Virus record (IMG/VR): IMGVR_UViG_3300020735_000007
Span: 1 to 64,000 of that record
Direction: 5' to 3' (one strand)
Length of the DNA: 64,000 bases
Source of the DNA: a virus
Shown here: positions 1-64,000 of the stretch, piece by piece
Layout of the letters: every line of letters begins with the position of its first letter
Position numbering within the stretch: the first letter of the stretch is position 1
The notes under the pieces: generated by a model
The model's database searches: none
What the model was told of the DNA's origin: nothing
What the model saw: the letters and a program-made list of their open reading frames with translations, nothing else
Position numbers and translations under genes: made by a program

Positions 1-118
1 TACGTACTGTTGTCATATTTTCGACAAACCAAGTACAAGCATCGGTGGAGCGTTTGATCTCTCCCGGTGTGTCTCCCTGTCGAATAAGATTGAAAAACAG
101 TCTATCGAAATTGCTCAC
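1..118 (-). CDS. Unrecognised protein, N-terminal fragment (runs off window)
   Basis: About 39 codons are visible before the window edge. A GTG start is chosen because an AGAGGA ribosome-binding site lies about 7 bases upstream and an in-frame TAA sits just before it; no ATG is available. The leader contains the GTATTAA element seen before many other genes here. No family can be assigned from so short a fragment. Confidence 0.5.
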   Translation of the reverse strand, partial: MSNFDRLFFNLIRQGDTPGEIKRSTDACTWFVENMTTVR

Positions 119-149
119 TACAAGTCCTCTTAGATGTTAATACTTGAGT

Positions 150-416
150 TTACTCCCCTTCGTCCATTCTTTTTGAAATCTTATCCATATCCGCAAAAGC
201 ATCAGAGGTATAGGATTCTAGAAATTTCTCAAGGGAGAAGGAGAGTCGAGGAACAATGATTTCTTGACATAGACTAACTGGAACTGCAACCTTATAAGAA
301 CCGTTCCCCTTACACCACATTCCGATATAAAATCGTCCATCTTGAATTACATCCAGGATAACAGAATTTTCTGGAATATTATCCAATTTATAATCTTCAA
401 TTAAAATTACATCCAT
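150..416 (-). CDS. Hypothetical protein, 88 aa
   Basis: Small acidic soluble protein with no recognised domain. The ATG follows an AAGGAG site with 7-base spacing. It lies 12 bases downstream of the helicase gene on the same strand, so the two are probably co-transcribed. The sequence has alternating hydrophobic residues suggestive of a small beta fold, then a charged helical tail. No function is proposed. Confidence 0.75.
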   Translation of the reverse strand: MDVILIEDYKLDNIPENSVILDVIQDGRFYIGMWCKGNGSYKVAVPVSLCQEIIVPRLSFSLEKFLESYTSDAFADMDKISKRMDEGE

Positions 417-428
417 TATATTACTCCT

Positions 429-3020
429 TTAGCGAAATTCAATTGACTCTAGCCACCATTCAGGTAGTATATCATTACAGGTTTTCAAAAACATATTAAA
501 ATCCTGATCTATAATATAGCTCCTGGCATAGTCTTCCTTAGAACGGATGGAACGACCTAAACCCTGAATGAGAGTAAGGGCTGTTGTCCAAGAATACCAC
601 GCTTTATCTAACTCCATTCTTCTTTTTACATAAGGGTCTGCCAAGTTATTGAAAGGCATTTTCGCTACCACCTGAAACCTGGATAGATCCCCACGAAGGT
701 CCAAACCTTCGGTCATAGAGGGGCTGAGAAGCACCGTAGGCTCTGTTGAGGTCAAGTGCCTATCCACTGCATAGGCGCGAGATTGGGAGTCATGTGCGAC
801 CAATCTGGAGTAATGAGGACTTCTCCTTAAACCCTGTTGAATATGATTCATCAACTTGAACGATTGGCAATGAATAATTCCCTTTTCATTCTTATGCTTC
901 TCCAAAATACGCTCAATCTTGTTGAGGAGCTTGGGTAGAGTGGTGTCATAATTTTTGTAAGACATAGAGCCAGCGGGGGTGAAAATGATTTTCCTGTTAT
1001 CTTGAGCAAATTCTGAAGGCAGACTCATGTAGCCACAATCCTTGACTGAAATTCCTAGATTGCGAACAAAAGTGCGAGGGTCCAGAATGGTAGCAGACAT
1101 GAACATGATTTTTTCAGCCCGACTAAAAAGAAGTTCCTCAGAGAAAACATCCCCACGAAGCGGCTTGATACCCAAACCGTCAGTCTGATGAATAAACCAC
1201 ATCTCTGACTCTGATTCTAGAAATTTACCAAGGTTACTCTTGAAAGAGGAGAGATTCATTTCCTTCTTAAGCAAAGCCATCAAACTTCCATGTCCTTGTA
1301 GAGCCGCAGCGATTTCTTCCTTTAACTTAATTCCATAAATGTCAGCGGCTTGAATAACTGTATGCTCTACCCAATATTTAGTTTCAGGAATAGTAGTAAG
1401 TGGTTTAGTGGGAAGTTTAATATCAAATTCTTCTAGACGATTAGCTGAAATACCAATTTCAGAAAAAGCGATCAAAACATTTTCAGTATTATGCGCTTCA
1501 TCAATAATTATGAGCTTACGCTTCGGTAGTTGCCGCTTGAACATTGAGTCTGTAAGATAATAGGCAAAATTAGTAATACCCCTGGGAGAAGCCATAAAAG
1601 CTGCCTTGGCACTTCTGTAAGGGCAATGTTCACAGATAGTTCCAGCCAGTTTATTCATAACACTGCCGATTTCACAGTTAGATTCCTGCTCCCCACATCG
1701 GTAGTTAGAGGCACCACGAAGATCAGCTAGACCAATACTTCCAAATTCAGACGCATATTGATCCTGTAGAATCTTTTGAGAAGTGAGGATCGTTCCTCCA
1801 GGTTTCAAGGGGGGTTCAACAGGACAATCCGCAGCCCACCCTAAAGCTGCAATAGAAAGACCGGAATTGTGAACTACTGTAAAATCCCCCAAAAGAAATA
1901 AGTGGTCCCCATCAACACCAAAACCATAATAATCCCCTAGTCCAACAGGTTCCACTTTAAAACCAGTAACAAGCACACTCTTTTTTTGCTGTCTCATTTT
2001 TGCTTGTTTTCTTGGGAGGAGAGTTGGGATCAAATGGATATCCCCACTTATATTCCCGCGATAGTAAACCCCCCCATTTCCTGTTTGACAAGTTTTATGG
2101 CAAGGTTTAACATACACACTGAACCCAAGAGAACGGGCTATAAATGAAATATCATCTGCTAAATTTTTATTAACTGATGAAAATTCAAATGTATTAGAGG
2201 CTAAACTCCCATCAGCATCTAAATAACCTGCGAGTAACTTAAGTCTGGAAATTCTAGATGCGGTTTTGAAAGACAAAGGGATGGACTTGTTAGAAGAAAT
2301 ATCTAGTTTCTTTAATTCGTTTAATAAAATATTTCTATCTTTTCTACCTCCCATAGCCTGTGTAGTTATATTCCAAGAAGTAGCCTTAGATCCATTGTTA
2401 TATGCAGTCAAACTAAGGCCAAAATTTGAAGCTAGATTGCTTAAATAGGTTTGAATTTCTTTATCCGCAGTAGTAACTTCAGTCAACCTTTTTGAAGAAC
2501 CATCCCCCAACCATAATCCAATATAATAAGCAAGTTCTTTTAAATCGTGTGTTAATACACTCTCAAAATCTACGCCAGTTCGATAAAGTTTAGCATGATG
2601 CTTAAAATTGTTGCTTCTAGCCAAATAATCCGACAAAGTTAGGTTAATAATTTGTTTATGGTTTTCGGTCATTTTTACAGAAAGAATGTGGGAGGAATTG
2701 ACTACAAAAGAGTCGCCTTTCACTGGAGTCACCCTAAATAATTCATCTCTGCCTTGAGATAAACTGATCACCTTACGAGGAGTGGAGTCAGGCCCCATTA
2801 CAAGCTCTCCTTCCTTAATTTCTTCTACAGGTTTGATTACCCCATCAAACATAAGGATGGGAGTGCCTTTTGCGAAACACTTTCCAATACCAGTAGGTAG
2901 TTCAAAAATAGAAAACTTCTTACCCTTCTCTTCATCCACTACAAATTTTTCCAGAGCTTTTTCCTGAGATGGTCGAATCTCAGGAAAAGGGAAATGTGAT
3001 TTCAACTGTGCCAAATCCAC
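429..3020 (-). CDS. DinG/XPD-type superfamily 2 helicase, interrupted by an intein
   Basis: ATP-dependent DNA helicase of the Rad3/XPD/DinG group, expected to act in replication or repair. The Walker A loop PTGIGK|S is split by a 338-residue intein after residue 47. The C-terminal extein carries four cysteines in the iron-sulphur arrangement of this family (YRCGEQ, NCEIG, ICEHCP), a DEAH box (IIIDEAHN) and motif VI (QGLGRSIRS). Without the intein the protein is about 525 residues. The start is GTG, directly after the TAA of the upstream gene, with GGAG 6 bases before it. The helicase works only if the intein splices out, because the nucleotide-binding lysine and serine are otherwise separated. 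Confidence 0.93.
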   Translation of the reverse strand: MDLAQLKSHFPFPEIRPSQEKALEKFVVDEEKGKKFSIFELPTGIGKCFAKGTPILMFDGVIKPVEEIKEGELVMGPDSTPRKVISLSQGRDELFRVTPVKGDSFVVNSSHILSVKMTENHKQIINLTLSDYLARSNNFKHHAKLYRTGVDFESVLTHDLKELAYYIGLWLGDGSSKRLTEVTTADKEIQTYLSNLASNFGLSLTAYNNGSKATSWNITTQAMGGRKDRNILLNELKKLDISSNKSIPLSFKTASRISRLKLLAGYLDADGSLASNTFEFSSVNKNLADDISFIARSLGFSVYVKPCHKTCQTGNGGVYYRGNISGDIHLIPTLLPRKQAKMRQQKKSVLVTGFKVEPVGLGDYYGFGVDGDHLFLLGDFTVVHNSGLSIAALGWAADCPVEPPLKPGGTILTSQKILQDQYASEFGSIGLADLRGASNYRCGEQESNCEIGSVMNKLAGTICEHCPYRSAKAAFMASPRGITNFAYYLTDSMFKRQLPKRKLIIIDEAHNTENVLIAFSEIGISANRLEEFDIKLPTKPLTTIPETKYWVEHTVIQAADIYGIKLKEEIAAALQGHGSLMALLKKEMNLSSFKSNLGKFLESESEMWFIHQTDGLGIKPLRGDVFSEELLFSRAEKIMFMSATILDPRTFVRNLGISVKDCGYMSLPSEFAQDNRKIIFTPAGSMSYKNYDTTLPKLLNKIERILEKHKNEKGIIHCQSFKLMNHIQQGLRRSPHYSRLVAHDSQSRAYAVDRHLTSTEPTVLLSPSMTEGLDLRGDLSRFQVVAKMPFNNLADPYVKRRMELDKAWYSWTTALTLIQGLGRSIRSKEDYARSYIIDQDFNMFLKTCNDILPEWWLESIEFR
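1866..2879 (-). mobile_element. Intein with LAGLIDADG homing endonuclease, inserted in the helicase P-loop
   Basis: Residues 48-385 of the helicase ORF. The intein begins at Cys48 (CFAKGTPILMFDG, splicing block A), has a block B NSSHILSV with its histidine, two LAGLIDADG-type helices (LAYYIGLWLGDG and LLAGYLDADGS) and ends DFTVVHN, with Ser386 as the +1 nucleophile. All residues needed for self-splicing are visible, and both endonuclease motifs keep an acidic residue, so it looks active. The site is the Walker A loop GIGK|S, a conserved insertion point that inteins favour. Confidence 0.93.
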
Positions 3021-3653
3021 TTAAGCTCCAATCGGAAAGAAACACCCACCACTACAAGAATAATCTTTCAATGCCATATTATCACAAATTTCTAGTTCGT
3101 CACCGTCAATAAAACCGTAAATGACATTGGCACATTGGGTACAACAATCTCTGATCACTTCATCCGGTAACTTTCCTAATCGAAGATAAATGGATTGAAA
3201 TTCAGTTTGAAAATTTTTGGCGATCTGAAAAGGTAATGGAGGATGAACTTCTTTTAAACATTCCTGGAAAAGAAAAATGACTTCTTCAATACGGGGGCCT
3301 GGATAATCTGTGTGCATTTCCAGGCAGGAAAGTTTAAACCAGAGTTTTGCAACAATAGAGAGACTGTCCCATGTTGGAAATTCACTAAGTTTTATACGAT
3401 CAGCTAACACATCGTCCAACATACCCAATTCATTCAGAAGTTCTCGGTTTAACGATTTGGATGAAACATATTTAACTCTTCGTTTTCTTTTCTCTTCAAT
3501 GACCATTTCGACTGGACAGCGGCAAGATCCGGCATTCCCCATCGCAGCTAAATCTAAATCACCATATTCCAATTTCTTAAGTTGCTTAGAATCAAATTTT
3601 TTATCTCCCTCCTTTAATTGACGAAGAAGGGAGTAAAAGGGGGAGTAGTTCAT
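3021..3653 (-). CDS. Hypothetical cysteine-rich protein, 210 aa
   Basis: The start at 3653 is preferred over an upstream in-frame ATG because AGGAG lies 7 bases before it and the longer form would overlap the upstream gene. Cysteines occur as SCRCP near the N-terminus and as a C-terminal set (DCCTQC, ICDN, CSGGC), suggesting metal binding. The middle is helical. Its TAA directly abuts the GTG start of the helicase, so translation is probably coupled. No family recognised. Confidence 0.75.
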   Translation of the reverse strand: MNYSPFYSLLRQLKEGDKKFDSKQLKKLEYGDLDLAAMGNAGSCRCPVEMVIEEKRKRRVKYVSSKSLNRELLNELGMLDDVLADRIKLSEFPTWDSLSIVAKLWFKLSCLEMHTDYPGPRIEEVIFLFQECLKEVHPPLPFQIAKNFQTEFQSIYLRLGKLPDEVIRDCCTQCANVIYGFIDGDELEICDNMALKDYSCSGGCFFPIGA

Positions 3654-3663
3654 TAATAAACTC

Positions 3664-4044
3664 CTATAAATGCCAAGTTCCCTGAAAATATTTATTAATG
3701 AGATCAAATAATTCAGGAGGTTCACATACAAGTGTGATTACATGAGTTGGATGAGAATCCCAATGAGTTTCTCTAAAAAGATGGCCTAGAACGTCAGTTA
3801 GATGATCGTTGCACCATTCGGGAGGAATGACCAAAGAAACCGTATCCATTTTCAATTGCCCCATTTTATTCACAGCAAAACTTAAAATCCCACTTGGATA
3901 TGTAGTAGATAAAGGATAAGGATAAAATTGAGTTCTATCGGGAAATGTAAATTGTAATCCAGAAGTATTCCCGATTGTCGTTATTTCACATAGGATCTCA
4001 TTATCTGTCTCCCTGGTATCCGTATAGCTAAGAACAAGTGGCAT
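3664..4044 (-). CDS. Hypothetical protein, 126 aa
   Basis: The start at 4044 is chosen for its strong AAGGAG site; an in-frame ATG 29 codons upstream lacks one. The leader between the two starts contains a 7-bp inverted repeat (AGGAGCC / GGCTCCT, 4072-4078 and 4098-4104). The protein is a mixed alpha/beta sequence with no recognised motif. It ends 10 bases before the next gene. Confidence 0.7.
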   Translation of the reverse strand: MPLVLSYTDTRETDNEILCEITTIGNTSGLQFTFPDRTQFYPYPLSTTYPSGILSFAVNKMGQLKMDTVSLVIPPEWCNDHLTDVLGHLFRETHWDSHPTHVITLVCEPPELFDLINKYFQGTWHL

Positions 4045-4143
4045 ATTTAGACTCCTTTTTCGTCTTTTAAAAGGAGCCACATCCCTGAAAGAGACACGGC
4101 TCCTATAATTAATACTATTAATCCTACCCATTTCTACACCCGG

Positions 4144-4506
4144 TTACATCCTTTCCGGAAGTTTGTGGAAAGGAATGACTTGAGTGAAAAACCCTTCTTC
4201 TTGGAGAGTTTTCTCCATTCGCCACGCCGCCGACTGATTCATACTATGGATAATACAATCGGGGGCACCAACGGCAAATTGAATAATGGATTTAGCGACA
4301 TCCAATCCGGTAATCTCCTGACCATCAACAAAAGTATTGAGGTCATGGTCCAGAAAAATGGTGTCCCAAAGCTCATCTCTGACAGCCGTGATGGCATCTA
4401 TGGCATTATTGACAGAACAGACTTCTGCCTCTTCGGGGAAGAAATCCCTCATTTTGAGGAGGGTGAAACGCACTTCCTCATCATCTACAAATAAAATTCT
4501 GGTCAT
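4144..4506 (-). CDS. Receiver-like (cREC-type) protein, 120 aa
   Basis: CheY-like fold. An acidic cluster VDDEE at residues 7-11 ends the first strand, and FLDHDL at 51-56 holds the aspartate equivalent to the phospho-acceptor. The LDHDL...TG pattern is typical of the 'cyclic-phosphate processing receiver' group rather than classical response regulators. There is no output domain, which fits a stand-alone phage protein. The upstream kinase-like gene ends 2 bases before it. The role is inferred from family only. Confidence 0.7.
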   Translation of the reverse strand: MTRILFVDDEEVRFTLLKMRDFFPEEAEVCSVNNAIDAITAVRDELWDTIFLDHDLNTFVDGQEITGLDVAKSIIQFAVGAPDCIIHSMNQSAAWRMEKTLQEEGFFTQVIPFHKLPERM

Positions 4507-4508
4507 TA

Positions 4509-4922
4509 CTACACCTTGAAAAAACCTGCCGGAACGTCAATCCTTTCCTTCATCTTCTTCACGGCTTCCAGAGGAACACCATGGGTATTACGAGCGGCAC
4601 AAGTTTCAGCATCCACATCAAACACCTTCAACCAAACCTCGTAACCTACCTTATTCGCCAAATCTACATATGGCTTGCGTTCCCATTCGCGGGTGTTGGT
4701 GTTTGAAATATAAACTTTCAAACCCTTAGATATGGCCTCTCGGGCTTCTTCCTGAGAAAATTCATGGGCTTTGTCAAGTTCACGAGGATTAAATTGGTAA
4801 GCTCCAGATTTTTCAAAGAAATGATCCGCACTGGCCTCTATAAATCCTTGGGGCTTCAAGTAATTAATAAAGAAGTGAGATTTCCCACAGCCTGATGGTC
4901 CAACGGCAATTATCATCTGCAT
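4509..4922 (-). CDS. P-loop kinase-like NTPase, 137 aa
   Basis: A Walker A motif GPSGCGKS at residues 8-15 follows a hydrophobic strand. The size and the absence of long insertions resemble the polynucleotide kinase/zeta-toxin-like P-loop kinases common in large phages. The start at 4922 has AGGAG 6 bases upstream; a longer reading extends into the divergent homing endonuclease gene and is not credible. Substrate unknown. Confidence 0.75.
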   Translation of the reverse strand: MQMIIAVGPSGCGKSHFFINYLKPQGFIEASADHFFEKSGAYQFNPRELDKAHEFSQEEAREAISKGLKVYISNTNTREWERKPYVDLANKVGYEVWLKVFDVDAETCAARNTHGVPLEAVKKMKERIDVPAGFFKV

Positions 4923-4944
4923 GGCTACTCCTAGGGGGTGAAGA

Positions 4945-5922
4945 GTGAAAGGAACAAAATGGACTAATGAAATGATACTCGATTGGCTGGAAGAAAACAA
5001 GAAAAATGTTAAGCTGGTTGATGGGGTATATTCTGGCATCAGAGACAAAAATCTGACCTGGATGGGGGAGTGCGGACATATCTGGACCACGGCTTGGGGA
5101 TTCGTAATGGATAGCCCTGGGAATCCCTGCCCTATTTGTAGTAGAAATGGGCACACGACGAGACTAGTTAGATATAATAAAGGTAAACGAGTGTGCAACG
5201 AATCGAAATACAAACTTCTTGATTCACAATTTCTTGGGCAAAAATACAAACATAACTGGTTAGGACTGGGGTGTGGACATATCTTTCAAGCAAGGTATGA
5301 AACCCTATTTCGTGCTAAAACATGTCCAAAATGCAATCAACTACTACTAGCAGAGAGGTTGCGAAAAAGGAATGAGGAGAAGTCATGGAAAACGAAAATC
5401 AGTGTTGCCGACAAAATGAGGGAGATGGGGATTGAAATAAGATGTGTTGACGATTATCAAACTGCTCATTCATTGCTTAGGGTAAAGTGTGTTTCTTGCG
5501 GGTTTTTGTGGAGGATTTCTTGGGCAAATTTTTCTAGAGGTAAGGGCTGTCCAGAGTGTGCGAAGGGGAAGAATGAGAAACGCCTAGGAAAGGTAATTAG
5601 TGAACTGGGGATTGAAGCTATCCCTCAGTTTCCTCTAGTATGCCCAAAAGACGTAAGTAAGAGTGGGAGGGTGAGGGTTGACTATTGGTTGCCGGAATTA
5701 AGGGTGGTTGTTGAGTATAATGGAGTGCAGCACTATATATTTCCAAACTATTTCCATAAGACAAAAAAGCATTTTGAATCCCAAATAGCGAGGGACATTT
5801 GGTTACGATCAAACTATTCTGTGATAGAAGTGAAATTTGATGAAAAAAATGCTGAAGAGTTTTTAGAACTCCAGCTTCAGAAAATTATAGGTAAATTGGG
5901 TCGAGGCACTTCAGACAGATGA
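4945..5922 (+). CDS. Free-standing homing endonuclease with zinc ribbons and a Vsr/PD-(D/E)XK-like nuclease end
   Basis: Plus-strand gene lodged between minus-strand genes. It has three paired-cysteine zinc ribbons of the DUF4379 type (CGHIW...CPIC, CGHIF...CPKC, CVSC...CPEC), followed from about residue 235 by a nuclease-like core: VDYWLPELRVVVEYNGVQH, then a lysine-containing VIEVKF strand. This layout is seen in phage homing endonucleases related to Vsr. The start is GTG with AGGGGG 7 bases upstream. The 3' end overlaps the convergent zinc-protein gene by 38 bases. Orientation and position point to an acquired mobile gene. Confidence 0.75.
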   Translation: MKGTKWTNEMILDWLEENKKNVKLVDGVYSGIRDKNLTWMGECGHIWTTAWGFVMDSPGNPCPICSRNGHTTRLVRYNKGKRVCNESKYKLLDSQFLGQKYKHNWLGLGCGHIFQARYETLFRAKTCPKCNQLLLAERLRKRNEEKSWKTKISVADKMREMGIEIRCVDDYQTAHSLLRVKCVSCGFLWRISWANFSRGKGCPECAKGKNEKRLGKVISELGIEAIPQFPLVCPKDVSKSGRVRVDYWLPELRVVVEYNGVQHYIFPNYFHKTKKHFESQIARDIWLRSNYSVIEVKFDEKNAEEFLELQLQKIIGKLGRGTSDR

Positions 5923-6073
5923 TGTAGCGGTAGTCATCAGAGCCCCCACCGTAATCGTGAACTGTCTTGGACATCACATCAGCGGGGACGTACTCCATTG
6001 TGGCCCCACAGTTCTTACAGATTACCCGCTTTACCACACTAGGGTCGGGGCCATCATTGATCAGACGAGACAT
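5885..6073 (-). CDS. Small zinc-ribbon protein, 62 aa
   Basis: Two CxxC knuckles (CKNC and CLKC) about 35 residues apart would bind one zinc ion. The ATG has AAGGAG 5 bases upstream. The gene converges with and overlaps the homing endonuclease end. Similar small zinc ribbons of unknown role are common in phages. Confidence 0.7.
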   Translation of the reverse strand: MSRLINDGPDPSVVKRVICKNCGATMEYVPADVMSKTVHDYGGGSDDYRYIICLKCLDPIYL

Positions 6074-6093
6074 CGGAACTCCTTACATGAACT

Positions 6094-6360
6094 TCAGAAG
6101 GATCCAGCCGAACAGCAGGGCCGCTCGGAAATAAAGAACGGATTGAGGAGGCCCATAACCGCCTTCTTTATCTTCGACTCCACAGCCGGTTCACAGTCGG
6201 TGGGGGAGTAGGTGGCGTAGCGGATCAGCAGCCCCAGGCCAACGACCACCGGATAGGAGGGGATGTGAAAGGCGGGGAAGACGGGGAGCAGGAACCACCG
6301 CATCAGGGTCACACAGGTGAACCCGTAGACGTAGATGCTGAGTGGGAGCAGGATCACCAC
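6094..6360 (-). CDS. Small membrane protein, 88 aa, start uncertain
   Basis: Two hydrophobic segments (about residues 1-27 and 31-47) are followed by a polar tail, so a small inner-membrane protein is likely. Only GTG starts exist in this frame (6360 or 6363), and neither has a clear ribosome-binding site. A strong GGAGG site instead serves an ATG at 6406 in another frame, which reads MTDTKKVILMV before a proline-rich, implausible sequence. The stretch is visibly more GC-rich than its neighbours. A one-base frameshift in the first codons would join the good start to this frame. Confidence 0.5.
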   Translation of the reverse strand: MVILLPLSIYVYGFTCVTLMRWFLLPVFPAFHIPSYPVVVGLGLLIRYATYSPTDCEPAVESKIKKAVMGLLNPFFISERPCCSAGSF

Positions 6361-6402
6361 AGCCCGAAGGCCCCACCATGAGAATAACTTTCTTAGTATC
6401 GG

Positions 6403-6636
6403 TCATACTTTTCCTCCATTGTGGATAAATTTAAATAGATTAAACATTGATTTGGGCCATGTTACACCAAGAAGAATCCCCATGAACAAGGCTGGGATCA
6501 AGCCTAAACCTTGTTTTCTAGCCTCTTCTCGTAAATCCTGGGAAAGAAATCCTAAAATAGTAAATCCCCAAAAAAATAAAGTAGTGGCTAATGAAATGAC
6601 TCCATAGGTGTACAGCAATGAATTGATAGATGACAT
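6403..6636 (-). CDS. Small membrane protein, 77 aa
   Basis: Two predicted transmembrane helices (about residues 12-30 and 46-62) are separated by a charged loop. It has a GGGAG site 7 bases before the ATG. It is first in an operon under the promoter at 6674-6704, and its stop overlaps the ATG at 6406. Function unknown. Confidence 0.7.
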   Translation of the reverse strand: MSSINSLLYTYGVISLATTLFFWGFTILGFLSQDLREEARKQGLGLIPALFMGILLGVTWPKSMFNLFKFIHNGGKV

Positions 6637-6673
6637 TCAGTTACTCCCTTGTATGACTAATACTCACAATCCT

Positions 6674-6704
6674 ATTATACCTAAAAAGGACAAAAGTATG
6701 GCAA
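6674..6704 (-). promoter_or_regulatory. Promoter, TTGCCA-19 bp-TATAAT class
   Basis: Read on the minus strand: TTGCCA, 19 bp, TATAAT, with G before the -10 box. It precedes the 6403-6636 operon and sits back to back with the plus-strand WCT gene. It matches five other sites in the window in sequence and spacing. Confidence 0.7.
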
Positions 6705-6739
6705 CTTTTTAATTTTCTGATCCTTGAGTAGAGGTAGCC

Positions 6740-9700
6740 ATGTTCAAGTCAACTTTATTGAGTCTTCTAGCCGCAGCTTCACAGGCAAAGAAGGAGGCAC
6801 TGGAGAAAAAATATTTGGTTTCCCAAGGATTCGTAGAGATCTGTGCGAATATAGATCCAACTCCAAACGGTCAATATACCGAATGGCTAGTAAAAGTCTT
6901 GAGACATGACGAAAATGTGGGGCCAGCACTTCAAGATGAATTAAAAGATGCTCTGGAGGAGTTTGGACGTTTAAAAAATAGTGCTGCCTGGGCTACAGGT
7001 TTGATTAATGGTAAACCCAAAAATAATATTCTTTCCTATGCCAATTTTAACGATCTTATCAGTGTTATACAAGAATCTTCTCCTGATGACTATTCTAAGA
7101 AAGAGCGAGAGAGAGATTTACAGAGAAGAAGGAAACAATATTTAGCAGAAGGCTGTGAAGAGATCGGCAGTCCAGGTGAAGGTGTCGTATGTTATGAGCC
7201 GACTACTGTAAGAGCCGTGCAATTGATGGGGGAAGGTTCTCATTGGTGTACTAAGAACCCAGGCTATGCCCAACGTTATTTAAGTAGGGGAGCCATTTAT
7301 GTCTTTACTACAGAAGAAAAAGAAAGTTCTTATGAATCAGATCGCTATCTTCAGATTCATGTTCCGGATGATTCTGTCACAGGATTTGAAGCTCAAGATG
7401 CAGATGGTGAGGATATAGGAAACTGGGAAATTGAAGATAAATGTTATCAAGTCAATGATGAATGGTGGGGAATAGTTCAATGGTTGTCTAATTATGATAG
7501 GGATTTGGAAAGATATATCCGAGAAGGATTTATTTTTAATGATATTAATGATATGGCTCATTTTGAAAAATGTGATCAATGTGATGCATATATGGAAACA
7601 GACAGCTACGATACTATTTATGTGAATAATGATGACTCCCCTGATAAAGAAAGCCATAATTTTTGTTGCGAGGGATGTTTTAAAGAGTTTTATAATGATA
7701 TAATTGAGAAAAAAGTAAAGGCATTTGTTGCAACTATTCCAGGAAAAGAAGAAAGAAATCAAAAAGCTATGGATGATGCCGAGGAACTCATTTATGGGAC
7801 AGGCTGGGATCCAAAGGCCACCAAAGTATTTAGAGCAATGCATGAAGCAGCTATCCGAATGGGTCTCCCCAATACTGTTAACCATCACTATGCTCTTGAT
7901 TGGTATTTAGCTAATCTGACATCAGGTATTAGAGCTTTTGAAAATGGGCAGAGTGACAGAGTAGAAAAAGTGACCCCCGGATTAACTCTAGGGGATTATA
8001 AATGGGCCTTGAAAGTCCTTCAGCCGGTTTATGATGAACTGATGACTTATGATACGCTTTACGATGACATACTAGAATATGTTAAGGACCAATTCACCCC
8101 TACGAGTACAGATATTGATGATATTATTGAAAATAGTGGAATGGGCAAAGTGCAAGAGGAATCAGCACCAGAAATAGAGGGTGAAATAGCAACAGATGAA
8201 CTGGAACCTACCTCTGAACCTTCTGAAAAACTGAAGAAATCTTCACTTTCTAACTTTAAATCTGCTCTATTGAAATTTGCCGCCGCTTCGGAAGCTAAGA
8301 AAAAAGCTCTTGCTTCTAAATATCATCTCCCTCCTCATGGGGTAGATACTCTATCTTTAGTTGACCCTTCTCAAAATGGAGAATATTTAGAATGGTTATG
8401 TAGAGAGACTAGAAAAGCTATGGATGATCCAGAAGGTAGATCTTCGCTAGCCGGAACAATGAAACGAGATGATATTAAAATTATGCTTGAACGTTATGCT
8501 ATGCTAAAACGTAGTGCTAATTTTACTGGTGAAAAAGATATCATGAAGTTAGGTCTTTCAGATCTTAAAGAAATATATGACACGGCTACTAGAGCCGACC
8601 TATCCAAAAATGAGCAGGGTAGAGAATTAATTAGAGAGAAGGATAAGTATCTCAGAGATGGTTGTGAGCCTTTAGCTAAGACCAGAGGTTACTCCTTCTA
8701 TCGTTGTACCACTCCAGAAGCCTTGGTGCTTATGTCAACAGGTTCCCATTGGTGTACACAGGGGGAGGGGACCGCTGAAGCCTATCTGGAACGTGGTCCT
8801 CTCTATGTTATTACTCAGGACAGTGGCACCAATGAGCATTATGGTTCTGATCGCTATGCACTCATCCGAGTCCCGACCAAAAATATTCAAGGTCAAGGAG
8901 TTGGTGCTATTGAATGCCAAGATGTAGATGGTAGAAATATTGGAGATCAGATATTTAGTAGGGATCCGTTTAGTGATAGTGCTGATGTTGGGCAAAAATA
9001 TGATGTAGATTCAAATTACTGGTGGATTTTTGAAACACTTGCAGAATTTGATCCGAAGATTAAAGAATCGATGGAGCAAAAAATTATCTTCCCTGGTGCT
9101 TGGGATATTAACAATGATAATGATCTCTATGAAGATCATGAAGATCAGGAGCTAACCAATTGTGCTAATTGTGATGAGCCTGTGGCAGAAGAAGATGCCA
9201 TCTATTTATCTGGCAATCCCTATTGTTGCAGTTATTGTGTAAGGGAGTATTTCCGACCAGCGATAAATCGTTTAATAGATAAGTTTCTGCCGAATGCTGA
9301 TGAAAATAAAAAGAGGAGAGCTAGAACCTATATTGAGGAACAACTAAACATCAATGGTTATGATGATCTTGAGGCAGAACGTGAGAAAATTTTGGTAAGG
9401 GGTGGGTTCTGTCAAAAATGTGAAGATTGCCATGAAGCTATACCAGCGGGAAATGAAATTAATTATAAAAAAGGCTCTTTTTGTGCTGTATCCTGCTTCA
9501 TTTCCTACTATATGCAGGATATGGATGATACCATGGCTTATATTCAGAAAAAATTAGGAATGGATGAAGATTCTCATTTCCAGATGTACGATGAAAAGAT
9601 AGCCGAGAGAGCCATAAGAAATGAAACTATGGGAATTGACTCTGGATTCTATCAGGCAACACTTCAAGTTCTTTTAGACACGAGGCAAATTACGGAGCAA

Positions 9701-10450
9701 CAATTGAGAGAATTATCAGTTAAAAAAGCGAGTCTGCTAATCAAACAAGCCTATGGTGGCATGGAAAAATACTATCCGAGAGAGCAGTTCATCGAAGAAC
9801 TTCAAGAGTTTATCTTAGAAAATCTCTCAGGGATGACTCCACTAAGAAGCTTTAAGAAACATATAGAAGACCAATTTGGTCAAGTTTACCACTTAGGCAC
9901 AACTTTCAAACTGGACAAAGATTTGTGGGATAAGGCTATGCAGGGCCTTCGTAGTAAGAAGCAAGTAGAAGTGGTTACGGCCATCACTCCCTATTCAAAA
10001 GCCGCCAGTGTCAAGCAGGGCTACATTACTTATATTAAAAAGGTAGCCGATGATAGCGATGAAATTATTGAAGAAACTAAGAAAGAGCATTACGGCCAAG
10101 AGGTTATTATGGATCTTCATGATGTTGACCCAGATAAATTCCAGACCCACATCTTGAAAAAGTTTGCCGAAGACCTCTGTGATGAAATTGATATGCAGCG
10201 AGGACCAATTTACAGTTGGGGCCAGGATAAGTTTGAAGGAACTTACAAAACCCATCCCAAGAAAGATGGAATCAGCGTAGTTCAGTTCCTTTACGAATCT
10301 TCTATAACTATTCATGCCTTGGATGAACTTCAGAAAATTTTCATTAACGTCTTCTCTTGCAAGGATTTTGATCCAGAAAAAGCCAAGGCATTTGCTTTGA
10401 AAACTTTGGGTGGAAATTTAGTAACAGAACATAACATAGTGAGAAATTAA
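6740..10450 (+). CDS. Large duplicated WCT-domain protein with three zinc fingers, 1236 aa
   Basis: Function unknown. The protein is an internal duplication. Each unit has an N-terminal helical part with a D-P-(T/S)-x-N-G-x-Y-x-E-W signature (residues 39-49 and 542-552), then a domain centred on GSHWCT (169-171 and 671-673) followed by Y...RG(A/P)(I/L)YV and a D-R-Y strand, then a treble-clef-like zinc finger (C278, C281, C309/C310, C313 and C808, C811, C829/C830, C833). A third finger follows at about 894-919. Two other genes here (51590 and 53330) share the WCT core, and 53330 shares the N-terminal part. The ATG has AGAGGT 6 bases upstream. First of three plus-strand genes with only 2-3 bases between them. 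Confidence 0.85.
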   Translation: MFKSTLLSLLAAASQAKKEALEKKYLVSQGFVEICANIDPTPNGQYTEWLVKVLRHDENVGPALQDELKDALEEFGRLKNSAAWATGLINGKPKNNILSYANFNDLISVIQESSPDDYSKKERERDLQRRRKQYLAEGCEEIGSPGEGVVCYEPTTVRAVQLMGEGSHWCTKNPGYAQRYLSRGAIYVFTTEEKESSYESDRYLQIHVPDDSVTGFEAQDADGEDIGNWEIEDKCYQVNDEWWGIVQWLSNYDRDLERYIREGFIFNDINDMAHFEKCDQCDAYMETDSYDTIYVNNDDSPDKESHNFCCEGCFKEFYNDIIEKKVKAFVATIPGKEERNQKAMDDAEELIYGTGWDPKATKVFRAMHEAAIRMGLPNTVNHHYALDWYLANLTSGIRAFENGQSDRVEKVTPGLTLGDYKWALKVLQPVYDELMTYDTLYDDILEYVKDQFTPTSTDIDDIIENSGMGKVQEESAPEIEGEIATDELEPTSEPSEKLKKSSLSNFKSALLKFAAASEAKKKALASKYHLPPHGVDTLSLVDPSQNGEYLEWLCRETRKAMDDPEGRSSLAGTMKRDDIKIMLERYAMLKRSANFTGEKDIMKLGLSDLKEIYDTATRADLSKNEQGRELIREKDKYLRDGCEPLAKTRGYSFYRCTTPEALVLMSTGSHWCTQGEGTAEAYLERGPLYVITQDSGTNEHYGSDRYALIRVPTKNIQGQGVGAIECQDVDGRNIGDQIFSRDPFSDSADVGQKYDVDSNYWWIFETLAEFDPKIKESMEQKIIFPGAWDINNDNDLYEDHEDQELTNCANCDEPVAEEDAIYLSGNPYCCSYCVREYFRPAINRLIDKFLPNADENKKRRARTYIEEQLNINGYDDLEAEREKILVRGGFCQKCEDCHEAIPAGNEINYKKGSFCAVSCFISYYMQDMDDTMAYIQKKLGMDEDSHFQMYDEKIAERAIRNETMGIDSGFYQATLQVLLDTRQITEQQLRELSVKKASLLIKQAYGGMEKYYPREQFIEELQEFILENLSGMTPLRSFKKHIEDQFGQVYHLGTTFKLDKDLWDKAMQGLRSKKQVEVVTAITPYSKAASVKQGYITYIKKVADDSDEIIEETKKEHYGQEVIMDLHDVDPDKFQTHILKKFAEDLCDEIDMQRGPIYSWGQDKFEGTYKTHPKKDGISVVQFLYESSITIHALDELQKIFINVFSCKDFDPEKAKAFALKTLGGNLVTEHNIVRN

Positions 10451-10452
10451 CA

Positions 10453-11466
10453 ATGCCTATACCTAGTATCAACGGTGTGATGATTATCCCCACTGGCCTT
10501 GGCTGTTCTTTAGGTGGTGACGCAGCCTTTAATCCAGGATTGAAACTTATAGCTGGATGCTGTAAAAAATTAGTGGTGAATCCAAATTTATGTAATGCTT
10601 CGGACATTAACGAACAAACTCCCAATTGCCTTTATGTCGAAGGTTCCATCATTGATAGGTTCTTAGCTGGTTCAATCAATCTGAAACCAGTAAAAACTCA
10701 TAACAAAATTCTCTGTGTAGTAAATTCCCCTATTACTCCAGGTAGCATCAATGCGGTTAATGCCGGTATATGGGGCCTTGGGGCTGAGATTGAACTTTTA
10801 GAACTAACTACCCCCCTGATCATGAAAGCTCATCTAAATGACGATGGAACTGCGGGGGGATCTGCCAGTGGTTTAATAGCCCTTATTGAACAAATTAAAG
10901 ATAAAGATTTTGATGCTTTGGCTATTCACACCACTATTGATTGTGACGAAGAACTTGCTAATAGTTATTGGGAGGGAGATATTACAGTTAATCCTTGGGG
11001 AGCGATTGAAGCTCAAATTAGTAAATATATTGCTTCAGCCATTGATAAACCAGTCGCTCATGCTCCAATGGATTTTCTTCAAGATAATCTTTATAACAAG
11101 GTAGTGGTTAAACCCTCTCAATCTCCAGAGATTATATCCAATACTTATCTTTTTTGTGTTTTAAAGGGATTACATCAAAGTCCTCTGATTGATCTGATTA
11201 AAAATCCCAAGAATATATCTAATGAAGATATAGATTTCCTCCTAACCCCCCATAACTGTTGGGGAAGTCCTCATATCTCTTGTCTAAATCACGGTATCCC
11301 TATCATAGTCGTAATGGAGAACACTACTTGTCAGAGTAATTTCTCTTATCCTGAAGGGATCAGAGGGAACAAGAAAGTCGTCTTTGTAGAAAATTATTTA
11401 GAAGCTGCGGGACTCATAATGTGTATGAATGCCGGGGTATCATATAAAACCGTTATTTTAGGATAA
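10453..11466 (+). CDS. DUF3326-like protein, 337 aa
   Basis: The start IIPTGLGCSLGGDA, the PNLCNAS strand and YVEGSIIDRF match what I know of DUF3326, a family of unknown function found mainly in cyanobacteria and plants. It is close to full length for that family. Conserved cysteines, glycine loops and a late NHGIPIIVVMENT segment suggest an enzyme. It begins 2 bases after the WCT gene stop and ends 3 bases before the Cys-cluster gene, so the three plus-strand genes probably form one transcript. A phage copy is unusual. Confidence 0.6.
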   Translation: MPIPSINGVMIIPTGLGCSLGGDAAFNPGLKLIAGCCKKLVVNPNLCNASDINEQTPNCLYVEGSIIDRFLAGSINLKPVKTHNKILCVVNSPITPGSINAVNAGIWGLGAEIELLELTTPLIMKAHLNDDGTAGGSASGLIALIEQIKDKDFDALAIHTTIDCDEELANSYWEGDITVNPWGAIEAQISKYIASAIDKPVAHAPMDFLQDNLYNKVVVKPSQSPEIISNTYLFCVLKGLHQSPLIDLIKNPKNISNEDIDFLLTPHNCWGSPHISCLNHGIPIIVVMENTTCQSNFSYPEGIRGNKKVVFVENYLEAAGLIMCMNAGVSYKTVILG

Positions 11467-11469
11467 GAA

Positions 11470-11778
11470 ATGTCATTATCATGTACTTCCTGTGGAGCTT
11501 GCTGCACCAATCCTGACCCTAAATGGGTAGAAGTTACCAATAGTGATGCCGAACATATATCTCCAGATATGCTTCAACAAGGAGATATTCTTCCTTATGC
11601 TATGAAGATGACTGATGGAATTTGTTGCGCTCTTGAAGGAATTCTTGGAGCCGAAGTGAGATGCTCTATTTATCCTAATCGCCCCACAATTTGTAGAGTG
11701 GTTCAAATTGGTGATCATATTTGTAATCAGAGTCGAACCGGTTTAGAAGGATCCCAATCTGGTTCTAATGCTTTGTGA
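11470..11778 (+). CDS. YkgJ-like CxxCxxCC cysteine-cluster protein, 102 aa
   Basis: CTSCGACC near the N-terminus, GICCAL in the middle, and CSIYPNRPTICR with a later GDHIC match the UPF0153/YkgJ family, thought to bind a metal or Fe-S centre. The C-terminus overlaps the convergent small gene 11727-11894 by 52 bases. It is shorter than typical members but keeps all the diagnostic cysteines. It is the third gene of the plus-strand string. Confidence 0.75.
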   Translation: MSLSCTSCGACCTNPDPKWVEVTNSDAEHISPDMLQQGDILPYAMKMTDGICCALEGILGAEVRCSIYPNRPTICRVVQIGDHICNQSRTGLEGSQSGSNAL

Positions 11779-11894
11779 GCAATATGACAAACGGTGGAGA
11801 AAGCACTGGCCCCTGGCTGAGTCATATTCATATGTCTAATGATATATTCCAGAGCTAGTTTATAGCGATCACGTTCTTCTTCAATATTGTTCAT
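11727..11894 (-). CDS. Small helical protein, 55 aa
   Basis: ATG at 11894 with GGAG 6 bases upstream, ending at TGA 11727-11729. The sequence starts MNNIEEERDRYKLALEYI and is an amphipathic helix with a second alanine-rich helix (AFSTVCHIAHKAL). Such small proteins are frequent in phages and have no known role. It overlaps the 3' end of the convergent Cys-cluster gene. Confidence 0.65.
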   Translation of the reverse strand: MNNIEEERDRYKLALEYIIRHMNMTQPGASAFSTVCHIAHKALEPDWDPSKPVRL

Positions 11895-11915
11895 TTTAGG
11901 CTCCATACCACTATA

Positions 11916-13052
11916 TTACTGACGGATAGCCTGACACGCTTCTTCAAAGGTAAAAGTTCCAGGATTTTTATCCGGGTAGTATTGTTTATACATTGCTAAA
12001 ATTTCTTTTGGAGATTTAAAGCCTAGCTTAGACATTAAGAACCGAACATCCTTAGTGTCGTTTCCCTTCTCCTCTTTCCGACCTGAATCTAACTTATTAG
12101 CAAATAAATATTCAGGATTTGGAACTCTAACTGTTAAATTTGGAAGGGTTACAGGGGTATCATATGTCACATTGCTAGGAAGCCAGATGTAAGGTTGAAC
12201 TCCATTATTCATCCATTCGTGATGAACATGAACTCTATCTCCAACTTCCTTAATCAACTCATTCATAATCTCCTCATCCAAATCTGGACTTGAAGATTTA
12301 TAATCATAGAACACATCCACATCCTTTACAGGGCGGGAGAAATCGTCATAAGATAAAAGAATAGCGGCCCCACCAAGAGCCGTTACCTGCGCCTTCATAT
12401 CACATTCACCTAAGGCATCATTCAAAGCTTGAAGGGCTTCCATGAGCTTACCACGGCTCATTTCCCCTGATGCTTGTTTCTCCATGAAATCTCCTTTAAG
12501 GTATTTTTCAGCCCATTCATCACAAAGAGGATGAGGAAGTTTTAGTATCTTTGAGGCATATCTTTCAGCTAGCTCTCCCCCTGCTTTTGCTATAGCGGGT
12601 TCCCCTAGTGGAAACGGTCTTCCTCCTAAACAATTAAATGCGTAAGCGTAAGCAATTCTAGGGTCACTAGCTATGATAGGTTCACCAGGGGGCCAGCCAC
12701 AAGCATCTCTATCAAACCCTTTTCCTGGGGTGTAACAACGTTCAGGTCTATTATAAGCGTAGGAATAAGCCCATTGAGGAGATTTAATAATGTCCTCCTC
12801 AGAGAAATGTTCTAAAAATTTTTTCAAGGGTCCAGAAGGAGTGAGAATGACTGGCATAATCCTTTGTCTTGTAACAGGGTCATACTCAGCAAAACTATAA
12901 TTCTGCATCCCGTATTCTGCCAATTCTTCATAAGGAACGGTGTAACCAATGAAGCCAATAGGGTTCTTTTCAGATAAACGCTTCTTGAATTCCCCTTTTA
13001 GGAATTTATATTGCTGTAAGGAGCGAAATATGTTCCTATCTACAATTTTCAT
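11916..13052 (-). CDS. YA-repeat plus nucleotidyltransferase (DUF6036-like) protein, 378 aa
   Basis: The N-terminal half carries repeats of the form (A/S)YAYA...GRPFPLGEPAIA, shared with the neighbouring gene. The C-terminal half, from about residue 195, looks like a minimal nucleotidyltransferase: ALGGAAILL, then RPVKDVDVFYD, giving the paired aspartates of the GG...DxD motif. Such domains occur in DUF6036 and AbiEii-like proteins. ATGA overlap with the upstream gene indicates coupled translation. The link between repeat and enzyme is unexplained. Confidence 0.7.
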   Translation of the reverse strand: MKIVDRNIFRSLQQYKFLKGEFKKRLSEKNPIGFIGYTVPYEELAEYGMQNYSFAEYDPVTRQRIMPVILTPSGPLKKFLEHFSEEDIIKSPQWAYSYAYNRPERCYTPGKGFDRDACGWPPGEPIIASDPRIAYAYAFNCLGGRPFPLGEPAIAKAGGELAERYASKILKLPHPLCDEWAEKYLKGDFMEKQASGEMSRGKLMEALQALNDALGECDMKAQVTALGGAAILLSYDDFSRPVKDVDVFYDYKSSSPDLDEEIMNELIKEVGDRVHVHHEWMNNGVQPYIWLPSNVTYDTPVTLPNLTVRVPNPEYLFANKLDSGRKEEKGNDTKDVRFLMSKLGFKSPKEILAMYKQYYPDKNPGTFTFEEACQAIRQ

Positions 13053-13630
13053 AAAATAACTTCATTATCTTCATCAAGTTCAATACCATACTTCTTTAAA
13101 TGCTCTTTGCCCCATACCAATGCTTCAGCATATGATAATAAAAGGACATTTAAAGCATATAAGAAAGCCCAACGATGCTCTTTAGCTATCGCATACTCTC
13201 CTAATTCAAATGGACCTCTAATGACATCTCTAGCGTAATAGTAGCTCCAATCTGCAAAACGAGAGATTCTTTCTTCAGCCTGAGGAAAGGGGTGACGTAG
13301 GATATAACGAGCATAAAGATAGGAACTCTCTACGTCTGTGGCTATCATAGGTTCCCCAAGCTCAAAGTGTCTACCTGTTAAACGAGCATAAAAATATGAG
13401 TATCGTCCATTTTTAGCTATTTGTTCTTCGGTAAATCTAGCCTTAAATTTAGAGACATTAATAATACCTCCGTTCTCTCTCCAAACAGGGTTGACCCCAC
13501 ACGATTTGGGGTCATGATTAACCACAAATTGTATGGGGTCATGGTCTTCTAACCATTTCTGAACACAGCTATAGAAAGTCTTTCTGAGAAATTTTACTTT
13601 CTTCTTATACTTCCTTACGGGATAACACAT
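13049..13630 (-). CDS. YA-repeat protein, 193 aa
   Basis: At least three repeats of about 35 residues follow the pattern Y-YAR-(x)-GR/GP-F-ELGE-IA (YFYARLTGRHFELGEPMIA, then SYLYARYILRHPFP, then YYYARDVIRGPFELGEYAIA). The same unit appears in the downstream nucleotidyltransferase gene, which overlaps it by 4 bases. These repeats are known from other large phages without a function. The N-terminus is very basic (KYKKKVKFLRK). Confidence 0.75.
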   Translation of the reverse strand: MCYPVRKYKKKVKFLRKTFYSCVQKWLEDHDPIQFVVNHDPKSCGVNPVWRENGGIINVSKFKARFTEEQIAKNGRYSYFYARLTGRHFELGEPMIATDVESSYLYARYILRHPFPQAEERISRFADWSYYYARDVIRGPFELGEYAIAKEHRWAFLYALNVLLLSYAEALVWGKEHLKKYGIELDEDNEVIL

Positions 13631-13672
13631 GTTACGAAGGCTCCTAATAGAAGAAGCGTTAAGTCAAGTTTT

Positions 13673-14347
13673 TTAAACTTTGATTACAATCGGGGGATTC
13701 ACAGGACGATACTGCCGATTGCAAGTAGCAGCGTTCACAAATTGAGTCTCTCCCTGAAACTTCTGACCGTAGCCTTCATGAATATGACCGAAGACATGGA
13801 AGCGGGGTTTGACTTCGTGAATCCTGTCTCTCAGTGCTGCGCTCCCCAGCCACTTCTGCTTAAAATCTTGACAGACTTCATCCAGAATACCAAGTGGAGG
13901 GCCATGAGTAACCAAGACATCCAGACCCTCAGGAATCATGCCATAAATATCTTTGAGCTTGTCCTCGTATTCGTTGAACGCCCACGCATGAAAAAACGGA
14001 GTGTGGGGTGTCGCATAGATAGTGATAGTTTTGGCAATTTTAGGATCATAAAAAATTCTAGCCTCATCTTGAAGATAGATGATTCCGTTATCTTGCATGA
14101 TGGTTCTAGCCAAATGTGGTTGATCTTGGAATAGAAAATCGTGGTTTCCGGCGCAAAAAATCCTATGACGATATGGGGTTTTACCAAACCACTTAGCAAA
14201 ATTTTCAATTTCTACAATGCTTCCACGATAGGTGGCATCCCCTGCATGGATAATCATATCTCCCTTGGGAAGCTTAATGGTATTATGCTGTGTGTGAGTA
14301 TCCGCTATGCAAACTATTTTCCAATTTTTCTTCAGTCTTGGTGCCAT
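13673..14347 (-). CDS. Calcineurin-like metallophosphoesterase, 224 aa
   Basis: Motifs in order: ADTH, HAGDAT, CAGNHD, VTHGPP and FGHIHEGYG, which together make the two-metal site of this superfamily. The closest general resemblance is to compact single-domain phosphoesterases; the substrate cannot be read from the sequence. The start at 14347 has AAGGAG, while the ATG six codons upstream has none. The first 65 bases overlap the 3' end of the C39/GNAT gene in another frame. Confidence 0.88.
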   Translation of the reverse strand: MAPRLKKNWKIVCIADTHTQHNTIKLPKGDMIIHAGDATYRGSIVEIENFAKWFGKTPYRHRIFCAGNHDFLFQDQPHLARTIMQDNGIIYLQDEARIFYDPKIAKTITIYATPHTPFFHAWAFNEYEDKLKDIYGMIPEGLDVLVTHGPPLGILDEVCQDFKQKWLGSAALRDRIHEVKPRFHVFGHIHEGYGQKFQGETQFVNAATCNRQYRPVNPPIVIKV

Positions 14348-15305
14348 TCTTTCTCCTTTGTTCATTCAAGTCCATCAGGGTAACAGCAAACCCATCTTCA
14401 CTACCGGAAATTACCTTTCGGCCATACTTGACCCAATTCTTGACATTCTTGAGACTGGCGAGATGCATACCCCAAACATAATCCACCCCCTCCATTTCAA
14501 CCGGAATAGCTCTTAGAGCCGCCCCGATTCCCTGGCCCCTAAACTCTGGAAGAAGGAAAAGAGCGACACCTTGAATGCCAACCTTATCCTTGTAGTTTTC
14601 TCCTGAATCATTCAAATAGAAACTACCAATCTTGTTGAATTCAAGGAAGTAGCCACCGATGATTCTGTTCCTGTAAACAGCCACATAAGCATTATCAAGG
14701 CTTTCCATGGCCCACATAACAGAGTTATAAAACCCATTTGCAGTGCCACCAATCTTGTCCTTGAAACTACCAAAACCAGCATCAAGGAGAGCTTCATCAA
14801 CTTCATGGGGTTCAATCTTGCGAATTTCAACGGTTTCATCGTTAAAAGACTTTTCAATGATGAAACCATCATATTCTCGACAGCCCCAAATCTCATCCAT
14901 GAAAGCTTTGGAACAAACCCAATAGCGGCCCATGGGGTCAGCAATAAGATAGTTCTCCTTGTCCTTACCATAGACTAGGAGCCAATGCTTACATCCATGA
15001 ATAGCTGTTCTCATGAGAAAGAGCTTGTTTTGCTTAAGGGCTTCATCCACCAGTTCAAACGGCTTTTCAGCCTGGAAGGTACGGGTGTAAGGAATCTCCA
15101 AAGCAGTCAAACCGTTAATCATACCCTCATGGGTTGTCCCAGTGGCAGGATTAGTAAGGAAAAGCTGCTTGACCTCTTCTAACGTAAGGTCATTAGCTGG
15201 AGCATATACATTAAGCATCATCTTAGCGGCTGTTGCTCCGCACGAATATCCATCGGGTTGAGAAATAAGCTCTGGCACCGGATGGATAGAAATTGTCTTG
15301 TTCAT
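14283..15305 (-). CDS. C39-like peptidase fused to a GNAT acetyltransferase, 340 aa
   Basis: Residues 1-150 look like a papain-fold C39-type peptidase: QPDGYSCGATAAK with the catalytic-type cysteine, a histidine in CKHWLLVYG, and ADPMG supplying the aspartate. Residues 160-320 carry a GNAT domain with a GVALFLLPEFRGQGIGAAL acetyl-CoA-binding stretch. Cleavage and acetylation in one protein suggests modification of a host protein or peptide, but that is inference. AGGAGG precedes the ATG, and the promoter at 15323-15353 is immediately upstream. Confidence 0.75.
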   Translation of the reverse strand: MNKTISIHPVPELISQPDGYSCGATAAKMMLNVYAPANDLTLEEVKQLFLTNPATGTTHEGMINGLTALEIPYTRTFQAEKPFELVDEALKQNKLFLMRTAIHGCKHWLLVYGKDKENYLIADPMGRYWVCSKAFMDEIWGCREYDGFIIEKSFNDETVEIRKIEPHEVDEALLDAGFGSFKDKIGGTANGFYNSVMWAMESLDNAYVAVYRNRIIGGYFLEFNKIGSFYLNDSGENYKDKVGIQGVALFLLPEFRGQGIGAALRAIPVEMEGVDYVWGMHLASLKNVKNWVKYGRKVISGSEDGFAVTLMDLNEQRRKNGTKTEEKLENSLHSGYSHTA

Positions 15306-15322
15306 TTCTAACCTCCTATACT

Positions 15323-15353
15323 ATTATACCAATATGGTCACAATTTGAGGCAA
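15323..15353 (-). promoter_or_regulatory. Promoter, TTGCCT-19 bp-TATAAT class
   Basis: Minus-strand TTGCCTCAAA, 19 bp from the first hexamer to TATAAT. It drives the C39/GNAT gene and lies in the 86-base gap shared with the divergent NFACT-R gene. Confidence 0.7.
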
Positions 15354-15391
15354 CTTTATTTTGACTTTCTAACTATTCTATTGAGGGTTAT

Positions 15392-15766
15392 ATGAATTTT
15401 CATTCCCACTTTCTCACAGCTAAAGCCCCATACAAAACTAAAGAATTCAACGGCTTCACTATCCTAATTGGAAGATCAGCCGCTGATAATGATATTTTGT
15501 CTATGGAGATTGCACAACCAAATGATTGGTGGCTTCATACCGCAGATTGCCCAGGTAGCCATATTGTCATTAGGAACCCTGAGAACTTATCTGAAATACC
15601 CTCTGAAGTGCTACAGGAGGCCGTAAGAGCCGCTGTAGAAAACTCCAAGGCAAAGGGACAGGCAGGAGTTAAAGTTGTCTTAGGAAAGGCTGGGGATCTG
15701 TCTAAACCCAAAGGGTCAGCCGTTGGGGAAATCCACATTTCCAAATACAGAATCATCAAAGCTTAA
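15392..15766 (+). CDS. Stand-alone NFACT-R (DUF814) protein, 124 aa
   Basis: Matches the NFACT-R domain of RqcH/Tae2 proteins, which bind RNA in ribosome quality control: GRSAADNDIL, then PNDWWLHTADCPGSHIVIR, an AVRAAVENSKAKG helix and a K-PKGSAVGEIH ending. The rest of RqcH (NFACT-N and coiled coil) is absent. Free-standing copies exist in bacteria, but their role is unclear. Here it may act on stalled ribosomes or tRNA; this is inference. GAGGG lies 5 bases before the ATG. It is the only plus-strand gene in this part. Confidence 0.75.
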   Translation: MNFHSHFLTAKAPYKTKEFNGFTILIGRSAADNDILSMEIAQPNDWWLHTADCPGSHIVIRNPENLSEIPSEVLQEAVRAAVENSKAKGQAGVKVVLGKAGDLSKPKGSAVGEIHISKYRIIKA

Positions 15767-16272
15767 GCTAAAATAGCAAGAGAGTAAGGTTTAGTCGCCT
15801 CTGTTTCTTTAGCGAAGATAGTATCAATAATATCCGTAAGATAAGCTTCATCATCATGAAGCCTGACCTTGCTATATCCATTTTCTTTTTCAATTTCAGA
15901 GATAAAGGAACTGTAATTTTTCTTCATCATATCAATGAAGCCTTCGTCATTACCACGTTTCTTATAGCGATTGAGATATTCATTTTTTAATGAGGATGCT
16001 GGATATACTATAACATAAGGAATATTGGCTTTCACCAGAGCCTTACGGACTTCCTTGTGAGAAGACACCAAAATCACATCTACTTTCCCGATATTTTCCT
16101 TGATATGTTCAACATAATTCATTGGAAAATCGGGGTTCCTAGATTTTACTCCATCAATAATAGCCCAAGAATAGCCACTTGAGTCAGAATCCAGGACTTT
16201 TAAATCAGAATGTTGCTGGTAATAAGTTTTTCCAATGCCGGGGAAGGCAGAGATGACTACGGTTTTAGTCAT
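15763..16272 (-). CDS. P-loop NTPase/kinase-like protein, 169 aa
   Basis: A Walker A motif FPGIGKT at residues 10-16 follows a beta strand, with a DSDSSGYSW segment after it, as in phage adenylate-kinase-like NTPases. A VDVILVSSH strand could be the Walker B region. It overlaps the upstream gene by 8 bases and the convergent NFACT-R gene by 4. Substrate unknown. Confidence 0.7.
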   Translation of the reverse strand: MTKTVVISAFPGIGKTYYQQHSDLKVLDSDSSGYSWAIIDGVKSRNPDFPMNYVEHIKENIGKVDVILVSSHKEVRKALVKANIPYVIVYPASSLKNEYLNRYKKRGNDEGFIDMMKKNYSSFISEIEKENGYSKVRLHDDEAYLTDIIDTIFAKETEATKPYSLAILA

Positions 16273-16543
16273 GATCCTTCACTCCCTTTTCCTTTTTGCC
16301 AATTTCAATTAGCATATCCTCCACATCCACCTCTTCCATATCATTTTTGATGTTATAGATGAAGGTTCTAATGAGGGGACGGTTACACGGTTTCTTCATG
16401 AACTCCTGAGTGAATAGATCCATATCAATTCTATTCCCCTCAAAAGACTTTAAAGCTTCGGCCCAGGTTGCCAGTAAATTATTAAGGGCGGTTTGGTATC
16501 TGGTCCCCCATGATTGAGAAGAAACCAGAAAGGGGTGTGACAT
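16265..16543 (-). CDS. Hypothetical protein, 92 aa
   Basis: The start at 16543 follows AAAGGAG; the ATG 14 codons earlier lacks a site and lies close to the promoter. The protein is helical with an acidic C-terminus. It is coupled to the P-loop gene by an 8-base overlap. No family recognised. Confidence 0.65.
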   Translation of the reverse strand: MSHPFLVSSQSWGTRYQTALNNLLATWAEALKSFEGNRIDMDLFTQEFMKKPCNRPLIRTFIYNIKNDMEEVDVEDMLIEIGKKEKGVKDHD

Positions 16544-16585
16544 CGTTGTTGCTCCTTTAGCAGATGAGAGTATCACTCTATTCAT

Positions 16586-16614
16586 ATTATACTAATTTTC
16601 TGGATAAATACCAA
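16586..16614 (-). promoter_or_regulatory. Sigma70-like promoter, TTGGTA-17 bp-TATAAT
   Basis: Minus-strand TTGGTA, 17 bp, TATAAT, just before the 16265-16543 gene. Unlike the other promoters here, the standard 17-bp spacing fits better. Confidence 0.55.
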
Positions 16615-17233
16615 GAATTAATTCTTTAAAATAAGGAAGTTTTTCAATGGCGGGGCAAATGACTTCTCGCCACTCAGGCATTCTATGATCTTTTCGATAA
16701 TTGTACATTGAGGCTAAAGCTTGATAGCTGAATCCGCGATTACGAGCCTGGAGCCAACCTTCAGGAAGGCAAGATTTAAGAACTTCAATTGGAATGGCCT
16801 GTCGAGAACCATACTCAGTCGTTAAAGAATTCACAGCATCCTCAAACTGATCCACCACAAAACTAGGAGTATAGTCCACGAACATAGTGGACTTAATTTG
16901 TTTGCATTCTTTAACTAAAGTATACATAGTGGATTCGGATGAAATCATATCAACACCCACTGAATAAGTGTCTAATTCAGACCATATACTTCTTGGCATA
17001 TTGATGTTGAACCAAGCTGTAATACCACGTTGAAACTTGGCATGAACTGGTCCTTGCTTAATCAGACTAGTAGCCAGCTTAATATCCTTAGGTCCAAGAA
17101 AAATACCCGGCTCTTTAGGAAGTCGTTCATGCGAAAGTTGAGAATCACCAATAGATTTAGTGGGAAATCTCATTCCTTCAATAGAGGCAATGAAACCCCC
17201 AACTTCAATAAGCTTAAAACAGACATTCATCAT
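16592..17233 (-). CDS. Conserved phage protein of unknown function, 213 aa
   Basis: The block around GPVHAKFQRGITAWF and SELDTYSVGVDMISSESTM recalls a protein found in many phages, always without an assigned role. A GAGGG site precedes the ATG, which overlaps the TAA of the upstream gene (TAATG). Mixed alpha/beta, no membrane segment. Confidence 0.65.
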   Translation of the reverse strand: MMNVCFKLIEVGGFIASIEGMRFPTKSIGDSQLSHERLPKEPGIFLGPKDIKLATSLIKQGPVHAKFQRGITAWFNINMPRSIWSELDTYSVGVDMISSESTMYTLVKECKQIKSTMFVDYTPSFVVDQFEDAVNSLTTEYGSRQAIPIEVLKSCLPEGWLQARNRGFSYQALASMYNYRKDHRMPEWREVICPAIEKLPYFKELILGIYPEN

Positions 17234-17880
17234 TAACCCTCATCGATCCAAGTAATTAGATGAAGTTCAGCCTTCTCACCATATAACTTTTTGAAAGAGT
17301 CATAAATGGCCTTACCTTCATCTGTGAGGTCATCATAAGTGCAACGGAAGTAATCTCGTTCACCCTTACACCATGTCCCACCAGATGAGCCTAAAATCAC
17401 AGAAGCCAGCAGAGGAACGCTACGTTCTCGCACATTACGAGGCTTCCCCTTGTCATAAAAATTTGGGAAAAAATACTTGGTGGCAAAAGCCTTATCAGCG
17501 GTCATCTCTTCCCATTCAGCATCAAGTTGGGGGTAATAGGGAACCCATTCATCCTTCAAAGTATCTGTTCCAGCCATTCCCTCCTGATATTCAAGAGAAG
17601 TATTACCACCACCAAAACAAACTACAAACATGTCTTCCCACCAATTTTCAATGGAAGAACGTTTCTCAATCGCTACAAGCTGGACATACATTCCACCTGT
17701 GGCTTCATTCTTGTAATCAATCCCACCAAGAAAGACTTCACCTTCTACTGGGAAATTCACGCAACCTGAACGATACTCTGACTTCTTTCGCTTACTGCCA
17801 GAATCATCATACTCATCTCGCGCATCTGGCTTAACAAATGTTTCAACTGGTTTGACTTCCTTCTTAGCTTTCTTGCTCAT
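17233..17880 (-). CDS. Hypothetical protein, 215 aa
   Basis: A lysine-rich N-terminus (about 35 residues, probably disordered) precedes a beta-rich body. AGGAGG lies 6 bases before the ATG. It overlaps both neighbours slightly, within an operon with the phosphoesterase at 17864. No motif recognised. Confidence 0.65.
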   Translation of the reverse strand: MSKKAKKEVKPVETFVKPDARDEYDDSGSKRKKSEYRSGCVNFPVEGEVFLGGIDYKNEATGGMYVQLVAIEKRSSIENWWEDMFVVCFGGGNTSLEYQEGMAGTDTLKDEWVPYYPQLDAEWEEMTADKAFATKYFFPNFYDKGKPRNVRERSVPLLASVILGSSGGTWCKGERDYFRCTYDDLTDEGKAIYDSFKKLYGEKAELHLITWIDEG

Positions 17881-18487
17881 TTTGAACCTCCTGTGATTGC
17901 TCTAGCATAAGCTGCTGAACGGCTGCAATCTCTACCGGACAGAAGTTCCAAACATCAACTCCACAATTGATTTGTTTTCCCTTAATCTTCCAACCAGTAT
18001 GAACATGACCATGAAGTAACCAAAGATTATTGTTCTCAGGCTGAAACTCTTGATAACGCCCTTCATAAGAATGATCTTTGTAGGAAGGATCGGCATAAGG
18101 GAAATGGTGTAAAAGAATCGATTGCCCATGAGGACCAAGCATAAGCTCAATACTAGGTATAATTAGAGAGAAATACTTACGGTACTCTTGATACCAAGTC
18201 TCCCGAATATCCTCTCGCTTATGCTTATAGTAAGGAGAGCAGCGATCATGATTACCAGCGATAAGGATCTTAACCCCATTCATCCTATCAACTAAAGGAA
18301 GGGAATCAGCAATCTTACCCATAGCTACATCACCCAGGAAATATACGGTATCCATAGGATTAACGAGATTATTATGATTGGCAATCAGAGCTTCGTTCAT
18401 TTCATCCACGGAGCCAAAAGGACGATCACACATCTCAATTATGCGTTCATGGCCGAAATGGAGATCTGATGTTAGAAAAACACTCAT
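17864..18487 (-). CDS. Calcineurin-like metallophosphoesterase, 207 aa
   Basis: SDLHFGH, FLGDVAMG, IAGNHD, LLHHFPY and LHGHVHTG give the complete metal-binding set of the superfamily. The DLHFGH start and GHVHTGWK end resemble the compact phosphoesterase group found in many phages and bacteria. It is under the promoter at 18508-18538. One of four phosphoesterases in this window. Confidence 0.88.
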   Translation of the reverse strand: MSVFLTSDLHFGHERIIEMCDRPFGSVDEMNEALIANHNNLVNPMDTVYFLGDVAMGKIADSLPLVDRMNGVKILIAGNHDRCSPYYKHKREDIRETWYQEYRKYFSLIIPSIELMLGPHGQSILLHHFPYADPSYKDHSYEGRYQEFQPENNNLWLLHGHVHTGWKIKGKQINCGVDVWNFCPVEIAAVQQLMLEQSQEVQNEQES

Positions 18488-18507
18488 ATATAAACTCCCT
18501 CATAGGT

Positions 18508-18538
18508 ATTATACCGAAAATGAAGGAGTTTGTAGTAA
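18508..18538 (-). promoter_or_regulatory. Promoter, TTACTA-19 bp-TATAAT
   Basis: Minus-strand TTACTACAAA, 19 bp, TATAAT. A weaker match to the conserved upstream box but with the same spacing. It lies 20 bases before the start of the 17864-18487 gene. Confidence 0.5.
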
Positions 18539-18545
18539 ACTATTT

Positions 18546-19094
18546 TCACTTGCTTAAAAAAACAAAAGGAGGGGCTACTCCTACAGCATATTCTGAGGCG
18601 GCTTCAAGAGCGGCTTCGATTCTAGCCTTGGGAGTCATAGACTTTGATGCTTTAACAGAAGCATATAAGGCCCCTAATGCCACAGCGGAACCGGAACCAA
18701 TAGCAGCGTAGTCCATATTGGGTTCTCCAATATTCCAATCGCCCTCTAAAACGTACAGCTTACCTTTATAGCCGATTAAAGCACTTCCATCGAAAGATTC
18801 TTCATTATCTTCTATTTTAGTGTACCCCTCACTCTTACATACAGTTCTGAGAGCATCCACCCAATCTGTGACTAAAAACTCAAAATCTTCTTTGTCAGAT
18901 CTTTGAGCGGGAGGATCAAATTTAAAACGAAAAAGGTTACCAAATCTCCATGAGCCGCTATACCCTAAAAGCATATCATGGGATTCAAACACTTTAGCAT
19001 CTTTTCTTCCATATTTTTCAGACACATCAGAGGAGCAAGAATCTGCCCCCATATATATTTTACCATTAAGAGCTATTCCTACAACGCAAGTCAT
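18546..19094 (-). CDS. Proteasome-beta/HslV-like Ntn hydrolase, 182 aa
   Basis: Removing the initiator methionine exposes Thr1. Counting from it, Asp17 (in MGADSC) and Lys33 (in DAKVF) fall exactly where the proteasome and HslV active site needs them, and an IGSGSAVALGAL segment matches the later glycine-serine strand. This makes a threonine peptidase of the T1 type likely. The start at 19094 is set by AGAGG and by the need for Thr at position 2; an ATG 11 codons upstream would bury it. No HslU or proteasome ATPase is visible in the window. Confidence 0.8.
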   Translation of the reverse strand: MTCVVGIALNGKIYMGADSCSSDVSEKYGRKDAKVFESHDMLLGYSGSWRFGNLFRFKFDPPAQRSDKEDFEFLVTDWVDALRTVCKSEGYTKIEDNEESFDGSALIGYKGKLYVLEGDWNIGEPNMDYAAIGSGSAVALGALYASVKASKSMTPKARIEAALEAASEYAVGVAPPFVFLSK

Positions 19095-19095
19095 G

Positions 19096-20241
19096 TCAGC
19101 CTCTAGTATAGAATTTACCTGCCACACAGATCATTTCATCAGTGAAAATGAAATGTTCGGGTTGGCATTGTTTGGTTTTAGTATCAATATGCCAAAGACA
19201 GAAAGATTGGTGAGACTTGTTCATACGTTCTTGATACTCAAAGTCAATCTTTGCCATGCAACCCATATTCACCGCATGAATGGGGCCAACGATTAGATTG
19301 GCACTGGAGTCCATCTTAGTCCTGTGAGTATGCCCGTAGCAAACTGAGAGGCCAAAAGTTTGGAGGCCATGGTGGTCTACTACTAGTGAATTGTAGTAAA
19401 TTTTATAGTTGGTCTTGATCTCAGACCTCTTTTCAGCAGGGGTAAAGGCACTTAGATCAAATCTAGAAACTAGCTTGATGTTGAATTCCTTCAACCCAAG
19501 GAGATCTTCTAGAGTAAGATCCATAACATCAGATAGCAATACCCTCATATTAGCACATTTATTAGCTAGATATTTAAGGATGCGGAGATCATGGTTGCCA
19601 ATAATAAAGTCAATTTGAGTAGTTGGGCAAACTTCTCTCAAGGGCTTAAAAATCTTTTCTTTAACAAAATCAGAGGCTTCCTTGATGCTATATTGACGAG
19701 GATCTTGATCAAATCTGGAGAACTCTGCCTCATCATAAACATCCCCTGCTAAAACAATAACATCTGGCTGGACTCTGGCGGCGGTATCAAGAAAAACTGA
19801 CCAACAGAAGGGATCTAGCTGCTTATCATGAAGGTCTGAGCAAATTAAGATTTTCTTAAAACGCTCCCCGTTTTCGGGGGGAAGCGTATAGTTACCAACC
19901 CAAGGATCAATTTCATCTTTTTGAAATTGACGATATAAATCTAGATGGGCATGTTTAGCCACATCACGTTCAACTCCATGCTGGAAGCGATTGAGTTCCA
20001 GCCCTGCTTGCCTTCTCGCCTCTAACCATGTACCAAAATATTTGTTCCAAGTGCCATCAGAGTACTTACCATAAATACGATAGAAATTACGAGTAATATG
20101 CTTAGTCGGGTAATCTTCCTGCACTCTGCGAATATCTGCTACTACCTCTGCTTCCGTAGCCAAGGGGTCATACTTCTTGGCTTTTTCTGATAATAACGCC
20201 ACTTCGCTCATGGCTAACTTCTTTTCCTTAGGATCTGTCAT
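19096..20241 (-). CDS. Metallophosphoesterase with an N-terminal HNH-associated repeat, 381 aa
   Basis: Residues 30-85 contain a homing-endonuclease-associated repeat-like motif (YGKYSDGTWNKYFGTWLEAR), probably DNA-binding. A calcineurin-like domain follows: CSDLHDKQ, LAGDVYDEAEF, IIGNHDLR, VVDHHG and CYGHTHRTK. The architecture suggests a phosphoesterase acting on DNA or at DNA sites. GGGAG precedes the ATG, and its leader contains a GTGGGC/GCCCAC hairpin at about 20258-20277. Confidence 0.8.
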   Translation of the reverse strand: MTDPKEKKLAMSEVALLSEKAKKYDPLATEAEVVADIRRVQEDYPTKHITRNFYRIYGKYSDGTWNKYFGTWLEARRQAGLELNRFQHGVERDVAKHAHLDLYRQFQKDEIDPWVGNYTLPPENGERFKKILICSDLHDKQLDPFCWSVFLDTAARVQPDVIVLAGDVYDEAEFSRFDQDPRQYSIKEASDFVKEKIFKPLREVCPTTQIDFIIGNHDLRILKYLANKCANMRVLLSDVMDLTLEDLLGLKEFNIKLVSRFDLSAFTPAEKRSEIKTNYKIYYNSLVVDHHGLQTFGLSVCYGHTHRTKMDSSANLIVGPIHAVNMGCMAKIDFEYQERMNKSHQSFCLWHIDTKTKQCQPEHFIFTDEMICVAGKFYTRG

Positions 20242-20314
20242 CTACACTCCCGGTGAAAGTGGGCACACCTACGCCCACATAAGAACTTAAAAGTCAAAAA
20301 GTGAAGATATGACT

Positions 20315-20698
20315 TTACCCTCTTAATTCATGATACTGAAAATCCTCACCCAAAATTGACTTCCACTCCAGGGGAAAGTGGCAATTTTTAGGTGCATTGA
20401 GGAACATCGGGGCTATTTGTTCATCAGTGTAACCCGCAAGTCCACACCCGATTCTAGTTACATCAAATGTAAGATTTTGACTTCTTCGGGCAAATTGAAT
20501 AAACTGCCTAACATACTCTTTAATAGAATTGAGAGGAAGGGGTTTTAGATTCCCATCTTTAGTTGGGATACCATAACTAGAGCCTTGCATCCCGTTTCCC
20601 TTCCCAAAAATAGCACCATGATGGTCCACAGCATACTTAGCGGCACCCGCTCCGTGGCGTCCTATCTCGTTAGATCCAAAAGTAAATATATTTGTCAT
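20315..20698 (-). CDS. A1S_2505-family phage non-structural protein, 127 aa
   Basis: FTFGSNEIGRHGAGAAKYA, GNGMQGSSYGIPTKD and RIGCGLAGYTDEQIAPMF are the hallmark blocks of this phage family, which looks related to macro-type or ADP-ribose-binding folds. It is full length. Function is unproven; a nucleotide or ADP-ribose ligand is suggested by fold only. It sits alone between two longer genes. Confidence 0.8.
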   Translation of the reverse strand: MTNIFTFGSNEIGRHGAGAAKYAVDHHGAIFGKGNGMQGSSYGIPTKDGNLKPLPLNSIKEYVRQFIQFARRSQNLTFDVTRIGCGLAGYTDEQIAPMFLNAPKNCHFPLEWKSILGEDFQYHELRG

Positions 20699-20728
20699 AA
20701 GGCATTCCTTCCTTTTTTAAAAAAAATT

Positions 20729-21955
20729 TCAGGTATTCAGGATATCTCTAGCAATAGAGCCGGTGCGATTAAAACGAGTAGCATTTTTTATACGAACTAC
20801 TATTTCTTCGGTTATTTCATTGTCAAGATCATCCAAATAAGGTTGGATAAGTTCCATGGTGGCTTGATCGTTATGCTGTTCAGCTTCCACATAGATAGTA
20901 AATAATTCTAGACGAAATGGGTTGCGCTTTAAAGCTACAATTTGTTTTTCTTCTATGGTGAGTTCTCTGTCAACTTCTTCTTCTTCTGTTACTGTTAAGG
21001 GTAATAGAGAGCCATCTTTTAAAAGTGAAATAGTAGCCTTAGATGCTGTAGAGAGAATATTAAGCTCTTTCTCTAATCTCTTTTCAAAAGGAATCTGACA
21101 TTGCTGTCTCGCATAATTCATTATACTTGTTGTTGCGGTATAGAGTTTATCAAAAGGTGTTGAATAAAGGAGTTTAAGGATATGGTCAACCTCCCAATCA
21201 GTCAATTGATAATTTCTTTCTAATTGATCTTTTAATCCAGTCTTTTCTAAAATTTTAGCCGCAGTCACTTTCAATGAAGAGCGGAAAGTTAAGGCTCTTT
21301 CTAGCATATCAACTTCAGCATAAACAATAGGGGCAGTTTCAATATTTGTCATATTAGTAGGATCGGCTTTTTCCCCTGTTTCAAGGTGTATCCACTCTTG
21401 AACCAAAGCTATTTCGGCAAAATCATCGATTAATCCAAGAAGATCTGCTTTGAAAAGATAAAACAGTCGTTGCGCTCTCTTATTAGGTAGCCCTTCTTTA
21501 TTATCAAAATAATTAGGACATTCTTGACGAATGAACTTCCAAATAACTTCTTCCGATTGGTCTTTAAAGCTTTTTGGGTCTAATCCAGCATCAGAGACAA
21601 TTCCATGAAAATAGCGACCTTCCCCTAAAATTTCAGAATAAGTCTCTAGTTCTGACATAGAGGAACTAAGAATAGAAGATCCGTCAATGTATTGTTTGCC
21701 TAATCTGGCATCCCCTCCAAAAACTGCTTGCCTATTTTCAATAAAATAATTTTCAAGAGTTTCAAAACGTGGGTCCATAATCATATTCCATGTGGGACCA
21801 AGAGTTTGAACCATTCCCTTATCACCCCATAGAATATTATGAAGCACCACACAAAACTCAAATTCTTCTTGAGAAACGTGGGTGCTATCAATATAATAAA
21901 TACGTTTTTCGCTATCGTGTAAGCCTAAAAAATTTCTAATTTCGATAGAACTCAT
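20729..21955 (-). CDS. Hypothetical protein, 408 aa
   Basis: Largely helical soluble protein with no recognised motif. AAAGGAG lies 10 bases before the ATG. It follows the Ig-like protein gene after a 107-base gap that contains an imperfect ACTCC...GGAGT hairpin. It could be structural or regulatory; the sequence gives no basis to choose. Confidence 0.65.
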   Translation of the reverse strand: MSSIEIRNFLGLHDSEKRIYYIDSTHVSQEEFEFCVVLHNILWGDKGMVQTLGPTWNMIMDPRFETLENYFIENRQAVFGGDARLGKQYIDGSSILSSSMSELETYSEILGEGRYFHGIVSDAGLDPKSFKDQSEEVIWKFIRQECPNYFDNKEGLPNKRAQRLFYLFKADLLGLIDDFAEIALVQEWIHLETGEKADPTNMTNIETAPIVYAEVDMLERALTFRSSLKVTAAKILEKTGLKDQLERNYQLTDWEVDHILKLLYSTPFDKLYTATTSIMNYARQQCQIPFEKRLEKELNILSTASKATISLLKDGSLLPLTVTEEEEVDRELTIEEKQIVALKRNPFRLELFTIYVEAEQHNDQATMELIQPYLDDLDNEITEEIVVRIKNATRFNRTGSIARDILNT

Positions 21956-22062
21956 CTTAATTTAACTCCTTTAATCTTTATTACTCGTAAAATGGACAAA
22001 TTTAAACTAGAATTACTCCTACCTTAAATTTATTAATTTTAAGGAGTATGAAAAGAAAGAAC

Positions 22063-22593
22063 TTAGGACCAAGTTAACCCAAAAGTAGCGAGAACCAAGT
22101 TCAAATTAGTTATACCTACAATGTATATAGGGCCATCGGCTAAATTATTGTTAAAAATTATTTGGTATCTAATTGTACTCTCATTAACTTGAGCAATATT
22201 ATTAGCTAAGGACGCTGGATCAACTGAAACATTAATTGAGAAAACAGGGCCATTACAGAAATAAGTGCTGGAGCCTGAATCAACAACGCCAGAGCCAGTA
22301 GTTACACTTAATTTCCTAGCAGTTGGGATCACTACAGTTATAGGAAGGGAAGCAGTTAGAGTTCCTGACCCATCAGGATCTGTGACAGTCAAGACATAAG
22401 TGGTTGAAATTGTTGGAGTAATAGAGATAACTTCCCCGCTGGAAACAGGTAGAGTTTGCTGAACTTGACGAGATCCAGTGACTCCAATCAAAATACAACC
22501 AACACCGCCTGAAAAAACTGGAGTAATAGTGGTAGAAGAACCAATAGATATGCTAGATGAGCCAGCAGTAAAAGACGTAATAGTAACAGCCAT
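22063..22593 (-). CDS. Ig-like (PKD/BIg-type) surface protein, 176 aa
   Basis: Serine/threonine-rich beta-sandwich sequence with the spacing of a bacterial Ig-like domain (ITSFTAGSSSISIGSS... TTYVLTVTDPDGSG). Such domains decorate phage capsids, tails and fibres. The remaining 80 residues form a second beta-rich region. There is no signal peptide, as expected for a virion protein. It is away from the main structural block, so a virion role is inferred. Confidence 0.65.
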   Translation of the reverse strand: MAVTITSFTAGSSSISIGSSTTITPVFSGGVGCILIGVTGSRQVQQTLPVSSGEVISITPTISTTYVLTVTDPDGSGTLTASLPITVVIPTARKLSVTTGSGVVDSGSSTYFCNGPVFSINVSVDPASLANNIAQVNESTIRYQIIFNNNLADGPIYIVGITNLNLVLATFGLTWS

Positions 22594-22614
22594 TTGTAGA
22601 CTCCTGAGTTATCC

Positions 22615-22854
22615 TTAATCCAAATCCGTCATTTCTAGGTGAAGAAGGGAAAGGGCTTCATTCAAGAGTTCTAAAGTCGTAAAACGAAATTCTTGTTTTC
22701 CTCCTAATGATTCAACCGTAAGAATAAAATGAGCAGAAGTTGGAGCAACCTTTACAGAAGTAATATGTTCGGCTCTAACACCCACAGTGCCTTTTGGGCA
22801 GAACCATCCTCTGAGAGAAGTCGAGGCAGATTGAGCTAAATGTAATGTCGCCAT
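22615..22854 (-). CDS. Hypothetical protein, 79 aa
   Basis: The start at 22854 is chosen for its AAGGA site; an ATG nine codons upstream lies inside the preceding gene. A short beta-rich sequence ends in an acidic tail (LHLEMTDLD). It sits between the Ig-like gene and a very small helical gene, probably in one transcript. Confidence 0.6.
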   Translation of the reverse strand: MATLHLAQSASTSLRGWFCPKGTVGVRAEHITSVKVAPTSAHFILTVESLGGKQEFRFTTLELLNEALSLLHLEMTDLD

Positions 22855-22855
22855 A

Positions 22856-23020
22856 TTATAATTCCTTAAGTAAATCTTCAAGAGCCAAAACTAATTCCTC
22901 TGCGGCTTCTTTATTTGGCTCATTTTTGACAAGTAGCGTAATGGCCCCCACCGCTTCCTTGTCATCCCTAAAAAGAATGTTATTTTTAAGGCGTTGCTTC
23001 ATTTCTTCCGTAAGTGCCAT
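22856..23020 (-). CDS. Small helical protein, 54 aa
   Basis: AGGAGG lies 6 bases before the second of two tandem ATG codons, which is taken as the start. The sequence is an acidic amphipathic helical protein (MALTEEMKQRLKNNILF ... ELVLALEDLLKEL). Unknown role. It lies just downstream of the DNA ligase gene. Confidence 0.6.
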   Translation of the reverse strand: MALTEEMKQRLKNNILFRDDKEAVGAITLLVKNEPNKEAAEELVLALEDLLKEL

Positions 23021-23054
23021 CATTGGCCTCCTATAAATGTTATTACTGTTAAAA

Positions 23055-25208
23055 TTATAAATCATCCCATTCTGTTTCAAACTTCCCTTCGGTTTTTTCC
23101 ATAACCATACCATTAGCAGTCAATATTTTTTCCAGCCAATCTTGATGAAGAAGTGGTATATTCAACTCTCTGGCCTTAGCTAATTTTGATTGCCCCGCTC
23201 CCTCTCCAACTAACAAATGAGTAAGTTTTTTACTAACCCCACTCTTCATCTGTGCGCCTAAAGAAGTGAGCATCTTGGAAAGAGGATCTCGTTCAGTAGG
23301 GAACTCTCCTGTAATGCATATAGCATAGCCAGCAAGAGGGAGCAACTTAGATGGATCAGCCTGTGGTGCTAAAATAGATTTAGGACGAACTCCATATTCA
23401 TAAAGAGCTTTGCAAGTTTCTGTAATACGAGGAAGTGCTTTACGAATCTCAGCTTCTTTCTTATCTCCAATTCCTTCAATCAAAGAGTAATCTCCTTTTG
23501 AAAGAATGGAAGGAAGAATATCCATGTCCTTCTCTCCGAGTCTGAAGTGGGTAGAGAGCAACTTAGAGAGAGATTTAGCAATTCCTGGAATACCTAATGC
23601 AGCTAGCCAACGATCCCAATCTCTAGTCTTAACTTTTTCTAGAGATTTGCACATTTTAATAAGTAGGACTCCTGAGTAACCCATTCTTGTAAGTCTATTC
23701 AAAATTATTTCTTCGCCCTTAGCTTGAATTCCTTCTAAAGTCCTATTAGAAAAATCGAATAAATCAGGAAGACTGGTAATGTAACCATCTTTAATCAATT
23801 GGGTGATAGTTTCAGGACCAAGTTCGTCTATCTCCAACATATCTCTACCCGCTACATATTCTAAGTAAGCAGCGAGGCGACCTGGACATTTATCATTAGT
23901 GCAAGAATGAGTTAGAATACCCGATTTAACATCTGCTTCCACTGTAATGTTTTCCCCACAAGCAGGGCAAGAAGTCGGCTCTAAAATAGGAATTGAAGTT
24001 TGATAAGTAGCTACAACTTCATTAAGATAAGGAATAACCTCACCACCACGCGAGATGGCAACCTTATCTCCAATCTTTACCCCCTTTTGAGTAATCCATG
24101 AAAAATTATTCAAATTAATCTTACTAACCGTAGCTCCCGAAACATTAACGGGAGTTACCGAAGCAACAGGGGTTAACCCTCCAGAGCGACCAACATACCA
24201 AGTCACCGCCTCCAAAGTAGTTTCCACTAATTGAGAAGGATATTTCCAAGCAAAGGCCCAACGAGGGGTAGTTGTCTTTAGACCAGCTTCCTTACGAAGT
24301 TTTACGGAAGCTAGCTTAATCACATAACCATCTGTCCCAATTCCGCAACCTTTGTGAAGAACTGTATCCCGATAAGTTTTAAGATAGCCATCAATCGCTG
24401 TAATCAAAGTGTCAGCAGTATAGAAAGTAGCGTCAAAAGGTTTAGGGAAAGTCCCTGAAGTTAGACAAAAATACTCAATAGAATGGTGTGCAAAATCTCC
24501 CGATAAATTTTTCTTGGTCAAAAATTCATCGGAAATACCCTCCACTTGCCAAGGATAAAATTGTAACCCTCTAGACTTAACTAGTTCAAGATCTTGGAGT
24601 TTCATAGTACCAGCGGCCAAATTACGAGGGGAGGCAAATTTCTTTTCTGACGAAGCATTAATCTTTTCAAATTGAGCTTGAGACATAAAGACCTCCCCTC
24701 TAACTTCCACTAAAGATTCAGGATAGAATTCTTGGGGGAGGGTAGCGGGGATGGCTCCAGAGGCCAACATAACTTTAGTAACATCTTCTCCATATTGACC
24801 ATCACCGCGAGTAACTGCCTTAACCAATTGGCGATTAATGTAATGGCAAGACAGGGAGGCACCATCAATCTTTGGCTCTACAACAAAAGCTGTCCCTTCT
24901 GGAAACTGAGCGCACCATAGTTTAACATCATCAAATGAGTAAAGATTTTCCAAAGATAGCATTGGGGAGATGTGCTTCATGCGACCGGACTCATTAGTTA
25001 AATCAGATCCTACAGAGGTCAGCACTGTAGCTAGAGTGACAAACTCAGGCATAGCAGTAACCATCCCGCGAAGCTGCTTCTCTAAAGAATCATATTCCAC
25101 ATCGGCCATGATCGGGTTAGCGTCAGCATAATAGCTATGTCTTGCTGCAATTAACTCATTATTAATTTGAATGATTAATTCTTTTCCAACTTTCTCTGTA
25201 GTTTTCAT
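23055..25208 (-). CDS. ligA: NAD-dependent DNA ligase
   Basis: Seals nicks using NAD+. The N-terminal Ia-like region has HSYYADANPIMADVEYD, the adenylation motif is EPKIDGASL with the catalytic lysine, and an OB fold, a four-cysteine zinc finger (CPACGEN ... CTNDKCPG), helix-hairpin-helix repeats and a C-terminal BRCT domain (ICITGEF ... WLEKIL) follow in the normal order. At 717 residues it is complete. The start at 25208 overlaps the stop of the 39-aa membrane gene (ATGA), so translation is coupled. It will serve phage replication and recombination. Confidence 0.96.
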   Translation of the reverse strand: MKTTEKVGKELIIQINNELIAARHSYYADANPIMADVEYDSLEKQLRGMVTAMPEFVTLATVLTSVGSDLTNESGRMKHISPMLSLENLYSFDDVKLWCAQFPEGTAFVVEPKIDGASLSCHYINRQLVKAVTRGDGQYGEDVTKVMLASGAIPATLPQEFYPESLVEVRGEVFMSQAQFEKINASSEKKFASPRNLAAGTMKLQDLELVKSRGLQFYPWQVEGISDEFLTKKNLSGDFAHHSIEYFCLTSGTFPKPFDATFYTADTLITAIDGYLKTYRDTVLHKGCGIGTDGYVIKLASVKLRKEAGLKTTTPRWAFAWKYPSQLVETTLEAVTWYVGRSGGLTPVASVTPVNVSGATVSKINLNNFSWITQKGVKIGDKVAISRGGEVIPYLNEVVATYQTSIPILEPTSCPACGENITVEADVKSGILTHSCTNDKCPGRLAAYLEYVAGRDMLEIDELGPETITQLIKDGYITSLPDLFDFSNRTLEGIQAKGEEIILNRLTRMGYSGVLLIKMCKSLEKVKTRDWDRWLAALGIPGIAKSLSKLLSTHFRLGEKDMDILPSILSKGDYSLIEGIGDKKEAEIRKALPRITETCKALYEYGVRPKSILAPQADPSKLLPLAGYAICITGEFPTERDPLSKMLTSLGAQMKSGVSKKLTHLLVGEGAGQSKLAKARELNIPLLHQDWLEKILTANGMVMEKTEGKFETEWDDL

Positions 25209-25324
25209 AAAATACCCCATCCGAGCATAAAACATTTAACTACTGTATGAACAATAGCACCAGCTAAGATTGCGCCCCCAATGAGAGTCAACCCACTGAT
25301 AACAAACTCCCAAATCGCCTTCAT
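25205..25324 (-). CDS. Tiny membrane protein, 39 aa
   Basis: Reads MKAIWEFVISGLTLIGG and continues as a single hydrophobic helix to TGA 25205-25207, which overlaps the ligase ATG. AGGAGAT lies just before its ATG. The tight coupling to ligA makes it a credible gene. Role unknown. Confidence 0.65.
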   Translation of the reverse strand: MKAIWEFVISGLTLIGGAILAGAIVHTVVKCFMLGWGIL

Positions 25325-25355
25325 GTAATCTCCTTAGAACCTATATATCTAATAC

Positions 25356-25787
25356 TCATTCCTCAATGAGTTCCTCTGCCTCTTCACCAAAAACTCTAGT
25401 GTGTTTTCGATAAGCATTGAGCATAGGCTCAGATAGTTCGTGTTCCCATACATAATTAGTAACACAACCACATTTCAGACATCTCCACCAAAATTTAGGA
25501 GGGGAATATTTACTAAAAATCTCTTTCTTAAAAATAGTCGCGGGTAACCAAACACATTTATTGGGACGTTTACAATAGCCAGAATCCAGCCTTTTCTTGC
25601 TCTTATTCCGCCATTTTTTAAGGACTTTTGGAGAGAGATAGCCTGTGGAAAAAGCTCTCTTACTGAGGTGAGACACATCAGCCAATTCAATCAAAATGCC
25701 ATACTGATCAAGTTTATTATTCCACTTGATCCAACGTCCTGACCTACGGATTTTCTTTACTGGCTTAGGCTTCTTAAATTTTTTCAT
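25356..25787 (-). CDS. Basic Cys-containing protein, 143 aa
   Basis: The lysine/arginine-rich N-terminus (KKFKKPKPVKKIRRSGR) and a WRCLKCGCVT zinc knuckle suggest nucleic-acid binding. The C-terminus is acidic (EEAEELIEE). AGGAG lies 4 bases before the ATG. No family recognised. Confidence 0.65.
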   Translation of the reverse strand: MKKFKKPKPVKKIRRSGRWIKWNNKLDQYGILIELADVSHLSKRAFSTGYLSPKVLKKWRNKSKKRLDSGYCKRPNKCVWLPATIFKKEIFSKYSPPKFWWRCLKCGCVTNYVWEHELSEPMLNAYRKHTRVFGEEAEELIEE

Positions 25788-25794
25788 GAGACTC

Positions 25795-26040
25795 CTAGTA
25801 TTGATATTTCTTACTTCGTTTGATCTTTTCTTCTATTTTGTTTAAAAGCATCAATGGAATAAGAATGGCAAACAAAAGAATAAAAGGGGCAGTGAGGCTG
25901 AGTCCAATATAGGCTGGTATACCGATTAGAATACCAGCCTTCCATCCTTCAGTCAGACCTATCTTAATAGCTAGGGCCAAATCAACTAGCAGGAACATAG
26001 CTAGAAAAGTATAAAGGATAGACAACAGGCAGCTTTTCAT
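25795..26040 (-). CDS. Membrane protein, 81 aa
   Basis: Two or three transmembrane helices fill residues 5-65, then a basic tail (EEKIKRSKKYQY). The start at 26040 follows AAGGAG and lies 4 bases after the upstream stop; the longer reading would overlap that gene. Function unknown. Confidence 0.65.
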   Translation of the reverse strand: MKSCLLSILYTFLAMFLLVDLALAIKIGLTEGWKAGILIGIPAYIGLSLTAPFILLFAILIPLMLLNKIEEKIKRSKKYQY

Positions 26041-26044
26041 ATAT

Positions 26045-26764
26045 TTACTCCTTTTTTCGTTCAATGAGAGATGCAATGACACTGAGAGGGAGGACTACCA
26101 AATTCCCAAAAAATCCGTACTCAGCGATAATCTTCCCGGTATTCAACGTATTCTCTATTATATTCCTTCCCCAAACAGCGTAGAAAGCCATGCTTGCACC
26201 AACCAACATAGCGGTCCAACAAGCCCAAGCAAGGAACTCAACAGTTGTTCTAAAAGGAGTTCCAGGATTTTTAATAAATTGATTATTAACACACCCCGCC
26301 CGTTCCAAAAGAATCAGACCGATTTGCTCTTCCAAATTATTTTTTATATTTAATTCTTCTCTTCGCACACCTGTATAGGAATTGTAGAGCCAGAAAAGAA
26401 TTTTAAAGTCCCCATATTCTTTAGTCAGAATAAGCCTCACTGGAAATACATAAATCTTCCCATCGGCTTCTCTTTCATACTTAAATTCTCCAAAACAAAC
26501 TAAAGAACCTGGGATAATTTCATTTTTCAATCTCCAATCCATATAAGGACATTCATCTGGAGCTTGGTCAGAACGATACACTCTGTTTAACTGAAGCTCA
26601 TTTTTCAAAGTAGCAGTCAGAATAGAACTTAAGGTAGATTGGTAATCTGTATACATGGCTTCGGCCATAATACTTTGTTCCTTAAGCACTTCTTCTCGCT
26701 CCCTAGCACAAGCCTTCTCTTCAGAATCAAGCTTGGCGTTGGCGAGTTTGATCAGTTCGTTCAT
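26045..26764 (-). CDS. Membrane-anchored hypothetical protein, 239 aa
   Basis: The N-terminal 45 residues are a charged helix, possibly a coiled coil. A soluble middle domain follows, and two transmembrane helices lie near the C-terminus (about 175-195 and 213-232). AGAGG is 5 bases before the ATG at 26764; a GTG two codons earlier would overlap that site. It is transcribed from the promoter at 26782-26812 together with the small membrane gene downstream. Confidence 0.65.
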   Translation of the reverse strand: MNELIKLANAKLDSEEKACAREREEVLKEQSIMAEAMYTDYQSTLSSILTATLKNELQLNRVYRSDQAPDECPYMDWRLKNEIIPGSLVCFGEFKYEREADGKIYVFPVRLILTKEYGDFKILFWLYNSYTGVRREELNIKNNLEEQIGLILLERAGCVNNQFIKNPGTPFRTTVEFLAWACWTAMLVGASMAFYAVWGRNIIENTLNTGKIIAEYGFFGNLVVLPLSVIASLIERKKE

Positions 26765-26781
26765 ATACACCTCTGTCTATA

Positions 26782-26812
26782 TTATACCGGATATTGGCAG
26801 AAGTGAGGTGAA
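26782..26812 (-). promoter_or_regulatory. Promoter with TATAAT, degenerate upstream box
   Basis: Minus-strand TATAAT 18 bases before the start at 26764. The upstream box TCACCT, 19 bp away, is a poor match to TTGCCA. The -10 box supports a promoter. Confidence 0.45.
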
Positions 26813-27037
26813 TTATTTTAATCTCATAAATATATCAGCTTCCGTAATAGTCGCTCCATCGAATATAATGGATTTTAGAACTTCTTTAGAAATAGGGGAC
26901 TTACCCTCTCTCAAGGAGGAAACGACTAATTCAACGAAAGCGTCTTTAATTTTCTCAGAGCCATTTTCTTTGACAAATTCTTTCCAGGAGTTATCTCTGG
27001 CAAGAATTTTAGCCTTAACTTCATTTTTCAGGTCCAT
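26813..27037 (-). CDS. Hypothetical helical protein, 74 aa
   Basis: Short charged helical protein. Its ATG lies inside the end of the upstream gene (17-base overlap), with GGTGAA before it. It is last in the operon that begins with the SbcCD-like genes. No family recognised. Confidence 0.6.
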   Translation of the reverse strand: MDLKNEVKAKILARDNSWKEFVKENGSEKIKDAFVELVVSSLREGKSPISKEVLKSIIFDGATITEADIFMRLK

Positions 27038-27905
27038 TTAGTTTCACCAATAATCCGATATCCAAAAGATTTTTTAGCCCATCTGACATTCCAGTTACTA
27101 ATAATGATTCATAACGAGGAACAATATTCATAACACCTTTTTCCTTTAAAATCTCCCAAGTTAAATATCTAGAGGCAATTGCCTTTTTTACAATATCCCC
27201 TCCACTCTCACTCTTAATATAATACTGAAGACCATCAGCGATTATCCCATCGGTTGTCTCTTTTGCTCTAATATGTAACAACACAGCCGTTGTATCAAAT
27301 AAATAAAGCTCAGAACCTTTCAAGTAAGGGAGAAGAGAATTAATAGATAAGTTGGATAAATTATTGAGGTCGGCTAAAGCTGGAGTTTTTCCAATAGGGG
27401 TTATGCGGTACGAATTAACTCCTTTTTGTATATTTGAAAGAATTTTGTAGTTCTTGGCGAGAGCAAGAGTGTTATTGTAATCAGTTACATTCTCTCCAGT
27501 TTTGAATTTTGCTTTTTTAGAAAATGGAGAATCCTCAGAATCTTTATATTTTTCTTCCGCCGCTGTTAAATCCGAATACATTTTAGCATCATCAACTCCT
27601 GGAGTTCCTGTCTTTAAATTTAAAAGCAATTGAGTTATAATATTAAAATCATTAAGCTTGGGAGCAAGAGCCAGAACTGTCATAAGTCTATCGTGAGGCA
27701 TAATTGACCCACTATTCATTCCTGAGTCAACAAGAGAAGTATCTATCAATTTACCAACCATAAGAAAAGCTCTAGTAGTTCGATCCAACTCAATAAAAAT
27801 ATGAGATTTAGTCCAATCTACCATAGCTTCTTCAGAAATCCATACATGATTGATCAAAGTCAATAGATTGCTACTCGCCCTGGAATAAACGGAATCAGTA
27901 TTCAC
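27021..27905 (-). CDS. Hypothetical protein, 294 aa
   Basis: The start is GTG with AAGGA five bases upstream, inside the last codons of the SbcD-like gene (11-base overlap). The protein is predominantly helical with no recognised motif. Its fixed place behind the SbcD-like nuclease suggests a link to recombination, by context only. Confidence 0.65.
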   Translation of the reverse strand: MNTDSVYSRASSNLLTLINHVWISEEAMVDWTKSHIFIELDRTTRAFLMVGKLIDTSLVDSGMNSGSIMPHDRLMTVLALAPKLNDFNIITQLLLNLKTGTPGVDDAKMYSDLTAAEEKYKDSEDSPFSKKAKFKTGENVTDYNNTLALAKNYKILSNIQKGVNSYRITPIGKTPALADLNNLSNLSINSLLPYLKGSELYLFDTTAVLLHIRAKETTDGIIADGLQYYIKSESGGDIVKKAIASRYLTWEILKEKGVMNIVPRYESLLVTGMSDGLKNLLDIGLLVKLNGPEK

Positions 27906-28905
27906 ACAAATCCTTTATAAGAGAAGACAGCTTACTGTCTTTTTCACACAAAACTTCAATGATTTCAATCGGATTCTCGCTGGTAATGCCATCCACAGAA
28001 TCGTTCATAGCGTTGAAAAATTTCTTAACTTCGGCATTATCTTCATCAATTTTCTCAATGACTTTATCCTCTTTCCTAAAAATTTGTTCAGCAGGGAGAA
28101 CAGGAACATCTATCTCTTTGATACTGGCTTTTTCTGGAGTAAAGGTTAAGATCGGGACGGTGATCTTACGAGTAATTTCAGTTTCAGTCAGAGCGGCTCT
28201 AGACAAAGCTCCTAGATGAATATGGGTGACGTTGCCGACTCTCATAGTTTCCAATCTAGAATGGTCATGACCCCACAGGATGAGATCAAAATCCTCGTTC
28301 TTCAATTGATTGTAGCCGATCATCCATGAACCAAAACTGTCCCTAGAGTCGCCTGGACTTCCACTGGCATGAACTATAGCAATACGATAATCGATACCCT
28401 CTGGGCGCATCCCAGCCGCCTTAATAGCGGCACAAGTTTCTGCTCCCTCCGCATAGTCAAAAGATTCCACTAGAACTTTAACTGATTCATTTTTATTGGT
28501 AAAAATTACAGGCTCCCAATTAATCGGATGGAGAACATTAGATTCAATTAGCACTCCGATAGGTTGATTTGTCACTGTGTCCATTCGATCATATTGAATA
28601 TCGTGGTTACCAATACAAGAAAACCATTTGCCTAGAGGATAAGTTTTAATTAAGCCAATGAGTCGATTGATCATACGAAGAGGATTCGCAGAACTTTTTG
28701 GTCCCTTTACATGAAAAATATCTCCACCGCACAAACACACCGCTTCTCTACTGGTGGTTAAATTTTTAACAAATTCTAGTTTGCTGAACATCTGATCTTC
28801 GTAATCAGGGGAACGCTTACCAGGAGGAATGGCAGATAGATGGATATCAGTGATCCAAGTAAAGGTCACTTTCTCCCAAGGTAGTTTGACAATTTTCGGT
28901 TTCAT
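27895..28905 (-). CDS. SbcD/Mre11-like nuclease, 336 aa
   Basis: Phosphoesterase motifs TDIHLS, CGGDIFH, CIGNHD, VHAS and WGHDHS occur in the order seen in SbcD, Mre11 and T4 gp47. The partner SbcC-like gene lies two genes upstream on the same strand. The ATG overlaps the preceding TAA (TAATG). It is expected to process double-strand ends or hairpins for recombination and replication. The C-terminal 90 residues are acidic and may be the capping or partner-binding part. Confidence 0.82.
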   Translation of the reverse strand: MKPKIVKLPWEKVTFTWITDIHLSAIPPGKRSPDYEDQMFSKLEFVKNLTTSREAVCLCGGDIFHVKGPKSSANPLRMINRLIGLIKTYPLGKWFSCIGNHDIQYDRMDTVTNQPIGVLIESNVLHPINWEPVIFTNKNESVKVLVESFDYAEGAETCAAIKAAGMRPEGIDYRIAIVHASGSPGDSRDSFGSWMIGYNQLKNEDFDLILWGHDHSRLETMRVGNVTHIHLGALSRAALTETEITRKITVPILTFTPEKASIKEIDVPVLPAEQIFRKEDKVIEKIDEDNAEVKKFFNAMNDSVDGITSENPIEIIEVLCEKDSKLSSLIKDLCEY

Positions 28906-29195
28906 TAGGATTTCTGATTAATTTCTTCTAACTTGGCGAATAGCTTTTCCACTTCAGAAAGTTTATCTTCAATCGTTTCCTTAGTTGAATGAAACTTATC
29001 AGTTAATTCTACAACCAAGGCAGCGATCTGTTCCTCTGTCATATTTGCCACATCATAACCCTCAGCTTCCAAAGAGGTAGTAAGCTCTCCAAGCTTGTGT
29101 TCCTCTACGGCTAACATTTTCTTAGCTTCATCTTGGGTCTTAGCCAAGGAGGAAAGCCTCTTATTCAATTCAGCAATATCTTCATTCATGCCCAT
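28905..29195 (-). CDS. Coiled-coil protein, 96 aa
   Basis: Almost entirely heptad-like helix (MNEDIAELNKRLSSLAK ... LSEVEKLFAKLEEIN). The start at 29195 follows GGAG and overlaps the end of the SbcC-like gene. Placed between the SbcC-like and SbcD-like genes, it could supply part of the missing coiled-coil arm; this is inference. Confidence 0.65.
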   Translation of the reverse strand: MGMNEDIAELNKRLSSLAKTQDEAKKMLAVEEHKLGELTTSLEAEGYDVANMTEEQIAALVVELTDKFHSTKETIEDKLSEVEKLFAKLEEINQKS

Positions 29196-30333
29196 GGGTG
29201 ACTCCAGTGAAAAAGTGCCCACACTTAGGACACTGAATACTCTTACCTTGTAAATCATCAAGCTGTTTGGTGATTTCGGTTATTTGTTTAATACTTAGAT
29301 CCAATTCCAATTTCCTATTGATGACACTTTTATTCAATTTGGAAAAAGTAGTCAATTTGCTGACAAGAGAGAAAAGAGGATTAAGTTCGTTCTGAATTGG
29401 ATCCATAGGTAGCTGTTTGTAAGCCGCTACTCTTTGGATAAGTTTTTTAGTTTTTATTAATTTAGTGATGATCAAAAACTGCTGTTCTAAAATTTTTCCA
29501 AAAGGAATGTCTATTAAAGCAGCTTTTTTGATCGTTTCGAGATTTTGCTTCCTTCTAGTATATTGAACCAATTTTCTACCAGAATTTAAAGTGTTAACTA
29601 ATACTTCAGTAAATGGTAGGGGAAAGCCGACTGCCTTTTTCAAGAGTCTTTTTCTCTTTTGACCAGCGTTTAACAGATCTAAAAGATTTAGAGAGGTCAA
29701 TGCAGAGTTGTAAGAATCTTCTAATTTAAAAATTTCTTGGCTCTGCTGTTCCATTTCATCATTTAAGGTTTCTAGTAGGCCACTCTTAGCTTCAGCTTCT
29801 TGGATTTCAGAAGCTAGAAATTTAGCCGTAGCATTAAATTCTAGATTCTTAGAAGCGGCATTTTTCTTTCCGGAATTCAATTTCTCTGTAGAAGAAAATA
29901 ACCCAAAAATGGAGTTTAACTCGGCTGGACTAAGATCAAGCATAAATTGAGAATCAAACTGCCCAGCAAAAATAGGATCAAGCTTAACTCCATTAACTTC
30001 TACCTCATTAAACTTCATTGCCTCTACAATAGGGGGGACCGCACCCGCTAGCTTACTATATTCTTCATCGTTTACAGTATAAGCAGTGGTTTTAGCATTA
30101 CGAGAAAGTTTTACATCTCCATCAATCGAAGACAACTTTACAGATACTTCTTTTTCTCCGTAGGTAATATGGTTGGCCCCTACTTGATTACGTAAAATTC
30201 CACGCAAGGAACGAATGATAGCTGATTTACCCCGATCAGAGGGACCAATAATAACCGTAAATCCAGTCATGGGGAGATTAAATTCTCGCCATGACTGGAA
30301 ATTTCTTGCTGACAACGTGTAAATCTTAGCCAT
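29182..30333 (-). CDS. Half-length SbcC/Rad50-like ATPase with a C-terminal zinc knuckle, 383 aa
   Basis: The N-terminal ATPase lobe has NFQSWREFNL, Walker A IIGPSDRGKSA (about 28-38) and an FAGQFDSQFMLD Q-loop-like segment. A coiled coil follows, and the protein ends a few residues after CPKCGHFF, which looks like a zinc hook or ribbon. The C-terminal lobe with the ABC signature and Walker B is absent here and in the adjacent genes. Either the protein works as a half-molecule or the missing lobe lies elsewhere. It is in an operon with the SbcD-like gene. Confidence 0.75.
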   Translation of the reverse strand: MAKIYTLSARNFQSWREFNLPMTGFTVIIGPSDRGKSAIIRSLRGILRNQVGANHITYGEKEVSVKLSSIDGDVKLSRNAKTTAYTVNDEEYSKLAGAVPPIVEAMKFNEVEVNGVKLDPIFAGQFDSQFMLDLSPAELNSIFGLFSSTEKLNSGKKNAASKNLEFNATAKFLASEIQEAEAKSGLLETLNDEMEQQSQEIFKLEDSYNSALTSLNLLDLLNAGQKRKRLLKKAVGFPLPFTEVLVNTLNSGRKLVQYTRRKQNLETIKKAALIDIPFGKILEQQFLIITKLIKTKKLIQRVAAYKQLPMDPIQNELNPLFSLVSKLTTFSKLNKSVINRKLELDLSIKQITEITKQLDDLQGKSIQCPKCGHFFTGVTHGHE

Positions 30334-30344
30334 TCAAAGGCACC

Positions 30345-30980
30345 TTAATTATCAGTCTTCATGGAATCAATACGATCAGCATCAGAGAAGGACACCTCTC
30401 TACTAGCACAAGAACGATAGCTGGAAATATTCTTCGATAGATTGGAGTAAGTGTTAGCCACTCCAACAGGAGATTTAGCAAAATCCATTGTAGATCCTTT
30501 GGAAATACCCATGGAGCTTCCGACAGCGACAGAATTGATATCGGCCCCAAGGAACACAAATTGCCATTTGTAAGTCTCTTTCTGGAGTGTAATCAGGCTC
30601 TTAACGGCATCCAGAGTATACTCAGTTGAATGATTCTCTTCTCCATCAGTGATGATAACGAAAACAATTCGTTCAGGGCGATCTTCTTCAGCCAGAGAAG
30701 CATAATACTCTCCACGGCTCTGAATGGTTTTACCAACAGCATCCAGAAGGGCGGTGTAGCCGCGAGGAATAAGAGAAAGAGCAGGAACATTATTCAGATC
30801 CATATTCTCGTAAACTACCTCATACTTATCATCAAATTGGTAAAGACTTAATTTAGCCTCACCCGGTTGCTCCTTCTGTTCTTTAACAAAAGTGTTAAAT
30901 CCCCCTTCCGTATCATGTTGAATATTTTGCATGGAGCCGGAACGGTCTAGTACTACTGCGATATCAGTTGCATCTTTCAT
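30345..30980 (-). CDS. VWA-domain protein, 211 aa
   Basis: A von Willebrand A fold with a complete MIDAS: DRSGSM near residue 12, a threonine in RGYTALLDAV, and ITDGEEN with its aspartate. It is likely a metal-dependent protein-interaction module. Free-standing VWA proteins occur in several large phages. AAGGAG lies before the ATG. It lies just upstream of the SbcC-like gene on the same strand. Confidence 0.8.
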   Translation of the reverse strand: MKDATDIAVVLDRSGSMQNIQHDTEGGFNTFVKEQKEQPGEAKLSLYQFDDKYEVVYENMDLNNVPALSLIPRGYTALLDAVGKTIQSRGEYYASLAEEDRPERIVFVIITDGEENHSTEYTLDAVKSLITLQKETYKWQFVFLGADINSVAVGSSMGISKGSTMDFAKSPVGVANTYSNLSKNISSYRSCASREVSFSDADRIDSMKTDN

Positions 30981-30989
30981 CTGTTCTCC

Positions 30990-31169
30990 TTAACAATATG
31001 GGGTGCATTTGGGACACGGACAAGAGATAAAGTGGATACACATAGAACCGTCCGTTTTTCTACCTGTTCCATGACACTCAGGACAAGCCTTGTGCATACA
31101 GCCTTGATCATCTTGGGGCTTGAACTTTGGATCGTAATAAATATGAGTGCTATTAGCTAAATGAGTCAT
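30990..31169 (-). CDS. DnaJ-type zinc-knuckle protein, 59 aa
   Basis: CPECHGTG is a typical DnaJ-like zinc knuckle, and a second cysteine cluster (CIHFISCPCPKC) follows. AAGAGG sits immediately before three tandem ATG codons; the third is chosen for spacing. It overlaps the acidic tail of the RecA-like gene by 17 bases. Role unknown. Confidence 0.65.
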   Translation of the reverse strand: MTHLANSTHIYYDPKFKPQDDQGCMHKACPECHGTGRKTDGSMCIHFISCPCPKCTPYC

Positions 31170-32400
31170 CATCATCCTCTTCAAAAGAGGCTACTGTAAC
31201 TGTAGAAGTTTCAATATCCTTCTCACCAGCGGCATATTTATCTCCATCAGTAAGTTCAGTAGTATACGCGCCATGGTCGCTTTCAATCGCGGCAGCGACA
31301 ATTACTTTCAAACGGCTTAGAACTTCATAATCAGGGTTAACAACTAGACCTTCAATAGCATCGTCTTTTGAATCGTATACCTTGATTGGATTATCTTCGT
31401 TCCCAACAATATATTTCTTCCCCTTATTGGTGATAAGGCCATAATTACGGGCCAACTCACGGACTGAAATCCAATCATCAAGACCCAAACCAGGACGAAG
31501 CCAGAGATGGAATTCACGATAACCTCCGGTGGTGGCTTTGTTCTTGATGATACGAATTTTAATTTTGGTGGCTACATAGTCCCCCTTGTTATCTCCTGGT
31601 TCAAGAACAAATGGGTCATTAGCGTAACCTCCCGCACGAAAAGCTTTAGCTACGTTAACTTCAATAGAAAGCGAAGAAGTGAAACGAACTGAGTAACCAC
31701 CAGGAAGGGAGTAATTCACATTGGTGATTGAAGCATATTTTTGAGCCTGTAATGCCTCTTGGGTCATTTCAATTCTTGCACGAATCTGATTAACCATAAT
31801 AAATAAGCAATCGTACTTAATGGCGTAAGGAAGTAAGATATCAAAAAATTTTTGCATGACCTTAGGATGATCACCAATAGATTGCTTGAAGGCTCCACCA
31901 TTGAAAATTTCTTTTTCGTCAACCATGGATTTCATACGAGGAATAGAGTCATAAATAAACAGTTTAACTCCTGCCTTCATGAAAGTAATGGTCTGCTTGA
32001 TAGCATCTTCTACGCAAGTTGGCTTCATGACAGCCAAAGCATCGCGGGAACAATCTACACCTAGACCACGGAGATAGCCGGGAGTTGCAGTACCTTCAAA
32101 ATCAAAGATAACAACAGGCTCGTCTTCTTGTTGCTGATAAGCCTTGACCATAGAGTAGCAGAGGGTGGACTTACCACCATGCTCTTTACCATGAATATGA
32201 ATCATTCTTCCACCGCGAGGAAGTCCTCTAAGGCGTAAGACGTTATCCAGGACAATGGAACGAGTGGGGGTGAATTTCTCTTCAATATCCATCTTTAAGG
32301 TAGTCGCATCAGAATCATCCATCATTCCCATAGCTTCAAGAAATGCGGCCTTTTTATCCCCAGAACTGAATGTCGCTGTCTTTAGTGTCTTCCTTGCCAT
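31153..32400 (-). CDS. RecA/UvsX-like recombinase, 415 aa
   Basis: Walker A GKEHGGKST (about 71-79), Walker B-like VVIFDFEGTA and KLFIYDSIPRM, and a FIMVNQIRARI strand match the RecA core. An acidic C-terminal tail ends EEDDDDSFS, similar to RecA and UvsX regulatory tails. It is expected to coat ssDNA and promote strand exchange. AGGAG precedes the ATG. It lies directly upstream of the small zinc gene and downstream of the RuvC-like nuclease gene. Confidence 0.88.
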   Translation of the reverse strand: MARKTLKTATFSSGDKKAAFLEAMGMMDDSDATTLKMDIEEKFTPTRSIVLDNVLRLRGLPRGGRMIHIHGKEHGGKSTLCYSMVKAYQQQEDEPVVIFDFEGTATPGYLRGLGVDCSRDALAVMKPTCVEDAIKQTITFMKAGVKLFIYDSIPRMKSMVDEKEIFNGGAFKQSIGDHPKVMQKFFDILLPYAIKYDCLFIMVNQIRARIEMTQEALQAQKYASITNVNYSLPGGYSVRFTSSLSIEVNVAKAFRAGGYANDPFVLEPGDNKGDYVATKIKIRIIKNKATTGGYREFHLWLRPGLGLDDWISVRELARNYGLITNKGKKYIVGNEDNPIKVYDSKDDAIEGLVVNPDYEVLSRLKVIVAAAIESDHGAYTTELTDGDKYAAGEKDIETSTVTVASFEEDDDDSFS

Positions 32401-32408
32401 TTTTTCTC

Positions 32409-33236
32409 CTATATGATGGTCTTGATAACTTCCAGCCTTTTCTTAGGCGGGATTCGTGCGTCCTTTATACTAATACTGTATTCTGTGGGTTCATATTTAA
32501 ACCAGTAAGCAGGGTTATAAAGAATTCCTTTTTTGACTACATAAGCATTTCTCCCCTTACCTTTCTCTACATCAGTGAAGTCGCAAAGGGCTAAGGCTAT
32601 CCTATCGGGGATTTCTGATAACTCTTTACCCAAAAAGAAGTCAGCCGTATAACGCCCAAACTGAGATAAAAGAATAGCATCACAGGAATCAGAATCAATG
32701 CCAGGATAGATAGCAGCAGGGGCAAATTCTTGAGCCTTCTGAATGTTCTCATATTTGTTATTGCCGGTAGCTTTAAGGCCAAAACAAGATCTCATAGTCA
32801 TGGCATTAACGTGTTGAATATACACCTCTTTAAAATGTATATTCAAACCAGGAACAATAATAGTATGAAGGATTTTATTCACAATATTGAGATGGTCATT
32901 CATGGGGGTTGGAGCTTCCAGAGTTATAATTAAACCTTTAGTTGGAGTAAAATCCCCAAGAATATCAGGAATACAGCCATCTAGTTTATTTACTGAAGCA
33001 AGAATATACTCTGCCATCATGATTGCACGAACCCAAGTCGGATAGGAGGCATCAAAAGGTTTCAGAGATGCAATGTGGCTCCAACGCCAATGATCCCCTA
33101 AATTATTAAGAAGACAAAGGCCAGTGCGGGATAATGAAGGATCAATCCCCACCACTACCCATTCCTCTATATCATGAATAGGGGGGATTTTAATTAATTC
33201 TGCCAAAGTTGGTTTAATTTTCTTTGCTCTAACCAT
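32409..33236 (-). CDS. RuvC-like RNase H-fold nuclease, 275 aa
   Basis: VVGIDPSLSRTGLCLL supplies the first catalytic aspartate, LIITLEAPT the glutamate and SDSCDAILL the last aspartate, the pattern of RuvC-type Holliday-junction resolvases. The start at 33236 lies 1 base after the upstream stop, suggesting reinitiation; no strong ribosome-binding site is visible. Resolution of recombination intermediates is the likely role. Confidence 0.75.
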   Translation of the reverse strand: MVRAKKIKPTLAELIKIPPIHDIEEWVVVGIDPSLSRTGLCLLNNLGDHWRWSHIASLKPFDASYPTWVRAIMMAEYILASVNKLDGCIPDILGDFTPTKGLIITLEAPTPMNDHLNIVNKILHTIIVPGLNIHFKEVYIQHVNAMTMRSCFGLKATGNNKYENIQKAQEFAPAAIYPGIDSDSCDAILLSQFGRYTADFFLGKELSEIPDRIALALCDFTDVEKGKGRNAYVVKKGILYNPAYWFKYEPTEYSISIKDARIPPKKRLEVIKTII

Positions 33237-33237
33237 A

Positions 33238-33855
33238 TTATAACTTTCTAAAAATGGTAATAACTCTAAAACGATGATTAGTCGATTTAACCATACCAAT
33301 AACCGCTTCCATAGAAAATTGGTCTTTACGATATTGAGGAAGTACTTGGTCGAGCCAAATTACATGAGTTCCTGAAGTCAATCTTTTTCCAAGAGTTCTC
33401 ATAACTACTGTTCTTTTTACCATGGAAGTCTGGTAGTGGTCACAGTCTTCTATACTATAAGGAGGATCAGCCAGAACTAAATCAAATTCCTCCAATGGAA
33501 CATTAACTAAAGTTTGAGCGTCATCCACATAGTCAGGTTTATTTTCAGCGTTTATGTCCACAGTTTTACCTGGGAAAAGAACAGTGTCCACTTTACCTGA
33601 AAACAGATGGAGAACATTTTGTTTATCAGGAAATAAGGACTTAATACGTTTTAAATAACCGTGGGGATATCCACCATAAAAAGTGGATTTAACAGCGTAA
33701 TTATTGCCCATTATCCACGTTCCAACAACACGGCCATCTGCTCCAATAAAAAGAGCTTCAGGAAAACCAGTTTCCTTCTTATAATTTTCAATTCGATCTT
33801 GCCAATCCACTTTGACTCCAAATGAAGAAACCGGGCTGGCCTTCTCAGATGACAC
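33238..33855 (-). CDS. DNA adenine methyltransferase-like protein, 205 aa
   Basis: VLADPPYS is motif IV of N6-adenine and related methyltransferases, and VLHLFSGKV is a plausible SAM-binding strand. The start is GTG, with an in-frame TAA just upstream and no clear ribosome-binding site. It may protect phage DNA; specificity cannot be read. The 70-base gap before it holds a 7-bp AAGACGC/GCGTCTT inverted repeat (33871-33906 region). Confidence 0.7.
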   Translation of the reverse strand: MSSEKASPVSSFGVKVDWQDRIENYKKETGFPEALFIGADGRVVGTWIMGNNYAVKSTFYGGYPHGYLKRIKSLFPDKQNVLHLFSGKVDTVLFPGKTVDINAENKPDYVDDAQTLVNVPLEEFDLVLADPPYSIEDCDHYQTSMVKRTVVMRTLGKRLTSGTHVIWLDQVLPQYRKDQFSMEAVIGMVKSTNHRFRVITIFRKL

Positions 33856-33925
33856 GGTTTAGATAATTCAAGACGCTTTTACCATTATTAAGGAGGTAGA
33901 TTGCTGATTGCGTCTTTTTAAATTT

Positions 33926-34687
33926 TTACAGATCGCTGTTATCACCATCCTCATCTTCAGAGGTGGTATCCAGAGTAGAGAGGAATTGCTTCCATTCAAT
34001 AGGATTAAGGTACTTACCAAGCTTCTTAGTGAGCAAGGCCCCATCTTCAAACTTAGCCACAGCTTCAATAACCGCTTTAGTCACGGTCTTATCTTTCTTC
34101 CAACGAGCTTCCTTACTTACTCTCGCCATCTTATAACCAATACCGTTCTCACGATGAGTCATGACGATATCAAAATCATCGGCTTTCTCATCTTCCTGAA
34201 CCAAAGCAGAAATGTCTGCAAAGTTGGTTCTGGAAAGGTTCACATATTTGATTTCAAACTCTGTATCGTGATTGTCTGGAGCGTACTTTCCGGTCTTGGT
34301 ATTAGCATTAGTATAATGCACCACGATAGCCACGATTTGAAGGTTGGGTTGACCAAGTTGTTTACAACAAATACCCTCTGCTTCTTCAGTAGTGAGGCAA
34401 CGATAGGTGCCCTTCTTGTCAATGTAATGGTTCATGGCCTTCTTAGGTTTGATTCCAGGATAGATGGCGAAACGAACCGCATCTCCCTTAGCAGGACGAA
34501 CACGATCAAGACCGTCCCCACGGCGCATCAACTTCTGATCACCGAACTCGCAATCATCGTCTTCTGAAACTACAATAGCAGGAGTCGATGTCTTCTTATC
34601 TGTAACTTCATCCTCATCATCCATCACAGCCGCCTTCTTGCTGGACTTCTTAGGTAGTTCATCCTCATCTTCAAAATGCTTTGCCAT
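33926..34687 (-). CDS. Putative single-stranded DNA-binding protein, 253 aa
   Basis: Acidic, low-complexity N-terminus (about 45 residues), a central beta-rich domain with paired cysteines (TYRCL ... GICCKQL) and an acidic C-terminal tail (TSEDEDGDNSDL). The layout resembles phage ssDNA-binding proteins of the gp32 type, with an OB core, a zinc site and an acidic tail. Its place among RecA, RuvC and helicase genes supports this. No diagnostic motif proves it. AGGAGG precedes the ATG. Confidence 0.5.
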   Translation of the reverse strand: MAKHFEDEDELPKKSSKKAAVMDDEDEVTDKKTSTPAIVVSEDDDCEFGDQKLMRRGDGLDRVRPAKGDAVRFAIYPGIKPKKAMNHYIDKKGTYRCLTTEEAEGICCKQLGQPNLQIVAIVVHYTNANTKTGKYAPDNHDTEFEIKYVNLSRTNFADISALVQEDEKADDFDIVMTHRENGIGYKMARVSKEARWKKDKTVTKAVIEAVAKFEDGALLTKKLGKYLNPIEWKQFLSTLDTTSEDEDGDNSDL

Positions 34688-34715
34688 TAGTGGCCTCCTG
34701 TTAGGTTATTACTAA

Positions 34716-36017
34716 TTAAAAAGGGGATTCTTCCGCATCAAAATCAATTTTCTTCCTACTTACTGGCGACTTTGGTTCAGGAATAGCCATTCCAAAATCT
34801 ATATCCTCATCATCAAAAGAAATTACTTTCTTCTTTTTGGGAGAGATTACTTCTTCTATTACTGGTTTTTTCGCTGGCTTTGATTCAGAAATAACTTCCA
34901 TGTCATCTTCATCATCAAAACTAATGGTGCGCTTCTTTAATGGGACTAATTCAGCTTTAGTATCAGTAATTTTGACAGTTCCTGCAAAAGAATCTTCTAT
35001 AATCACTGTCTTTCCTGTCGCTATAGCAACATCCCTAGCTCCTTCTTCTAAAGCTTGATGAACTTGTTCCTCTGTGATAGGCTTAACCTTAGCTAACTCT
35101 TCTTCGGATAAACTACGAAACATATCCTCAGCCTTACTATAGGCACCTTCAGCAGTTCTTTCTACTTGTTCGCGCCATTCTTGAGCTTTGGTTTCTAGGT
35201 CTTCAGCAGTTACTTCATCATCAAATAACACTGAAGGAGAACTGATAATCTTGTGAATACCTTCTGGAATTTCCGTATGTTGGCGTTCCTGTTTTTGAAT
35301 ATATGCTGGTTCTTCTTCGGTTATAATATCATCATATTCCGGATCTGATTTAATTTCTGATTTCATATCCCAACGTTGCTTAAGAAGGGAGAATTGACTA
35401 CCTTCGGATACCCCATTAAACGGAAGATTAGTAATAGAGGCATTAGCTTGATCCGCCCCAAGCTTATATTTTTCGTTAGCGATCTTCTTCATTTCTTTTA
35501 GGTGAACAATCATAACTTCAACTGCCGAAATAAGACCGTCTATATTTAAATCTTCATCTCCCACCAACCTTGAAAATTCGGATTCAGCTAAAGCCCTTTG
35601 AGTAGAGGCTGGGAGTTTTATATCATAAAATTTTAGTCTTTCAGAGATAGCAATAAGGTACCAAGCGGAGAAAGTAGCTTGAAGATTATCACGTAAATGA
35701 GCCGCAGATTTTAATTTCCCCTCAAAATAAATAGCCTTAGTATGAGCAGATTCGATTTTGTCTGTTATAAGTTGGAGAGCGGTGGAAAGCTCTGCGAGAT
35801 AAGACTGTGCGCCCCCTGGAGGGATTACGGGAGAGAGTTCGATTCGCTCTATCCCCTGTAATTCAGCGTTTAAGATATGGAAGTAATCCTCAAAACTATA
35901 AGAATTTTTGTCAGTCTTATACTTTAGAGTGCTATTCAAATTCTGAGTTTGACCTAAGATAGTAGTTCCATTTAGAATGGTTTCAGCTTTAAGTGCATTT
36001 AAAATTTCCGTACTCAT
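34716..36017 (-). CDS. Hypothetical replication-cluster protein with repeated acidic SFDDED motifs, 433 aa
   Basis: The first 230 residues are helical. The last third is low complexity and carries three related acidic motifs: RTISFDDEDDME, KVISFDDEDIDF and, at the very end, KKIDFDAEESPF. The terminal -ESPF resembles the acidic Asp-Phe tip by which bacterial SSB recruits partners. A hub role in replication is inferred from these motifs and from the neighbours. GGGGAG precedes the ATG. Confidence 0.6.
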   Translation of the reverse strand: MSTEILNALKAETILNGTTILGQTQNLNSTLKYKTDKNSYSFEDYFHILNAELQGIERIELSPVIPPGGAQSYLAELSTALQLITDKIESAHTKAIYFEGKLKSAAHLRDNLQATFSAWYLIAISERLKFYDIKLPASTQRALAESEFSRLVGDEDLNIDGLISAVEVMIVHLKEMKKIANEKYKLGADQANASITNLPFNGVSEGSQFSLLKQRWDMKSEIKSDPEYDDIITEEEPAYIQKQERQHTEIPEGIHKIISSPSVLFDDEVTAEDLETKAQEWREQVERTAEGAYSKAEDMFRSLSEEELAKVKPITEEQVHQALEEGARDVAIATGKTVIIEDSFAGTVKITDTKAELVPLKKRTISFDDEDDMEVISESKPAKKPVIEEVISPKKKKVISFDDEDIDFGMAIPEPKSPVSRKKIDFDAEESPF

Positions 36018-36365
36018 TTATTTCTCCCCTGATTCATCAATACTCTGTTTTTCTTTGGATTCAGATTTCATAAATTCTCTGATTTTCCTAATTCTAGATT
36101 TAGCTTTGTCAATAGAGGCCAAAGCATCTTTTCCAGTTAGTTCTCCTGCACTATATTTGGCGATTTGAATGCTTTCCCACATGATCAAATGCATATCTAG
36201 ACTTTGATCAACTAGATAGTCCATTTCCTCAATGGGGACACCTTCTGCCCCTTCAGGAACCTCACTCTTAATGTTTATAAACCGACTCTGCCCAGCGCCA
36301 TAATTAAGGTCTTTCAAATCTAGGCTAAGAGTCATTCCTGTCACCAGTAAACGTTTCTCTGGCAT
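36018..36365 (-). CDS. Hypothetical protein, 115 aa
   Basis: Short soluble protein with an acidic middle and a lysine-rich helical C-terminus. Its stop immediately precedes the ATG of the SFDDED-repeat gene. AAGGAG is present. No family recognised. Confidence 0.65.
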   Translation of the reverse strand: MPEKRLLVTGMTLSLDLKDLNYGAGQSRFINIKSEVPEGAEGVPIEEMDYLVDQSLDMHLIMWESIQIAKYSAGELTGKDALASIDKAKSRIRKIREFMKSESKEKQSIDESGEK

Positions 36366-36367
36366 TG

Positions 36368-37063
36368 TTACTCCTTGATATCATGTAATCGTTTGTCAAT
36401 CTCAGGATTAAAGTCTAACAATCGACTTGTTACTCCCATTATTCCTGCACCCCTATTGGTTTTAATTTCATCTTTTACATTAGGAGATTTAATCAAGCTA
36501 TTAGTTTTTTCTCTGCTAATTCTCACTACAGCATATTTGTTTAAAACGTCCAGAAATCCAGGTGTATAAATGTTGTTTTTTACACATTTAAATGCAGGGA
36601 AATTTCCTTTAATGACGAACCAAGTAGGCTTCCCAAGAGAATTTCTAGTTGCCATAGTAAATTCGTGTCGTTTTGCGGCATTATCATAATGAGGAAATAC
36701 AGAACATTCAATAACAAGTAAGTCGATATTTTCAATAAGAGTAGGATTTTCAATAGAGAGAGCTACCAAATGGCCGGGGTTTACAATCTTAAAAGATTTA
36801 AATCCTCTATTTAGAACTAAAGCGGTTTTTAAATGACATCGAACTGCTTCAAAATCGTCAGACTCTATAATTATATCCCTTCCTTCATTCAAATAGTGTA
36901 AAAGAGGAGTGCTAGTTAAGAATTTAGATGCTTTTAATTCTTTTACATGATTACGAATTTTTTCAATTTGAATACATTCGCACTCTTCCATACTAAATTC
37001 TTTGTTGGTAATTTTTAACCCAGTTCCATTACAAATTGGGCAGACACCAAATTTTGTTTCCAT
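36368..37063 (-). CDS. Hypothetical protein with an N-terminal zinc knuckle, 231 aa
   Basis: CPICNGTG and a downstream CEC form a zinc knuckle in the first 30 residues. The remaining 200 residues have strand-helix alternation resembling the core of DnaC-like AAA proteins, but no Walker A is visible. The start at 37063 overlaps the TAA of the SNF2 gene (TAATG). A degenerate helicase loader is one possibility; confidence in that is low. Confidence 0.6.
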   Translation of the reverse strand: METKFGVCPICNGTGLKITNKEFSMEECECIQIEKIRNHVKELKASKFLTSTPLLHYLNEGRDIIIESDDFEAVRCHLKTALVLNRGFKSFKIVNPGHLVALSIENPTLIENIDLLVIECSVFPHYDNAAKRHEFTMATRNSLGKPTWFVIKGNFPAFKCVKNNIYTPGFLDVLNKYAVVRISREKTNSLIKSPNVKDEIKTNRGAGIMGVTSRLLDFNPEIDKRLHDIKE

Positions 37064-39018
37064 TAGAAGTTCCATTTAGAGAAATCTAGCTCTTCCTTTA
37101 TTATTACTGACTTCTTCTTACCCTTTTCAAAGGCCATTTTGTAACCTTCCTGATCTTGAGCTTCTTCTAACATAGAGCCATTCAAGAAATCCCCCATTTT
37201 AGTTGTCTTAACATGAACCTTCAATAATTTTTTAAATTCTTCATCGTCATTCAATTTTTCCATTCCGGAGGCAAGATCAAGATCATTACCATCTTCTGAT
37301 AATACTCCCGCCGAATAGGATTCCCCAAGGATAATTTCAAATAACTGACCCTTCCCTTTGAGAGCTTCAATGGCATATTCGTCAATAGTACCTCTGGCCG
37401 GGATAATATGAAGGGAGCAAGCTGAGTGAGGACTAGCCATTCTCACCATACGGCCCACAGTTTGCAGCAATTGACCCCAGGACCAGGGAGCGTCCAGCAT
37501 GACCATATGAGCCGCCTGTTGGAGATTGACCCCCTCTGAGGCTGCGCTATTGATAAATAAAAGGGTATGGTTTGGATTTTCTTGGAATAGTTTCTTAACA
37601 ACATCTCGTTCTTTTTCATTTTCAGCCCCGGTAATGCGAAGAAATTTTCTATCTCCAAATTCACCCATTTCAAAAAGTTTTTCAAAACGGTCAATCCAGG
37701 ATCTACTTTTGGTAAAGACAATGACCTTCTCTCCCTCAAGATCACCGTCCAGAAGGTCCAGAAGCATTTCTTCCTTGGGAGATAACTTCTTTGTGTAAAA
37801 TTCAGCTTTGTTACCTGGATCAAGGAGTGCAGGGTGATTAGCAACTAACTGATAAACAGAGAGTTGAGTCATCATATTATTGGGGTCACGCTCTTTTTCG
37901 TAGAGTTCGCCCCCTTTTTTACGAATGGATGGAGGTAAAATAAAATTACCATTAGGGATGTCTTCAAGGAGCAATTTAGATTGCTTCTTATCCAAATCAA
38001 CAGGGTGATAAATAGTAGTTAATTTCGGTAAAGGTTCTTTTACTTGTGCCTGTGAACGTCCATAATAAAATGGCCTCATCCCAATCTTAAATTCTTTTAC
38101 ATTTTTATAACCGACCAAAACATCCTTCATTACCCCTCTACCCACATGAACTTGCTTATATATACAGAAACGATCACGAAATAGAGTCATGGCACCAAAG
38201 GGACGAATCCCTATGGCACAGGCGATTGAATACATTTCTTCAAGAGAATTTTGAATGATAGTAGCGGTCATGGCCCATATCACGCCAATATGCGGCTGCA
38301 ATTTAAGAATCATACGCCTAATTTGAGAAGTAGTGGATTTAAATTTTTGGGCCTCATCACACACTAAAATGACATTCTCACCATAACTTTTCATGAGATC
38401 AATGAGAGCTTGGACCTCTGGAGAAATCTCCTCTTTAGCACCTTTAGTAAGCGGATTGCCATCTTGATCAAACTCCCCTTCAATAGTGCGCCTTCGACCA
38501 ACTAAGGAGGTGTATTTGCAAATCAAAATGTTCTGAGTTTTAGATTTTAGAAAATTTTCTATCTGAGCCAGTCGAGCTTCAGACCCCTTCATTTTGTTAT
38601 AGGTATCCTGAAGAACTTCAACGTTTAAAGTGGTGAAATTTTCGTATTCTCCCTTCCACTGATAAGTGGTGGATTTGGTTCCCATAACTATAACTTTTAA
38701 ATTAGGGTTTTTAGATATTTTGTAAGCTGATGCCACAATCGCCATAAGTGACTTCCCTAGCCCGACTCCGTGACCATCAATATGTCGAGGCATTTTGATG
38801 AAATGAGCAATGGACTGAGTTTGATAGTTACGAATTTTGAGTTCTTTACCATTCTTCATAATGGTGCGAACAGTTGGAGGGTAAGTAATGGGGATAGGAC
38901 CAGTTTCAGGATCATGGGTTCTGATACTATACAGAAGTTCTAATGTCTTATGGGGGACATTTAATTTTTCAGTATAGGGAGTAATCAGAGGGCATACCTC
39001 TTCTTCAAGCGGGTCCAT
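37063..39018 (-). CDS. SNF2-type superfamily 2 helicase/translocase, 651 aa
   Basis: Walker A GHGVGLGKS, motif II CDEAQ, motif III MTATIIQNS, and in the second RecA lobe VIVFTKSRS, SAASEGVNLQ and QTVGRMVRM. The order and the DEAQ/GVNLQ patterns place it near SNF2 proteins and T4 UvsW-like helicases, which remodel forks and recombination intermediates. AGGAAG precedes the ATG, and a GTATTAA element lies 19 bases upstream of the start. Confidence 0.85.
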   Translation of the reverse strand: MDPLEEEVCPLITPYTEKLNVPHKTLELLYSIRTHDPETGPIPITYPPTVRTIMKNGKELKIRNYQTQSIAHFIKMPRHIDGHGVGLGKSLMAIVASAYKISKNPNLKVIVMGTKSTTYQWKGEYENFTTLNVEVLQDTYNKMKGSEARLAQIENFLKSKTQNILICKYTSLVGRRRTIEGEFDQDGNPLTKGAKEEISPEVQALIDLMKSYGENVILVCDEAQKFKSTTSQIRRMILKLQPHIGVIWAMTATIIQNSLEEMYSIACAIGIRPFGAMTLFRDRFCIYKQVHVGRGVMKDVLVGYKNVKEFKIGMRPFYYGRSQAQVKEPLPKLTTIYHPVDLDKKQSKLLLEDIPNGNFILPPSIRKKGGELYEKERDPNNMMTQLSVYQLVANHPALLDPGNKAEFYTKKLSPKEEMLLDLLDGDLEGEKVIVFTKSRSWIDRFEKLFEMGEFGDRKFLRITGAENEKERDVVKKLFQENPNHTLLFINSAASEGVNLQQAAHMVMLDAPWSWGQLLQTVGRMVRMASPHSACSLHIIPARGTIDEYAIEALKGKGQLFEIILGESYSAGVLSEDGNDLDLASGMEKLNDDEEFKKLLKVHVKTTKMGDFLNGSMLEEAQDQEGYKMAFEKGKKKSVIIKEELDFSKWNF

Positions 39019-39036
39019 AGACTTCCTTCTACCTAG

Positions 39037-39049
39037 TTAATACTCAATT
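39037..39049 (-). promoter_or_regulatory. Recurring GAGTATTAA leader element
   Basis: Minus-strand AATTGAGTATTAA between the 39044 gene (whose TGA stop it includes) and the SNF2 gene. The same word lies at 42158-42170 and, with one change, at 46826-46838. It may be a promoter -10 for a phage-specific RNA polymerase factor, or an RNA-processing signal. Confidence 0.35.
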
Positions 39050-39268
39050 TTCGTTTCTTCCGGCTTCTTTTTCACCCTCTTTAGTAATGCTAAAAAGGGA
39101 TTCTCCGGTATCAACGTTAGATCCAATAGCTTTTATAAACCCCTTACTGGTCAAACGAAACATAATTAAATCATCTTTATGGGGAAGAGCCGCCTCACGA
39201 ATCAGACCATTTCCTCTTTGAATCATCCTTAGAATTTCGATAGTGCGTTTTTCATGTTGATGAATCAT
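39044..39268 (-). CDS. Small winged-helix-like protein, 74 aa
   Basis: HEKRTIEILRMIQRGNGLIRE followed by FRLTSKGFIKAIGS and LFSITKEGEKEA has the helix and wing pattern of small wHTH proteins. AAGAGGA precedes the ATG. It may be a regulator; no specific family is identified. Confidence 0.55.
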   Translation of the reverse strand: MIHQHEKRTIEILRMIQRGNGLIREAALPHKDDLIMFRLTSKGFIKAIGSNVDTGESLFSITKEGEKEAGRNEN

Positions 39269-39327
39269 ATAATTTCCTCTTCTCTATTATAATAAAAAAC
39301 TAGTTTCAATCCATTTCTTATCGAAAA

Positions 39328-39726
39328 TTAATCCGTATGAAATTGTTTTATAAAAATAGGTTTCTTCAAACGTTCAGCCTCTCTAATACTATGGCGTGTC
39401 CCAGGAGAAGATCCATCCCAGAAGGCTATGATAGCATCGGCGTACGTGATCATCTTAGTATTTCGATCTTTTCCCGCTCTAACATTATATTTTTTACCCC
39501 ATGCGTTAACTCTAATTATTGCACCTGGAACATCTAGATTATCCCAATCAGCAGGGAAAGAGACTACTGGGATTCCTTTTTCTTCAGCCCATACTCTACC
39601 CAAAGTATCTGCACCTGGAGCTTCGCCACAACATTCTTCAGTAATATTAAAACCTGATTCTTGAATAGCTTGTTCTAGTAGCATTTTATCAATGAAATTC
39701 CTTGAACCAATAATAGCTACTTTCAT
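39328..39726 (-). CDS. SLOG-superfamily (DUF2493-like) protein, 132 aa
   Basis: VAIIGSRNF at the N-terminus, GEAPGADTLGRVWAEE and AFWDGSSPGTRHSI match the DUF2493/YspA type of SLOG Rossmann proteins, which bind nucleotide-derived ligands. Several phages carry such a gene; its ligand there is unknown. AGAGGAG precedes the ATG. Confidence 0.8.
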   Translation of the reverse strand: MKVAIIGSRNFIDKMLLEQAIQESGFNITEECCGEAPGADTLGRVWAEEKGIPVVSFPADWDNLDVPGAIIRVNAWGKKYNVRAGKDRNTKMITYADAIIAFWDGSSPGTRHSIREAERLKKPIFIKQFHTD

Positions 39727-39728
39727 AG

Positions 39729-39950
39729 TTACTCCTCTAGGTCTACTCCCATCATTGAGAGACTAATATTCTTGGGGCCGGAATCCGTACAGATCACATC
39801 ACCTTCAGTAGTGTGGTAAGTAATCTCCCGACTTTCAATTAATTTGAAATTTCTAATTGGCTGACATTCAACTTTAGTGCCAAAACGTAATTCAAGTCTC
39901 CCTTCTTTAGTTTCCGAGTCTACTTGAATATAATAGTGTTCCATTGGCAT
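39729..39950 (-). CDS. Hypothetical protein, 73 aa
   Basis: Small beta-rich acidic protein. AAAGGAG lies before the ATG and the stop is 2 bases before the SLOG gene start, so the two are likely co-translated. No motif recognised. Confidence 0.6.
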   Translation of the reverse strand: MPMEHYYIQVDSETKEGRLELRFGTKVECQPIRNFKLIESREITYHTTEGDVICTDSGPKNISLSMMGVDLEE

Positions 39951-39960
39951 AAAAACTCCT

Positions 39961-40233
39961 TTAAGTTTTCCTCACTCTTTTAGATATTACTCTTTTTGGT
40001 CTAATAGTTTTAGGCAAGGAAGACATAATTCCCTGTTCTTGAAAATCGGAGTACCAGCGGAGGGAAGCTAAAAGAAAATCTGCATCTTCCTGGGACCAAC
40101 AGGAATAAACCGTTCTAAAAGAGCCATCCTCTAGAAGACCCACGTTAAAAGTGTCCCACTCCACAACCACAGATCCAGGGTCATCAGCCAAAATCTTCTG
40201 ACAGACCCAAGTAAATTTAGTTTGATCGGTCAT
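39961..40233 (-). CDS. Hypothetical protein, 90 aa
   Basis: Small protein with a tryptophan-rich middle (VVEWDTFNVG, CWSQEDADFLLASLRWY) and a strongly basic C-terminus (RPKRVISKRVRK). AGAGGTG precedes the ATG. No family recognised. Confidence 0.6.
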   Translation of the reverse strand: MTDQTKFTWVCQKILADDPGSVVVEWDTFNVGLLEDGSFRTVYSCWSQEDADFLLASLRWYSDFQEQGIMSSLPKTIRPKRVISKRVRKT

Positions 40234-40262
40234 AGTTCACCTCTCTTATAAAGAGGTGGAAA

Positions 40263-41687
40263 TTAAGTATTCCATAATTTCATAACCGAATCATATACCA
40301 TAGATACCGGAATTTCTTGCATACAAGTGATAGCACCGTTGGGGCACCAATTTCTAACAAGATCACCCATAGATACCCCAGAATTGAGAGAAGCTTGAGC
40401 TTCATTGGACCATAAAAAATTTGTATCCTTCACTAATTTAGGGAAGCAGGGAGCATGAGGACAGGTAGAATTTAATCCAATAGCGTTCCATCCTAATTCT
40501 CCATGACGGAAAGGTAGCCTCCATTGGGACGAGACAACTGAGTATAATCCTACAATACCGCAATCAGTAGCCCCGGCCAGTTGAATTGGACCTGAATCTC
40601 CCGAAACTAATACTTTACATTGTCGTAAAAAAGCTATAGCTTCAAAAGTAGAGAGATCAAAAACATTAGTGACTCCTTCAAATTGATGAGAATTATTAAC
40701 TCCATACCAAGATGTCATCCCTAAAGAACATACTTCTATTCCTGAAGTTTGAAGTAAACGAACTAATTCTTTCCAATATTCAATAGGCCACCTACGATTC
40801 TCTGTATTACAAGCAGGATTAATGGCTATTCTTTTATTTCCAGGAAATCTTGTTTGAATATTTTCAAGAACAGAAGGGGAAATATTTAAATCTAAAGATT
40901 TAAAATGGTTAGAAACATCAGTCACTCCGCAAGCTTTTAATAAAGTGTCTACCTGATGGGCAGCTTGAAGTTGGAACCAAGCAGGGGAAAGATAAATATC
41001 CTTAGCAGTCTGTTTAGAACTAACGGAACTAACGTGTGGGCAAGCCTTGATAAGATCGTGCCATTTAGGTATCGTAACAAAATGTATCTTGTAATTTTTA
41101 TGAGCCAGAGCTTTAGCTACACACAAAGCCATGCAAATATCCCCTAGGCCCATACTCATTTCACAGATAGAAATTTCTTCTGGTAATTCCCTAAATGGCT
41201 TCTTAACTCTCAAAATCATTCTGCTTACTTGAAGAATCCCTCTGTCTGAATCAAAAAATTGTAAATGGTCTACTACTTGAAGATCAACTTTCATAAACCT
41301 AGCTAAGGGGGTTCCAGGGCTATGATGAGCAATAAGCATATCAGCAAAATCTAAATCAAACAGACGAAGACTTTCATAAGTCACTGGTCTACAATGAGTA
41401 GGATCACCTAAGTAATCGGGGTGCAAAGGATGAGGGACTTCAATAGTAACCCTAGCATCCGGGGCACAAACTCTATAGATTTCTTTAATGATAGCCAAGT
41501 ATTTATTTGTTTGCTGTCCAATATGCTCAAGAACATGAGTTAATTGAATTTCTTCTACAGAGCTATCCTCCCACGGCCAAGGGAGAGTTTCAAGATTCCA
41601 AATGAAATCAGCACCGGTTGAAGGGTGCTGATCTACATTGACAAATCCTTCTAAATGGTTAAATCCGCAACCCAAATTCAGCTTCAT
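40263..41687 (-). CDS. SAM methyltransferase fused to a GT9-like glycosyltransferase, 474 aa
   Basis: Residues 1-165 are a class I methyltransferase (KLNLGCGFNHLEGFVNVD, LTHVLEHI). From about residue 165 the sequence resembles heptosyltransferase-type GT9 enzymes: GLGDICMALCVAKAL, IAINPACNTENRRWPIEYW, then VSGDSGPIQLAGATDCGIVGLYS. It could modify phage DNA, a virion protein or host surface sugar. The GT9 half is normally linked to lipopolysaccharide synthesis, which would hint at a Gram-negative host. GGGGAAG precedes the ATG. Confidence 0.78.
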   Translation of the reverse strand: MKLNLGCGFNHLEGFVNVDQHPSTGADFIWNLETLPWPWEDSSVEEIQLTHVLEHIGQQTNKYLAIIKEIYRVCAPDARVTIEVPHPLHPDYLGDPTHCRPVTYESLRLFDLDFADMLIAHHSPGTPLARFMKVDLQVVDHLQFFDSDRGILQVSRMILRVKKPFRELPEEISICEMSMGLGDICMALCVAKALAHKNYKIHFVTIPKWHDLIKACPHVSSVSSKQTAKDIYLSPAWFQLQAAHQVDTLLKACGVTDVSNHFKSLDLNISPSVLENIQTRFPGNKRIAINPACNTENRRWPIEYWKELVRLLQTSGIEVCSLGMTSWYGVNNSHQFEGVTNVFDLSTFEAIAFLRQCKVLVSGDSGPIQLAGATDCGIVGLYSVVSSQWRLPFRHGELGWNAIGLNSTCPHAPCFPKLVKDTNFLWSNEAQASLNSGVSMGDLVRNWCPNGAITCMQEIPVSMVYDSVMKLWNT

Positions 41688-41706
41688 GACTTCCCCATAA
41701 GAAAAA

Positions 41707-41784
41707 TGGTGATCCCAACAGGATTTGAACCTGTGACTTTCGCCTTAAAAGGGCGGTACTCTATCCGGCCTGAGTTATGGGACC
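41707..41784 (-). tRNA. tRNA-Lys (anticodon TTT)
   Basis: Acceptor GGTCCCA pairs with TGGGATC, D stem ACTC/GAGT, anticodon loop CTTTTAA, T arm ACAGG-TTCAAAT-CCTGT, and an encoded CCA end. The first anticodon-stem pair is mismatched (C-A). It is the most normal of the lysine-type tRNAs here. Confidence 0.9.
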
Positions 41785-41797
41785 ATAGTAGTCTTTT

Positions 41798-41896
41798 ACC
41801 TTGGAGCGGGTTTCGTTTACACCAGCGTTAGTCCGTAACCAGCACAAGGCTGGCCTTACTGTGCTTGAAGGCTGATCTGTCCACGCCGCCCAAGGC
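41798..41896. ncRNA. Structured non-coding element next to tRNA-Lys
   Basis: About 100 nt bounded by a CCTTGG/CCAAGG stem (41799-41804 with 41890-41895). An inner hairpin AGCACA-AGG-CTGG-CCT-TAC-TGTGCT lies at about 41841-41865. No coding frame and no T-arm consensus, so not a tRNA on either strand. It could be a small structured RNA or a processing hairpin for the cluster transcript. Confidence 0.35.
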
Positions 41897-41903
41897 AAAA
41901 AAT

Positions 41904-42116
41904 TTACTCATTAGAATTAAGGACAATATTTGCAAACTGACCGAAATTCAAATTACGAACAAAATGATACTTCAAGGAATGCATCTTACGCTTGATAGCG
42001 ATGGGAGTGCGCTGAAGGCGGGTGGCGATCTCAGAGCGAGTGTAGCCAGCCGCAGCCATATCAACGAGTGTAGCAGTGCTGTAATTAGTCCAGCGGTTAC
42101 CAGTATGTCTTGCCAT
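41904..42116 (-). CDS. Small HTH protein, 70 aa
   Basis: A helix-turn-helix of the sigma4/Myb-like kind: LVDMAAAGYTRSEIATRL, then TPIAIKRKMHSL. AAAGGAG lies 7 bases before the ATG, and a GAGTATTAA element lies 42 bases upstream. Likely a small DNA-binding regulator. Confidence 0.7.
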   Translation of the reverse strand: MARHTGNRWTNYSTATLVDMAAAGYTRSEIATRLQRTPIAIKRKMHSLKYHFVRNLNFGQFANIVLNSNE

Positions 42117-42157
42117 GTAATGCTCCTTTAAAATGGGGGGAACTCGTCCCTCTTGTG

Positions 42158-42170
42158 TTAATACTCAATT
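42158..42170 (-). promoter_or_regulatory. Recurring GAGTATTAA leader element
   Basis: Minus-strand AATTGAGTATTAA, identical to 39037-39049, upstream of the small HTH gene. Confidence 0.35.
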
Positions 42171-42205
42171 ACCGAGAAGAAAAAACGATACGCAAATTTT
42201 AAGCC

Positions 42206-42598
42206 TTAATCTCCAGGTTCATTCGGTTTTCTTGAGTCAAAAGCTTTCTTTTCAATAACAGATCTCTGATCGGGGTGAAGGGTGAGAGTTATACAATCAG
42301 CTACAACGTTTGGGTTATATTGCTTAAATGAGCCACCGTGGCCGATTCGGAGGTGGCACTCTAATGTAGACATACAAAGAGTTATAAGATTATGAGGATC
42401 AAGTTCCAAAGCTGGATCAGAGTGGAAAGGCTGCTGATGATGAACTTGAAGTCGGTCCTTTCCCCCACACGCTGCACAAAATGGTTGAGACTCAAGATGT
42501 TCTTTCTCGACTTTCGGCCATTCAGGACTTCTTGTTACCTTTTTTACTAATTTTTCCCTAAAAACACTATAAACTACATTAATTATATGACTCAACAT
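42206..42598 (-). CDS. HNH endonuclease, 130 aa
   Basis: CAACGGKDRLQVHHQQPFH, LELDPHNLITLC and CHLRIGHGG form the HNH core with zinc cysteines. The type is common in phages, either as a mobile nuclease or as a packaging-associated HNH. The start at 42598 follows GGAGGG; a TTG four codons upstream overlaps that site and is rejected. Confidence 0.8.
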   Translation of the reverse strand: MLSHIINVVYSVFREKLVKKVTRSPEWPKVEKEHLESQPFCAACGGKDRLQVHHQQPFHSDPALELDPHNLITLCMSTLECHLRIGHGGSFKQYNPNVVADCITLTLHPDQRSVIEKKAFDSRKPNEPGD

Positions 42599-42634
42599 TT
42601 TTCCCTCCAATAAAAGGAGAGAAAAGTTGTATAC

Positions 42635-43000
42635 TTACTTCATTATCCAACTGACTAGAGGCATATGGATGAAATTCTTAAAAAAGTAGTTAAATATAAG
42701 GATAAGAGTGGTCATGTGAATGGCCTGATCCAAGCCTATAACTGTAAAAAACCAATGACGCTTTTCTTTTTTCCAAAGATAGGAAGTTACCCTAGAAGTT
42801 ATCCAATCTGTTAAGAAGTGAGCAACTCCATTCAACAGGGCAAACTGCCAACCAAAAAGAAGAAGGACCGTTGTGTAAACCAGAACATGAAAACCGAGCC
42901 ACAGATTGTTGGAACTCTTATTGATAGCCATCTTATCAGTCTGAAGCACAAAATCAGCAATGAAATGGAGCCAGATTAAAGCTAAGATTGAACCTATCAC
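42635..43000 (-). CDS. DUF3307 membrane protein, 121 aa
   Basis: LHFIADFVLQTDKMAINK, a central GVAHFLTDWITS and HWFFTVIGLDQAIH match DUF3307, a small integral membrane family found in bacteria and phages, function unknown. Four hydrophobic segments. The start is GTG, overlapping the upstream TGA (GTGA). Confidence 0.8.
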   Translation of the reverse strand: MIGSILALIWLHFIADFVLQTDKMAINKSSNNLWLGFHVLVYTTVLLLFGWQFALLNGVAHFLTDWITSRVTSYLWKKEKRHWFFTVIGLDQAIHMTTLILIFNYFFKNFIHMPLVSWIMK

Positions 43001-43278
43001 GATTTCTCCTTAGTTGGGTCTGCCCCATCCATTTTGTCTAGCATCTCTCTCATTCTAGGAATATCTTCGTAACGCATGATCCAGTAATCCCAATGACCAT
43101 ACTGGCACTTATAGCCAAAAATATATTTAATGGCGATCCAAACACGCTTCCAAATAGATTGGTAATCATTAAGGAATACAGAAGTGTATAGTCTTTTATC
43201 TTCTTTATCAATAATGAAACGGAGAGTGTGTTCATCACCCCCGCAAGCACATTCAAAGTATTCAGTTCCATCTAACAT
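42997..43278 (-). CDS. Conserved phage protein, 93 aa
   Basis: YFECACGGDEHTLRF and IKYIFGYKCQYGHWD are blocks recurring in a small phage family with no known function; the paired cysteines suggest a zinc site. The ATG overlaps the upstream TAA, and its own stop overlaps the DUF3307 start. Translation of the three genes is chained. Confidence 0.7.
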   Translation of the reverse strand: MLDGTEYFECACGGDEHTLRFIIDKEDKRLYTSVFLNDYQSIWKRVWIAIKYIFGYKCQYGHWDYWIMRYEDIPRMREMLDKMDGADPTKEKS

Positions 43279-43508
43279 TAATGTCTTCCCCCTATGATTC
43301 TAACAGAACCAGCTATCTCACCATCTAGCTTCCTGGCTAGCTTGTAAGCCCCGGTAAGACTATCGTGAATACCTTGAAGCTCTATGTTGATTTCACCTAC
43401 CAGAGCGGCAGCAAGGGCCTTTATTTGCTCAGAATGAACTCCTTTTACCCCAGTGACCTTTTCATACTCAATTTCGGTTCGTTTCATGACTGATTCAAGA
43501 CTTAACAT
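43278..43508 (-). CDS. Hypothetical protein, 76 aa
   Basis: Small helical protein (AAALVGEINIELQGIHDSL). AAAGGAG precedes the ATG. First of the GTGA/TAATG-coupled string that runs to the DUF3307 gene. No family recognised. Confidence 0.6.
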   Translation of the reverse strand: MLSLESVMKRTEIEYEKVTGVKGVHSEQIKALAAALVGEINIELQGIHDSLTGAYKLARKLDGEIAGSVRIIGGRH

Positions 43509-43518
43509 TTTCTCTCCT

Positions 43519-43701
43519 TTAAAGGCTTACGTAAATATTGTTGTGGCAGAGGGGGCAGCAGACAGAGACAGAGTTACCATCTCTTTGGTCATATACCACA
43601 TGACCCTCAGAACGTTTGAAGCGAACTATGGTGCCGCAGTAGTGGCATTCACCCTTATAGGCGATGTCATCTGGCAATTTTCCTTTTTTAATAATCTCCA
43701 T
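43519..43701 (-). CDS. Small zinc-ribbon protein, 60 aa
   Basis: CHYCGTIVRFKR and VCCPLCHNNIYV provide two CxxC knuckles. GGAGGAG precedes the ATG at 43701; an ATG four codons upstream also has AGAGG, so the true start may be 43713. It begins just downstream of the terminator at 43736-43764. Confidence 0.65.
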   Translation of the reverse strand: MEIIKKGKLPDDIAYKGECHYCGTIVRFKRSEGHVVYDQRDGNSVSVCCPLCHNNIYVSL

Positions 43702-43735
43702 ACTCTCCTCCATATTAGCCTCTATGCTTAATACT

Positions 43736-43764
43736 ACAAAAAGACCCCAGTTTCCTGGGGTCTT
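43736..43764 (-). terminator. Intrinsic terminator, minus strand
   Basis: Perfect 10-bp stem AAGACCCCAG / CTGGGGTCTT with a GAAA loop, followed on the minus strand by TTTTTG. It ends the transcript of the 43859-44239 gene. A second 7-bp hairpin (GGACGCA/TGCGTCC, 43801-43832) lies between gene and terminator. Confidence 0.85.
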
Positions 43765-43858
43765 GAAGTTCAGTTGACGGATTTGCACTTGCCGTTCCAG
43801 AAGGACGCAGCCAAGCGCTACTCTTGCGTCCCTCTTGCCCCTAGCACTGAAGTTCTAC

Positions 43859-44239
43859 TTACAGACCGACCTCAGAGGCCAGCTTGCCAGCATCTTCCCA
43901 GCGGCCAAGAGTGCGGCGACTGACACCCAGATAATCAGCCATCTCGGTCTTGTTCATACCTTCGGCCTTGCGATACTCGCGCACGGTCTTGCTAGACTTG
44001 CTACGAGCCGGGGCCTCCTGTTCACACGCGCAACCCTCACACTCATCCTGGGCCTCTTCCTTGTCCCCAAGAGGCTGGATGTTGAGATTGCTGGGGTTGA
44101 GGAAATCATTGATGTTGATCTTCCCACTCAGCACCTTGAGAATAGTGCCAGGGAGATCCACCGGGACCGCACACCACTTCCCACTGCCAAGATCTTCAGC
44201 CAGGACTTCCACACCGTTGATAAGAAAACGCTTCGCCAT
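43859..44239 (-). CDS. HTH (XRE-like) regulator with an N-terminal extension, 126 aa
   Basis: The C-terminal 45 residues form a helix-turn-helix (VREYRKAEGMNKTEMADYLGVSRRTLGRWEDAG) typical of XRE-type repressors. The N-terminal 65 residues are unassigned and are followed by a CEGCAC cysteine cluster. It is more GC-rich than its neighbours. It has its own promoter (44286-44316) and terminator, so it is a single-gene unit, as regulators often are. Confidence 0.75.
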   Translation of the reverse strand: MAKRFLINGVEVLAEDLGSGKWCAVPVDLPGTILKVLSGKININDFLNPSNLNIQPLGDKEEAQDECEGCACEQEAPARSKSSKTVREYRKAEGMNKTEMADYLGVSRRTLGRWEDAGKLASEVGL

Positions 44240-44285
44240 TGTTGGCTCCTTTAAGTTAGAGGCATCGGCCTCGTTGTCATACTTT

Positions 44286-44316
44286 ATTATACCGTGTTCT
44301 AAGAGTTTTGTGGCAA
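44286..44316 (-). promoter_or_regulatory. Promoter, TTGCCA-19 bp-TATAAT class
   Basis: Minus-strand TTGCCACAAA with 19 bp from the hexamer to TATAAT. It drives the XRE-like regulator. It is the clearest example of the window's promoter class. Confidence 0.75.
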
Positions 44317-44334
44317 CTTATTTTCAGAAATTTT

Positions 44335-44850
44335 TCAGTCCCACAGTCCTGAAAATTCTTCTTTGAAGATCTTCATCCCAACTTCCCAACGAGTCTCTTT
44401 GTCAGCTATCCATACTTTGTATTCAGGAGTGTTGTAGTCAGGCATCCCTTCTTCTGAAAGCATCTCATACATGGCTTCAAAACCACTAACCATAACAATC
44501 AGTTGCTCCTGGTATTCTTCAGAAGTAGTTCCGAAAGGACAACCGTGATGGGTTTCCGTAAAATCAGCAGCCATCTCATGAAGAAGATAGGCCAATGTGT
44601 CGTTCATGTTCCAGAGATCCACATCGGCGTAGCCTCTGGTCATTCTCTGCCATTTGATAGAGAAGAACTGTGTATAATTATGAAGAGTGAACCAATGTAA
44701 CCACCAGCGAGAGCAAAACAAACGCCAGCTAGATGGGAAAATTGGGTACCAGAATCTGTAACTGTATGGTTTCTCCAATTTTTTACGAGAGAAAGATTGT
44801 CTCTTAGCATATTCAGTATTCACTGCTTGAATGAAATCCTTGGTTGGCAT
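44335..44850 (-). CDS. Hypothetical protein, 171 aa
   Basis: The start at 44850 is set by AGGAG; the frame continues upstream without a site. The protein is aromatic-rich (SYRFWYPIFPSSWRLF) with an acidic helical C-terminus and a TETHHGCPFG histidine-cysteine patch. It follows the GTATTAA element at 44868-44879. No family recognised. Confidence 0.6.
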   Translation of the reverse strand: MPTKDFIQAVNTEYAKRQSFSRKKLEKPYSYRFWYPIFPSSWRLFCSRWWLHWFTLHNYTQFFSIKWQRMTRGYADVDLWNMNDTLAYLLHEMAADFTETHHGCPFGTTSEEYQEQLIVMVSGFEAMYEMLSEEGMPDYNTPEYKVWIADKETRWEVGMKIFKEEFSGLWD

Positions 44851-44867
44851 TCCTTCTCCTATAAGCG

Positions 44868-44879
44868 TTAATACTGAAA
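44868..44879 (-). promoter_or_regulatory. Recurring GTATTAA leader element
   Basis: Minus-strand TTTCAGTATTAA, 18 bases before the 44335-44850 start. A variant of the 39037 and 42158 elements. Confidence 0.3.
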
Positions 44880-44880
44880 A

Positions 44881-45000
44881 GTTTGCGGGTTTAGATAAGC
44901 TAGCTAGACTTTCTAATTTTGCCGGGATGGAGAGGGTGCTTCCCTCTTGGCCCACACGTTACGACTGTCTCTGTTCATTTCTGAGTTAAGACCCGCAAAT
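44881..45000. ncRNA. Structured non-coding element, about 120 nt
   Basis: Closed by an 11-bp stem TTTGCGGGTTT / AGACCCGCAAA (44882-44892 with 44989-44999, one wobble). Inside is AGAGGG-TGCTT-CCCTCT (44931-44947). No coding frame with a start and ribosome-binding site. It lies between two minus-strand genes and immediately before a GTATTAA element. The long closing stem suggests a discrete folded RNA. Confidence 0.5.
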
Positions 45001-45004
45001 TTGT

Positions 45005-45199
45005 TTATTTTTTACTAAAAATATACAAGAATAAAAGAAGAATGCTGCAAAGAGAACCTATCGTAGTTAAGATTCCCCATAATTTCATAGCTCTACGCAC
45101 ACGAATAGCTTCTTTAGCAGCAAACGTGATTCTTTTTTCAAACTCTAAGTGAGCTTTTGCTATCATTTTTTCTTCGACTGACCTTCTTATCTGAGTCAT
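45005..45199 (-). CDS. Small membrane protein, 64 aa
   Basis: A charged N-terminal helix (about 38 residues) is followed by a single C-terminal transmembrane segment (WGILTTIGSLCSILLLFLYI) and a KK end. AGAGG lies 10 bases before the ATG. Function unknown. Confidence 0.6.
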   Translation of the reverse strand: MTQIRRSVEEKMIAKAHLEFEKRITFAAKEAIRVRRAMKLWGILTTIGSLCSILLLFLYIFSKK

Positions 45200-45247
45200 T
45201 TTAAAGTGACCTCTACTAGTAGATCAGAAGTCGAAAATATCAAAAAT

Positions 45248-45332
45248 TGGTGGATGAGGGTGGACTTGAACCACCGACCTTCTAAGATGAACTCAATCAC
45301 CACTAGATGCTCTTTCTCTGAGCTACTCACCC
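45248..45332 (-). tRNA. Atypical tRNA with a 10-nt expansion of the anticodon arm
   Basis: Acceptor GGGTGAG/CTCATCC, D stem GCTC/GAGC, anticodon stem TCTAG/TTAGA, variable AGGTC, T arm GGTGG-TTCAAGT-CCACC and an encoded CCA are all normal. The space between the two anticodon-stem strands is 17 nt instead of 7 and can extend the arm by a GGTGA/TCATC stem with a TTGAGT loop. The anticodon cannot be assigned; GTG (His) is one reading if the extra 10 nt are removed. Confidence 0.7.
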
Positions 45333-45339
45333 TTGAAAT

Positions 45340-45457
45340 TGGTGCCCGAAGCGGGAGTCGAACCCGCAAACCATGGATTTTGGGTGTGACTACCTCCATC
45401 CACCTACATTAGAGGAGTCGATAAGTCCATTGCATATGCCAATTCTGCTATTCGGGC
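45340..45457 (-). tRNA. tRNA with a 41-nt insertion in the anticodon loop, probably Leu-type
   Basis: Acceptor GCCCGAA/TTCGGGC, a Leu-like D arm (AATTGGCATA), anticodon stem ATGGA/TCCAT, T arm GCGGG-TTCGACT-CCCGC and an encoded CCA are intact. The anticodon loop spans 48 nt (45378-45425), beginning CTTA and ending AAAA. Exact removal of 41 nt could leave CTTAAAA, the loop of tRNA-Leu(TAA). The insert folds into GACT-CCTC/GAGG-T-AGTC. The variable loop is only 5 nt, short for Leu. Confidence 0.7.
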
Positions 45458-45509
45458 GTTGTAAAAGAAAAGGTAAACAAACTTTCCAATGTAATATGGA
45501 GGGTTTACC

Positions 45510-46205
45510 ATGAAAATAAGAAGCTATACAGAAGAACAATTTAAAGAAGTTGTAGCAAACTCATTAAGTATCCGTCAAGTGCTGCTAACTTTAAATTTAG
45601 CAGGAAGCGGGGGAGCTTACTTAGGATTCAAAAGAGCCGTGGAAGAGTGGAATGTGGATACCTCTCATTTCACTGGTCAACTTTGGAGCAAGGGAAGAAA
45701 ATTTGAACCAAAAAGAGATATTCAAGACTATTTATCTAATAAATTCACCATTCAATCGTTTAAACTAAAAAATAGATTGTTCCAGGAAGGTATATTTAGA
45801 AGAGAGTGTTCTGTTTGTAACCTTACAGAATGGAACGGAGAAGAGGCCCCCCTTGAATTAGATCATATAGATGGCAACCCTCAGAATAATCTTATTTCTA
45901 ATCTCAGAATTATTTGCCCTAACTGTCATGCTCAAACTGTGAATCATGCTGGAAGAAATAAACGTAAGACACCAAAAATGATAAAAATGACAAAAGAGCA
46001 AAAGGTGCATAAAGTGTGTGTCTGTGGAAAAATTATTAGCCCAAGAGCTAATAATTGCGTTTTGTGTTCAAGAGCAACTTCCCCAAAAATTCAATGGCCC
46101 TCAAAAGAAGAGATATTGAATAAACTAAAAATTTCTAACTTCACAGCATTAGCCAAAGAGCTTGGGGTGTCTGATAATGCTATCAGAAAATACTTGAAAA
46201 GATGA
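45510..46205 (+). CDS. HNH homing endonuclease, 231 aa, inside the tRNA cluster
   Basis: CSVCNLTEWNGEEAPLELDH and NLRIICPNCHAQT form the HNH/zinc core. A second Cys pair (CVCGK ... CVLC) and a C-terminal helix-turn-helix (FTALAKELGVSDNAIRKYL) would bind DNA. It is on the plus strand, between two minus-strand tRNA genes, with GGAGGG before the ATG. The orientation and the HTH tail are typical of mobile free-standing HNH genes. Confidence 0.85.
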   Translation: MKIRSYTEEQFKEVVANSLSIRQVLLTLNLAGSGGAYLGFKRAVEEWNVDTSHFTGQLWSKGRKFEPKRDIQDYLSNKFTIQSFKLKNRLFQEGIFRRECSVCNLTEWNGEEAPLELDHIDGNPQNNLISNLRIICPNCHAQTVNHAGRNKRKTPKMIKMTKEQKVHKVCVCGKIISPRANNCVLCSRATSPKIQWPSKEEILNKLKISNFTALAKELGVSDNAIRKYLKR

Positions 46206-46209
46206 TTGT

Positions 46210-46300
46210 TGGTAGCCCCACCCGGAATCGAACCGGGACGCTACTGTTATTTCGCATTGGAATTTGAAGCCAACGTGTCTACCAATTTCACCATGGGGCC
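46210..46300 (-). tRNA. tRNA-Leu (anticodon CAA)
   Basis: Acceptor GGCCCCA/TGGGGCT (first pair G-T), loop TTCAAAT giving anticodon CAA, a long class II variable arm (about 18 nt), T arm TCCCGG-TTCGATT-CCGGG and an encoded CCA. Stem pair 31-39 is a mismatch. Confidence 0.88.
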
Positions 46301-46373
46301 ATAAGCCAGCTTTTTAGCAGGAAGCTGGAAACTGTTCACCATTAACGTGTTCCAACCCCTTCATTATAACAGT

Positions 46374-46523
46374 CTAGTAAGACTTGGGGTGGTATCTTGG
46401 TAGAAATGGAGCTGCTGAGAATCGGATATACCGATTGGGAGAATGCACAATGCCTTTTATCATGTTTTCACAGCATTCATCCCACTGAGGCGATGCAGAT
46501 ACAAATCCTTCAGGATTCAACAA
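46374..46523 (-). CDS. Possible small protein, 49 aa, weak start
   Basis: An open frame with protein-like composition (PEGFVSASPQWDECCENM ... FSAAPFLPRYHPKSY) between tRNA-Leu and tRNA-Gln. Only TTG codons at 46523 and 46520 are available as starts, and no good ribosome-binding site is seen; the frame continues into the tRNA-Gln 3' end. Could be a decayed gene or chance. A CCAGCTT/AAGCTGG hairpin lies downstream near 46305-46327. Confidence 0.35.
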   Translation of the reverse strand: MLNPEGFVSASPQWDECCENMIKGIVHSPNRYIRFSAAPFLPRYHPKSY

Positions 46524-46537
46524 CTCAGCGACATTGA

Positions 46538-46611
46538 TGGTTAGGGCGACAGGACTTGAACCTGTAAGGGAACCTTCAAAGGGTTCTGGTTTACCATTAG
46601 CCTACACCCCA
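46538..46611 (-). tRNA. tRNA-Gln (anticodon TTG)
   Basis: Acceptor TGGGGTG/CGCCCTA, beginning with U as in other tRNA-Gln, anticodon stem GAACC/GGTTC with loop CTTTGAA, T arm ACAGG-TTCAAGT-CCTGT and an encoded CCA. Normal class I length. It begins 6 bases after the stop of the small gene upstream. Confidence 0.9.
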
Positions 46612-46617
46612 CTTGTG

Positions 46618-46755
46618 TTACTTCCTGCTAGCCCCCCTTCTCTGCAACTCAAAACGAGCCGCAGCGTGAAGAAGAGAGCCACTACTGATGACCGACTGCA
46701 ACTGCTCATCGGACATCTTTTGCACAGACTTGCTGTGCTTTGCTGATTGGGCCAT
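46618..46755 (-). CDS. Small basic protein, 45 aa, behind a leader peptide and hairpin
   Basis: Reads MAQSAKHSKSVQKMSDEQ and ends RRGASRK; helical, basic, serine-rich. GGAGG lies 6 bases before the ATG, but that site is inside a 10-bp hairpin (46761-46786) preceded by a five-codon ORF, so translation looks conditional. Just downstream is tRNA-Gln. Function unknown. Confidence 0.65.
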   Translation of the reverse strand: MAQSAKHSKSVQKMSDEQLQSVISSGSLLHAAARFELQRRGASRK

Positions 46756-46760
46756 AAGGC

Positions 46761-46786
46761 ACCTCCAAACGTTAAGCGTTGGAGGT
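46761..46786 (-). promoter_or_regulatory. Hairpin sequestering the ribosome-binding site of the 45-aa gene
   Basis: Minus strand: ACCTCCA-ACG, loop CTTAA, CGT-T-TGGAGGT, i.e. 10 bp with one bulged T. The 3' arm contains GGAGG, the only ribosome-binding site of the 46618-46755 gene. Confidence 0.7.
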
Positions 46787-46789
46787 TAT

Positions 46790-46807
46790 TCAGGTGAAAC
46801 GACTCAT
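46790..46807 (-). CDS. Leader peptide ORF, MSRFT
   Basis: ATG-AGT-CGT-TTC-ACC-TGA with AGGAG 7 bases upstream, ending 3 bases before the hairpin that covers the next gene's ribosome-binding site. A ribosome on it would cover or disturb the hairpin. The arrangement is that of translational attenuators such as erm leaders. Confidence 0.5.
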   Translation of the reverse strand: MSRFT

Positions 46808-46825
46808 GTATTGCTCCTATGTGTG

Positions 46826-46838
46826 TTAATACCCAATT
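46826..46838 (-). promoter_or_regulatory. Recurring GGGTATTAA leader element
   Basis: Minus-strand AATTGGGTATTAA, 19 bases before the leader-peptide start. One base different from the 39037 and 42158 copies. Confidence 0.35.
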
Positions 46839-46849
46839 TTTAGAAAAAT

Positions 46850-47519
46850 AAACGTAGCGGAAAGATTTGTCTTGGGTTTCTCTGTTATGGGCTTCATGTA
46901 ATCACGGTCCCCCATTTTCTCCGTCCCAAGTATCCGTTACGATTACCCATTCAACTTCTTTGCATCAATCAGCTTGGTTCTGGATTGTTAGTTCCCTATC
47001 GTTTCAGGAACAAGTAGCCGTTTTCTCCAGCTTACCGTGAATGGGACCAGTAAGAAACGTGTTAGTCGGATGGTGAGTTCTCGTTTGAGTCTTGTTGACC
47101 TCTCCCCCACTGTCATTTTGCTCATTTCAGCCTCTCAACTGAAACATCCGACCTTAGATTTTTTTGGGTGGTTGCCGATCTATCAACTTCCTTTCTCATC
47201 GCCAGCCCTTACGAGTTATGGCACCCTGATTTACATCCCTGGTCTTCATGCCTGTCCAGGGTGAGTCTTGGATTTTGCAGCGTAGTTCCTGTGACCGGGA
47301 GCTTACAACGTGCCTCCCTCAGTGTAGCACCAAGATACTTTTTGGAGTTTTACGAGTTGCTCCAGGTGGCTTTGCGAAGGCTCCTGACTAGCTAGCGGCT
47401 AGGTCGCAAACCTGCTCATTTGCTATCGCGCTAGTTCTCGTCCAGTTTCACAAAAGCAAGCCATTGACCTTTACAACATGGCGTTATTCCCGACAAAAGG
47501 GAGGTCTGTTGTTTCTCCT
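46850..47519 (-). ncRNA. Candidate giant structured non-coding RNA, about 670 nt
   Basis: No credible gene on either strand, yet many complementary pairs: GTCGGATG/CATCCGAC (47065-47072 with 47145-47152), TTTCAG/CTGAAA (47125-47130 with 47139-47144), CCCTGG/CCAGGG (47237-47242 with 47256-47261), GCAAA/TTTGC (47406-47410 with 47419-47423), CTTGGG/CCCAAG (46871-46876 with 46925-46930) and TCACGGT/ACCGTGA (46902-46908 with 47034-47040). The last two cross, so a pseudoknot is possible. Size, phage context and tRNA neighbours recall GOLLD and ROOL RNAs. Minus strand is assumed from the flanking tRNAs and the promoter at 48689. Confidence 0.5.
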
Positions 47520-48092
47520 TCACTTTTTGCTTTTGTGCTGCTGTGTACTGGAAAATGCTGCTGGGTCACTATCTCTAGCAACGATCTCTTCAAGAACTTT
47601 CTGAACTCTAATCATTTTAAGATTCTTTTGTTTATTATTTTCATGCCTACCTCTCCAAGTTGGAGTTTGACTATGGCAGTTTGGGCACAGACCCTCAAGA
47701 TTTTCTCTTGAATCATCATTGTTGTTCCCATTTTTATGATCTACTTCTAGAGTAATTGGAAGGCCAAACCAAGAATCAATCTTACATCTATTACATTTCA
47801 ACTCTTGTTCAACAATAACTCTGGCTCTTTTAGAATCCCAAGCCAAGTCTTCAAACTTTTTGGAAAACAGGTAATCAAATCTGGTGGTTCTCTTTTCTCT
47901 CATTTTATCTAGTTTATCTTTTAGTCTTACAAGTTCCTCTTCAGTTAAAGAAGCATGAAACTCTTTATTTTTTAATGATTTGAGTTTTTTACTCTCTTCA
48001 CTAAAATTTTGAGAATTTCTACATTTTAAGCTACAGAAGCTCTTTAGCCCTTTTCCTGGAGTGAACTCTGCCCCACATTTTTTACATTGCAT
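47520..48092 (-). CDS. HNH homing endonuclease, 190 aa
   Basis: The N-terminus has a zinc ribbon (CKKCGAEFTPGKG ... CSLKC). The HNH core is CNRCKIDSWFGLPITLEVDH, then LCPNCHSQT. GAGG lies 5 bases before the ATG. It sits inside the RNA cluster, between two tRNA genes and the large non-coding region, on the same strand. Like the plus-strand HNH at 45510 it is probably a mobile gene that targets the cluster. Confidence 0.85.
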   Translation of the reverse strand: MQCKKCGAEFTPGKGLKSFCSLKCRNSQNFSEESKKLKSLKNKEFHASLTEEELVRLKDKLDKMREKRTTRFDYLFSKKFEDLAWDSKRARVIVEQELKCNRCKIDSWFGLPITLEVDHKNGNNNDDSRENLEGLCPNCHSQTPTWRGRHENNKQKNLKMIRVQKVLEEIVARDSDPAAFSSTQQHKSKK

Positions 48093-48144
48093 ACGAACCT
48101 CATTAATTATGAATCAGAAAGTCTAGAAGTTCGATTCCTTATTT

Positions 48145-48247
48145 TGGTACGCCCACCTGGATTTGAACCAAGACACTCCGCACATCTAGCGGCTACCTTT
48201 CGGTGGTTGGGTATAGGCCAACTGTTCTACCATTAAACTATAGGCGC
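48145..48247 (-). tRNA. Atypical tRNA with a 33-nt variable region
   Basis: Acceptor GCGCCTA/TGGGCGT, D arm GTTTAATGGTAGAAC, stem GTTGG/CCAAC with loop CCTATAC, T arm CTTGG-TTCAAAT-CCAGG and an encoded CCA. Between anticodon and T arms are 33 nt forming two hairpins, ACC-GAAA-GGT and CCGC-TAGATGT-GCGG. Position 33 would be C, not U, if the loop is read as drawn (anticodon TAT), so the identity is uncertain. Confidence 0.65.
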
Positions 48248-48253
48248 ATTGAA

Positions 48254-48339
48254 TGGTCCTCCCCACGGGAGTTGAACCCGCTATTCCTTACGGAAGGTGA
48301 CTTAAAAGGCCACTGCCATCACCGTGTGGCAAAGGGAGG
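48254..48339 (-). tRNA. tRNA with Lys-type anticodon TTT and a class II-like variable arm
   Basis: Acceptor CCTCCCT/GGGGAGG, D arm GCCA-CACGGTGA-TGGC, anticodon stem GTGGC/GTCAC with loop CTTTTAA, variable region of 15 nt containing TTCC-GTAA-GGAA, T arm GCGGG-TTCAACT-CCCGT, and an encoded CCA. Lys tRNAs normally have a 5-nt variable loop, so this is about 10 nt too long. Only 6 bases separate it from the next tRNA. Confidence 0.75.
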
Positions 48340-48344
48340 GAGGA

Positions 48345-48682
48345 ATCTTACTGGACAGGCCCTATGTCTGCATAACTTTTGGCATCCGGTCTACCGAATG
48401 AACCATACCCTGTTGCTTACAGGAATCAGTAAGAGTTAAAAATTCACCGTCATGTGCTGATATCCACTAGCTCCACTTATGCACCTACTTCAACCGGGAA
48501 GGTCGAGCAGTCTGGAGTTACGGTTGGGTGGACTAATTAGTGAATGCTAGAGAACGCGACTCTCTTTAGCTAGACGCAAAACATCAGCGATTTAGGTGCG
48601 AATTAGCGCACCAAGCAAAATTTATTACACTTATCATATAATGTTGTCAAGGAATGAGTGCTGCACCCTGATGCTGCCCTCT
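48345..48682 (-). ncRNA. Structured leader RNA of the tRNA cluster
   Basis: Between the promoter at 48689 and the first tRNA there are about 340 nt with no gene. Clear hairpins: GGTGCG-CTAATT-CGCACC (48595-48612), CATTCGG-TAGA-CCGGATG (48383-48400) and GCTA..AGAGA/TCTCT..AGC (48546-48570). It may be a separate structured RNA or the 5' part of a larger one split by tRNAs and the HNH gene. Confidence 0.45.
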
Positions 48683-48688
48683 GTATGT

Positions 48689-48719
48689 ATTATACTCAAA
48701 GTCTGAAAATTTGTGGCAG
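48689..48719 (-). promoter_or_regulatory. Promoter, CTGCCA-19 bp-TATAAT class, for the RNA cluster
   Basis: Minus-strand CTGCCACAAA with 19 bp from the hexamer to TATAAT. It points into the leader RNA and the tRNA genes and overlaps nothing but the end of the 57-aa gene. Confidence 0.7.
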
Positions 48720-48720
48720 T

Positions 48721-48894
48721 TTATTTTTGATTTTCTTCTATCAGGAGTTGGTCCGAACGATGCTGATGGGTCAAACTCTCAATAAACAGAAGCCTTTTTT
48801 GAAGAAAATGAACATTGACAAGAAGAATAATGATAGAAGCAATCTCAATCGTCTGCCAAGGGTTCTCTAACATCTTCTGATAAAAAGAAATCAT
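48721..48894 (-). CDS. Small one-TM protein coupled to the endolysin, possible holin or spanin, 57 aa
   Basis: MISFYQKMLENPWQ leads into one hydrophobic segment (IEIASIIILLVNVHFL), then a charged tail. Its ATG overlaps the TGA of the GH46-like endolysin (ATGA). A single-TM protein next to a lysin suggests a lysis role such as holin, antiholin or inner spanin; position is the only evidence. Confidence 0.6.
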   Translation of the reverse strand: MISFYQKMLENPWQTIEIASIIILLVNVHFLQKRLLFIESLTHQHRSDQLLIEENQK

Positions 48895-49565
48895 AAAACG
48901 TCCTGTTCAGTAATTATATATCTCTGAGAGAAAACATTCAAGGGTAAACCCAATTTCCAGTTGTTCGCGTCAATGAAACTTTGAATGACATTCATTCTAT
49001 ATACTGTTCCAACCGTAGTAGTCCTGGAAGAAAGCCAAATCTTACGAGCCGCTACATATTGACGGACCCATTCCCACTGATTAAGATCTTGGGCCTTCAT
49101 AAACGAAATCACCGAATGCAATCCACCTTGAACCGTTGAGTCTAAGATTGTGAGAACTCCTAGAGGTTCTGTAATACCCATCTGAGCGGCTCTTCCTTTG
49201 GCTGTATCAAGAAATTGAGAAGCGAAAAAATTTTTCTGGGTAGTCATCATAATAGGATCAGCGGCGGCTTCCTTGAATTGATTTCGGAATGTCACCACAT
49301 CAATTTTGGTCGGATCAGGTATTTTTGAAGTAGCTGAATCGATAAAAGGGGAATCAATATGAGAACCTCCTGCAAGCTGATAAGCGGTCAATAACTTACC
49401 CATAGTCCCAGAAAGAAAGGAGGCCATGAGTAATCCCCCAGAAAGTTCATGAGTATTTGGATTAAAGTAAGTCTGACCAAAGAGATTGGGTCTACCATTC
49501 TCAAATGTTTCAACTACCGCAAGCATAGTTAAATCAGTTATTGTTAGATTCGCTATCGTGGTCAT
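48891..49565 (-). CDS. GH46 chitosanase/lysozyme-like endolysin, 224 aa
   Basis: LAVVETFENGRPN supplies a candidate catalytic glutamate. The later layout (DPIMMTTQKNFFASQF, GVLTILDSTVQGG) follows GH46 chitosanases, a fold used by some phage endolysins. A C-terminal block WVRQYVAARKIWLSS ... NNWKLGLPLN matches phage lysins of this type. Predicted to cut peptidoglycan glycan strands. The start at 49565 follows GAAAGG and lies inside the upstream gene end; the ATG nine codons earlier has no site. Confidence 0.65.
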   Translation of the reverse strand: MTTIANLTITDLTMLAVVETFENGRPNLFGQTYFNPNTHELSGGLLMASFLSGTMGKLLTAYQLAGGSHIDSPFIDSATSKIPDPTKIDVVTFRNQFKEAAADPIMMTTQKNFFASQFLDTAKGRAAQMGITEPLGVLTILDSTVQGGLHSVISFMKAQDLNQWEWVRQYVAARKIWLSSRTTTVGTVYRMNVIQSFIDANNWKLGLPLNVFSQRYIITEQDVL

Positions 49566-49911
49566 ATTTGGGGCCTTTCTTAAAGCAGTCATCGCAAAGA
49601 GTCGAGAGCCAACCCCTTCGATTTCTCAGAGAACCCGCTGCGCCACAAGTTTCACAAATGATAAAGGATTTATCTTCTGCGGCAGAAATGAGTTTGTAGG
49701 CTTTTTCGGAGGTCTTCTGACTCTTAGCGTCTACATAGAAACGCAAACCACCAAATTTTTCTTTTACTTGCACAACTTTGATATTTAATTTACTAAGATC
49801 AAAGCATAATTGTTCTATAAGATCTCGCCAACCATCTCCAACACCAAAGTTGTAAGGATAAATGTCTTTAAACATAGGATATTTAATTTTTAGATCTGAA
49901 ATCCAAGTCAT
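49534..49911 (-). CDS. Conserved phage zinc-finger protein, 125 aa
   Basis: GVGDGWRDLIEQL, VKEKFGGLRFYVD and a treble-clef-like CETCGAAG ... TLCDDCF recur together in a widespread phage family without known function. AAGGG precedes the ATG at 49911, 10 bases after the hemerythrin stop. Its end overlaps the endolysin start by 32 bases. Confidence 0.75.
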   Translation of the reverse strand: MTWISDLKIKYPMFKDIYPYNFGVGDGWRDLIEQLCFDLSKLNIKVVQVKEKFGGLRFYVDAKSQKTSEKAYKLISAAEDKSFIICETCGAAGSLRNRRGWLSTLCDDCFKKGPKYDHDSESNNN

Positions 49912-49921
49912 TGGTAAACCC

Positions 49922-50317
49922 TTATAAATAAATGTCATGTTCCTTACAAAAAGTGGCAAAAGACGAGTCACATCTGGTAATATGATCGTAAATAATTTCT
50001 CTGCATTTTTGAACGTTTTCTTTCCTGGTAATCTTTCTCTCCATTGTAGCACGGAGACAATCTTTTATAGCAAAGATCATCTCCGTGTGTTTATCATGGT
50101 GAAAAGATATTCCTGGATAGTTAATCTTGTGCATAGTAGACTCTTCTTCTCTGCAATGTCGAGAGCAATAGTCCAAAATGTGAAGCAGGATGTCAGTATA
50201 TTCTGTTTCATTCAAATTAAATGCACCATCAAGGTGGTTATTCAACTCATCCAACATATTAATGATGGCAGAGTGATCCATGTCAATATGTCTAACCCCT
50301 GTCAGTGGAATGTTCAT
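49922..50317 (-). CDS. Hemerythrin-like protein, 131 aa
   Basis: All expected diiron ligands are present in order: His15 (IDMDH), His54 and Glu58 (RHCREE), His73 and His77 (HHDKH), His112 and Asp117 (HITRCD). Length and helix layout match bacteriohemerythrins, which bind oxygen reversibly. It may buffer oxygen or sense redox state during infection; the role is inference. AAGG lies before the ATG. It is next to the lysis genes. Confidence 0.88.
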   Translation of the reverse strand: MNIPLTGVRHIDMDHSAIINMLDELNNHLDGAFNLNETEYTDILLHILDYCSRHCREEESTMHKINYPGISFHHDKHTEMIFAIKDCLRATMERKITRKENVQKCREIIYDHITRCDSSFATFCKEHDIYL

Positions 50318-50349
50318 AACGTGCCTTAATGAATATTCCTATAGTTTGT

Positions 50350-50658
50350 TTATTTAACGTTTGTGTCCTCGGCCAGCTTGAAATATCCGACCACGCGATT
50401 TAAGAACTTAATATAATCGTTCTTAATACTAGGGGGAATCTTGTCAAGCGGGGTAAAATTGCGCTTATAAGCTCGTCCATAGGCAATCTGATGGGAGAGG
50501 ACATCATCCCACTTCTTGTCAGCCTTGGCTCTCTTGGAATAGCCACAACGAACTTGACCCTGTTCATCAGCGAAGGCCACGAATAGGGCTGTTCGTTCTC
50601 CGTTCTTTCCGTGAAGATACTGCTTGATTTCGTGCTTAAGAGGGACACCGTGATCCAT
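50350..50658 (-). CDS. Hypothetical protein, 102 aa
   Basis: Mixed fold protein with a lysine-rich middle (GYSKRAKADKKWDDV) and a helical end. AAAGGAG precedes the ATG. It follows the metallopept­idase gene after about 100 bases containing a small ATGGTA/TACCAT palindrome. No family recognised. Confidence 0.6.
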   Translation of the reverse strand: MDHGVPLKHEIKQYLHGKNGERTALFVAFADEQGQVRCGYSKRAKADKKWDDVLSHQIAYGRAYKRNFTPLDKIPPSIKNDYIKFLNRVVGYFKLAEDTNVK

Positions 50659-50758
50659 TTATTTCTCCTTTAAAATGGTATTTTACCATCTGATAATGAT
50701 TCTTTACTAAGTTCTTTGCTATTTTAACCCGTATATAAAATTTATATCTGAATTACTC

Positions 50759-51487
50759 TCAGTATCTGTCCAGGTAATTTTCCATAAGGATGGGATCCTG
50801 ATACCAAGAATACTTATCGGTTTTTCCATTGGCGTCTTGACCATCTTCATCTGTCCTCCTATTTTGATTATTACTCAATTCAGAGTGGGAGTAGTAGCCG
50901 GTGGTACCATCTTTCTGTAAGACCGGGTACAGATCCTCATAAACATCTTCATAGAGAGATCTAGAGGAAGGAGTAGTTTTATACTTGCTCTCCCAAGTTG
51001 CTAGTGGATAAGTATTTTTGGTCCAAGTTGGAGTATACCAAGAAGTAGCAGCCCACAAAGCATCCAATTTCTTCTGTTTTTTAATAACAGGATTTTCTGC
51101 TACTGTATGATATAGGCCGACATAATGCTTAATTGTCTCCTTTACGGATTCAGGACTGGCATCACAGAAGAAATAAGTTGATGTGTTAAGCATTGACTGG
51201 AACATCTTAATGATATATTCCTCGTCATCCGTCCCTTCAATTACTTGAGCGGCGGCGGCTTCGCATTCCTGGTGCATTCTAAACTCTTTATCAACAAGAT
51301 AACGAGAGAGCCATTTCTTAAGTCCCATGGCGGTCTGTTGGCGAACATGAACTTCTTCATGAGCAATAATGTCCGGATACAACTCAGGTTTAGTAATATA
51401 AGTTGGATAGTATATATGTGGGGCAAGTGTAACCCATGTGCCAGATGGGGTTACCCTTTGCAGCCACTTTGGTTTTGGCTTCAGCAT
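50759..51487 (-). CDS. HExxH zinc metallopeptidase-like protein, 242 aa
   Basis: IIAHEEVHVRQQ around residue 43 is a zincin HExxH motif; a downstream HQECEAAAAQVIEG helix may give the third ligand. The C-terminal 90 residues are polar, repetitive and tyrosine-rich. Phage proteins with such motifs may process virion proteins or cell wall, but the target is unknown. AAGGAGG precedes the ATG, and the promoter at 51508 is its own. Confidence 0.65.
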   Translation of the reverse strand: MLKPKPKWLQRVTPSGTWVTLAPHIYYPTYITKPELYPDIIAHEEVHVRQQTAMGLKKWLSRYLVDKEFRMHQECEAAAAQVIEGTDDEEYIIKMFQSMLNTSTYFFCDASPESVKETIKHYVGLYHTVAENPVIKKQKKLDALWAATSWYTPTWTKNTYPLATWESKYKTTPSSRSLYEDVYEDLYPVLQKDGTTGYYSHSELSNNQNRRTDEDGQDANGKTDKYSWYQDPILMENYLDRY

Positions 51488-51507
51488 AAGGAAACCTCCT
51501 TACACTT

Positions 51508-51538
51508 ATTATACTAGGATTTTGAAATTTTGTAGCGG
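51508..51538 (-). promoter_or_regulatory. Promoter, CCGCTA-19 bp-TATAAT class
   Basis: Minus-strand CCGCTACAAAA with 19 bp from the hexamer to TATAAT. Same distance and same ACAAA extension as the other copies. It precedes the metallopeptidase gene. Confidence 0.65.
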
Positions 51539-51589
51539 TTAGTATAAGAAATTCTTATGGTTCCAAAGTAAGTAAACCAATTTCAATAC

Positions 51590-52744
51590 TTAAAAATTAT
51601 CTACAATAAAATCTTCAAGGGATTTTGGAAGAGAGGTGTAACCCGCAGCAGCCAGGGAAATGATATAGCTATTCAGAGTTTCAGTGTTAAACTTATCATA
51701 CACATCTTTTAGCTCTTGGCGAAGATCAATGGAGACTGCCATAATGGTCTGAACTCTCCCTTTATCATTACTGCTATTCCTATTCCAATCTTCAACTAAT
51801 TTTTCTTGGGGAGTGACACGGACCAACGCCTTTAGCTGATCCTTATCAAAAGGAGGAGGAATCGGGACCATCTCAGCCAAATGGGGATCGACTGTCTCAG
51901 CTTGGGTTAAGAGGGGAACTAGTTCAGCAGGAATTGAGCTAATTGTGGAAAAATCAAAATCTACACCTCTTTCAACAGATACAGCTTCAAGATTGGTAAA
52001 TCTTCCTGCGGCTTGTTCATCTCCAGTTGTCCAGACTACCACATTCTCAGGAGGAATAATATCAATTTGATTTGGACCTTTCTGATGGGCTAAAGCATAG
52101 CGAGTCCTTCCTCCTTTAAGAGCTACATAAAAGGGTCCGTTATTAATATAGGTGGTCGCTGGTCCTCTATCTTCACCAGTACACCATGTAACTCCTGTCT
52201 TGCTATTATTACAAAGTCTTCCCATAGCTTTAATGGCGGCGGCGCCTTTTGTTTGCTCATCACATTTATAAAGTTCCCAATCACCCACATGAGCGATGAC
52301 TGTAGCACCAGCATTAACTATTGCCATGTCTTCTGGAGTAAATCCAGGTCTTTCAACTTCGGCCTCTTCATCAATCTCACTCTTTAACTCAGCGATAGTT
52401 TTTCTAAACTGACCGCAATCAGAATCAGGACCAGTAGGAAATTTTTCACGGTGTTTTGCAAGAAGTTCCTGAATACCGTCTTCATCTTGACCATTTTCTG
52501 AAATTTGAAATTCTGGTTGAGCTTGAAACAGCTTTTTACAAAGGTAAATTAAGTAAGGCTTAACCTTAGTTCCTAGACCAGCAGGAAGCCAACTCTCTAG
52601 AGTGGTCATAACAGAGTCTAGTTTAGCTTCGTCCTCAGGAAAATTGGGATAAGCTGGTTTATCTTGATAAAGACGTTGAATTTCAGTCTTTATAGCTTTG
52701 GACCAAGCTTTTTTGATAAGATAATCAGCAGTAAATTTAAACAT
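51590..52744 (-). CDS. WCT-domain protein, 384 aa
   Basis: Shares the WCT core with the 6740 and 53330 proteins: WELYKCDEQTKG, then GVTWCTGEDRGPATTYINNG at about 184-203, PFYVALKGGRTRYALAH and VVVWTTGDE. It lacks the zinc fingers and the DPTPNG N-terminal unit. The start at 52744 has GGAG; a longer reading overlaps the upstream gene. It lies in the virion gene string, suggesting a particle-associated or late function. Confidence 0.75.
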   Translation of the reverse strand: MFKFTADYLIKKAWSKAIKTEIQRLYQDKPAYPNFPEDEAKLDSVMTTLESWLPAGLGTKVKPYLIYLCKKLFQAQPEFQISENGQDEDGIQELLAKHREKFPTGPDSDCGQFRKTIAELKSEIDEEAEVERPGFTPEDMAIVNAGATVIAHVGDWELYKCDEQTKGAAAIKAMGRLCNNSKTGVTWCTGEDRGPATTYINNGPFYVALKGGRTRYALAHQKGPNQIDIIPPENVVVWTTGDEQAAGRFTNLEAVSVERGVDFDFSTISSIPAELVPLLTQAETVDPHLAEMVPIPPPFDKDQLKALVRVTPQEKLVEDWNRNSSNDKGRVQTIMAVSIDLRQELKDVYDKFNTETLNSYIISLAAAGYTSLPKSLEDFIVDNF

Positions 52745-52755
52745 ATAAGGCTCCG

Positions 52756-53340
52756 TTAGAAGGCTAATTGCCAAGAAATTGTGAAACTAACCCCATCAGG
52801 AAGAACCAGAGATTGAAATCTTTTGGAATTAATTAAGACTACAGAAGCTGGAGAAGGGCTGGCTGGATTAAAAAACGGTGCAGAGGAAAAATCCCCCGAA
52901 GTTGGGGCAACCCCACCAATCAAACCTAATTCACGAATGGCGGTTCCTTGAAGGGCTGGGAAAATAGTCGTAGATACATTAGTTTGAAAATCAATAGTAG
53001 TGGACCAAGCGGTTGCTACTCCGTTAGCATCTATAAAATTTTTAGCGGAGAAGGCAATTCTTCCTGGACCGGGGACAGGAAATTGGGCTAAAAGGGAGTA
53101 ATCAGTGGCAATAGGGAGAACTAGACCACTTTCATCCCAATTAGGATCCCCAGCACCCATGGCTAGACCCCATACAGAATTGGTGACAGAGCTTGCATTC
53201 ATCATAAGTTGAGAGAATAGCCAAGATGTTCCGTTTAGAATAAGATTTTTTTCATCTAAAAGAATATTGGAAGGATTTTCTTCCTCGAAAATTCTAATTC
53301 GACCAGTCAAGCCTTGGGTATAGTAATCTTTACAATTCAT
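52756..53340 (-). CDS. Putative virion structural protein, 194 aa
   Basis: Beta-rich, glycine/serine/proline-rich sequence without charged clusters. LNGTSWLFSQLM and VWGLAMGAGDPNWD resemble a phage structural family often found near baseplate or fibre genes. It is coupled to the upstream WCT gene by an 11-base overlap, with GGAG before the ATG. The exact role is not known. Confidence 0.6.
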   Translation of the reverse strand: MNCKDYYTQGLTGRIRIFEEENPSNILLDEKNLILNGTSWLFSQLMMNASSVTNSVWGLAMGAGDPNWDESGLVLPIATDYSLLAQFPVPGPGRIAFSAKNFIDANGVATAWSTTIDFQTNVSTTIFPALQGTAIRELGLIGGVAPTSGDFSSAPFFNPASPSPASVVLINSKRFQSLVLPDGVSFTISWQLAF

Positions 53341-56300
53341 GCGATTTCTCCAGTTCTCTTAATAATACTGAAATTATATTTCTCTTACCGGCTTCTTTTT
53401 TCTCATTAAATTTATCTAGAAGTTCTGAAATCTTGTCGGCTGGAATAAGCTTACGAAGATATTCAATAGCGAAATCAGCGTTTCCACAAAGGATTTTTTC
53501 CACATCCTTATCGGCCAAGCGACCAGTAGCTCCAATATATCTGAAGATGGGGTCTTTCCAGTAATTTCCAAAATAATGACTTGTGAAAATGCTGGTCCAA
53601 TTAGGGCCGGTGATAAGGGTTTTAAGTTTATCATCCAAAGGTTGCCAGTGCCCTTTTTTCATTTCAATGCTATAATTAACCATCTTCTCCAAATTGCCAC
53701 CATCATTACGGTTGGCGAGAGAGAGGGCTAGCACGCTGGCCTCGTATTCAGGCCAAACGGTGTCTTTATAGATGAATTTTCTATAAGCCTCTAATGTAGT
53801 GTTTCCTATACCACTGATAAATATAAGTTTTTCTCCCAATTGAGGCCAAGTCTTTGCCTTATTTTTCAAATAAACAAAAGCGGCTGAAGGATTTCTGTCA
53901 ATAATCCAGGCTTGATATGCGGGAGAAACTTCATCAATAAATTCATAATATTCTGATACTTCGCTCTGTTCGATAGAGGGTGAAGTCATAATAAAAGCTT
54001 CAGTCTTCTCACTAACTTTTGGTTTGGGAGGAAGTGGGGCTGGACCAGTAGTGCCATCTGGATTAAGCTGTTGAGGTTGTTGACGTTTAGTTTGTTCCCA
54101 AGCACGGACTTCCTGTCCCCACTTTTCAAATTCAGCCTTAGGAGCGAAACGAGTTCTGGTTGCAGCACCTCCGGGTCTATCTACTTGTCTAGCGGCCCTT
54201 CCTTCTCTAATCTCTGTCATTCTCTCTTCGGCTAAAGCGTTTATCCAACCAACTTCTTCCATATCCCAAGCTTCAATTTGGTCTTTAACATGTTTCAATT
54301 TAGTAAGAGAAGCAAGATGTTCCTTAATTGGTTCTTCGGCAAGACGTTTAAATTCTGTTCTGGCCGTTTCTTGAACTCTGCCATTGGTGCTTATTTGAAT
54401 AAGCTTATATTGAGCATTGATAAGCAGGGCTAGATAATCTGTGTTACTTAGAGTTTCTTGTTGTTCTTGAATCATATTAAATTCTCTTGTAATTTGAGGA
54501 ATTACAAAAGAATTGATAAATTCTGAGTGGGCATTTATCCCCTTAACCCCCAACACAGTAGCTTCATCTTGAATTTGAGTGCCCTGAGAAAGAAGTTGCT
54601 CAGTTGATAAACCCTTTGTGCCTAAATCGATATATCTTTTTTGGATTATTGGTTCTGCTTCCTTAGCGAAAGCAGTAGTGACAGCATTAGTGGTATAATT
54701 TCCTCTAATATAGGGATCTTCAGGAGTACGAAAGGATGTTTTAAGAGCCATTAGCTCAGATGTGAGCTTGGCAGGATCATCCACGTTTTCTGAGACTAAT
54801 TTATCAATAGCTTGCTTAAGTTTTGGGCCAAGAATCTGATTACAACCTGTTTCAACTGTTTCTTGGGCCAAATCTCCTGCTAGATTTATGGCAACAACTT
54901 CCATTTCTTTCATCTTTTTCATTAAATCAGAAATAATCAGATCCGAAGGGATCTCGGCATAGAAATTTGCCATGACCTTTTTCTTAATTTCTGTTTCTTT
55001 TTCTCTAATGATGATATTAACGTTTTCGTCAGAAGGAAAGGCATGTTGAATACTTCCCTTGATATCGTTAAGTTTCTCTCTGAGAGTCATATAATTGGTG
55101 GGGGTGTAAGTAGATAGTTCCGTTTCTAAATTAGTGTAGATGCCTTTGATGATGGGACGAACCACTGATTTGATAATGTCAATAAAACGTCCCGCTGCTT
55201 TATCTGCCCCAGCATAATTAAGACCTTTACCAGAAGCGTCTGATCTCCAACTTTGCCCATAAAAAGAATCTCGGATACCCCCCACTAAAGTTCTGGCGAT
55301 CTCTAAGGCTTTGGGATCTTTAGCAGCAGCCAGGGACTTCATTTCAGCAAACGTAGCATCAAAGTTTGTCTCTTTACGGTATAAAGCAAAAATTTTATCA
55401 AATAAAGGAGGGAGATTAACCATCATGGCCCTTTGATCATCATCAAATACACCCCTTCCAGTAACTCCGACTATATTGGTAGCCCCCTTATCAAAAAAAT
55501 CTTTTTTGAAATCGGCCATGGTCGGGTAGGTGGACAATTTTTCATTAAGCTTCTTTACATGTGGGTTCTCATCGGCAAAATCTTTGATCAACTCTCCGGT
55601 TCTTGGGTATTTTAGGATAAGGGCAGTGAGTTCATCAGGGTCGGCATGAATATATTTACTCTTAACGAATAATAGTTCTTTTTCTCTAAATTCCGGACTA
55701 CGTTTCCAGTAATCTTTGTCAAGAGAAAGAACCTCACTCAAATATTTTAAAGTTTCAGCTCCATCCATATTAGGGGGACTGAATTGCTCAGTAACTTTAA
55801 CTAAATCAGGCTCACTAGGTACCGCCTTAAGAATATCATAAGCTCTTTGGTCAATCATAGTGGTTTTCATGAAGGCAGTATTAAAGCGATCCATGAATTG
55901 AGGGTTTTCATGACCACCGTTAGCGGTTCTTCCTCCAGGCATATATTGAAAATAAGGCTTCCCATCTACGAAACAAACATAAATTGGACCGGTAGTGATA
56001 TAATGCTTTGCAAAACTAGGATCACCAGGACGAGCCGTACACCAACTAGCTTTTCCTGCCTTGCCTAATTCCCACAAGCTCTGCCAATCATCTTTTGGCA
56101 CTTTCCAGAGGATTGCTCCCTGACCTTCGTAAATGATAGGAGCGGAAACTTCCGGAATAGAGACTTCATTGGGATCTTTAAAGGCCAAAACTGAAGAAAG
56201 AAGGGTCTGGTAGGAATATTCTTGAATGTTATTGGAAAGTCCAGTAGGAAAATCAGGTGTCACCAACCCTCTCCAGGCTGCTTTGTTCCTATCTCTATTA

Positions 56301-56566
56301 AATTTGCTAAGAGCCGCCTTCAAACCATTGGGGCCTAAGGCATCTTCAGGTAGATGGAATTGCGCATCCCTAAGCCATCTCTGAACAATCCATTCGGCAT
56401 AGGCACCATTGGGAGTAGGATCAGCGGCATCAACTTCAGCAAGCTGTTCTTCAGTGGCATGGTATCTCCCCATTAAAAATTCTTTTTTCTGAGGGGTCAT
56501 GGCAGCTAGAAGCATGAATTTTTGCTTCTGCATGGCATCAAATATAGTGAGCGCACTTAATTTCAT
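53330..56566 (-). CDS. Large WCT-domain protein, 1078 aa
   Basis: The N-terminus has the DPTPNGAYAEW signature (49-59) shared with both halves of the 6740 protein. The WCT core follows: ILWKVPKDDWQ, GKASWCTARPGDPSFAKHYI (WCT 175-177), TTGPIYVCFVDGKPYFQYM. The remaining 800 residues are mostly helical, with a proline/glutamine-rich linker near 810-850. ATGA coupling to the upstream gene. The length and place among virion genes would fit an ejected or tail-associated protein; the activity is unknown. Confidence 0.8.
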   Translation of the reverse strand: MKLSALTIFDAMQKQKFMLLAAMTPQKKEFLMGRYHATEEQLAEVDAADPTPNGAYAEWIVQRWLRDAQFHLPEDALGPNGLKAALSKFNRDRNKAAWRGLVTPDFPTGLSNNIQEYSYQTLLSSVLAFKDPNEVSIPEVSAPIIYEGQGAILWKVPKDDWQSLWELGKAGKASWCTARPGDPSFAKHYITTGPIYVCFVDGKPYFQYMPGGRTANGGHENPQFMDRFNTAFMKTTMIDQRAYDILKAVPSEPDLVKVTEQFSPPNMDGAETLKYLSEVLSLDKDYWKRSPEFREKELLFVKSKYIHADPDELTALILKYPRTGELIKDFADENPHVKKLNEKLSTYPTMADFKKDFFDKGATNIVGVTGRGVFDDDQRAMMVNLPPLFDKIFALYRKETNFDATFAEMKSLAAAKDPKALEIARTLVGGIRDSFYGQSWRSDASGKGLNYAGADKAAGRFIDIIKSVVRPIIKGIYTNLETELSTYTPTNYMTLREKLNDIKGSIQHAFPSDENVNIIIREKETEIKKKVMANFYAEIPSDLIISDLMKKMKEMEVVAINLAGDLAQETVETGCNQILGPKLKQAIDKLVSENVDDPAKLTSELMALKTSFRTPEDPYIRGNYTTNAVTTAFAKEAEPIIQKRYIDLGTKGLSTEQLLSQGTQIQDEATVLGVKGINAHSEFINSFVIPQITREFNMIQEQQETLSNTDYLALLINAQYKLIQISTNGRVQETARTEFKRLAEEPIKEHLASLTKLKHVKDQIEAWDMEEVGWINALAEERMTEIREGRAARQVDRPGGAATRTRFAPKAEFEKWGQEVRAWEQTKRQQPQQLNPDGTTGPAPLPPKPKVSEKTEAFIMTSPSIEQSEVSEYYEFIDEVSPAYQAWIIDRNPSAAFVYLKNKAKTWPQLGEKLIFISGIGNTTLEAYRKFIYKDTVWPEYEASVLALSLANRNDGGNLEKMVNYSIEMKKGHWQPLDDKLKTLITGPNWTSIFTSHYFGNYWKDPIFRYIGATGRLADKDVEKILCGNADFAIEYLRKLIPADKISELLDKFNEKKEAGKRNIISVLLRELEKSHEL

Positions 56567-58008
56567 AGCTGATCCTTTATAAAAGAAGGGGAAAGTAGGG
56601 ATTGTTTTACATTTAATAGTTTAGACCACTTTCGAGGGGGAGGTTGAGGCACAAATTTTTTCATGATATCAGCTAAAACCTCCTGATATTTTAAATTTGC
56701 TTCTGCTTTTAAGCTTCCCATACGATTTTTATCATTTTTAGCTTTAGCATCATAGATTAATTCATCATATTCTTGATCAATAATATTTTTTAGTTCAAAA
56801 GCAAAATTTTGAGCAGTTTTTAGTGGTGTTTCTTTAAACTTGGCAGAAGGTTTAAATGGTGGATACCCTCTATTTAATTCCTCTCCTTCAAATTCTACCC
56901 ATACTTCACCTTCTAAACCCCCATCTGGAACCGGATTAACATATATCTTGAAATTAGGGCCTAACTTTCCTTTAATATTGAAAGAAATATCACGTTTTGT
57001 CCCAGGACCAGTATCTATGTCATATTCTACAGCGGCCTTGATTTTCGTCTTTGGAGATTCAAGAAAAGGAATATTATCGTCATCTTCGGGGAATAAACTA
57101 GGGTTGCTACTTGGGATTTTTCCGGTATTGGTTTTGTAATCATTAGAGAAATTAAAAGTATCGTGATTAAAAAGGGAATTCTTAAAAATATGCATTTCTT
57201 GTAAATGTTTTTTAGCTTCAGCTTGACTCTTATGACTACTCAAAATCTTACCAGTTTCATGAGATTTAATTACCCAAGGAGCGGCTTCACCTTTAGAGTT
57301 TTTATGCCCAGGCATATGTACAACATAGGATATTTTCTTCATAGCAGATTTCTTTTCATCGGCCCATTTGGTTACTCCTTGATTAGTCACTCTAGCAACC
57401 CCAGAAGGTTTCCCAAAACGATCATAAAGAGTGACATAGAGGGGACCTGGGACGGTTTTTTTGATAGTTCCCTTGTAACGATTGATAATTTCCGCTGCAT
57501 CTTCTTTAGCTCTTTGATTTTGATCTCTTTCTTTAAGCCTTTTCTCAAATTCAACAGCGCGATTAATATACTCGGAAGCCGTTTTATTACTAATAATATG
57601 GTCTTGAACCTGTTTCGTAAAAGAGGACGCCAAGGGGAAATAAATTTCATGAAATTGAACTTGGCCCCCTTCATCTATATCCGAAGCTCTTTCTGCTACA
57701 GCTTTCTCAGAACCCTCTTCTTCTCTATATTCATCCATAGATCCTATAATGGTGCTTATTATTGCAGTAATATCATCTTCTGGAAAACCTCTATCATTCA
57801 AAAATAAATGAATTTGTTCTAGGAGAATTCCAATACCCTGATTGAATATAATATCTGAATTGTGAATTTCATCTTCTGGAAAAGGCAGATTTATCGCAAA
57901 AACTGGCGTAAAACCCATATCGATAGAAATTTGCATAGAAGGTCGATTATCACGAATAATGGATAATGTAACTATACCAAATTTTTCACTAACATAAGCT
58001 TGCTTCAT
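56563..58008 (-). CDS. Late-gene-cluster protein of unknown function, 481 aa
   Basis: The N-terminal 170 residues are helical. A central block, GPLYVTLYDRFGKPSGV and PWVIKSHETGKILSSH, resembles a short phage domain; its GPLYV is reminiscent of the WCT proteins, but the WCT core itself is missing. The C-terminal part is beta-rich. The start at 58008 follows AAGG and lies 8 bases after the upstream stop. Its stop overlaps the 1078-aa WCT gene start, so the two are made together. Confidence 0.65.
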   Translation of the reverse strand: MKQAYVSEKFGIVTLSIIRDNRPSMQISIDMGFTPVFAINLPFPEDEIHNSDIIFNQGIGILLEQIHLFLNDRGFPEDDITAIISTIIGSMDEYREEEGSEKAVAERASDIDEGGQVQFHEIYFPLASSFTKQVQDHIISNKTASEYINRAVEFEKRLKERDQNQRAKEDAAEIINRYKGTIKKTVPGPLYVTLYDRFGKPSGVARVTNQGVTKWADEKKSAMKKISYVVHMPGHKNSKGEAAPWVIKSHETGKILSSHKSQAEAKKHLQEMHIFKNSLFNHDTFNFSNDYKTNTGKIPSSNPSLFPEDDDNIPFLESPKTKIKAAVEYDIDTGPGTKRDISFNIKGKLGPNFKIYVNPVPDGGLEGEVWVEFEGEELNRGYPPFKPSAKFKETPLKTAQNFAFELKNIIDQEYDELIYDAKAKNDKNRMGSLKAEANLKYQEVLADIMKKFVPQPPPRKWSKLLNVKQSLLSPSFIKDQL

Positions 58009-58016
58009 AATATACC

Positions 58017-59291
58017 TTAAGACTGGATGTTTCCAAACGTAATAGTGCGGCCTTTTGGAACAATAGGATTCTCCCAAACTTTAGTAGGATCAGCGAGAGG
58101 ATTAGTAACCGGCTCTTCATGAGGATTCGCCGGTTCAAAACGAGGATCATAAAGCACAGGGGGAAACTGAGGAGTATTTTGACTTAATGGAATTCTATAG
58201 CGAGTATCTTTTCTCTGTAGTAATTCTGAATCAAAATCTTGCTGAAGTAAAACACCTCTGGGACTTTTGTAAACAACATTATGAATGACCATCCGATCAC
58301 CGTTCCTTCTCACAATTAAATCTCCAGAGGAAATTATTGGATTTCTTCCCAAATATGATCTAGCAGAACGTTCCACTTTTGCGCCACCCTCATCTAAAGT
58401 TCTAACGGCAGCGGTATCTGGATCAATAAATAACAAATCAAAAGGTCCATAATAGCCTCCGATAATACCAGTTTCGTAACAAGCATTACAGCCGGTTCTA
58501 GGTTCTCCGTTAGCTACTGTGCAAGCGCAAGGGATACCTTTAGTTTTCCTAATCATAAGCAATGCAGGTTCCCCTACTTGCTCAAATATCCAAGCATTAC
58601 GTCTAACCATTTCAGCGTACATAAAATCCAGGGAATCAACTTCTTGAGAATTTGATAGTGATTCTGGGATACCAGGATTATGTGCTATTTTTCCACCTTC
58701 AAAAACTGGAACAACACTGTAATAAGTTCTAATTCCAGTAATAGAAATATCAACATAGTTTGTCAATCTTTTATAAATGACTACTGCTTCAATACCAAGT
58801 TCTGACAAAGGTACATTAGGACTATTAACAAAAGGATTTGAAGGTTCAGTCCAAGTTTTAGCATCGGTGTATAAAGTATTAAAATTTGTTAGGGTTACTA
58901 AGCCATCTTGACCATCAACTTTTCCAACCCTTAAATACTCCCCGTTTATAGTCAGAGTTATATCATCTGGATGATTAGAAACTATACTTCTACCCTTTAA
59001 AATGGAGGACCAAATGGGCGCTTCTGGGAGTTTGAAAATCCATTGTCCATTAGATCCAAGGCTAATCCAATCTTTATCCTGAAGCGTGTATTTCATAGGG
59101 GTTAAAGTTGTTTCATCTCTATAGAAATGACCCGGAGTAGGAAAAGACGGATTCAAAAGTTTCCAATTTACAGGAGCATCAAAAGCACGATAGACATTGT
59201 ATCCAATGACTTTAGGGTCAGGATCATCATTCCAAGTCAAATCTCGGCTATTATTTAGGCTGCTGTCTAAAACCATTAGATTGGAAATCAT
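58017..59291 (-). CDS. Virion protein with FnIII-like start and a zinc motif, 424 aa
   Basis: Residues 20-60 (PKVIGYNVYRAFDAPVNW) look like a fibronectin III strand pair. A later CACTVANGEPRTGCNACYET cluster, followed by GGYYGPFDLLFIDP, matches a family of phage head-tail or neck proteins. A proline-rich tail ends the protein. The ATG overlaps the upstream TAA (TAATG). Confidence 0.7.
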   Translation of the reverse strand: MISNLMVLDSSLNNSRDLTWNDDPDPKVIGYNVYRAFDAPVNWKLLNPSFPTPGHFYRDETTLTPMKYTLQDKDWISLGSNGQWIFKLPEAPIWSSILKGRSIVSNHPDDITLTINGEYLRVGKVDGQDGLVTLTNFNTLYTDAKTWTEPSNPFVNSPNVPLSELGIEAVVIYKRLTNYVDISITGIRTYYSVVPVFEGGKIAHNPGIPESLSNSQEVDSLDFMYAEMVRRNAWIFEQVGEPALLMIRKTKGIPCACTVANGEPRTGCNACYETGIIGGYYGPFDLLFIDPDTAAVRTLDEGGAKVERSARSYLGRNPIISSGDLIVRRNGDRMVIHNVVYKSPRGVLLQQDFDSELLQRKDTRYRIPLSQNTPQFPPVLYDPRFEPANPHEEPVTNPLADPTKVWENPIVPKGRTITFGNIQS

Positions 59292-59977
59292 TATTTCAGC
59301 ACTCCTGGACGAGAGCGACTAGGGGCATTAGACATACCCAAATCCTTATGCTCAACGGAAGGTTTCTTTTTAAGTTCGGGTTTGGCTGGAGCAATCGTTT
59401 TCTCCACTTTCTTAACTTCCTGCATTTTTCTCTCAGCTTCATCTTTTTGGTCTTGATGAATCTTTTCAAGAATAAGTTTTTCTTTCATTCTGTTTAGAAT
59501 ATTCATCACAGAAGGGGCTATACGCTTCGCTACGACATGAATATGTTTGCAGACCATATACCCATTGCGTTTGTCTAATTGCTCTGTAGGGGCTTGTAAG
59601 AGAGGTCTTGGGGGGCCTTCTAATGCATCAACCTGATGGCTATTCCATTGTGCCCCCCAATAGAGATAAGCAGGGCAGGAACAGGAACATCTGACATCTA
59701 AATTGTTCAAATTGGATGTAGTAGTCACTTTTGATAAATCAAATTGAATACGAACTTCATGCCCTTGGGGATCAGAATCAGCTTTGGAGCATACGACTTT
59801 GTACTGCATGAACAATTTTTTAGGGTTTGATTTAATAAGAGAAGGGACGCAACCTCCCACGTATTTTTTGCTAAATTCATTGCTCTGACTAACCAGATCC
59901 TTAATAGAAATGGCAATCTTATAATGCAATTTTGATAATTTTGATAGTGGAATTGATACCCAAATACGATCAGCCAT
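59291..59977 (-). CDS. SWIM-type zinc-finger phage protein, 228 aa
   Basis: VRCSCSCPAYLYWG and, 40 residues later, MVCKHIHVVA give the CxCx(n)CxH pattern of SWIM zinc fingers. A basic, lysine-rich C-terminal third is probably disordered. Proteins of this type occur beside capsid and neck genes in large phages. GAGG precedes the ATG. Confidence 0.7.
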   Translation of the reverse strand: MADRIWVSIPLSKLSKLHYKIAISIKDLVSQSNEFSKKYVGGCVPSLIKSNPKKLFMQYKVVCSKADSDPQGHEVRIQFDLSKVTTTSNLNNLDVRCSCSCPAYLYWGAQWNSHQVDALEGPPRPLLQAPTEQLDKRNGYMVCKHIHVVAKRIAPSVMNILNRMKEKLILEKIHQDQKDEAERKMQEVKKVEKTIAPAKPELKKKPSVEHKDLGMSNAPSRSRPGVLK

Positions 59978-60006
59978 GAACTTCGCCTCATTAATGTAAG
60001 GAAAAG

Positions 60007-60471
60007 TTACTTTTTACGTTTCTTCTTAACGATAGTGACAGTTCCGGCTTCATCTGTGGATTCTTCGTCCACTTCTTCTTCAAGCTGTTCATCAAGAAGG
60101 GGAGTGTCATTGGTGATGCTAACTATTTCGTCTTTAATAGGGGGAATTGAATCATTAATAACAATAACTTCCTCTTTTTCCGCCTCTTCTTCAATAACAA
60201 CAATGTGGGGGCCTGACTCTGGTTCAGTTAATTTAGGAAGATCTGAGACAGAGATGGATTTAATCTCAGTAAAAAATTTTGTCTCTGGAGTCATCATATT
60301 TCTCAAAGCCATAGTAGATATTCTCAATTTAGCTAATAAAGCTCCATTACGAAAAATAATGAAATCTCCTGTATCTTCAAGATGGCGACACAAATCCCCT
60401 GGTTTCACAAAAAAGCGAAAATCGGAAAAATTTACAGAAGTATTAGCTACATACTCTCTTTGTTGATGCAT
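60007..60471 (-). CDS. Acidic virion-cluster protein, 154 aa
   Basis: The first 75 residues are a compact beta-rich domain (FRFFVKPGDLCRHL ... FFTEIKSISVSDL). The rest is acidic and low complexity and ends KKKRKK. GGGGG lies before the ATG at 60471. It is directly downstream of the capsid gene and its terminator, so it must be transcribed by read-through or from a site in the gap. Confidence 0.65.
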   Translation of the reverse strand: MHQQREYVANTSVNFSDFRFFVKPGDLCRHLEDTGDFIIFRNGALLAKLRISTMALRNMMTPETKFFTEIKSISVSDLPKLTEPESGPHIVVIEEEAEKEEVIVINDSIPPIKDEIVSITNDTPLLDEQLEEEVDEESTDEAGTVTIVKKKRKK

Positions 60472-60530
60472 AGAACCCCCATACAGTATATTACTCAAAG
60501 TCAGGAAAGAAAACTAGTTATCTAAAATAA

Positions 60531-60563
60531 AAAATTGGCCCCATTTTAAGGGGCCAATTTTTT
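60531..60563 (-). terminator. Intrinsic terminator after the major capsid gene
   Basis: 10-bp stem AATTGGCCCC/GGGGCCAATT with a TTAAAAT loop and T/A runs on both sides, so it could act on either strand. It lies 24 bases past the capsid stop codon. Confidence 0.85.
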
Positions 60564-60586
60564 ATTCAGTTATGATAAGTTGGTAG

Positions 60587-61498
60587 TTAGGCAACGGAGG
60601 GGTTGAAGACCTGAACACCAGAGGGGTTGAAGACCAAGAATCCGGCGATTTCAAAGATTGAGAATCCAATCTGGCGAAGGTCGGGGCGGTCAGCAGAGAG
60701 AACGGTAAGAGGCACACGTTCAGGAATAACACCAAGGAACTCGGCGTCAGCTAGAATGTAGACATTTCCGTAAGTAACCTTTCTGGATTGGAGAATGGTG
60801 GCTCCCCAAAGGTAACCCATGATACCAGTCTTGAGTAAGTGGCGCTGAGTTTCACGATCAACGGTAGTATCAGTCCACTTAAGGATATCTGTATAGTTAC
60901 GAGGATTCATGAAAAGGTAGGCAACACTTAGATCGTGACGCTGAACCTGACCGAAACAATCAGCTAGATCGTTAACATCAACACCAGCACCAGAGGCTCC
61001 AGCGAGAGTAACGTTATAGACAGGATCATCGGGGGATTTACCAGTGGCAGCGGTGGCAATATTGTCAAAGAGGGAGAAGATGTAAGCATCTTCAGTGGCT
61101 CCAATTTCAGCCTTGGCTAGATTGAGGGCGCGAGAAACGATATCGAATCTGCGTTCCTTGATCTGAGTGATAGGAATCATTGGGTTAGCGGTGATTTCAA
61201 AGGTAGGAACGGTAACACGAAGAGGATTAACCAACTTCACGATATCGCCGCCCTGTTCACCAACTACGAAGGCTTCCACGAAGGAGCGTCCGGTTTCGTC
61301 AAATTCCTTGTCGTAGATGGGTAGAGCGCCATCGGGAAGGGTTTCGACCATGAGTGCTTTACGAGCGATACTCATGTAATCGCGTCTACGGCGAAGGCTG
61401 GGGCCTAGAGCAGTAGCTAGTTTCTGGCGACCAGCAGCGGTCTTAAGGATCTGACCTAACTGAGCGGTCTGAGCTTGGGTGCGGGATAGATTAGCCAT
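60587..61498 (-). CDS. Major capsid protein, HK97-fold type, 303 aa
   Basis: Layout typical of compact HK97-fold capsid and encapsulin-like shell proteins: a helical N-arm, RSFVEAFVVGEQGG, EITANPMIPITQIKERRFDIV and a spine helix with EIGATEDAYIFSLFDNI, then FLVFNPSGVQVF at the end. No long delta domain. GAGGAG precedes the ATG, and the gene has its own terminator, as expected for the most abundant virion protein. Flanked by a decoration-like gene and, further upstream, protease and scaffold genes. Confidence 0.8.
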   Translation of the reverse strand: MANLSRTQAQTAQLGQILKTAAGRQKLATALGPSLRRRRDYMSIARKALMVETLPDGALPIYDKEFDETGRSFVEAFVVGEQGGDIVKLVNPLRVTVPTFEITANPMIPITQIKERRFDIVSRALNLAKAEIGATEDAYIFSLFDNIATAATGKSPDDPVYNVTLAGASGAGVDVNDLADCFGQVQRHDLSVAYLFMNPRNYTDILKWTDTTVDRETQRHLLKTGIMGYLWGATILQSRKVTYGNVYILADAEFLGVIPERVPLTVLSADRPDLRQIGFSIFEIAGFLVFNPSGVQVFNPSVA

Positions 61499-61516
61499 GT
61501 GTTTATCTCCTCTATC

Positions 61517-62068
61517 TTATAACAACGAAGCAACGCCAACCCAAGGCTCATTGGCCTGGGTAGGAACGTGAGTGCAAATACCAACGGGGATGGCACCAGC
61601 GGTTGCAGCGGTACCAGGAGTAATGGTATACTGACCAGCGTTAGCACCACCAGCGCAGTAAAGATACTGACCAACTACGAAAGTATCAGTAGCAACGAAG
61701 GCACCGGAAGGGACGTTGAACTTGGCGAAAGCACGGACCACAGGGGTTCTGCCGGAACCGGAGGGAGTAATGGAGCTTGAGAACTGACCAGCACCTAGAA
61801 GCAGAGTGCCATAAGGAACGGCAGCAGTAGGAGCTAGGTGGGAGCTAGGCACAGAGGCTGAGTGAAGGGGTAGTGACCCGTCACAAGGGACAACAACGAG
61901 TCCCGTAGCAGCAGTAGCTGTGGAGAAGTTAGAGACTGACATGATGCGACCAGAAAGATAACCAGCGGAAGTTAAAGCCGCATTATCTACACCGGGGTCA
62001 CCAGTCATAGTGATGGCAGGGACGGTAGTTCCGTCATTCTGTCCGTAATATTGTAATTCTAGGAACAA
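61517..62068 (-). CDS. Putative capsid decoration protein, 183 aa, TTG start
   Basis: Glycine/alanine/threonine-rich beta protein without charged clusters, ending PWVGVASLL, just upstream of the capsid gene. The best start is TTG at 62068, with AAGGAGG 8 bases before it; an upstream TTG at 62107 has no site. Small beta-barrel head proteins at this position often stabilise capsids. The rare start codon may lower its level. Confidence 0.6.
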   Translation of the reverse strand: MFLELQYYGQNDGTTVPAITMTGDPGVDNAALTSAGYLSGRIMSVSNFSTATAATGLVVVPCDGSLPLHSASVPSSHLAPTAAVPYGTLLLGAGQFSSSITPSGSGRTPVVRAFAKFNVPSGAFVATDTFVVGQYLYCAGGANAGQYTITPGTAATAGAIPVGICTHVPTQANEPWVGVASLL

Positions 62069-62193
62069 TTTATATTCCTCCTTACATTTAGTTTTTTGGT
62101 AGCTCAACTCACGGATCAGTCACGTTGACGAGATCACAGAAGTATGAGTGAATTACCTCTTCTATAGTAAGGAGTGTAAAGTTGAAAAAATGA

Positions 62194-62335
62194 TTACTTA
62201 TATTTTTTATTTTTTGGTCTACCTAGTTTAAGCTCACCAGATGCCAATCTAACGTCATCTTTATTTACAAAAAAGGCCGTAAATACCCGCTCTGCTGTCA
62301 AATTCAAATGGAAATTCACCTAAAGGTCTAGCCAT
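62194..62335 (-). pseudogene. Small gene with a one-base frameshift, about 46 aa if restored
   Basis: ATG at 62335 with AGAGG upstream reads MARPLGEFPFEFDSRAGIYG, then meets a run of six T (62269-62274) and stops at 62261. Removing one T continues as VNKDDVRLASGELKLGRPKN and ends at 62194-62196. The sequence beyond the run is protein-like and basic (GRPKNKKYK, AT-hook-like). Either a homopolymer sequencing error, a real mutation or an unusual frameshift. Confidence 0.6.
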
Positions 62336-62352
62336 TTAACACCTCTTATATT

Positions 62353-62383
62353 ATTATACTTGATTTTTAAAGATTTATGGTAG
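62353..62383 (-). promoter_or_regulatory. Promoter, CTACCA-19 bp-TATAAT class, for the capsid genes
   Basis: Minus-strand CTACCATAAA, 19 bp, TATAAT. It lies between the terminator of the scaffold-like gene and the decoration/capsid genes. Confidence 0.65.
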
Positions 62384-62392
62384 TATATTGTA

Positions 62393-62426
62393 AATCAAAA
62401 GCCCCAGGATTTTATTCCTGGGGCTT
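62393..62426 (-). terminator. Intrinsic terminator after the scaffold-like gene
   Basis: 10-bp stem AAGCCCCAGG / CCTGGGGCTT with an AATAAAAT loop, followed on the minus strand by TTTTGATTT. Located 38 bases past the stop of the 411-aa gene. Confidence 0.85.
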
Positions 62427-62464
62427 AGTTCTAACGCCATTTCTTACTGTTTAAATATCAACTA

Positions 62465-63700
62465 TTAAAAACCTTCGTCATCAGGGAAAACTAAGGAAGC
62501 CAACATGGACTGTTCCTTGCTTCTCTCAGCAGATGAGGTCTTTACATTACCAAGTGAGCGAATGGGGCGCTTCTTACTCTCAGGAGCAGGAGTTCTACCA
62601 GCCTGAGAAGCAGCCTTGGCGGTCTTCTTAGGCTCTTCAAATTTAGGCTCTGAATCGCGCTTGTAACCACCTTCATTGAAAGGAAGAATCTTGAGTCCCT
62701 TAAGAGTGTCATAAAGAATATCATCAGCATGATCTTCTTCAGCATCAGCTACATCTCCACCCATTAGAGTGTCAGAAATATCGCCCTGGTCATAGACTTT
62801 ATCCTTTGCGGCGGTTCTAGTATCATCAAAAAGAGCATCCATGGAGGCAGTTGCGGCACCGTGGGAGAAATAGGAGGAATCAGTCACTTCAGGAGTTCCG
62901 TCCATACCAGCTTCCATCCCTTGAGCATCCGATGGGGAGAAATAGTCATCTTCCTCTCCTTCTTCGCCTTCTTCATTCTCATCTTCATTAGCTAAATTAT
63001 CAACCTTATCGTCCATATTGCTTTCGTTGAAAACTTCGGAGAAATCTAGCTCTTCACCTTCCAAGATTTCAGCTTCAAGAGCATCCACATCGTCTTTAAC
63101 GGCTTGAATCTGCTCTTGAATAACCTCTTTCTTTTCATCAGCAGGAGATCCGGCAGCTTCTCCCATGTCATCTCCCATACCAAGGTCGTCACCTTCAGGA
63201 GCGACTTCTTCTTCCCCTTCAGGAGCTAAATTCTCTTCTTCCTCTGGAGCTTTGTTCATTTCTTCGTTATCTTCTACTGGAGCAAGGGCTTCCTCGTTAC
63301 CTTCACCGGCATTCTTACGCTTGGCATTCTTAGGTTCACCCTTTAATTCTTTCTCGACTTCCCCCTTCATCTTTTCTAAGAAAGAGGGATCTTCGATGAA
63401 TTCATTAAGTTCAACTTTGTGCATCTGCTCAAATTTCTCAGCTAGCTTAGTATAATGAGCATTAACAGCGGTCTGACGTAGCATAGCTGTTAGAGCTTGA
63501 GTGGTATTCCCAAGGAGGGAGGAAGCCAGTTTAAACTGAACATCATTAGGAGCAGTCGGGAGAAGAGTCTTGGCAATAGTCCAAGAAGCGGCAACGCGAG
63601 TTTTAGCTTCTTGAGTAGAGCGAGAAGAAGTCTTCTTTGACTTTTCTGCCTTTAGAGCGGCGATACGTTCTCTGAGAGATGGTTTACTGTTATTGTTCAT
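62465..63700 (-). CDS. Acidic capsid assembly (scaffold-like) protein, 411 aa
   Basis: A basic N-terminus and helical first 130 residues are followed by a very acidic central region rich in Glu-Gly-Asp and a basic C-terminal 60 residues (KKTAKAASQAGRTPAPESKKRP). This composition and the position between the protease and capsid genes fit an internal scaffold or core protein removed during maturation. AGGAG precedes the ATG. No sequence family is diagnostic. Confidence 0.65.
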   Translation of the reverse strand: MNNNSKPSLRERIAALKAEKSKKTSSRSTQEAKTRVAASWTIAKTLLPTAPNDVQFKLASSLLGNTTQALTAMLRQTAVNAHYTKLAEKFEQMHKVELNEFIEDPSFLEKMKGEVEKELKGEPKNAKRKNAGEGNEEALAPVEDNEEMNKAPEEEENLAPEGEEEVAPEGDDLGMGDDMGEAAGSPADEKKEVIQEQIQAVKDDVDALEAEILEGEELDFSEVFNESNMDDKVDNLANEDENEEGEEGEEDDYFSPSDAQGMEAGMDGTPEVTDSSYFSHGAATASMDALFDDTRTAAKDKVYDQGDISDTLMGGDVADAEEDHADDILYDTLKGLKILPFNEGGYKRDSEPKFEEPKKTAKAASQAGRTPAPESKKRPIRSLGNVKTSSAERSKEQSMLASLVFPDDEGF

Positions 63701-63781
63701 GTTAAGTAGCTCCTAGTTTTGGGAAATGGCTGAACTTCCTTTAAGATATAGAAAGTCAGAATTTTTGTAGTTTTACTGTTT

Positions 63782-64000
63782 TTACCATTTAAGTTTATTA
63801 TTAATTTCTGCCATTAAAGCAGATGGTCCAGGTAAAATGAGTGTTGATGCGGCTTTAGCTAATTTTAAATCACTTGCATCTTTGGTGAATTTAGTTTTTG
63901 GCCCTTCCCAATCATTTGAAATAATCTCTCTCAAAGATGCACCGGGAAATGCAGGGATTTCAACCCATGAAGCTTCAACGAACTTAACGCCACCGTTAGG
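63782..64000 (-). CDS. Prohead protease, C-terminal fragment (runs off window)
   Basis: The last 72 residues are visible. VKFVEASWVEIPAFPGASLRE is the conserved SWVE-PAFPGA strand of phage prohead maturation proteases. Its place directly upstream of the scaffold-like and capsid genes agrees. The catalytic part lies outside the window. Confidence 0.75.
   Translation of the reverse strand, partial: PNGGVKFVEASWVEIPAFPGASLREIISNDWEGPKTKFTKDASDLKLAKAASTLILPGPSALMAEINNKLKW

Follow-up and report, generated by a model that had tools for sequence, protein, structure and literature searches.

Three genes of a phage encode short segments in which a tryptophan, a cysteine and a threonine stand in a row, followed by a patterned strand. 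What these WCT segments belong to and what the cysteine in them does are the questions raised by this locus. The window analyzed here comprises 64,000 nucleotides of the IMG/VR record IMGVR_UViG_3300020735_000007, and further records of the same virus and of related phages were included in the comparison.

WCT segments in the window and their relatives

The original prediction had located four WCT segments in three genes, two in a 1236-aa protein and one each in a 384-aa and a 1078-aa protein, and all four were recovered, three of them well supported by a profile built outside this virus. The DNA string TGGTGYAC has exactly four occurrences in the window, all at the WCT segments, and the pattern Y-x3-G-[PA]-[ILF]-Y-V is present after each WCT (YLSRGAIYV, YLERGPLYV, YINNGPFYV and YITTGPIYV). 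The range 6740..10450 that had been assigned to the family is correct for the 1236-aa gene on the plus strand, but it covers just one of the three genes, as the 1078-aa protein (53330..56566) and the 384/394-aa protein (51590..52774) are encoded on the minus strand.

The 1236-aa protein consists of a helical module and a WCT core, both present twice, together with Cys-rich segments and a C-terminal SpeD-like domain. Its first helical module (6740..7147, aa 1-136), delimited by an AlphaFold2 model and alignment, contains DPTPNGQYTEW and KNNILSY and is followed by core copy 1 (7154..7399, aa 139-220) with W169, C170 and T171. The internal second helical module (8210..8660) with DPSQNGEYLEW leads into core copy 2 (8657..9019, aa 640-760; W671, C672), such that each half of the protein has one DPTPNG-type unit. 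A CxxC...CxxC segment past core 1 (7571..7680, aa 278-313) is zinc-finger-like by its pattern and has no Pfam match over threshold; a second such segment lies past core 2 (9161..9240, aa 808-833), and a third Cys-rich segment at 9410..9520 (aa 891-927), all on the plus strand. The 1078-aa protein has a helical module, one WCT core (W175; 55832..56149, minus strand) and a long tail. Its DPTPNGAYAEW confirms from the sequences the DPTPNG-x-Y-x-E-W unit that it had been said to share with the 1236-aa protein. The core of the 384-aa protein (W187) is located at 51965..52297 on the minus strand.

When the window was searched in all six reading frames with a profile made from 121 relatives that do not belong to this virus, the 1236-aa protein matched with E 1.3e-18 over its two copies and the 1078-aa protein with E 1.4e-5, with the best of the reversed decoys at 1.5. 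For single domains without this virus in the profile, E was 1.8e-13 for core copy 1, 6.5e-5 for copy 2 and 4.1e-5 for the 1078-aa core, the latter two reaching 7.8e-13 and 2.3e-11 with paralogues included. The 384-aa copy yielded only 0.12 with the 121 relatives and 0.0064 in the leave-one-out profile joined by its three paralogues, and it is thus the most divergent member; E was 2.5e-12 if the profile included the copy itself. A fifth WCT gene lies outside the window, where it is the terminal one on a 139.8-kb contig from this virus; it starts with MAMFLSRLLIAELRVDQI and has DPSPKG, KKDIGQF and GWCTAAN.

That the motif occurs in other large phages, as the original prediction had stated, was borne out on a wide scale. 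With the 1078-aa protein as a tblastn query, a relative adjoining the terminase was found in Arenbergviridae, Paride and PA5oct among them. Scans with the Arenbergviridae protein and with three patterns at the DNA level then yielded about 209 loci with 200 distinct cores, 125 of them below 70% identity. The module is carried by some 200 distinct phage sequences, mostly from giant phages, and by fold also by giant viruses; in many of the phages two to four genes of this kind are present. In nearly all relatives about 100 helical residues with DPT-x-N-x-[KY]-x-x-W and KKDINQY precede a core of about 100 aa, after which comes a tail whose length varies from a few residues to over 800. Because this layout is so constant, DPT unit and WCT core form one module, and the WCT segment is the second half of the two-part N-terminal module of a large protein family of giant phages that has no name. 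The tails contain LRV, HEAT, LRR, ankyrin, pentapeptide or DUF4116 repeats, and in a few cases HTH or GNAT domains.

An AlphaFold2 model of window copy 1 (model 1; 87 sequences, pLDDT 85.6, pTM 0.74) is all-helical in its N-terminal part and shows a core of the order bb-a-Cys loop-a-bbb; model 2, built independently for a typical core (pLDDT 85.4), agrees with it. No model in Pfam, PHROG or NCBIfam names the core in the window proteins. Of 23 family members, 15 match phrog_17056 and 14 match phrog_28193, with E down to 1.8e-13; for the window proteins these two families, whose function is not annotated, gave no match within E 1. A literature search with the motif strings returned nothing, and 11 matches of KKDINQYK in bacterial genomes were all due to chance.

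Leaders in the relatives and in the window phage

In phage T4, internal proteins are brought into the head by a capsid-targeting sequence of 10-19 residues, and the protease gp21 cleaves after [L/I]-x-E (PMC9026906). Many relatives of the WCT proteins begin in a similar manner, with starts such as MKLFEVFTLYE|DK, MRLYELFQSNLFE|DK, MKFSEIILE|NR, MRFNKHILLE|GR and MRAKQFILE|YS. Among the 105 non-redundant members whose start is clear, 87 (83%) have the site under a looser rule ([LIVF]-x-E followed by G, A, S, N, D, Y, Q or H, with the glutamate at residue 9-21 and most often at 9-10), compared to 18.7% of shuffled leaders. A stricter rule retains 71/173 members (41%) versus 6/547 neighboring genes (about 1%) and 12/2293 internal methionines. 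Peptidase S77, the T4-type prohead protease, is encoded in 23 of the 37 carrier records. The association of leader and S77 by record (18/20 vs 6/11) is not significant at p = 0.067, in part because several records are fragments.

The leader is not confined to WCT proteins. In phage G230 it is present on 6/121 genes and on none of 591 internal methionines, and the six comprise two WCT genes (MRARHFIIE|Y and MRAKQFILE|Y) and four unrelated ones, for example MRATEFIIE|S. The sites are also present in head genes of Paride (MKINDIITE|G, MTVKFEHILNE|Q and FLVE|N in the MCP), and they recur in core proteins close to S77 in another nine phages. The WCT protein of PA5oct, EST35_0205, is annotated as structural by ESI-MS/MS, and so is the PA5oct counterpart of Paride_0032, the only other leader gene of this phage group traced outside the head cluster; in the region of EST35_0205 the annotation 'structural' is common, with 8 of 14 genes. 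The family resembles the T4 internal head proteins IPI-III and Alt in a short N-terminal leader that ends in [L/I]-x-E and is common to unrelated proteins within one phage, in the presence of S77 in many of the genomes and in one member annotated from virions. It differs in that most WCT proteins are larger and that the window copies are without the leader, while similarity in the mature part was not found, nor is it to be expected.

We consequently lean towards a reading in which the helical DPT/KKDINQY part and the WCT core would be the conserved N-terminal module of proteins loaded into the heads of giant tailed phages. Where a T4-type prohead protease is present, the short leader would guide the protein to the prohead core and would be removed after [L/I]-x-E, as in the internal proteins of T4. 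The mature protein would stay with the DNA and probably enter the host upon infection, where its variable tail – HEAT, LRV, LRR, ankyrin, pentapeptide or DUF4116 repeats, rarely an enzyme – may engage a target. As a mechanism for the family, with a PcfJ-like core and variable tails on head-internal and probably ejected proteins, we hold this to be somewhat probable; packaging of members other than that of PA5oct, as well as cleavage and ejection, are putative steps within it.

The window phage itself fits this picture less well. Its three complete WCT genes start with MFKSTLLSLLAAAS, MKLSALTIFDAMQKQKFMLLAAM and MFKFTADYLIKKAW, and none has an [L/I]-x-E leader of about 10-20 residues; the copies begin with LLAAAS or LLAAM, or without any leader, and a site of the expected kind, LIAE|L at about residue 12, is present only in the fifth copy outside the window. 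Proteases of the S77, S78 or ClpP type were not detectable in this virus in records of 100.9 and 139.8 kb that are possibly incomplete. Two of the three WCT genes, that of the 1078-aa protein among them, sit in a head/structural block with the major head protein (60587..61498, minus strand; phrog_2522, E 1.1e-43). In this phage AA[ASGM] occurs near the start of 4/63 genes, namely two WCT genes, the major head protein and an adjacent acidic gene. The motif had been chosen post hoc and picked no further head genes outside the window, and no weight is placed on it. As copies lack the leader and S77 was not detected, the packaging reading is weaker for the window phage than for the family, and we extend it to this phage by family membership and gene position.

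The same observations bear on the best-surviving alternative, that WCT proteins are ordinary cytoplasmic phage proteins and the L-x-E near the start is merely the first turn of a conserved helix. The helix in model 1 begins at residue 2, and the internal copy 2 of the 1236-aa protein retains the same helix, so that some of the leader may have a structural role; the absence of [L/I]-x-E from the window copies and the mixed genomic neighbors of family members, with head, replication and modification genes, point in the same direction. Against it stand the leader on unrelated proteins of the same phage, the nearly constant spacing between start codon and glutamate in many members and the virion annotation of the PA5oct protein, and we consider this explanation rather unlikely, if still the one to be taken most seriously.

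The conserved cysteine and the decarboxylase-like end

From the invariance of the cysteine, catalysis or ligand binding had been proposed. The invariance is real: among 23 sequences that had not been picked by motif, this cysteine and a later tyrosine are the sole invariant residues. No histidine exceeds 32% among the 125 non-redundant cores, so none is conserved, while an aspartate at the core's end is present in 91%; note that the conservation of G, T, K, W and C is inflated in this set, as it was gathered in part with GTKWC patterns. The tryptophan is replaced by phenylalanine in two members (KFCIA, L034/L035). A core that acts as a cysteine enzyme, a thiol hydrolase, transferase or ligase-like protein with the cysteine as nucleophile, would be in line with the invariant cysteine, which also stands in 24/24 sequences of PcfJ, and with the nearly invariant tyrosine and aspartate. 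However, the lack of a conserved histidine leaves catalysis unsupported, PDB searches by sequence or fold retrieve no cysteine enzyme, and the residue is found in a loop between two helices where it could be part of the core. We thus judge an enzymatic role unlikely. The conservation pattern fits a cysteine that would be needed for the fold or for a ligand.

An enzyme of a different kind is suggested at the C-terminus of the 1236-aa protein, where an S-adenosylmethionine decarboxylase-like domain (10103..10444, plus strand; aa 1122-1235) matches PF02675 with E 2.7e-13 and 50.7 bits at a cut-off of 25, and phrog_3125 with 5.3e-12. It aligns with T. maritima AdoMetDC (1vr7/1tlu), such that S1187, H1192 and C1207 correspond to the pyruvoyl serine, the catalytic histidine and the cysteine of that enzyme (S63/H68/C83), and if active it would be predicted to cleave itself at E1186|S1187. 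All three residues of SpeD class 1b are hence kept, but the domain is appended to a WCT protein as its C-terminal part and stays below the NCBIfam equivalog cut-off (29.4 vs 75.65 bits). Phages do encode functional SpeD homologs, some of which are ornithine or arginine decarboxylases (PMC9992855, PMC10407285), and for relatives of the domain in phages the substrate may be ornithine or arginine (PMC10407285). A free-standing SpeD relative was also observed about 3.5 kb from two WCT genes in another phage (L093).

The 1236-aa protein might on these grounds chiefly be a polyamine enzyme, with the WCT and Cys-rich parts just placing or regulating the decarboxylase, as the retained residues, the PF02675 score and the precedents in phages would allow. 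This concerns only one of the three genes, though, and a SpeD fusion is absent from all other WCT proteins found, which makes it distinctly unlikely.

Likeness of the core to PcfJ and implications

The original prediction had named no function for the motif, and no solved structure matches the core clearly. A fold search of the PDB gave nothing under E 0.001, and dPPR matches of the family profile in the PDB were recognized as a repeat artefact of the helical part, after which no sequence match remained. Against the viral models in BFVD both models retrieved the family itself first, including proteins of the eukaryotic giant viruses Marseillevirus LCMAC201/202 and Indivirus, and then phage proteins named PcfJ-like, the best-ranked named group outside the family. 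For these predicted models E ranged from 7.8e-4 to 0.15 with model 1 and from 0.012 to 0.44 with model 2.

PcfJ is also among the commonest Pfam names for the relatives, although the matches are weak (2/23, best E 1.9e-4), and none of the three window proteins matches PF14284 at the Pfam gathering score. An earlier PcfJ profile of eight sequences gave no match. One of 24 sequences aligns around the same cysteine (P 0.011), with a score of 19.7 compared to at most 17.7 in 200 column shuffles. Both families have P-x-[ST], [EY]G, [HW]-C-[VT], Y, G and a hydrophobic strand in the same order. In PcfJ the cysteine belongs to HCV, within an H-H-C-V motif, rather than WCT, and the end is Q-x2-G-x2-N rather than D-x2-D; a histidine precedes the cysteine in 23/24 PcfJ sequences, and the Q, G and N are present in 21-22 of 24. 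Unlike PcfJ, the WCT family has a helical N-terminal module of its own. As suggested by the predicted structures and the weak profile match, the WCT core is likely a distant homolog of PcfJ (PF14284, function unknown), for which the literature searched yielded no paper giving a tested function, while judged by sequence the family would stand outside PF14284. That the core might instead be a degenerate GNAT acetyltransferase is very improbable, for although GNAT chains make up most of the fold matches listed with model 1 (best Z 5.3, rmsd 3.9 over 98 residues), model 2 does not reproduce this (best GNAT row Z 3.0) and there is no GNAT profile match.

In the favored reading of a head-internal module, the core would thus have a PcfJ-like fold with a cysteine that serves the fold or a ligand, and the window phage would have two of its genes in the head/structural block and a third that bears a SpeD-like pyruvoyl decarboxylase. 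A broader proposal, which we make tentatively and consider doubtful, is that the WCT module is a general chassis for head cargo, by which, or by its leader, hundreds of proteins with unrelated tails would be loaded and delivered with the DNA, with the relatives in eukaryotic giant viruses, with ankyrin and FNIP repeats, as an ancient offshoot. If true, the cargo would include a pyruvoyl decarboxylase in the window phage. For the majority of giant-phage genes no role is known, and a module combined with a head-targeting leader would turn many 'hypothetical proteins' into candidates for internal or ejected proteins that are open to virion proteomics in cultured phages such as PA5oct and Paride. 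It would also give the widespread, uncharacterized PcfJ fold a concrete setting.

The 1236-aa WCT protein and WCT genes of other phages

The 1236-aa WCT protein carries a C-terminal fusion to a SpeD-like S-adenosylmethionine decarboxylase domain (10103-10444, + strand), and this end retains the Ser/His/Cys catalytic residues. Note that a DUF3326 gene (10453-11466, + strand; PF11805, 7.5e-54) lies immediately 3' of it.

A conserved gene of ~265 aa follows a ~600-aa WCT gene in nine contigs of other phages (L089, L144, L158, L164, L173, L124, L138, L101 and L075), with 56-71% identity, and contigs with this pairing often have a divergent ~330-aa gene upstream. At the loci L214 and L197, four WCT genes or domains were found inside ~13 kb of a single phage contig; this cluster is a paralogue expansion whose members differ in their tails.

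Leader-like sequences on other proteins

In G230, a phage with two WCT genes, a 123-aa ParB-like protein (IVIDHNGVIIDGNHRAFKA; 110433-110804, corresponding to 5252-5623 of locus L093) bears the same head-targeting-like leader, a short N-terminal stretch ending in [L/I]-x-E, as the two WCT genes. In the window, a 411-aa acidic protein (62465-63700, - strand) adjoins the major head protein and is scaffold-like in composition; close to its N-terminus it contains RVAAS, comparable to the AAAS of the window's WCT genes.

Other domain proteins of the window

An intein with a LAGLIDADG endonuclease resides within a DinG/XPD-like helicase (429-3020, - strand; PF05203, PF14528, PF13307). The 378-aa protein at 11916-13052 (- strand) has an AbiEii-like nucleotidyltransferase end (PF08843), and its first half is similar to the adjoining 193-aa protein. 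In the protein at 14283-15305 (- strand), PEFRGQGIGAALR follows a C39-like peptidase domain and reads like a GNAT motif; Pfam returned C39 as the sole match to this protein, and no GNAT. A 124-aa protein (15392-15766, + strand) is a stand-alone NFACT-R RNA-binding domain (PF05670, 1.3e-12), the one that RqcH/NEMF-type factors of ribosome quality control contain.

WCT cores in giant viruses

Among the predicted viral structures of BFVD, WCT cores with 36-46% identity also occur in Marseillevirus LCMAC and Indivirus, giant viruses of eukaryotes, where the proteins that harbor them (A0A481Z016, A0A1V0SEJ3 and A0A481YW50) are named as ankyrin or FNIP repeat proteins.

Follow-up and report, generated by a model that had tools for sequence, protein, structure and literature searches.

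A candidate intron-like insert in the anticodon loop of a phage tRNA-Leu(UAA)-like gene, within an array of unusual phage tRNAs

To our knowledge, the introns found in bacterial tRNA genes are large ribozymes of group I, and we know of no tiny intron of the kind considered here from bacteria or their viruses. The group I intron of cyanobacterial tRNA-Leu(UAA) lies after U34, the same site that is interrupted in the phage gene described below. The tRNA ligases of fungi are relatives of T4 Rnl1. A staphylococcal tRNA-Gly that is used outside translation has lost G18G19. According to a 2014 review, the phage group I introns reported to that date all lie in protein-coding genes despite the many tRNAs that phages carry (PMC3984707), and it has been proposed that altered anticodon loops allow the tRNAs of phages to evade tRNases (PMC10264068). 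A literature search, whose coverage of subscription journals was poor, returned no report of inserts like the one analysed here.

A phage tRNA array with four enlarged genes

The window, meaning the whole 64-kb stretch of DNA that was analysed (64,000 nucleotides), is a portion of a 100,876 bp virus contig. Its DNA recurs in two further IMG/VR records (139,816 bp long in one case), and because the assembly is identical there, an assembly error is an unlikely source of the odd tRNAs. A search of 50,697 sequenced phages found no close relative of the window phage. Through its helicase (positions 37063–39018), related phages with large and huge genomes were identified, which form a clade. Among them are G006 (314 kb, ~49 tRNA matches), whose helicase is 62% identical to that of the window phage, G003 (106 kb, 26 tRNA matches), G025 (221 kb, 39 tRNA matches) and G030–G033 (158–463 kb, 28–69 tRNA matches). 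A second set of comparison records was found through a DUF2828 relative, and with the records from the helicase clade and from this set homologous tRNAs could be compared.

Across the entire window, a custom cloverleaf scan identifies exactly seven tRNA genes, all with encoded CCA; in five shuffles it identifies none (Table 1). ARAGORN calls five of the seven. Rfam also finds the tRNA-Ile(UAU) at its gathering cut-off, matches the variable-arm UUU gene in a permissive search only, and gives the interrupted Leu gene only a sub-threshold tRNA-Sec match. A weak Rfam match to YrlA (Y RNA), far under threshold, spans two of the tRNAs and is explained by tRNA similarity.

The anticodon loop or variable region is enlarged in four genes, to 17 nt (+10) in the tRNA-like gene, 48 nt (+41) in the interrupted Leu gene, 33 nt (+28) in the tRNA-Ile(UAU) and 15 nt (+10) in the variable-arm UUU gene. 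Each of the four has 7/7 acceptor pairs, 5/5 T-stem pairs and an encoded CCA, and all four extra segments fold. The scan thus confirms the original prediction of seven tRNA genes, four with extra segments of these sizes, and the folds bear out its description of the segments as self-complementary. Its statement that the arms and CCA ends are intact holds for the acceptor arms, T arms and CCA, but the D arm of the tRNA-like gene is not fully normal, as its loop is AGAGAAA and lacks G18G19. The four genes had also been treated as one phenomenon, and comparison with homologues instead separates them into three different things. Among the meanings offered for them, a mini-intron is supported by this comparison for the interrupted Leu gene only; a tRNA-like RNA with another job fits the tRNA-like gene, most of whose family members bear non-decoding hairpins; and resistance to anticodon nucleases is at most compatible with the RNA-repair genes of the phage.

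Table 1. Location of the tRNA genes, the insert and the neighbouring endonuclease genes in the window.
Feature	Position	Strand	Evidence
Ordinary tRNA-Lys(UUU)	41707..41784	-	ARAGORN, Rfam, cloverleaf scan
tRNA-like gene without G18G19, extended hairpin replacing the anticodon arm	45248..45332	-	Cloverleaf scan; relatives
Short-V tRNA-Leu(UAA)-like gene, anticodon loop interrupted (interrupted Leu gene)	45340..45457	-	Cloverleaf scan, 48-nt loop; homologue comparison
41-nt intron-like insert, AUCGACUCCUCUAAUGUAGGUGGAUGGAGGUAGUCACACCC	45382..45422	-	Ungapped match to insert in G006 tRNA-Asn
HNH-like endonuclease gene, candidate homing enzyme	45510..46205	+	PF13392, E=4e-5; 23.5 bits, below the cut-off (24.8 bits)
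Ordinary class II tRNA-Leu(CAA)	46210..46300	-	ARAGORN, Rfam, cloverleaf scan
Ordinary tRNA-Gln(UUG)	46538..46611	-	ARAGORN, Rfam, cloverleaf scan
Second HNH-like gene, adjoining the tRNA-Ile(UAU)	47520..48092	-	PF13392, E=8.5e-4, under cut-off
tRNA-Ile(UAU), two hairpins in the variable region	48145..48247	-	Cloverleaf scan, fold; G006 homologue
tRNA with anticodon UUU (Lys codons), class-II-style variable arm (variable-arm UUU gene)	48254..48339	-	Cloverleaf scan, ARAGORN; G006 and G025 counterparts

The comparison of homologous tRNAs gives different results for different genes. The 41-nt segment is missing from the homologues of the interrupted Leu gene, whereas the segments in the tRNA-Ile(UAU) and the variable-arm UUU gene are class-II-style arms that homologues in other phages have in common. 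For these two genes, such homologues are the very finding that the original prediction had named as its refutation. The tRNA-Ile(UAU), which has C at position 33, carries the hairpins ACCGAAAGGU (48195–48204) and CCGCUAGAUGUGCGG (48178–48192), and its homologue in G006 has both. The second hairpin is a conserved phage variable arm: the arm CCGC-UAGAUGU-GCGG is a version of one that a pattern scan detects in at least 120 viral stretches. In the 80 contigs examined among these, the anticodon is UAU in 80 and the arm loop CAGAUUA in 79, under a search pattern that fixed the stem and AGAT and left the anticodon and the other loop bases free. The small extra hairpin with its GNRA loop recurs in G006 and in sequence L248. 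The UUU gene, whose variable arm spans 48282–48296, has counterparts in G006 (L035:6342-6426) and G025 (L124:4380-4465), and further isotypes that are normally class I carry long arms in this clade, namely Arg, Thr, Gln, Pro, Ile and Asn. Both window genes have a variable arm of at least 10 nt that forms a hairpin, as class II tRNAs do, but their anticodons, UUU and UAU, are not those of Leu, Ser or Tyr. Judged from these homologues, both are variable-arm tRNAs that need no splicing. Annotation is affected as well: in the published genomes of two cyanophages, S-SRM01 and S-SKS1, the conserved arm-bearing tRNA-Ile(UAU) has no tRNA annotation, and the interrupted Leu gene goes uncalled by ARAGORN and, at cut-off, by Rfam.

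The 17-nt loop of the tRNA-like gene (45286–45302) lies in its extended hairpin. The gene has relatives in G003, in G006 and in additional viral contigs, all with the D-loop AGNGAAA and with differing hairpins. The family lacks G18G19, has an intact T arm and, in most members, the variable loop AGGUC; the hairpin at the anticodon position is of different length and sequence in different phages, and a usable anticodon loop is missing from most members. The gene probably encodes a non-decoding tRNA-like RNA, and our best guess is that it would act as a decoy or in some other non-translational role.

One insert in two tRNA isotypes

Apart from the insert, the interrupted gene has a body nearest to Leu tRNAs, with a short variable loop. 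When the 41 nt are removed, a canonical loop CUUAAAA with anticodon UAA remains, and the shortened gene matches the Leu(UAA) tRNA of Vibrio phage VspSw_1 at 62 of 77 positions with no change in length. The junctions read CUU/AUCG on the 5’ side and CCC/AAAA on the 3’ side, a one-base shift being equally possible.

A second copy lies in the tRNA-Asn(GUU) gene of G006 (L036:9451-9566), which also has a 48-nt anticodon loop, both loops exceeding the normal seven by 41. Removal of 41 nt here leaves the canonical loop CUGUUAA (anticodon GUU), in agreement with the Asn body of the gene. Uninterrupted Asn genes are present in phage f2b1 and in sequence L033, with a shared exact 26-nt stretch spanning the junction, and the Leu(UAA) gene of G006 is uninterrupted. 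The blastn match in f2b1 underlies an annotated CDS, yet it is an uninterrupted tRNA-Asn.

Three observations connect the two copies. First, they are identical at 24 of 41 positions without gaps, a value reached by 2 of 200,000 shuffles. Second, both begin with AUCG, share the loop AUGUNGGUGGAU and end in CC. Third, three of the four pairs in the lower stem are changed on both sides between the window and G006, and this is lost when the partners are slid; because the control is weak with two sequences (62 of 500 shuffles do equally well), the covariation is supportive, not conclusive. On paper, the loop GGUGGAU could form a pseudoknot with the ends of the insert (AUC, ACC); it is not claimed, since the bases involved are invariant and it would compete with the covarying stem.

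Of the 942 unique tRNAs called in 3.09 Mb of analysed DNA, no others than these two have 48-nt loops. Pattern scans of IMG/VR and GTDB genomes yielded no tRNA beyond the two known, and a covariance-model search of 28 phage records recovered only the two copies and a duplicate assembly, so the known copies number two. At the level of sequence comparison, the insert is precise, lacking in homologous tRNAs, and common to another isotype of a related huge phage. Its occurrence in different isotypes (Leu and Asn) of two phages points to mobility.

The insert does not qualify as a group I, group II or bulge-helix-bulge intron. At 41 nt it is far too short for the conserved group I core, which takes some 200 nt or more; the region gives no group I match in a permissive Rfam search; and the group I end rule fits by half: both copies have a 5’ exon with a terminal U, and the insert ends in C, not G. 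The region has no Rfam match to group II, the termini of the insert being AUCG...CC, nor to other Rfam families. Inspection of the sequence and folds reveals no bulge-helix-bulge; the internal loops at the insert measure 6+10 and 7+9 nt in the folds of the two copies, and there is no 4-bp helix between 3-nt bulges. Neither the window phage nor G006 has the splicing endonuclease PF01974.

Possible excision and spread, and alternative readings

We give about even weight to the reading that the segment in the Leu gene is a small mobile intron-like insert, whose excision would produce a normal tRNA-Leu(UAA), the other three enlarged genes being separate cases. Cuts would be made at the two junctions of the precursor, either through the RNA’s own activity or by a nuclease, and self-cleavage by the conserved stem-loop is a possible route for this step. 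The tRNA halves would then be joined by the phage’s own T4-Rnl1-type RNA ligase, and the spliced tRNA, with loop CUUAAAA, would read UUA, which is one of the two commonest Leu codons of the window phage. Such a ligase is encoded by both the window phage and G006, and the window phage additionally encodes RlaP and a CCA-adding enzyme. RtcB is absent from both phages, and the cutting step is without a candidate nuclease. A cREC domain is also present somewhere in the proteome of the window phage.

An HNH-like gene lies ~50–60 bp from each interrupted tRNA (~50 bp in the window), an arrangement that would suit homing in trans, and the insert may spread with help from these neighbouring endonucleases. 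The HNH proteins beside the two inserts both score under the Pfam cut-off, the homology between them is not convincing, and HNH-like genes also occur elsewhere in such tRNA arrays. Directly upstream of the interrupted Asn gene, at L036 ~9359-9447, G006 contains another gene with a GUU anticodon, this one with a long variable arm; it was missed by Rfam, ARAGORN and the custom cloverleaf scan. The interrupted Asn tRNA is thus not indispensable for Asn codons, which lowers our confidence in excision.

More tentatively, the two copies may stand for a new class of mobile tRNA intron, minimal in size and belonging to bacterial viruses. Its conserved 41-nt stem-loop would enter anticodon loops in tRNAs of different kinds, and either the chemistry of the RNA itself or a phage nuclease together with a ligase would remove it. 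If so, bacterial viruses would have, or exploit, another route of tRNA splicing, and the common T4-type RNA ligases of phages would gain a role beyond repair.

It is also conceivable, though in our estimate less likely, that the insert is retained and that the interrupted tRNAs are decoys, or cannot be used by host tRNA-cutting enzymes, the conserved loop serving as a binding site. The same array holds a member of the mostly non-decoding tRNA-like family, the phage carries RNA-repair genes, and G006 keeps an uninterrupted GUU gene adjoining the interrupted one, all of which favour retention, as does the existing proposal that phage tRNAs evade tRNases through altered anticodon loops (PMC10264068). 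A decoy would not, however, need the precision observed, with both inserts exactly 41 nt long and leaving canonical 7-nt loops that match their tRNA bodies. An improbable further reading is that the insert is a DNA-level scar in dead tRNA genes, left by a small mobile element or protecting the site from the adjoining HNH enzyme. The HNH-like genes next to both interrupted tRNAs would fit such an origin, as would the degenerate tRNA remnants in G006, which include a copy without an anticodon arm; against it, both interrupted genes retain their CCA, their anticodon stems and their acceptor, D and T arms intact, and the insert keeps a compensated stem. Finally, a chance resemblance, with all four segments being unrelated drift in a weakly selected tRNA array, is very improbable despite the short sequences, the two copies and the other odd tRNAs in these arrays, because the shuffles rarely reach the observed identity even before equal length and position are counted and because homologues of the remaining three segments occur in other phages as well.

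Relation to known tRNA introns, variable arms and repair systems

The intron-like insert shares with bacterial tRNA group I introns an interrupted anticodon loop and a 5’ exon ending in U, but it differs in its length of 41 nt, in having no catalytic core and in lacking a terminal G. It falls in the size range of the protein-spliced tRNA introns of archaea and eukaryotes, and its removal would likewise take cutting and ligation; unlike them, it has no bulge-helix-bulge, it interrupts sites 34/35 and 35/36 rather than 37/38, and the phages have no gene for the endonuclease. The T4 Rnl1/Pnkp tRNA repair system offers a parallel in its Rnl1-type ligase, which the window phage has along with RlaP and a CCA-adding enzyme. 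Repair in T4 rejoins a cut tRNA, whereas splicing in the window phage would require the loss of a 41-nt piece.

The other enlarged genes have different counterparts. The variable-arm UUU gene and the tRNA-Ile(UAU) resemble class II tRNAs in their hairpin arms of 10 or more nt, but these phage arms are found on Lys (UUU) and Ile (UAU) anticodons, the loop of the Ile arm is nearly fixed, and some phages add the small GNRA hairpin. The tRNA-like family resembles the staphylococcal non-translational tRNA-Gly in the loss of G18G19, and most of its members additionally lack a usable anticodon loop.

Anticodon-loop inserts and apparently duplicated or missing anticodon arms

Two other phage tRNA or tRNA-like genes, neither of which carries CCA, have enlarged anticodon loops. 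One, from the 221-kb clade genome G025, contains a ~29 nt insert with no sequence kinship to the 41-nt intron-like element of the window tRNA-Leu(UAA); the other is a tRNA-like gene whose loop reaches 64 nt and, as compared by eye, is likewise unrelated to that element. A tRNA gene of G030 contains two tandem anticodon-like arms, the first with the loop CUCUAAA (anticodon CUA) and the second a hairpin in the variable region with GUU within its loop, and looks like a partial internal duplication. A tRNA-like gene of ~61 nt in the 314-kb genome G006 seemingly lacks the entire anticodon arm.

Locations of the features described
Feature	Source	Coordinates
~29 nt insert	G025	L124:7407-7506 (= G025:60406-60505)
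64 nt loop		L033:9785-9914
Two arms	G030	L131:1309-1412
Arm apparently missing	G006	G006:201791-201851 (in L036)
CUA tRNAs		L344:128-201; L124:1604-1681; L136:4404 and 4490
Predicted tmRNA	G006	L035:3527-3930
DUF2828/DUF7788 gene	window phage	L007:17214-18770
Gap	window	46612-47519
tRNA-Ile(UAU)	S-SRM01	L338:601-688
tRNA-Ile(UAU)	S-SKS1	L339:601-679

Other components of the tRNA arrays

Several clade members, including G006, encode tRNAs with the amber anticodon CUA, and ARAGORN predicts a phage-encoded tmRNA within the G006 array. The window phage encodes a DUF2828/DUF7788 protein (PHROG ‘RNA-binding protein’), relatives of which are found in many phages bearing large tRNA arrays. Between the window tRNA-Gln and second HNH genes lies ~900 bp without a long ORF or a match in Rfam; over the first half of this stretch, the minus strand forms a more stable fold than shuffled sequences do (z ~ -3.2).

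Variable-arm tRNA-Ile(UAU) in cyanophages

At loci left without tRNA annotation in their published genomes, cyanophages S-SRM01 and S-SKS1 carry variable-arm tRNA-Ile(UAU), the family that includes window gene t48145.

What the first reader, a model, noticed from the sequence alone, without database searches (positions are those of the whole stretch)
45378..45425. A 41-nt insertion in the anticodon loop of a Leu(TAA)-like tRNA
The loop starts CTTA and ends AAAA between a perfect ATGGA/TCCAT stem. Removing 41 nt can give CTTAAAA, the normal Leu(TAA) loop, which is the classical site of bacterial tRNA introns. The insert folds into an 8-bp stem with one bulge. It is too small for a group I or II intron, and the variable loop is unusually short for Leu.
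Basis: partly seen in the sequence, partly recalled or inferred. Interest (0 to 1): 0.75.

Follow-up and report, generated by a model that had tools for sequence, protein, structure and literature searches.

The report
Mini-intron in a phage tRNA anticodon
A giant bacterial virus carries a leucine tRNA gene whose anticodon loop is split by a 41-base insert, and similar small structured inserts occur in tRNAs of other giant phages, including a cultured one, which suggests that these phages splice tRNAs in a way not yet explained.

Summary
Confirmed. The minus-strand tRNA at 45340-45457 has perfect acceptor, anticodon and T stems and a 48-nt anticodon loop; removing 41 nt leaves CTTAAAA, the Leu(UAA) loop. 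Another phage has the same 27-nt half in an uninterrupted Leu(UAA) tRNA; relative Tunturi_5 has an intact Leu(UAA) with the same short variable loop. Related phage G007 has a similar 41-nt insert in its only detected tRNA-Asn. I count 18 distinct interrupted phage tRNAs (Asn, Lys, Thr, Leu), split at 34|35 or 35|36. Seven Asn inserts form a mini-tRNA with compensatory changes in 10 of 11 pairs. Cultured Agrobacterium phage Atu_ph07 has interrupted Asn, Thr and Lys tRNAs; its paper reports Asn and Thr as missing. Nine of nine intron phages with records over 100 kb (the window's own shorter record set aside) encode a T4-Rnl1-type ligase, against 5 of 13 others (p 0.004); counting two Lak phages, which lack it, p is 0.04. 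The window fails the archaeal splicing-motif test. Phage tRNA introns were reported in Lak megaphages in 2019 as enigmatic. Splicing is untested; the cutting enzyme is unknown.

The parts
45423..45457 (-). 5' exon of the interrupted tRNA-Leu(UAA), 35 nt, ending CTT (U34)
45382..45422 (-). 41-nt insert (mini-intron) in the CTT^..^AAAA reading; one base shifted (45381-45421) in the CTTA^..^AAA reading
45388..45419 (-). hairpin of the insert: GACUCCUCUA / UGGAGG-U-AGUC, 11-nt apical loop AUGUAGGUGGA
   Evidence: fold (not more stable than shuffles); loop shared with G007 insert
45340..45381 (-). 3' exon, AAAA + anticodon 3' strand, short variable loop, T arm, acceptor, CCA
4509..4934 (-). 141-aa polynucleotide-kinase-like protein (AAA_33; PHROG 505), possible RNA-repair partner; no phosphatase domain. 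The Rnl1-type ligase of this virus lies outside the window, in record G001 at 125995-126603 (L204:1846-2961)

Best explanation
The gene encodes a precursor of tRNA-Leu(UAA) interrupted in the anticodon (most likely U34^A35) by a 41-nt structured mini-intron. The insert is cut out of the transcript by a nuclease not yet identified, and the two halves, held together by the perfect anticodon stem, are joined, most likely by the virus's own T4-Rnl1-type RNA ligase, giving a normal CUUAAAA loop. It belongs to a set of small introns at 34|35 or 35|36 in tRNAs of jumbo phages. Shown: the insertion, intact counterparts, recurrence in 18 distinct tRNAs, compensatory evolution of one insert family, presence of the ligase. 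Inferred: that the RNA is cut and spliced, that this ligase does the joining, that the window's insert behaves like the others.
For: Uninterrupted homologue with the same 27-nt half; intact Leu(UAA) in Tunturi_5. Similar 41-nt insert in the tRNA-Asn of related phage G007: score 11, reached by 2 of 20,000 and 1 of 20,000 shuffles, while 14 other inserts score -10 to -3. G007's 48 called tRNAs (59.7 kb fetched) cover 19 amino acids and lack only an intact Asn. Atu_ph07 has interrupted Asn, Thr and Lys; its paper names Asn and Thr as the two without a tRNA (passages). Acceptor and T stems free of mismatch in 14 of 15 interrupted tRNAs. Mini-tRNA inserts: 10 of 11 pairs with changes on both sides, 0 of 500 shuffles. 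Rnl1 in 9 of 9 intron phages over 100 kb (G000 set aside) against 5 of 13 others (p 0.004). The ligase of the window's virus matches T4 Rnl1 in the PDB.
Against: No RNA data. The window hairpin is no more stable than shuffles. Its insert family has two members, so covariation cannot be counted. No nuclease is identified, and no splicing endonuclease was found in 11 phage records. Two Lak genomes, a group published as having tRNA introns, lack Rnl1 and RtcB by these models; with them the ligase association falls to p 0.04, and to 0.07 if the window's own 100.9-kb record G000, which holds no ligase, is counted too. The association takes no account of kinship, and the 13 other records were not screened exhaustively for introns. 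Rnl1 is common: 1583 of 50,697 phage records match the Atu_ph07 ligase. G028 and G030 also have an intact tRNA-Asn beside the interrupted one.
Confidence: 0.57

Rival explanations
1. Dead pseudo-tRNA: a random insertion destroyed the gene and nothing is spliced.
For: The window hairpin is no better than shuffles; a neighbouring tRNA-like gene (45248-45332) has no usable anticodon loop.
Against: Acceptor, anticodon and T stems are perfect; a similar insert sits in the tRNA-Asn of G007; related inserts keep their structure by compensatory change; removal leaves a normal loop with U33 and A37.
Confidence: 0.2
2. The insert stays in: the RNA is a non-decoding tRNA-like molecule, for example a decoy for host anticodon nucleases or a regulatory RNA.
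For: Tunturi-lineage phages also carry tRNA-like genes with extended anticodon arms and no anticodon loop. Huge phages commonly carry RNA-repair genes against anticodon nucleases (PMC7824862, passages).
Against: In the spliced reading each of the 18 inserts leaves a normal loop; the interrupted Asn is the only Asn found in G007, and in the fetched parts of five further records.
Confidence: 0.14
3. Archaeal-type bulge-helix-bulge intron cut by a splicing endonuclease.
For: Ten of 17 other phage inserts tested have 3 or 4 of 4 central-helix pairs if cut at 37/38, and L015, set aside, looks archaeal.
Against: The window has 1, 1, 1 and 0 of 4 at the four cut sites tried, archaeal controls 3-4 of 4. 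Cutting the Asn class at 37/38 would mostly give a His (GUG) anticodon, while Atu_ph07 has an intact His tRNA. No PF01974 in 11 records. The Leu pattern in 84,980 prokaryote genomes hit interrupted tRNAs in four archaea and no bacterium.
Confidence: 0.05
4. Remnant of a group I intron, or another self-cutting RNA, at the classical Leu(UAA) site.
For: Same tRNA and same site U34^A35 as the known group I intron (recalled).
Against: 41 nt is far too short for the core; no Rfam intron match up to E 5; no such core in the related inserts.
Confidence: 0.04

Closest known systems
tRNA introns of Lak megaphages (Devoto et al. 2019, PMC6784885; abstract and passages read)
   Same: Small inserts in anticodon loops of jumbo-phage tRNAs; a Thr intron is said there to encode a possible tRNA. 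In Lak-A1 I read an interrupted Asn at CUGU^UAA with a tRNA-like element inside.
   Different: The two Lak inserts read here are longer (93 and 114 nt) and nest a fuller tRNA; the window insert has no T-loop element. Lak-A1 and Lak-A2 lack Rnl1 and RtcB by Pfam. No mechanism in the passages read.
Archaeal bulge-helix-bulge tRNA introns
   Same: Short introns in the anticodon loop of otherwise good tRNAs, removed by proteins.
   Different: Site 34|35 or 35|36 instead of 37/38; motif not met by the window; no splicing endonuclease in the phage records.
Group I intron of tRNA-Leu(UAA) (recalled)
   Same: Same tRNA, same site.
   Different: Hundreds of nucleotides and a ribozyme core; here 41 nt, no Rfam match.
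T4 Pnkp/Rnl1 anticodon-loop repair (recalled; jumbo-phage RNA repair in PMC7824862, passages)
   Same: The virus encodes an Rnl1 homologue and a small polynucleotide-kinase-like protein.
   Different: T4 mends tRNAs cut by a host nuclease; here the proposed substrate is an intron-bearing precursor. The kinase lacks the phosphatase domain.

Membership tests
Phage tRNA mini-introns (Lak kind, broad sense) | anticodon-loop insert whose removal restores a normal 7-nt loop | tested here: met
   CTTAAAA
Phage tRNA mini-introns (Lak kind, broad sense) | uninterrupted homologue exists | tested here: met
Phage tRNA mini-introns (Lak kind, broad sense) | tRNA-like element inside the insert (seen in some members only) | tested here: not met
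   present in seven Asn inserts, not in the window insert
Phage tRNA mini-introns (Lak kind, broad sense) | removed from the RNA | not testable with these tools
   needs RNA from infected cells
41-nt insert family shared with G007 tRNA-Asn | 41 nt, AUC start, AUGUWGGUGGAU loop, 6-nt tail | tested here: met
   two members only; a motif scan of viral contigs (61 stretches) added none
Archaeal bulge-helix-bulge intron | 3-nt bulge, 4-bp helix, 3-nt bulge at the cuts | tested here: not met
   window 0-1 of 4 central pairs; controls 3-4 of 4
Archaeal bulge-helix-bulge intron | splicing endonuclease (PF01974) available | tested here: inconclusive
   0 of 11 phage records; the host was not examined and records may be fragments
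Group I intron | catalytic core / Rfam match | tested here: not met
T4 RNA ligase 1 family (ligase of the window's virus) | homology to T4 Rnl1 | tested here: met
   PF09511 E 2e-22, PDB 2c5u E 7e-7, PHROG 562

The most novel reading that the evidence does not exclude
Jumbo phages use a further kind of tRNA splicing: introns that imitate tRNAs are released by the host's tRNA end-processing enzymes and the exons are sealed by a phage ligase. In seven Asn inserts the 5' splice site lies 12 layers from a T-loop, the register that RNase P measures (recalled), and the 3' splice site falls at what would be position 76 of the mini-tRNA; in two Lak-A1 inserts it falls one nucleotide after the nested acceptor stem. 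Such nucleases leave 3'-OH and 5'-phosphate ends (recalled) that Rnl1 can join directly. The window insert, without a T-loop element, would be a derived member with another release step.
Probability: 0.23. Interest if true: 0.92.

Novelty: new variant of a known kind. Interest (0 to 1): 0.72.

Why it matters
Bacteria are known to splice tRNA introns only by self-splicing ribozymes (recalled). Phage tRNA introns were noted in 2019 in uncultured Lak phages and left unexplained in the text seen. The comparison made here extends the class to other jumbo phages and to four amino acids, links part of it to tRNA mimicry, and places three examples in a cultured phage, Atu_ph07, with a laboratory host, so that the question becomes directly testable. 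It also offers a reason why that phage seemed to lack Asn and Thr tRNAs, and implies that tRNA counts of jumbo phages made with default settings can miss genes.

Tried and rejected
Led nowhere: distant-mode blastn of 44900-48500 against 50,697 phage records matched only an HNH gene in two Erwinia phages. A scan of viral contigs for the loop motif shared with G007 gave 61 stretches; only the window's virus and G007 were tRNAs. The interrupted-Leu pattern in 84,980 prokaryote genomes gave 36 stretches: four interrupted tRNAs, all archaeal, and 32 without a tRNA call; the pattern is narrow. The same pattern in viral contigs gave 18 stretches: the window's virus twice, L014, L015, an ordinary tRNA (L025), and 13 without a tRNA call. 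Ten literature searches turned up one paper on phage tRNA introns, PMC6784885. 'Intron' does not occur in the held main texts of PMC7162821, PMC5852040, PMC6102473 and PMC11924767.

Counting. The 18 interrupted phage tRNAs: Asn in L117, L249, L263, L276, L321, L347, L355, L360, L374, L384, L341, L014; Lys in L400, L407; Thr in L402; Leu in window, L407, L014. L384 ends at its contig end, so its T arm and acceptor are not seen. Dropped: L323 (same insert as L249), L154 (same place as L117), L140 (repeats L014), L133 (repeats L123); L015 (Leu, Met, Ser; looks archaeal); L371 and L402:14225 (11-nt calls, not analysed); L412:4745 and L415:6169 (77- and 45-nt calls I could not resolve); L110:17075 and L136:5823 (long loops, not analysed); and the second-arm or complex tRNAs in L112, L115, L116, L121, L123, L125, L126, L128, L131, L142. 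In the ligase count G000 was set aside as the same virus as G001, and G010, G011 and the records under 100 kb were not counted; G010 and G011 were not searched for it.

Considered and rejected: cutting the Asn class at 37/38 (mostly a His anticodon): the tRNAs have U1-A72 and G73 as in bacterial Asn (identity recalled), and Atu_ph07 has an intact His tRNA. RNase P release of the window insert: no T-loop element. Large known RNA at 46760-47520: no Rfam match.

Full report
THE OBSERVATION. On the minus strand from 45457 to 45340 lies a tRNA with perfect acceptor, anticodon and T stems, A73 and an encoded CCA. Its anticodon loop is 48 nt, 45378-45425. In 36 sources (738,039 bases) this gave 21 intron-only calls, duplicates included, and none in the reversed sequences. 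My own cloverleaf finder on 38 sources gave 410 candidates, 17 of them (15 distinct) with a long loop closed by a perfect stem; reversed control 2 candidates, 0 long. The insert folds into a 10-bp hairpin with one bulged base, but shuffles fold as well (z +0.25).

IT IS AN INSERTION. An exact 27-nt stretch of the 5' half occurs in an uninterrupted tRNA-Leu(TAA), loop CTTAAAA, on a 250-kb phage contig. By its major head protein the window belongs near Tunturiibacter phage Tunturi_5 (70.3% identity), whose intact Leu(TAA) has the same short variable loop.

A RELATIVE OF THE INSERT. G007, a 313-kb contig of the same lineage (head protein 79%), has a tRNA-Asn with a 41-nt insert that shares AUC at the start, the loop AUGUWGGUGGAU and a 6-nt tail. 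The alignment score is reached by 2 and by 1 of 20,000 shuffles; 14 other inserts score far lower. It was the best of 15 inserts compared, which weakens the figure somewhat. The shared spacing favours CUU^AUC...CCC^AAAA for the window. G007's 48 called tRNAs in 59.7 kb fetched lack an intact gene only for Asn.

A WIDER CLASS. A scan for tRNA-Asn split between U35 and U36 gave 119 stretches of viral contigs; nine distinct ones are interrupted tRNAs. A second scan, 24 stretches, added two, one cut off by the contig end. With other fetched loci I count 18 distinct interrupted phage tRNAs: 12 Asn, 2 Lys, 1 Thr, 3 Leu. Acceptor and T stems are free of mismatch in 14 of 15 examined, anticodon stems in 14 of 15. 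In eight records with fetched tRNA clusters, six show no intact Asn in the pieces fetched, while G028 and G030 do have one. Seven Asn inserts (45-47 nt) share one fold: one nucleotide, a 6-bp stem, an AAAGGU-like linker, a 5-bp hairpin with the T-loop UUCGANU, and a 5-nt tail. Ten of 11 pairs show changes on both sides, 96.1% of cells pair, no shuffle of 500 reaches this, and slid versions pair at 23-46%. This is a selected RNA structure, like a tRNA top half inside a tRNA.

A CULTURED CASE. L347 is Agrobacterium phage Atu_ph07 (2,001 of 2,001 bases). It has interrupted Asn (323905-324023), Lys (68156-68280) and Thr (335105-335213) tRNAs, all on the minus strand. The Thr case is weaker, with one mismatch each in its anticodon and T stems. 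[quoted passage not shown] In the 139 kb of this phage that I fetched, of 490 kb, no intact Asn or Thr was called.

LIGASE AND NUCLEASE. Record G001, identical to the window over the 9,738 bases compared, encodes a T4 RNA ligase 1 homologue (PDB 2c5u, 9do4, 5tt6). The nine intron phages with records over 100 kb all have this family, against 5 of 13 other large tRNA-bearing records searched; Fisher p = 0.004. G000, the window's own 100.9-kb record, lacks it and was set aside as a duplicate of G001. Two Lak genomes lack both Rnl1 and RtcB; with them p = 0.04, and with G000 as well p = 0.07. Rnl1 is common in phages anyway. RtcB was found in none of the nine. No splicing endonuclease was found in 11 records.

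ARCHAEAL-TYPE SPLICING. The window has at most 1 of 4 central pairs of the bulge-helix-bulge motif at the four cut sites tried; four archaeal controls have 3-4 at 37/38. Ten of 17 other phage inserts reach 3 or 4 at 37/38, a result partly against my reading of the class; cutting there would mostly give a His anticodon in tRNAs with Asn-type ends, and Atu_ph07 already has an intact His tRNA.

MECHANISM. Best supported is excision of the insert and joining of the halves, probably by the phage ligase. For the seven mini-tRNA inserts the splice sites fall where tRNA ends would be: 12 layers from the T-loop on the 5' side, position 76 on the 3' side (alignment A1; the numbering is my inference). 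In Lak-A1 an Asn interrupted at CUGU^UAA (93 nt) and a Thr (114 nt) hold fuller nested tRNAs whose acceptor stem ends one nucleotide before the 3' exon (my reading; ARAGORN also calls an intact Asn there). RNase P and other tRNA-end enzymes are thus candidates for the cut and would leave ends that Rnl1 can join (recalled). The window insert lacks the T-loop element, so its nuclease stays open.

WHAT IS KNOWN. tRNA introns of Lak megaphages were reported in 2019 as not previously seen in phages and called enigmatic (PMC6784885, abstract and passages). The window's insert is a new variant of that kind. Ten searches of the held library found no paper that explains them; only listings and the passages named were seen.

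Noticed in passing
window 45248-45332 (-); L117:11553-11632; L123:7231-7317; L126:5025-5111: tRNA-like genes whose anticodon arm is one extended hairpin without a usable anticodon loop, and whose D loop lacks GG; similar bodies in several jumbo phages.
   Followed up: partly
window 48148-48247 (-); L116:6158-6254; L115:4309-4412; L131:16398-16498: tRNAs with a long variable region holding two hairpins, the second like another anticodon arm. The window's is Ile(UAU)-like with a counterpart in G007; L115 and L131 show CUA in the first arm.
   Followed up: partly
window 48254-48339 (-): tRNA-Lys(UUU) with a 15-nt variable arm, unusual for Lys.
   Followed up: no
window 46612-47519: About 900 nt without a convincing gene between tRNA-Gln and an HNH gene; no Rfam match; 122 aligned columns 74.6% identical to L116:4840-4955; fold of 46751-47519 not better than shuffles, z -0.8.
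   Followed up: partly
window 45510-46205 (+), 47520-48092 (-), 42206-42610 (-): Three HNH endonuclease genes near the tRNA cluster.
   Followed up: no
window 429-3020 (-): Helicase gene that seems to carry an intein with a LAGLIDADG domain.
   Followed up: no
records G028, G032, G034 (behind L249, L321, L355): The Rnl1 frame is short (205-215 aa, profile positions 1-156 or 1-160 of 227), perhaps a split ligase gene.
   Followed up: no
L424:16004-16168 (-) and L424:8338-8524 (-), Prevotella phage Lak-A1: Interrupted Asn (93 nt) and Thr (114 nt) tRNAs with nested tRNA-like elements.
   Followed up: partly
tRNA clusters of G005, G006, G008, G012, G013: tRNAs with a CUA anticodon, called Pyl by ARAGORN.
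   Followed up: no
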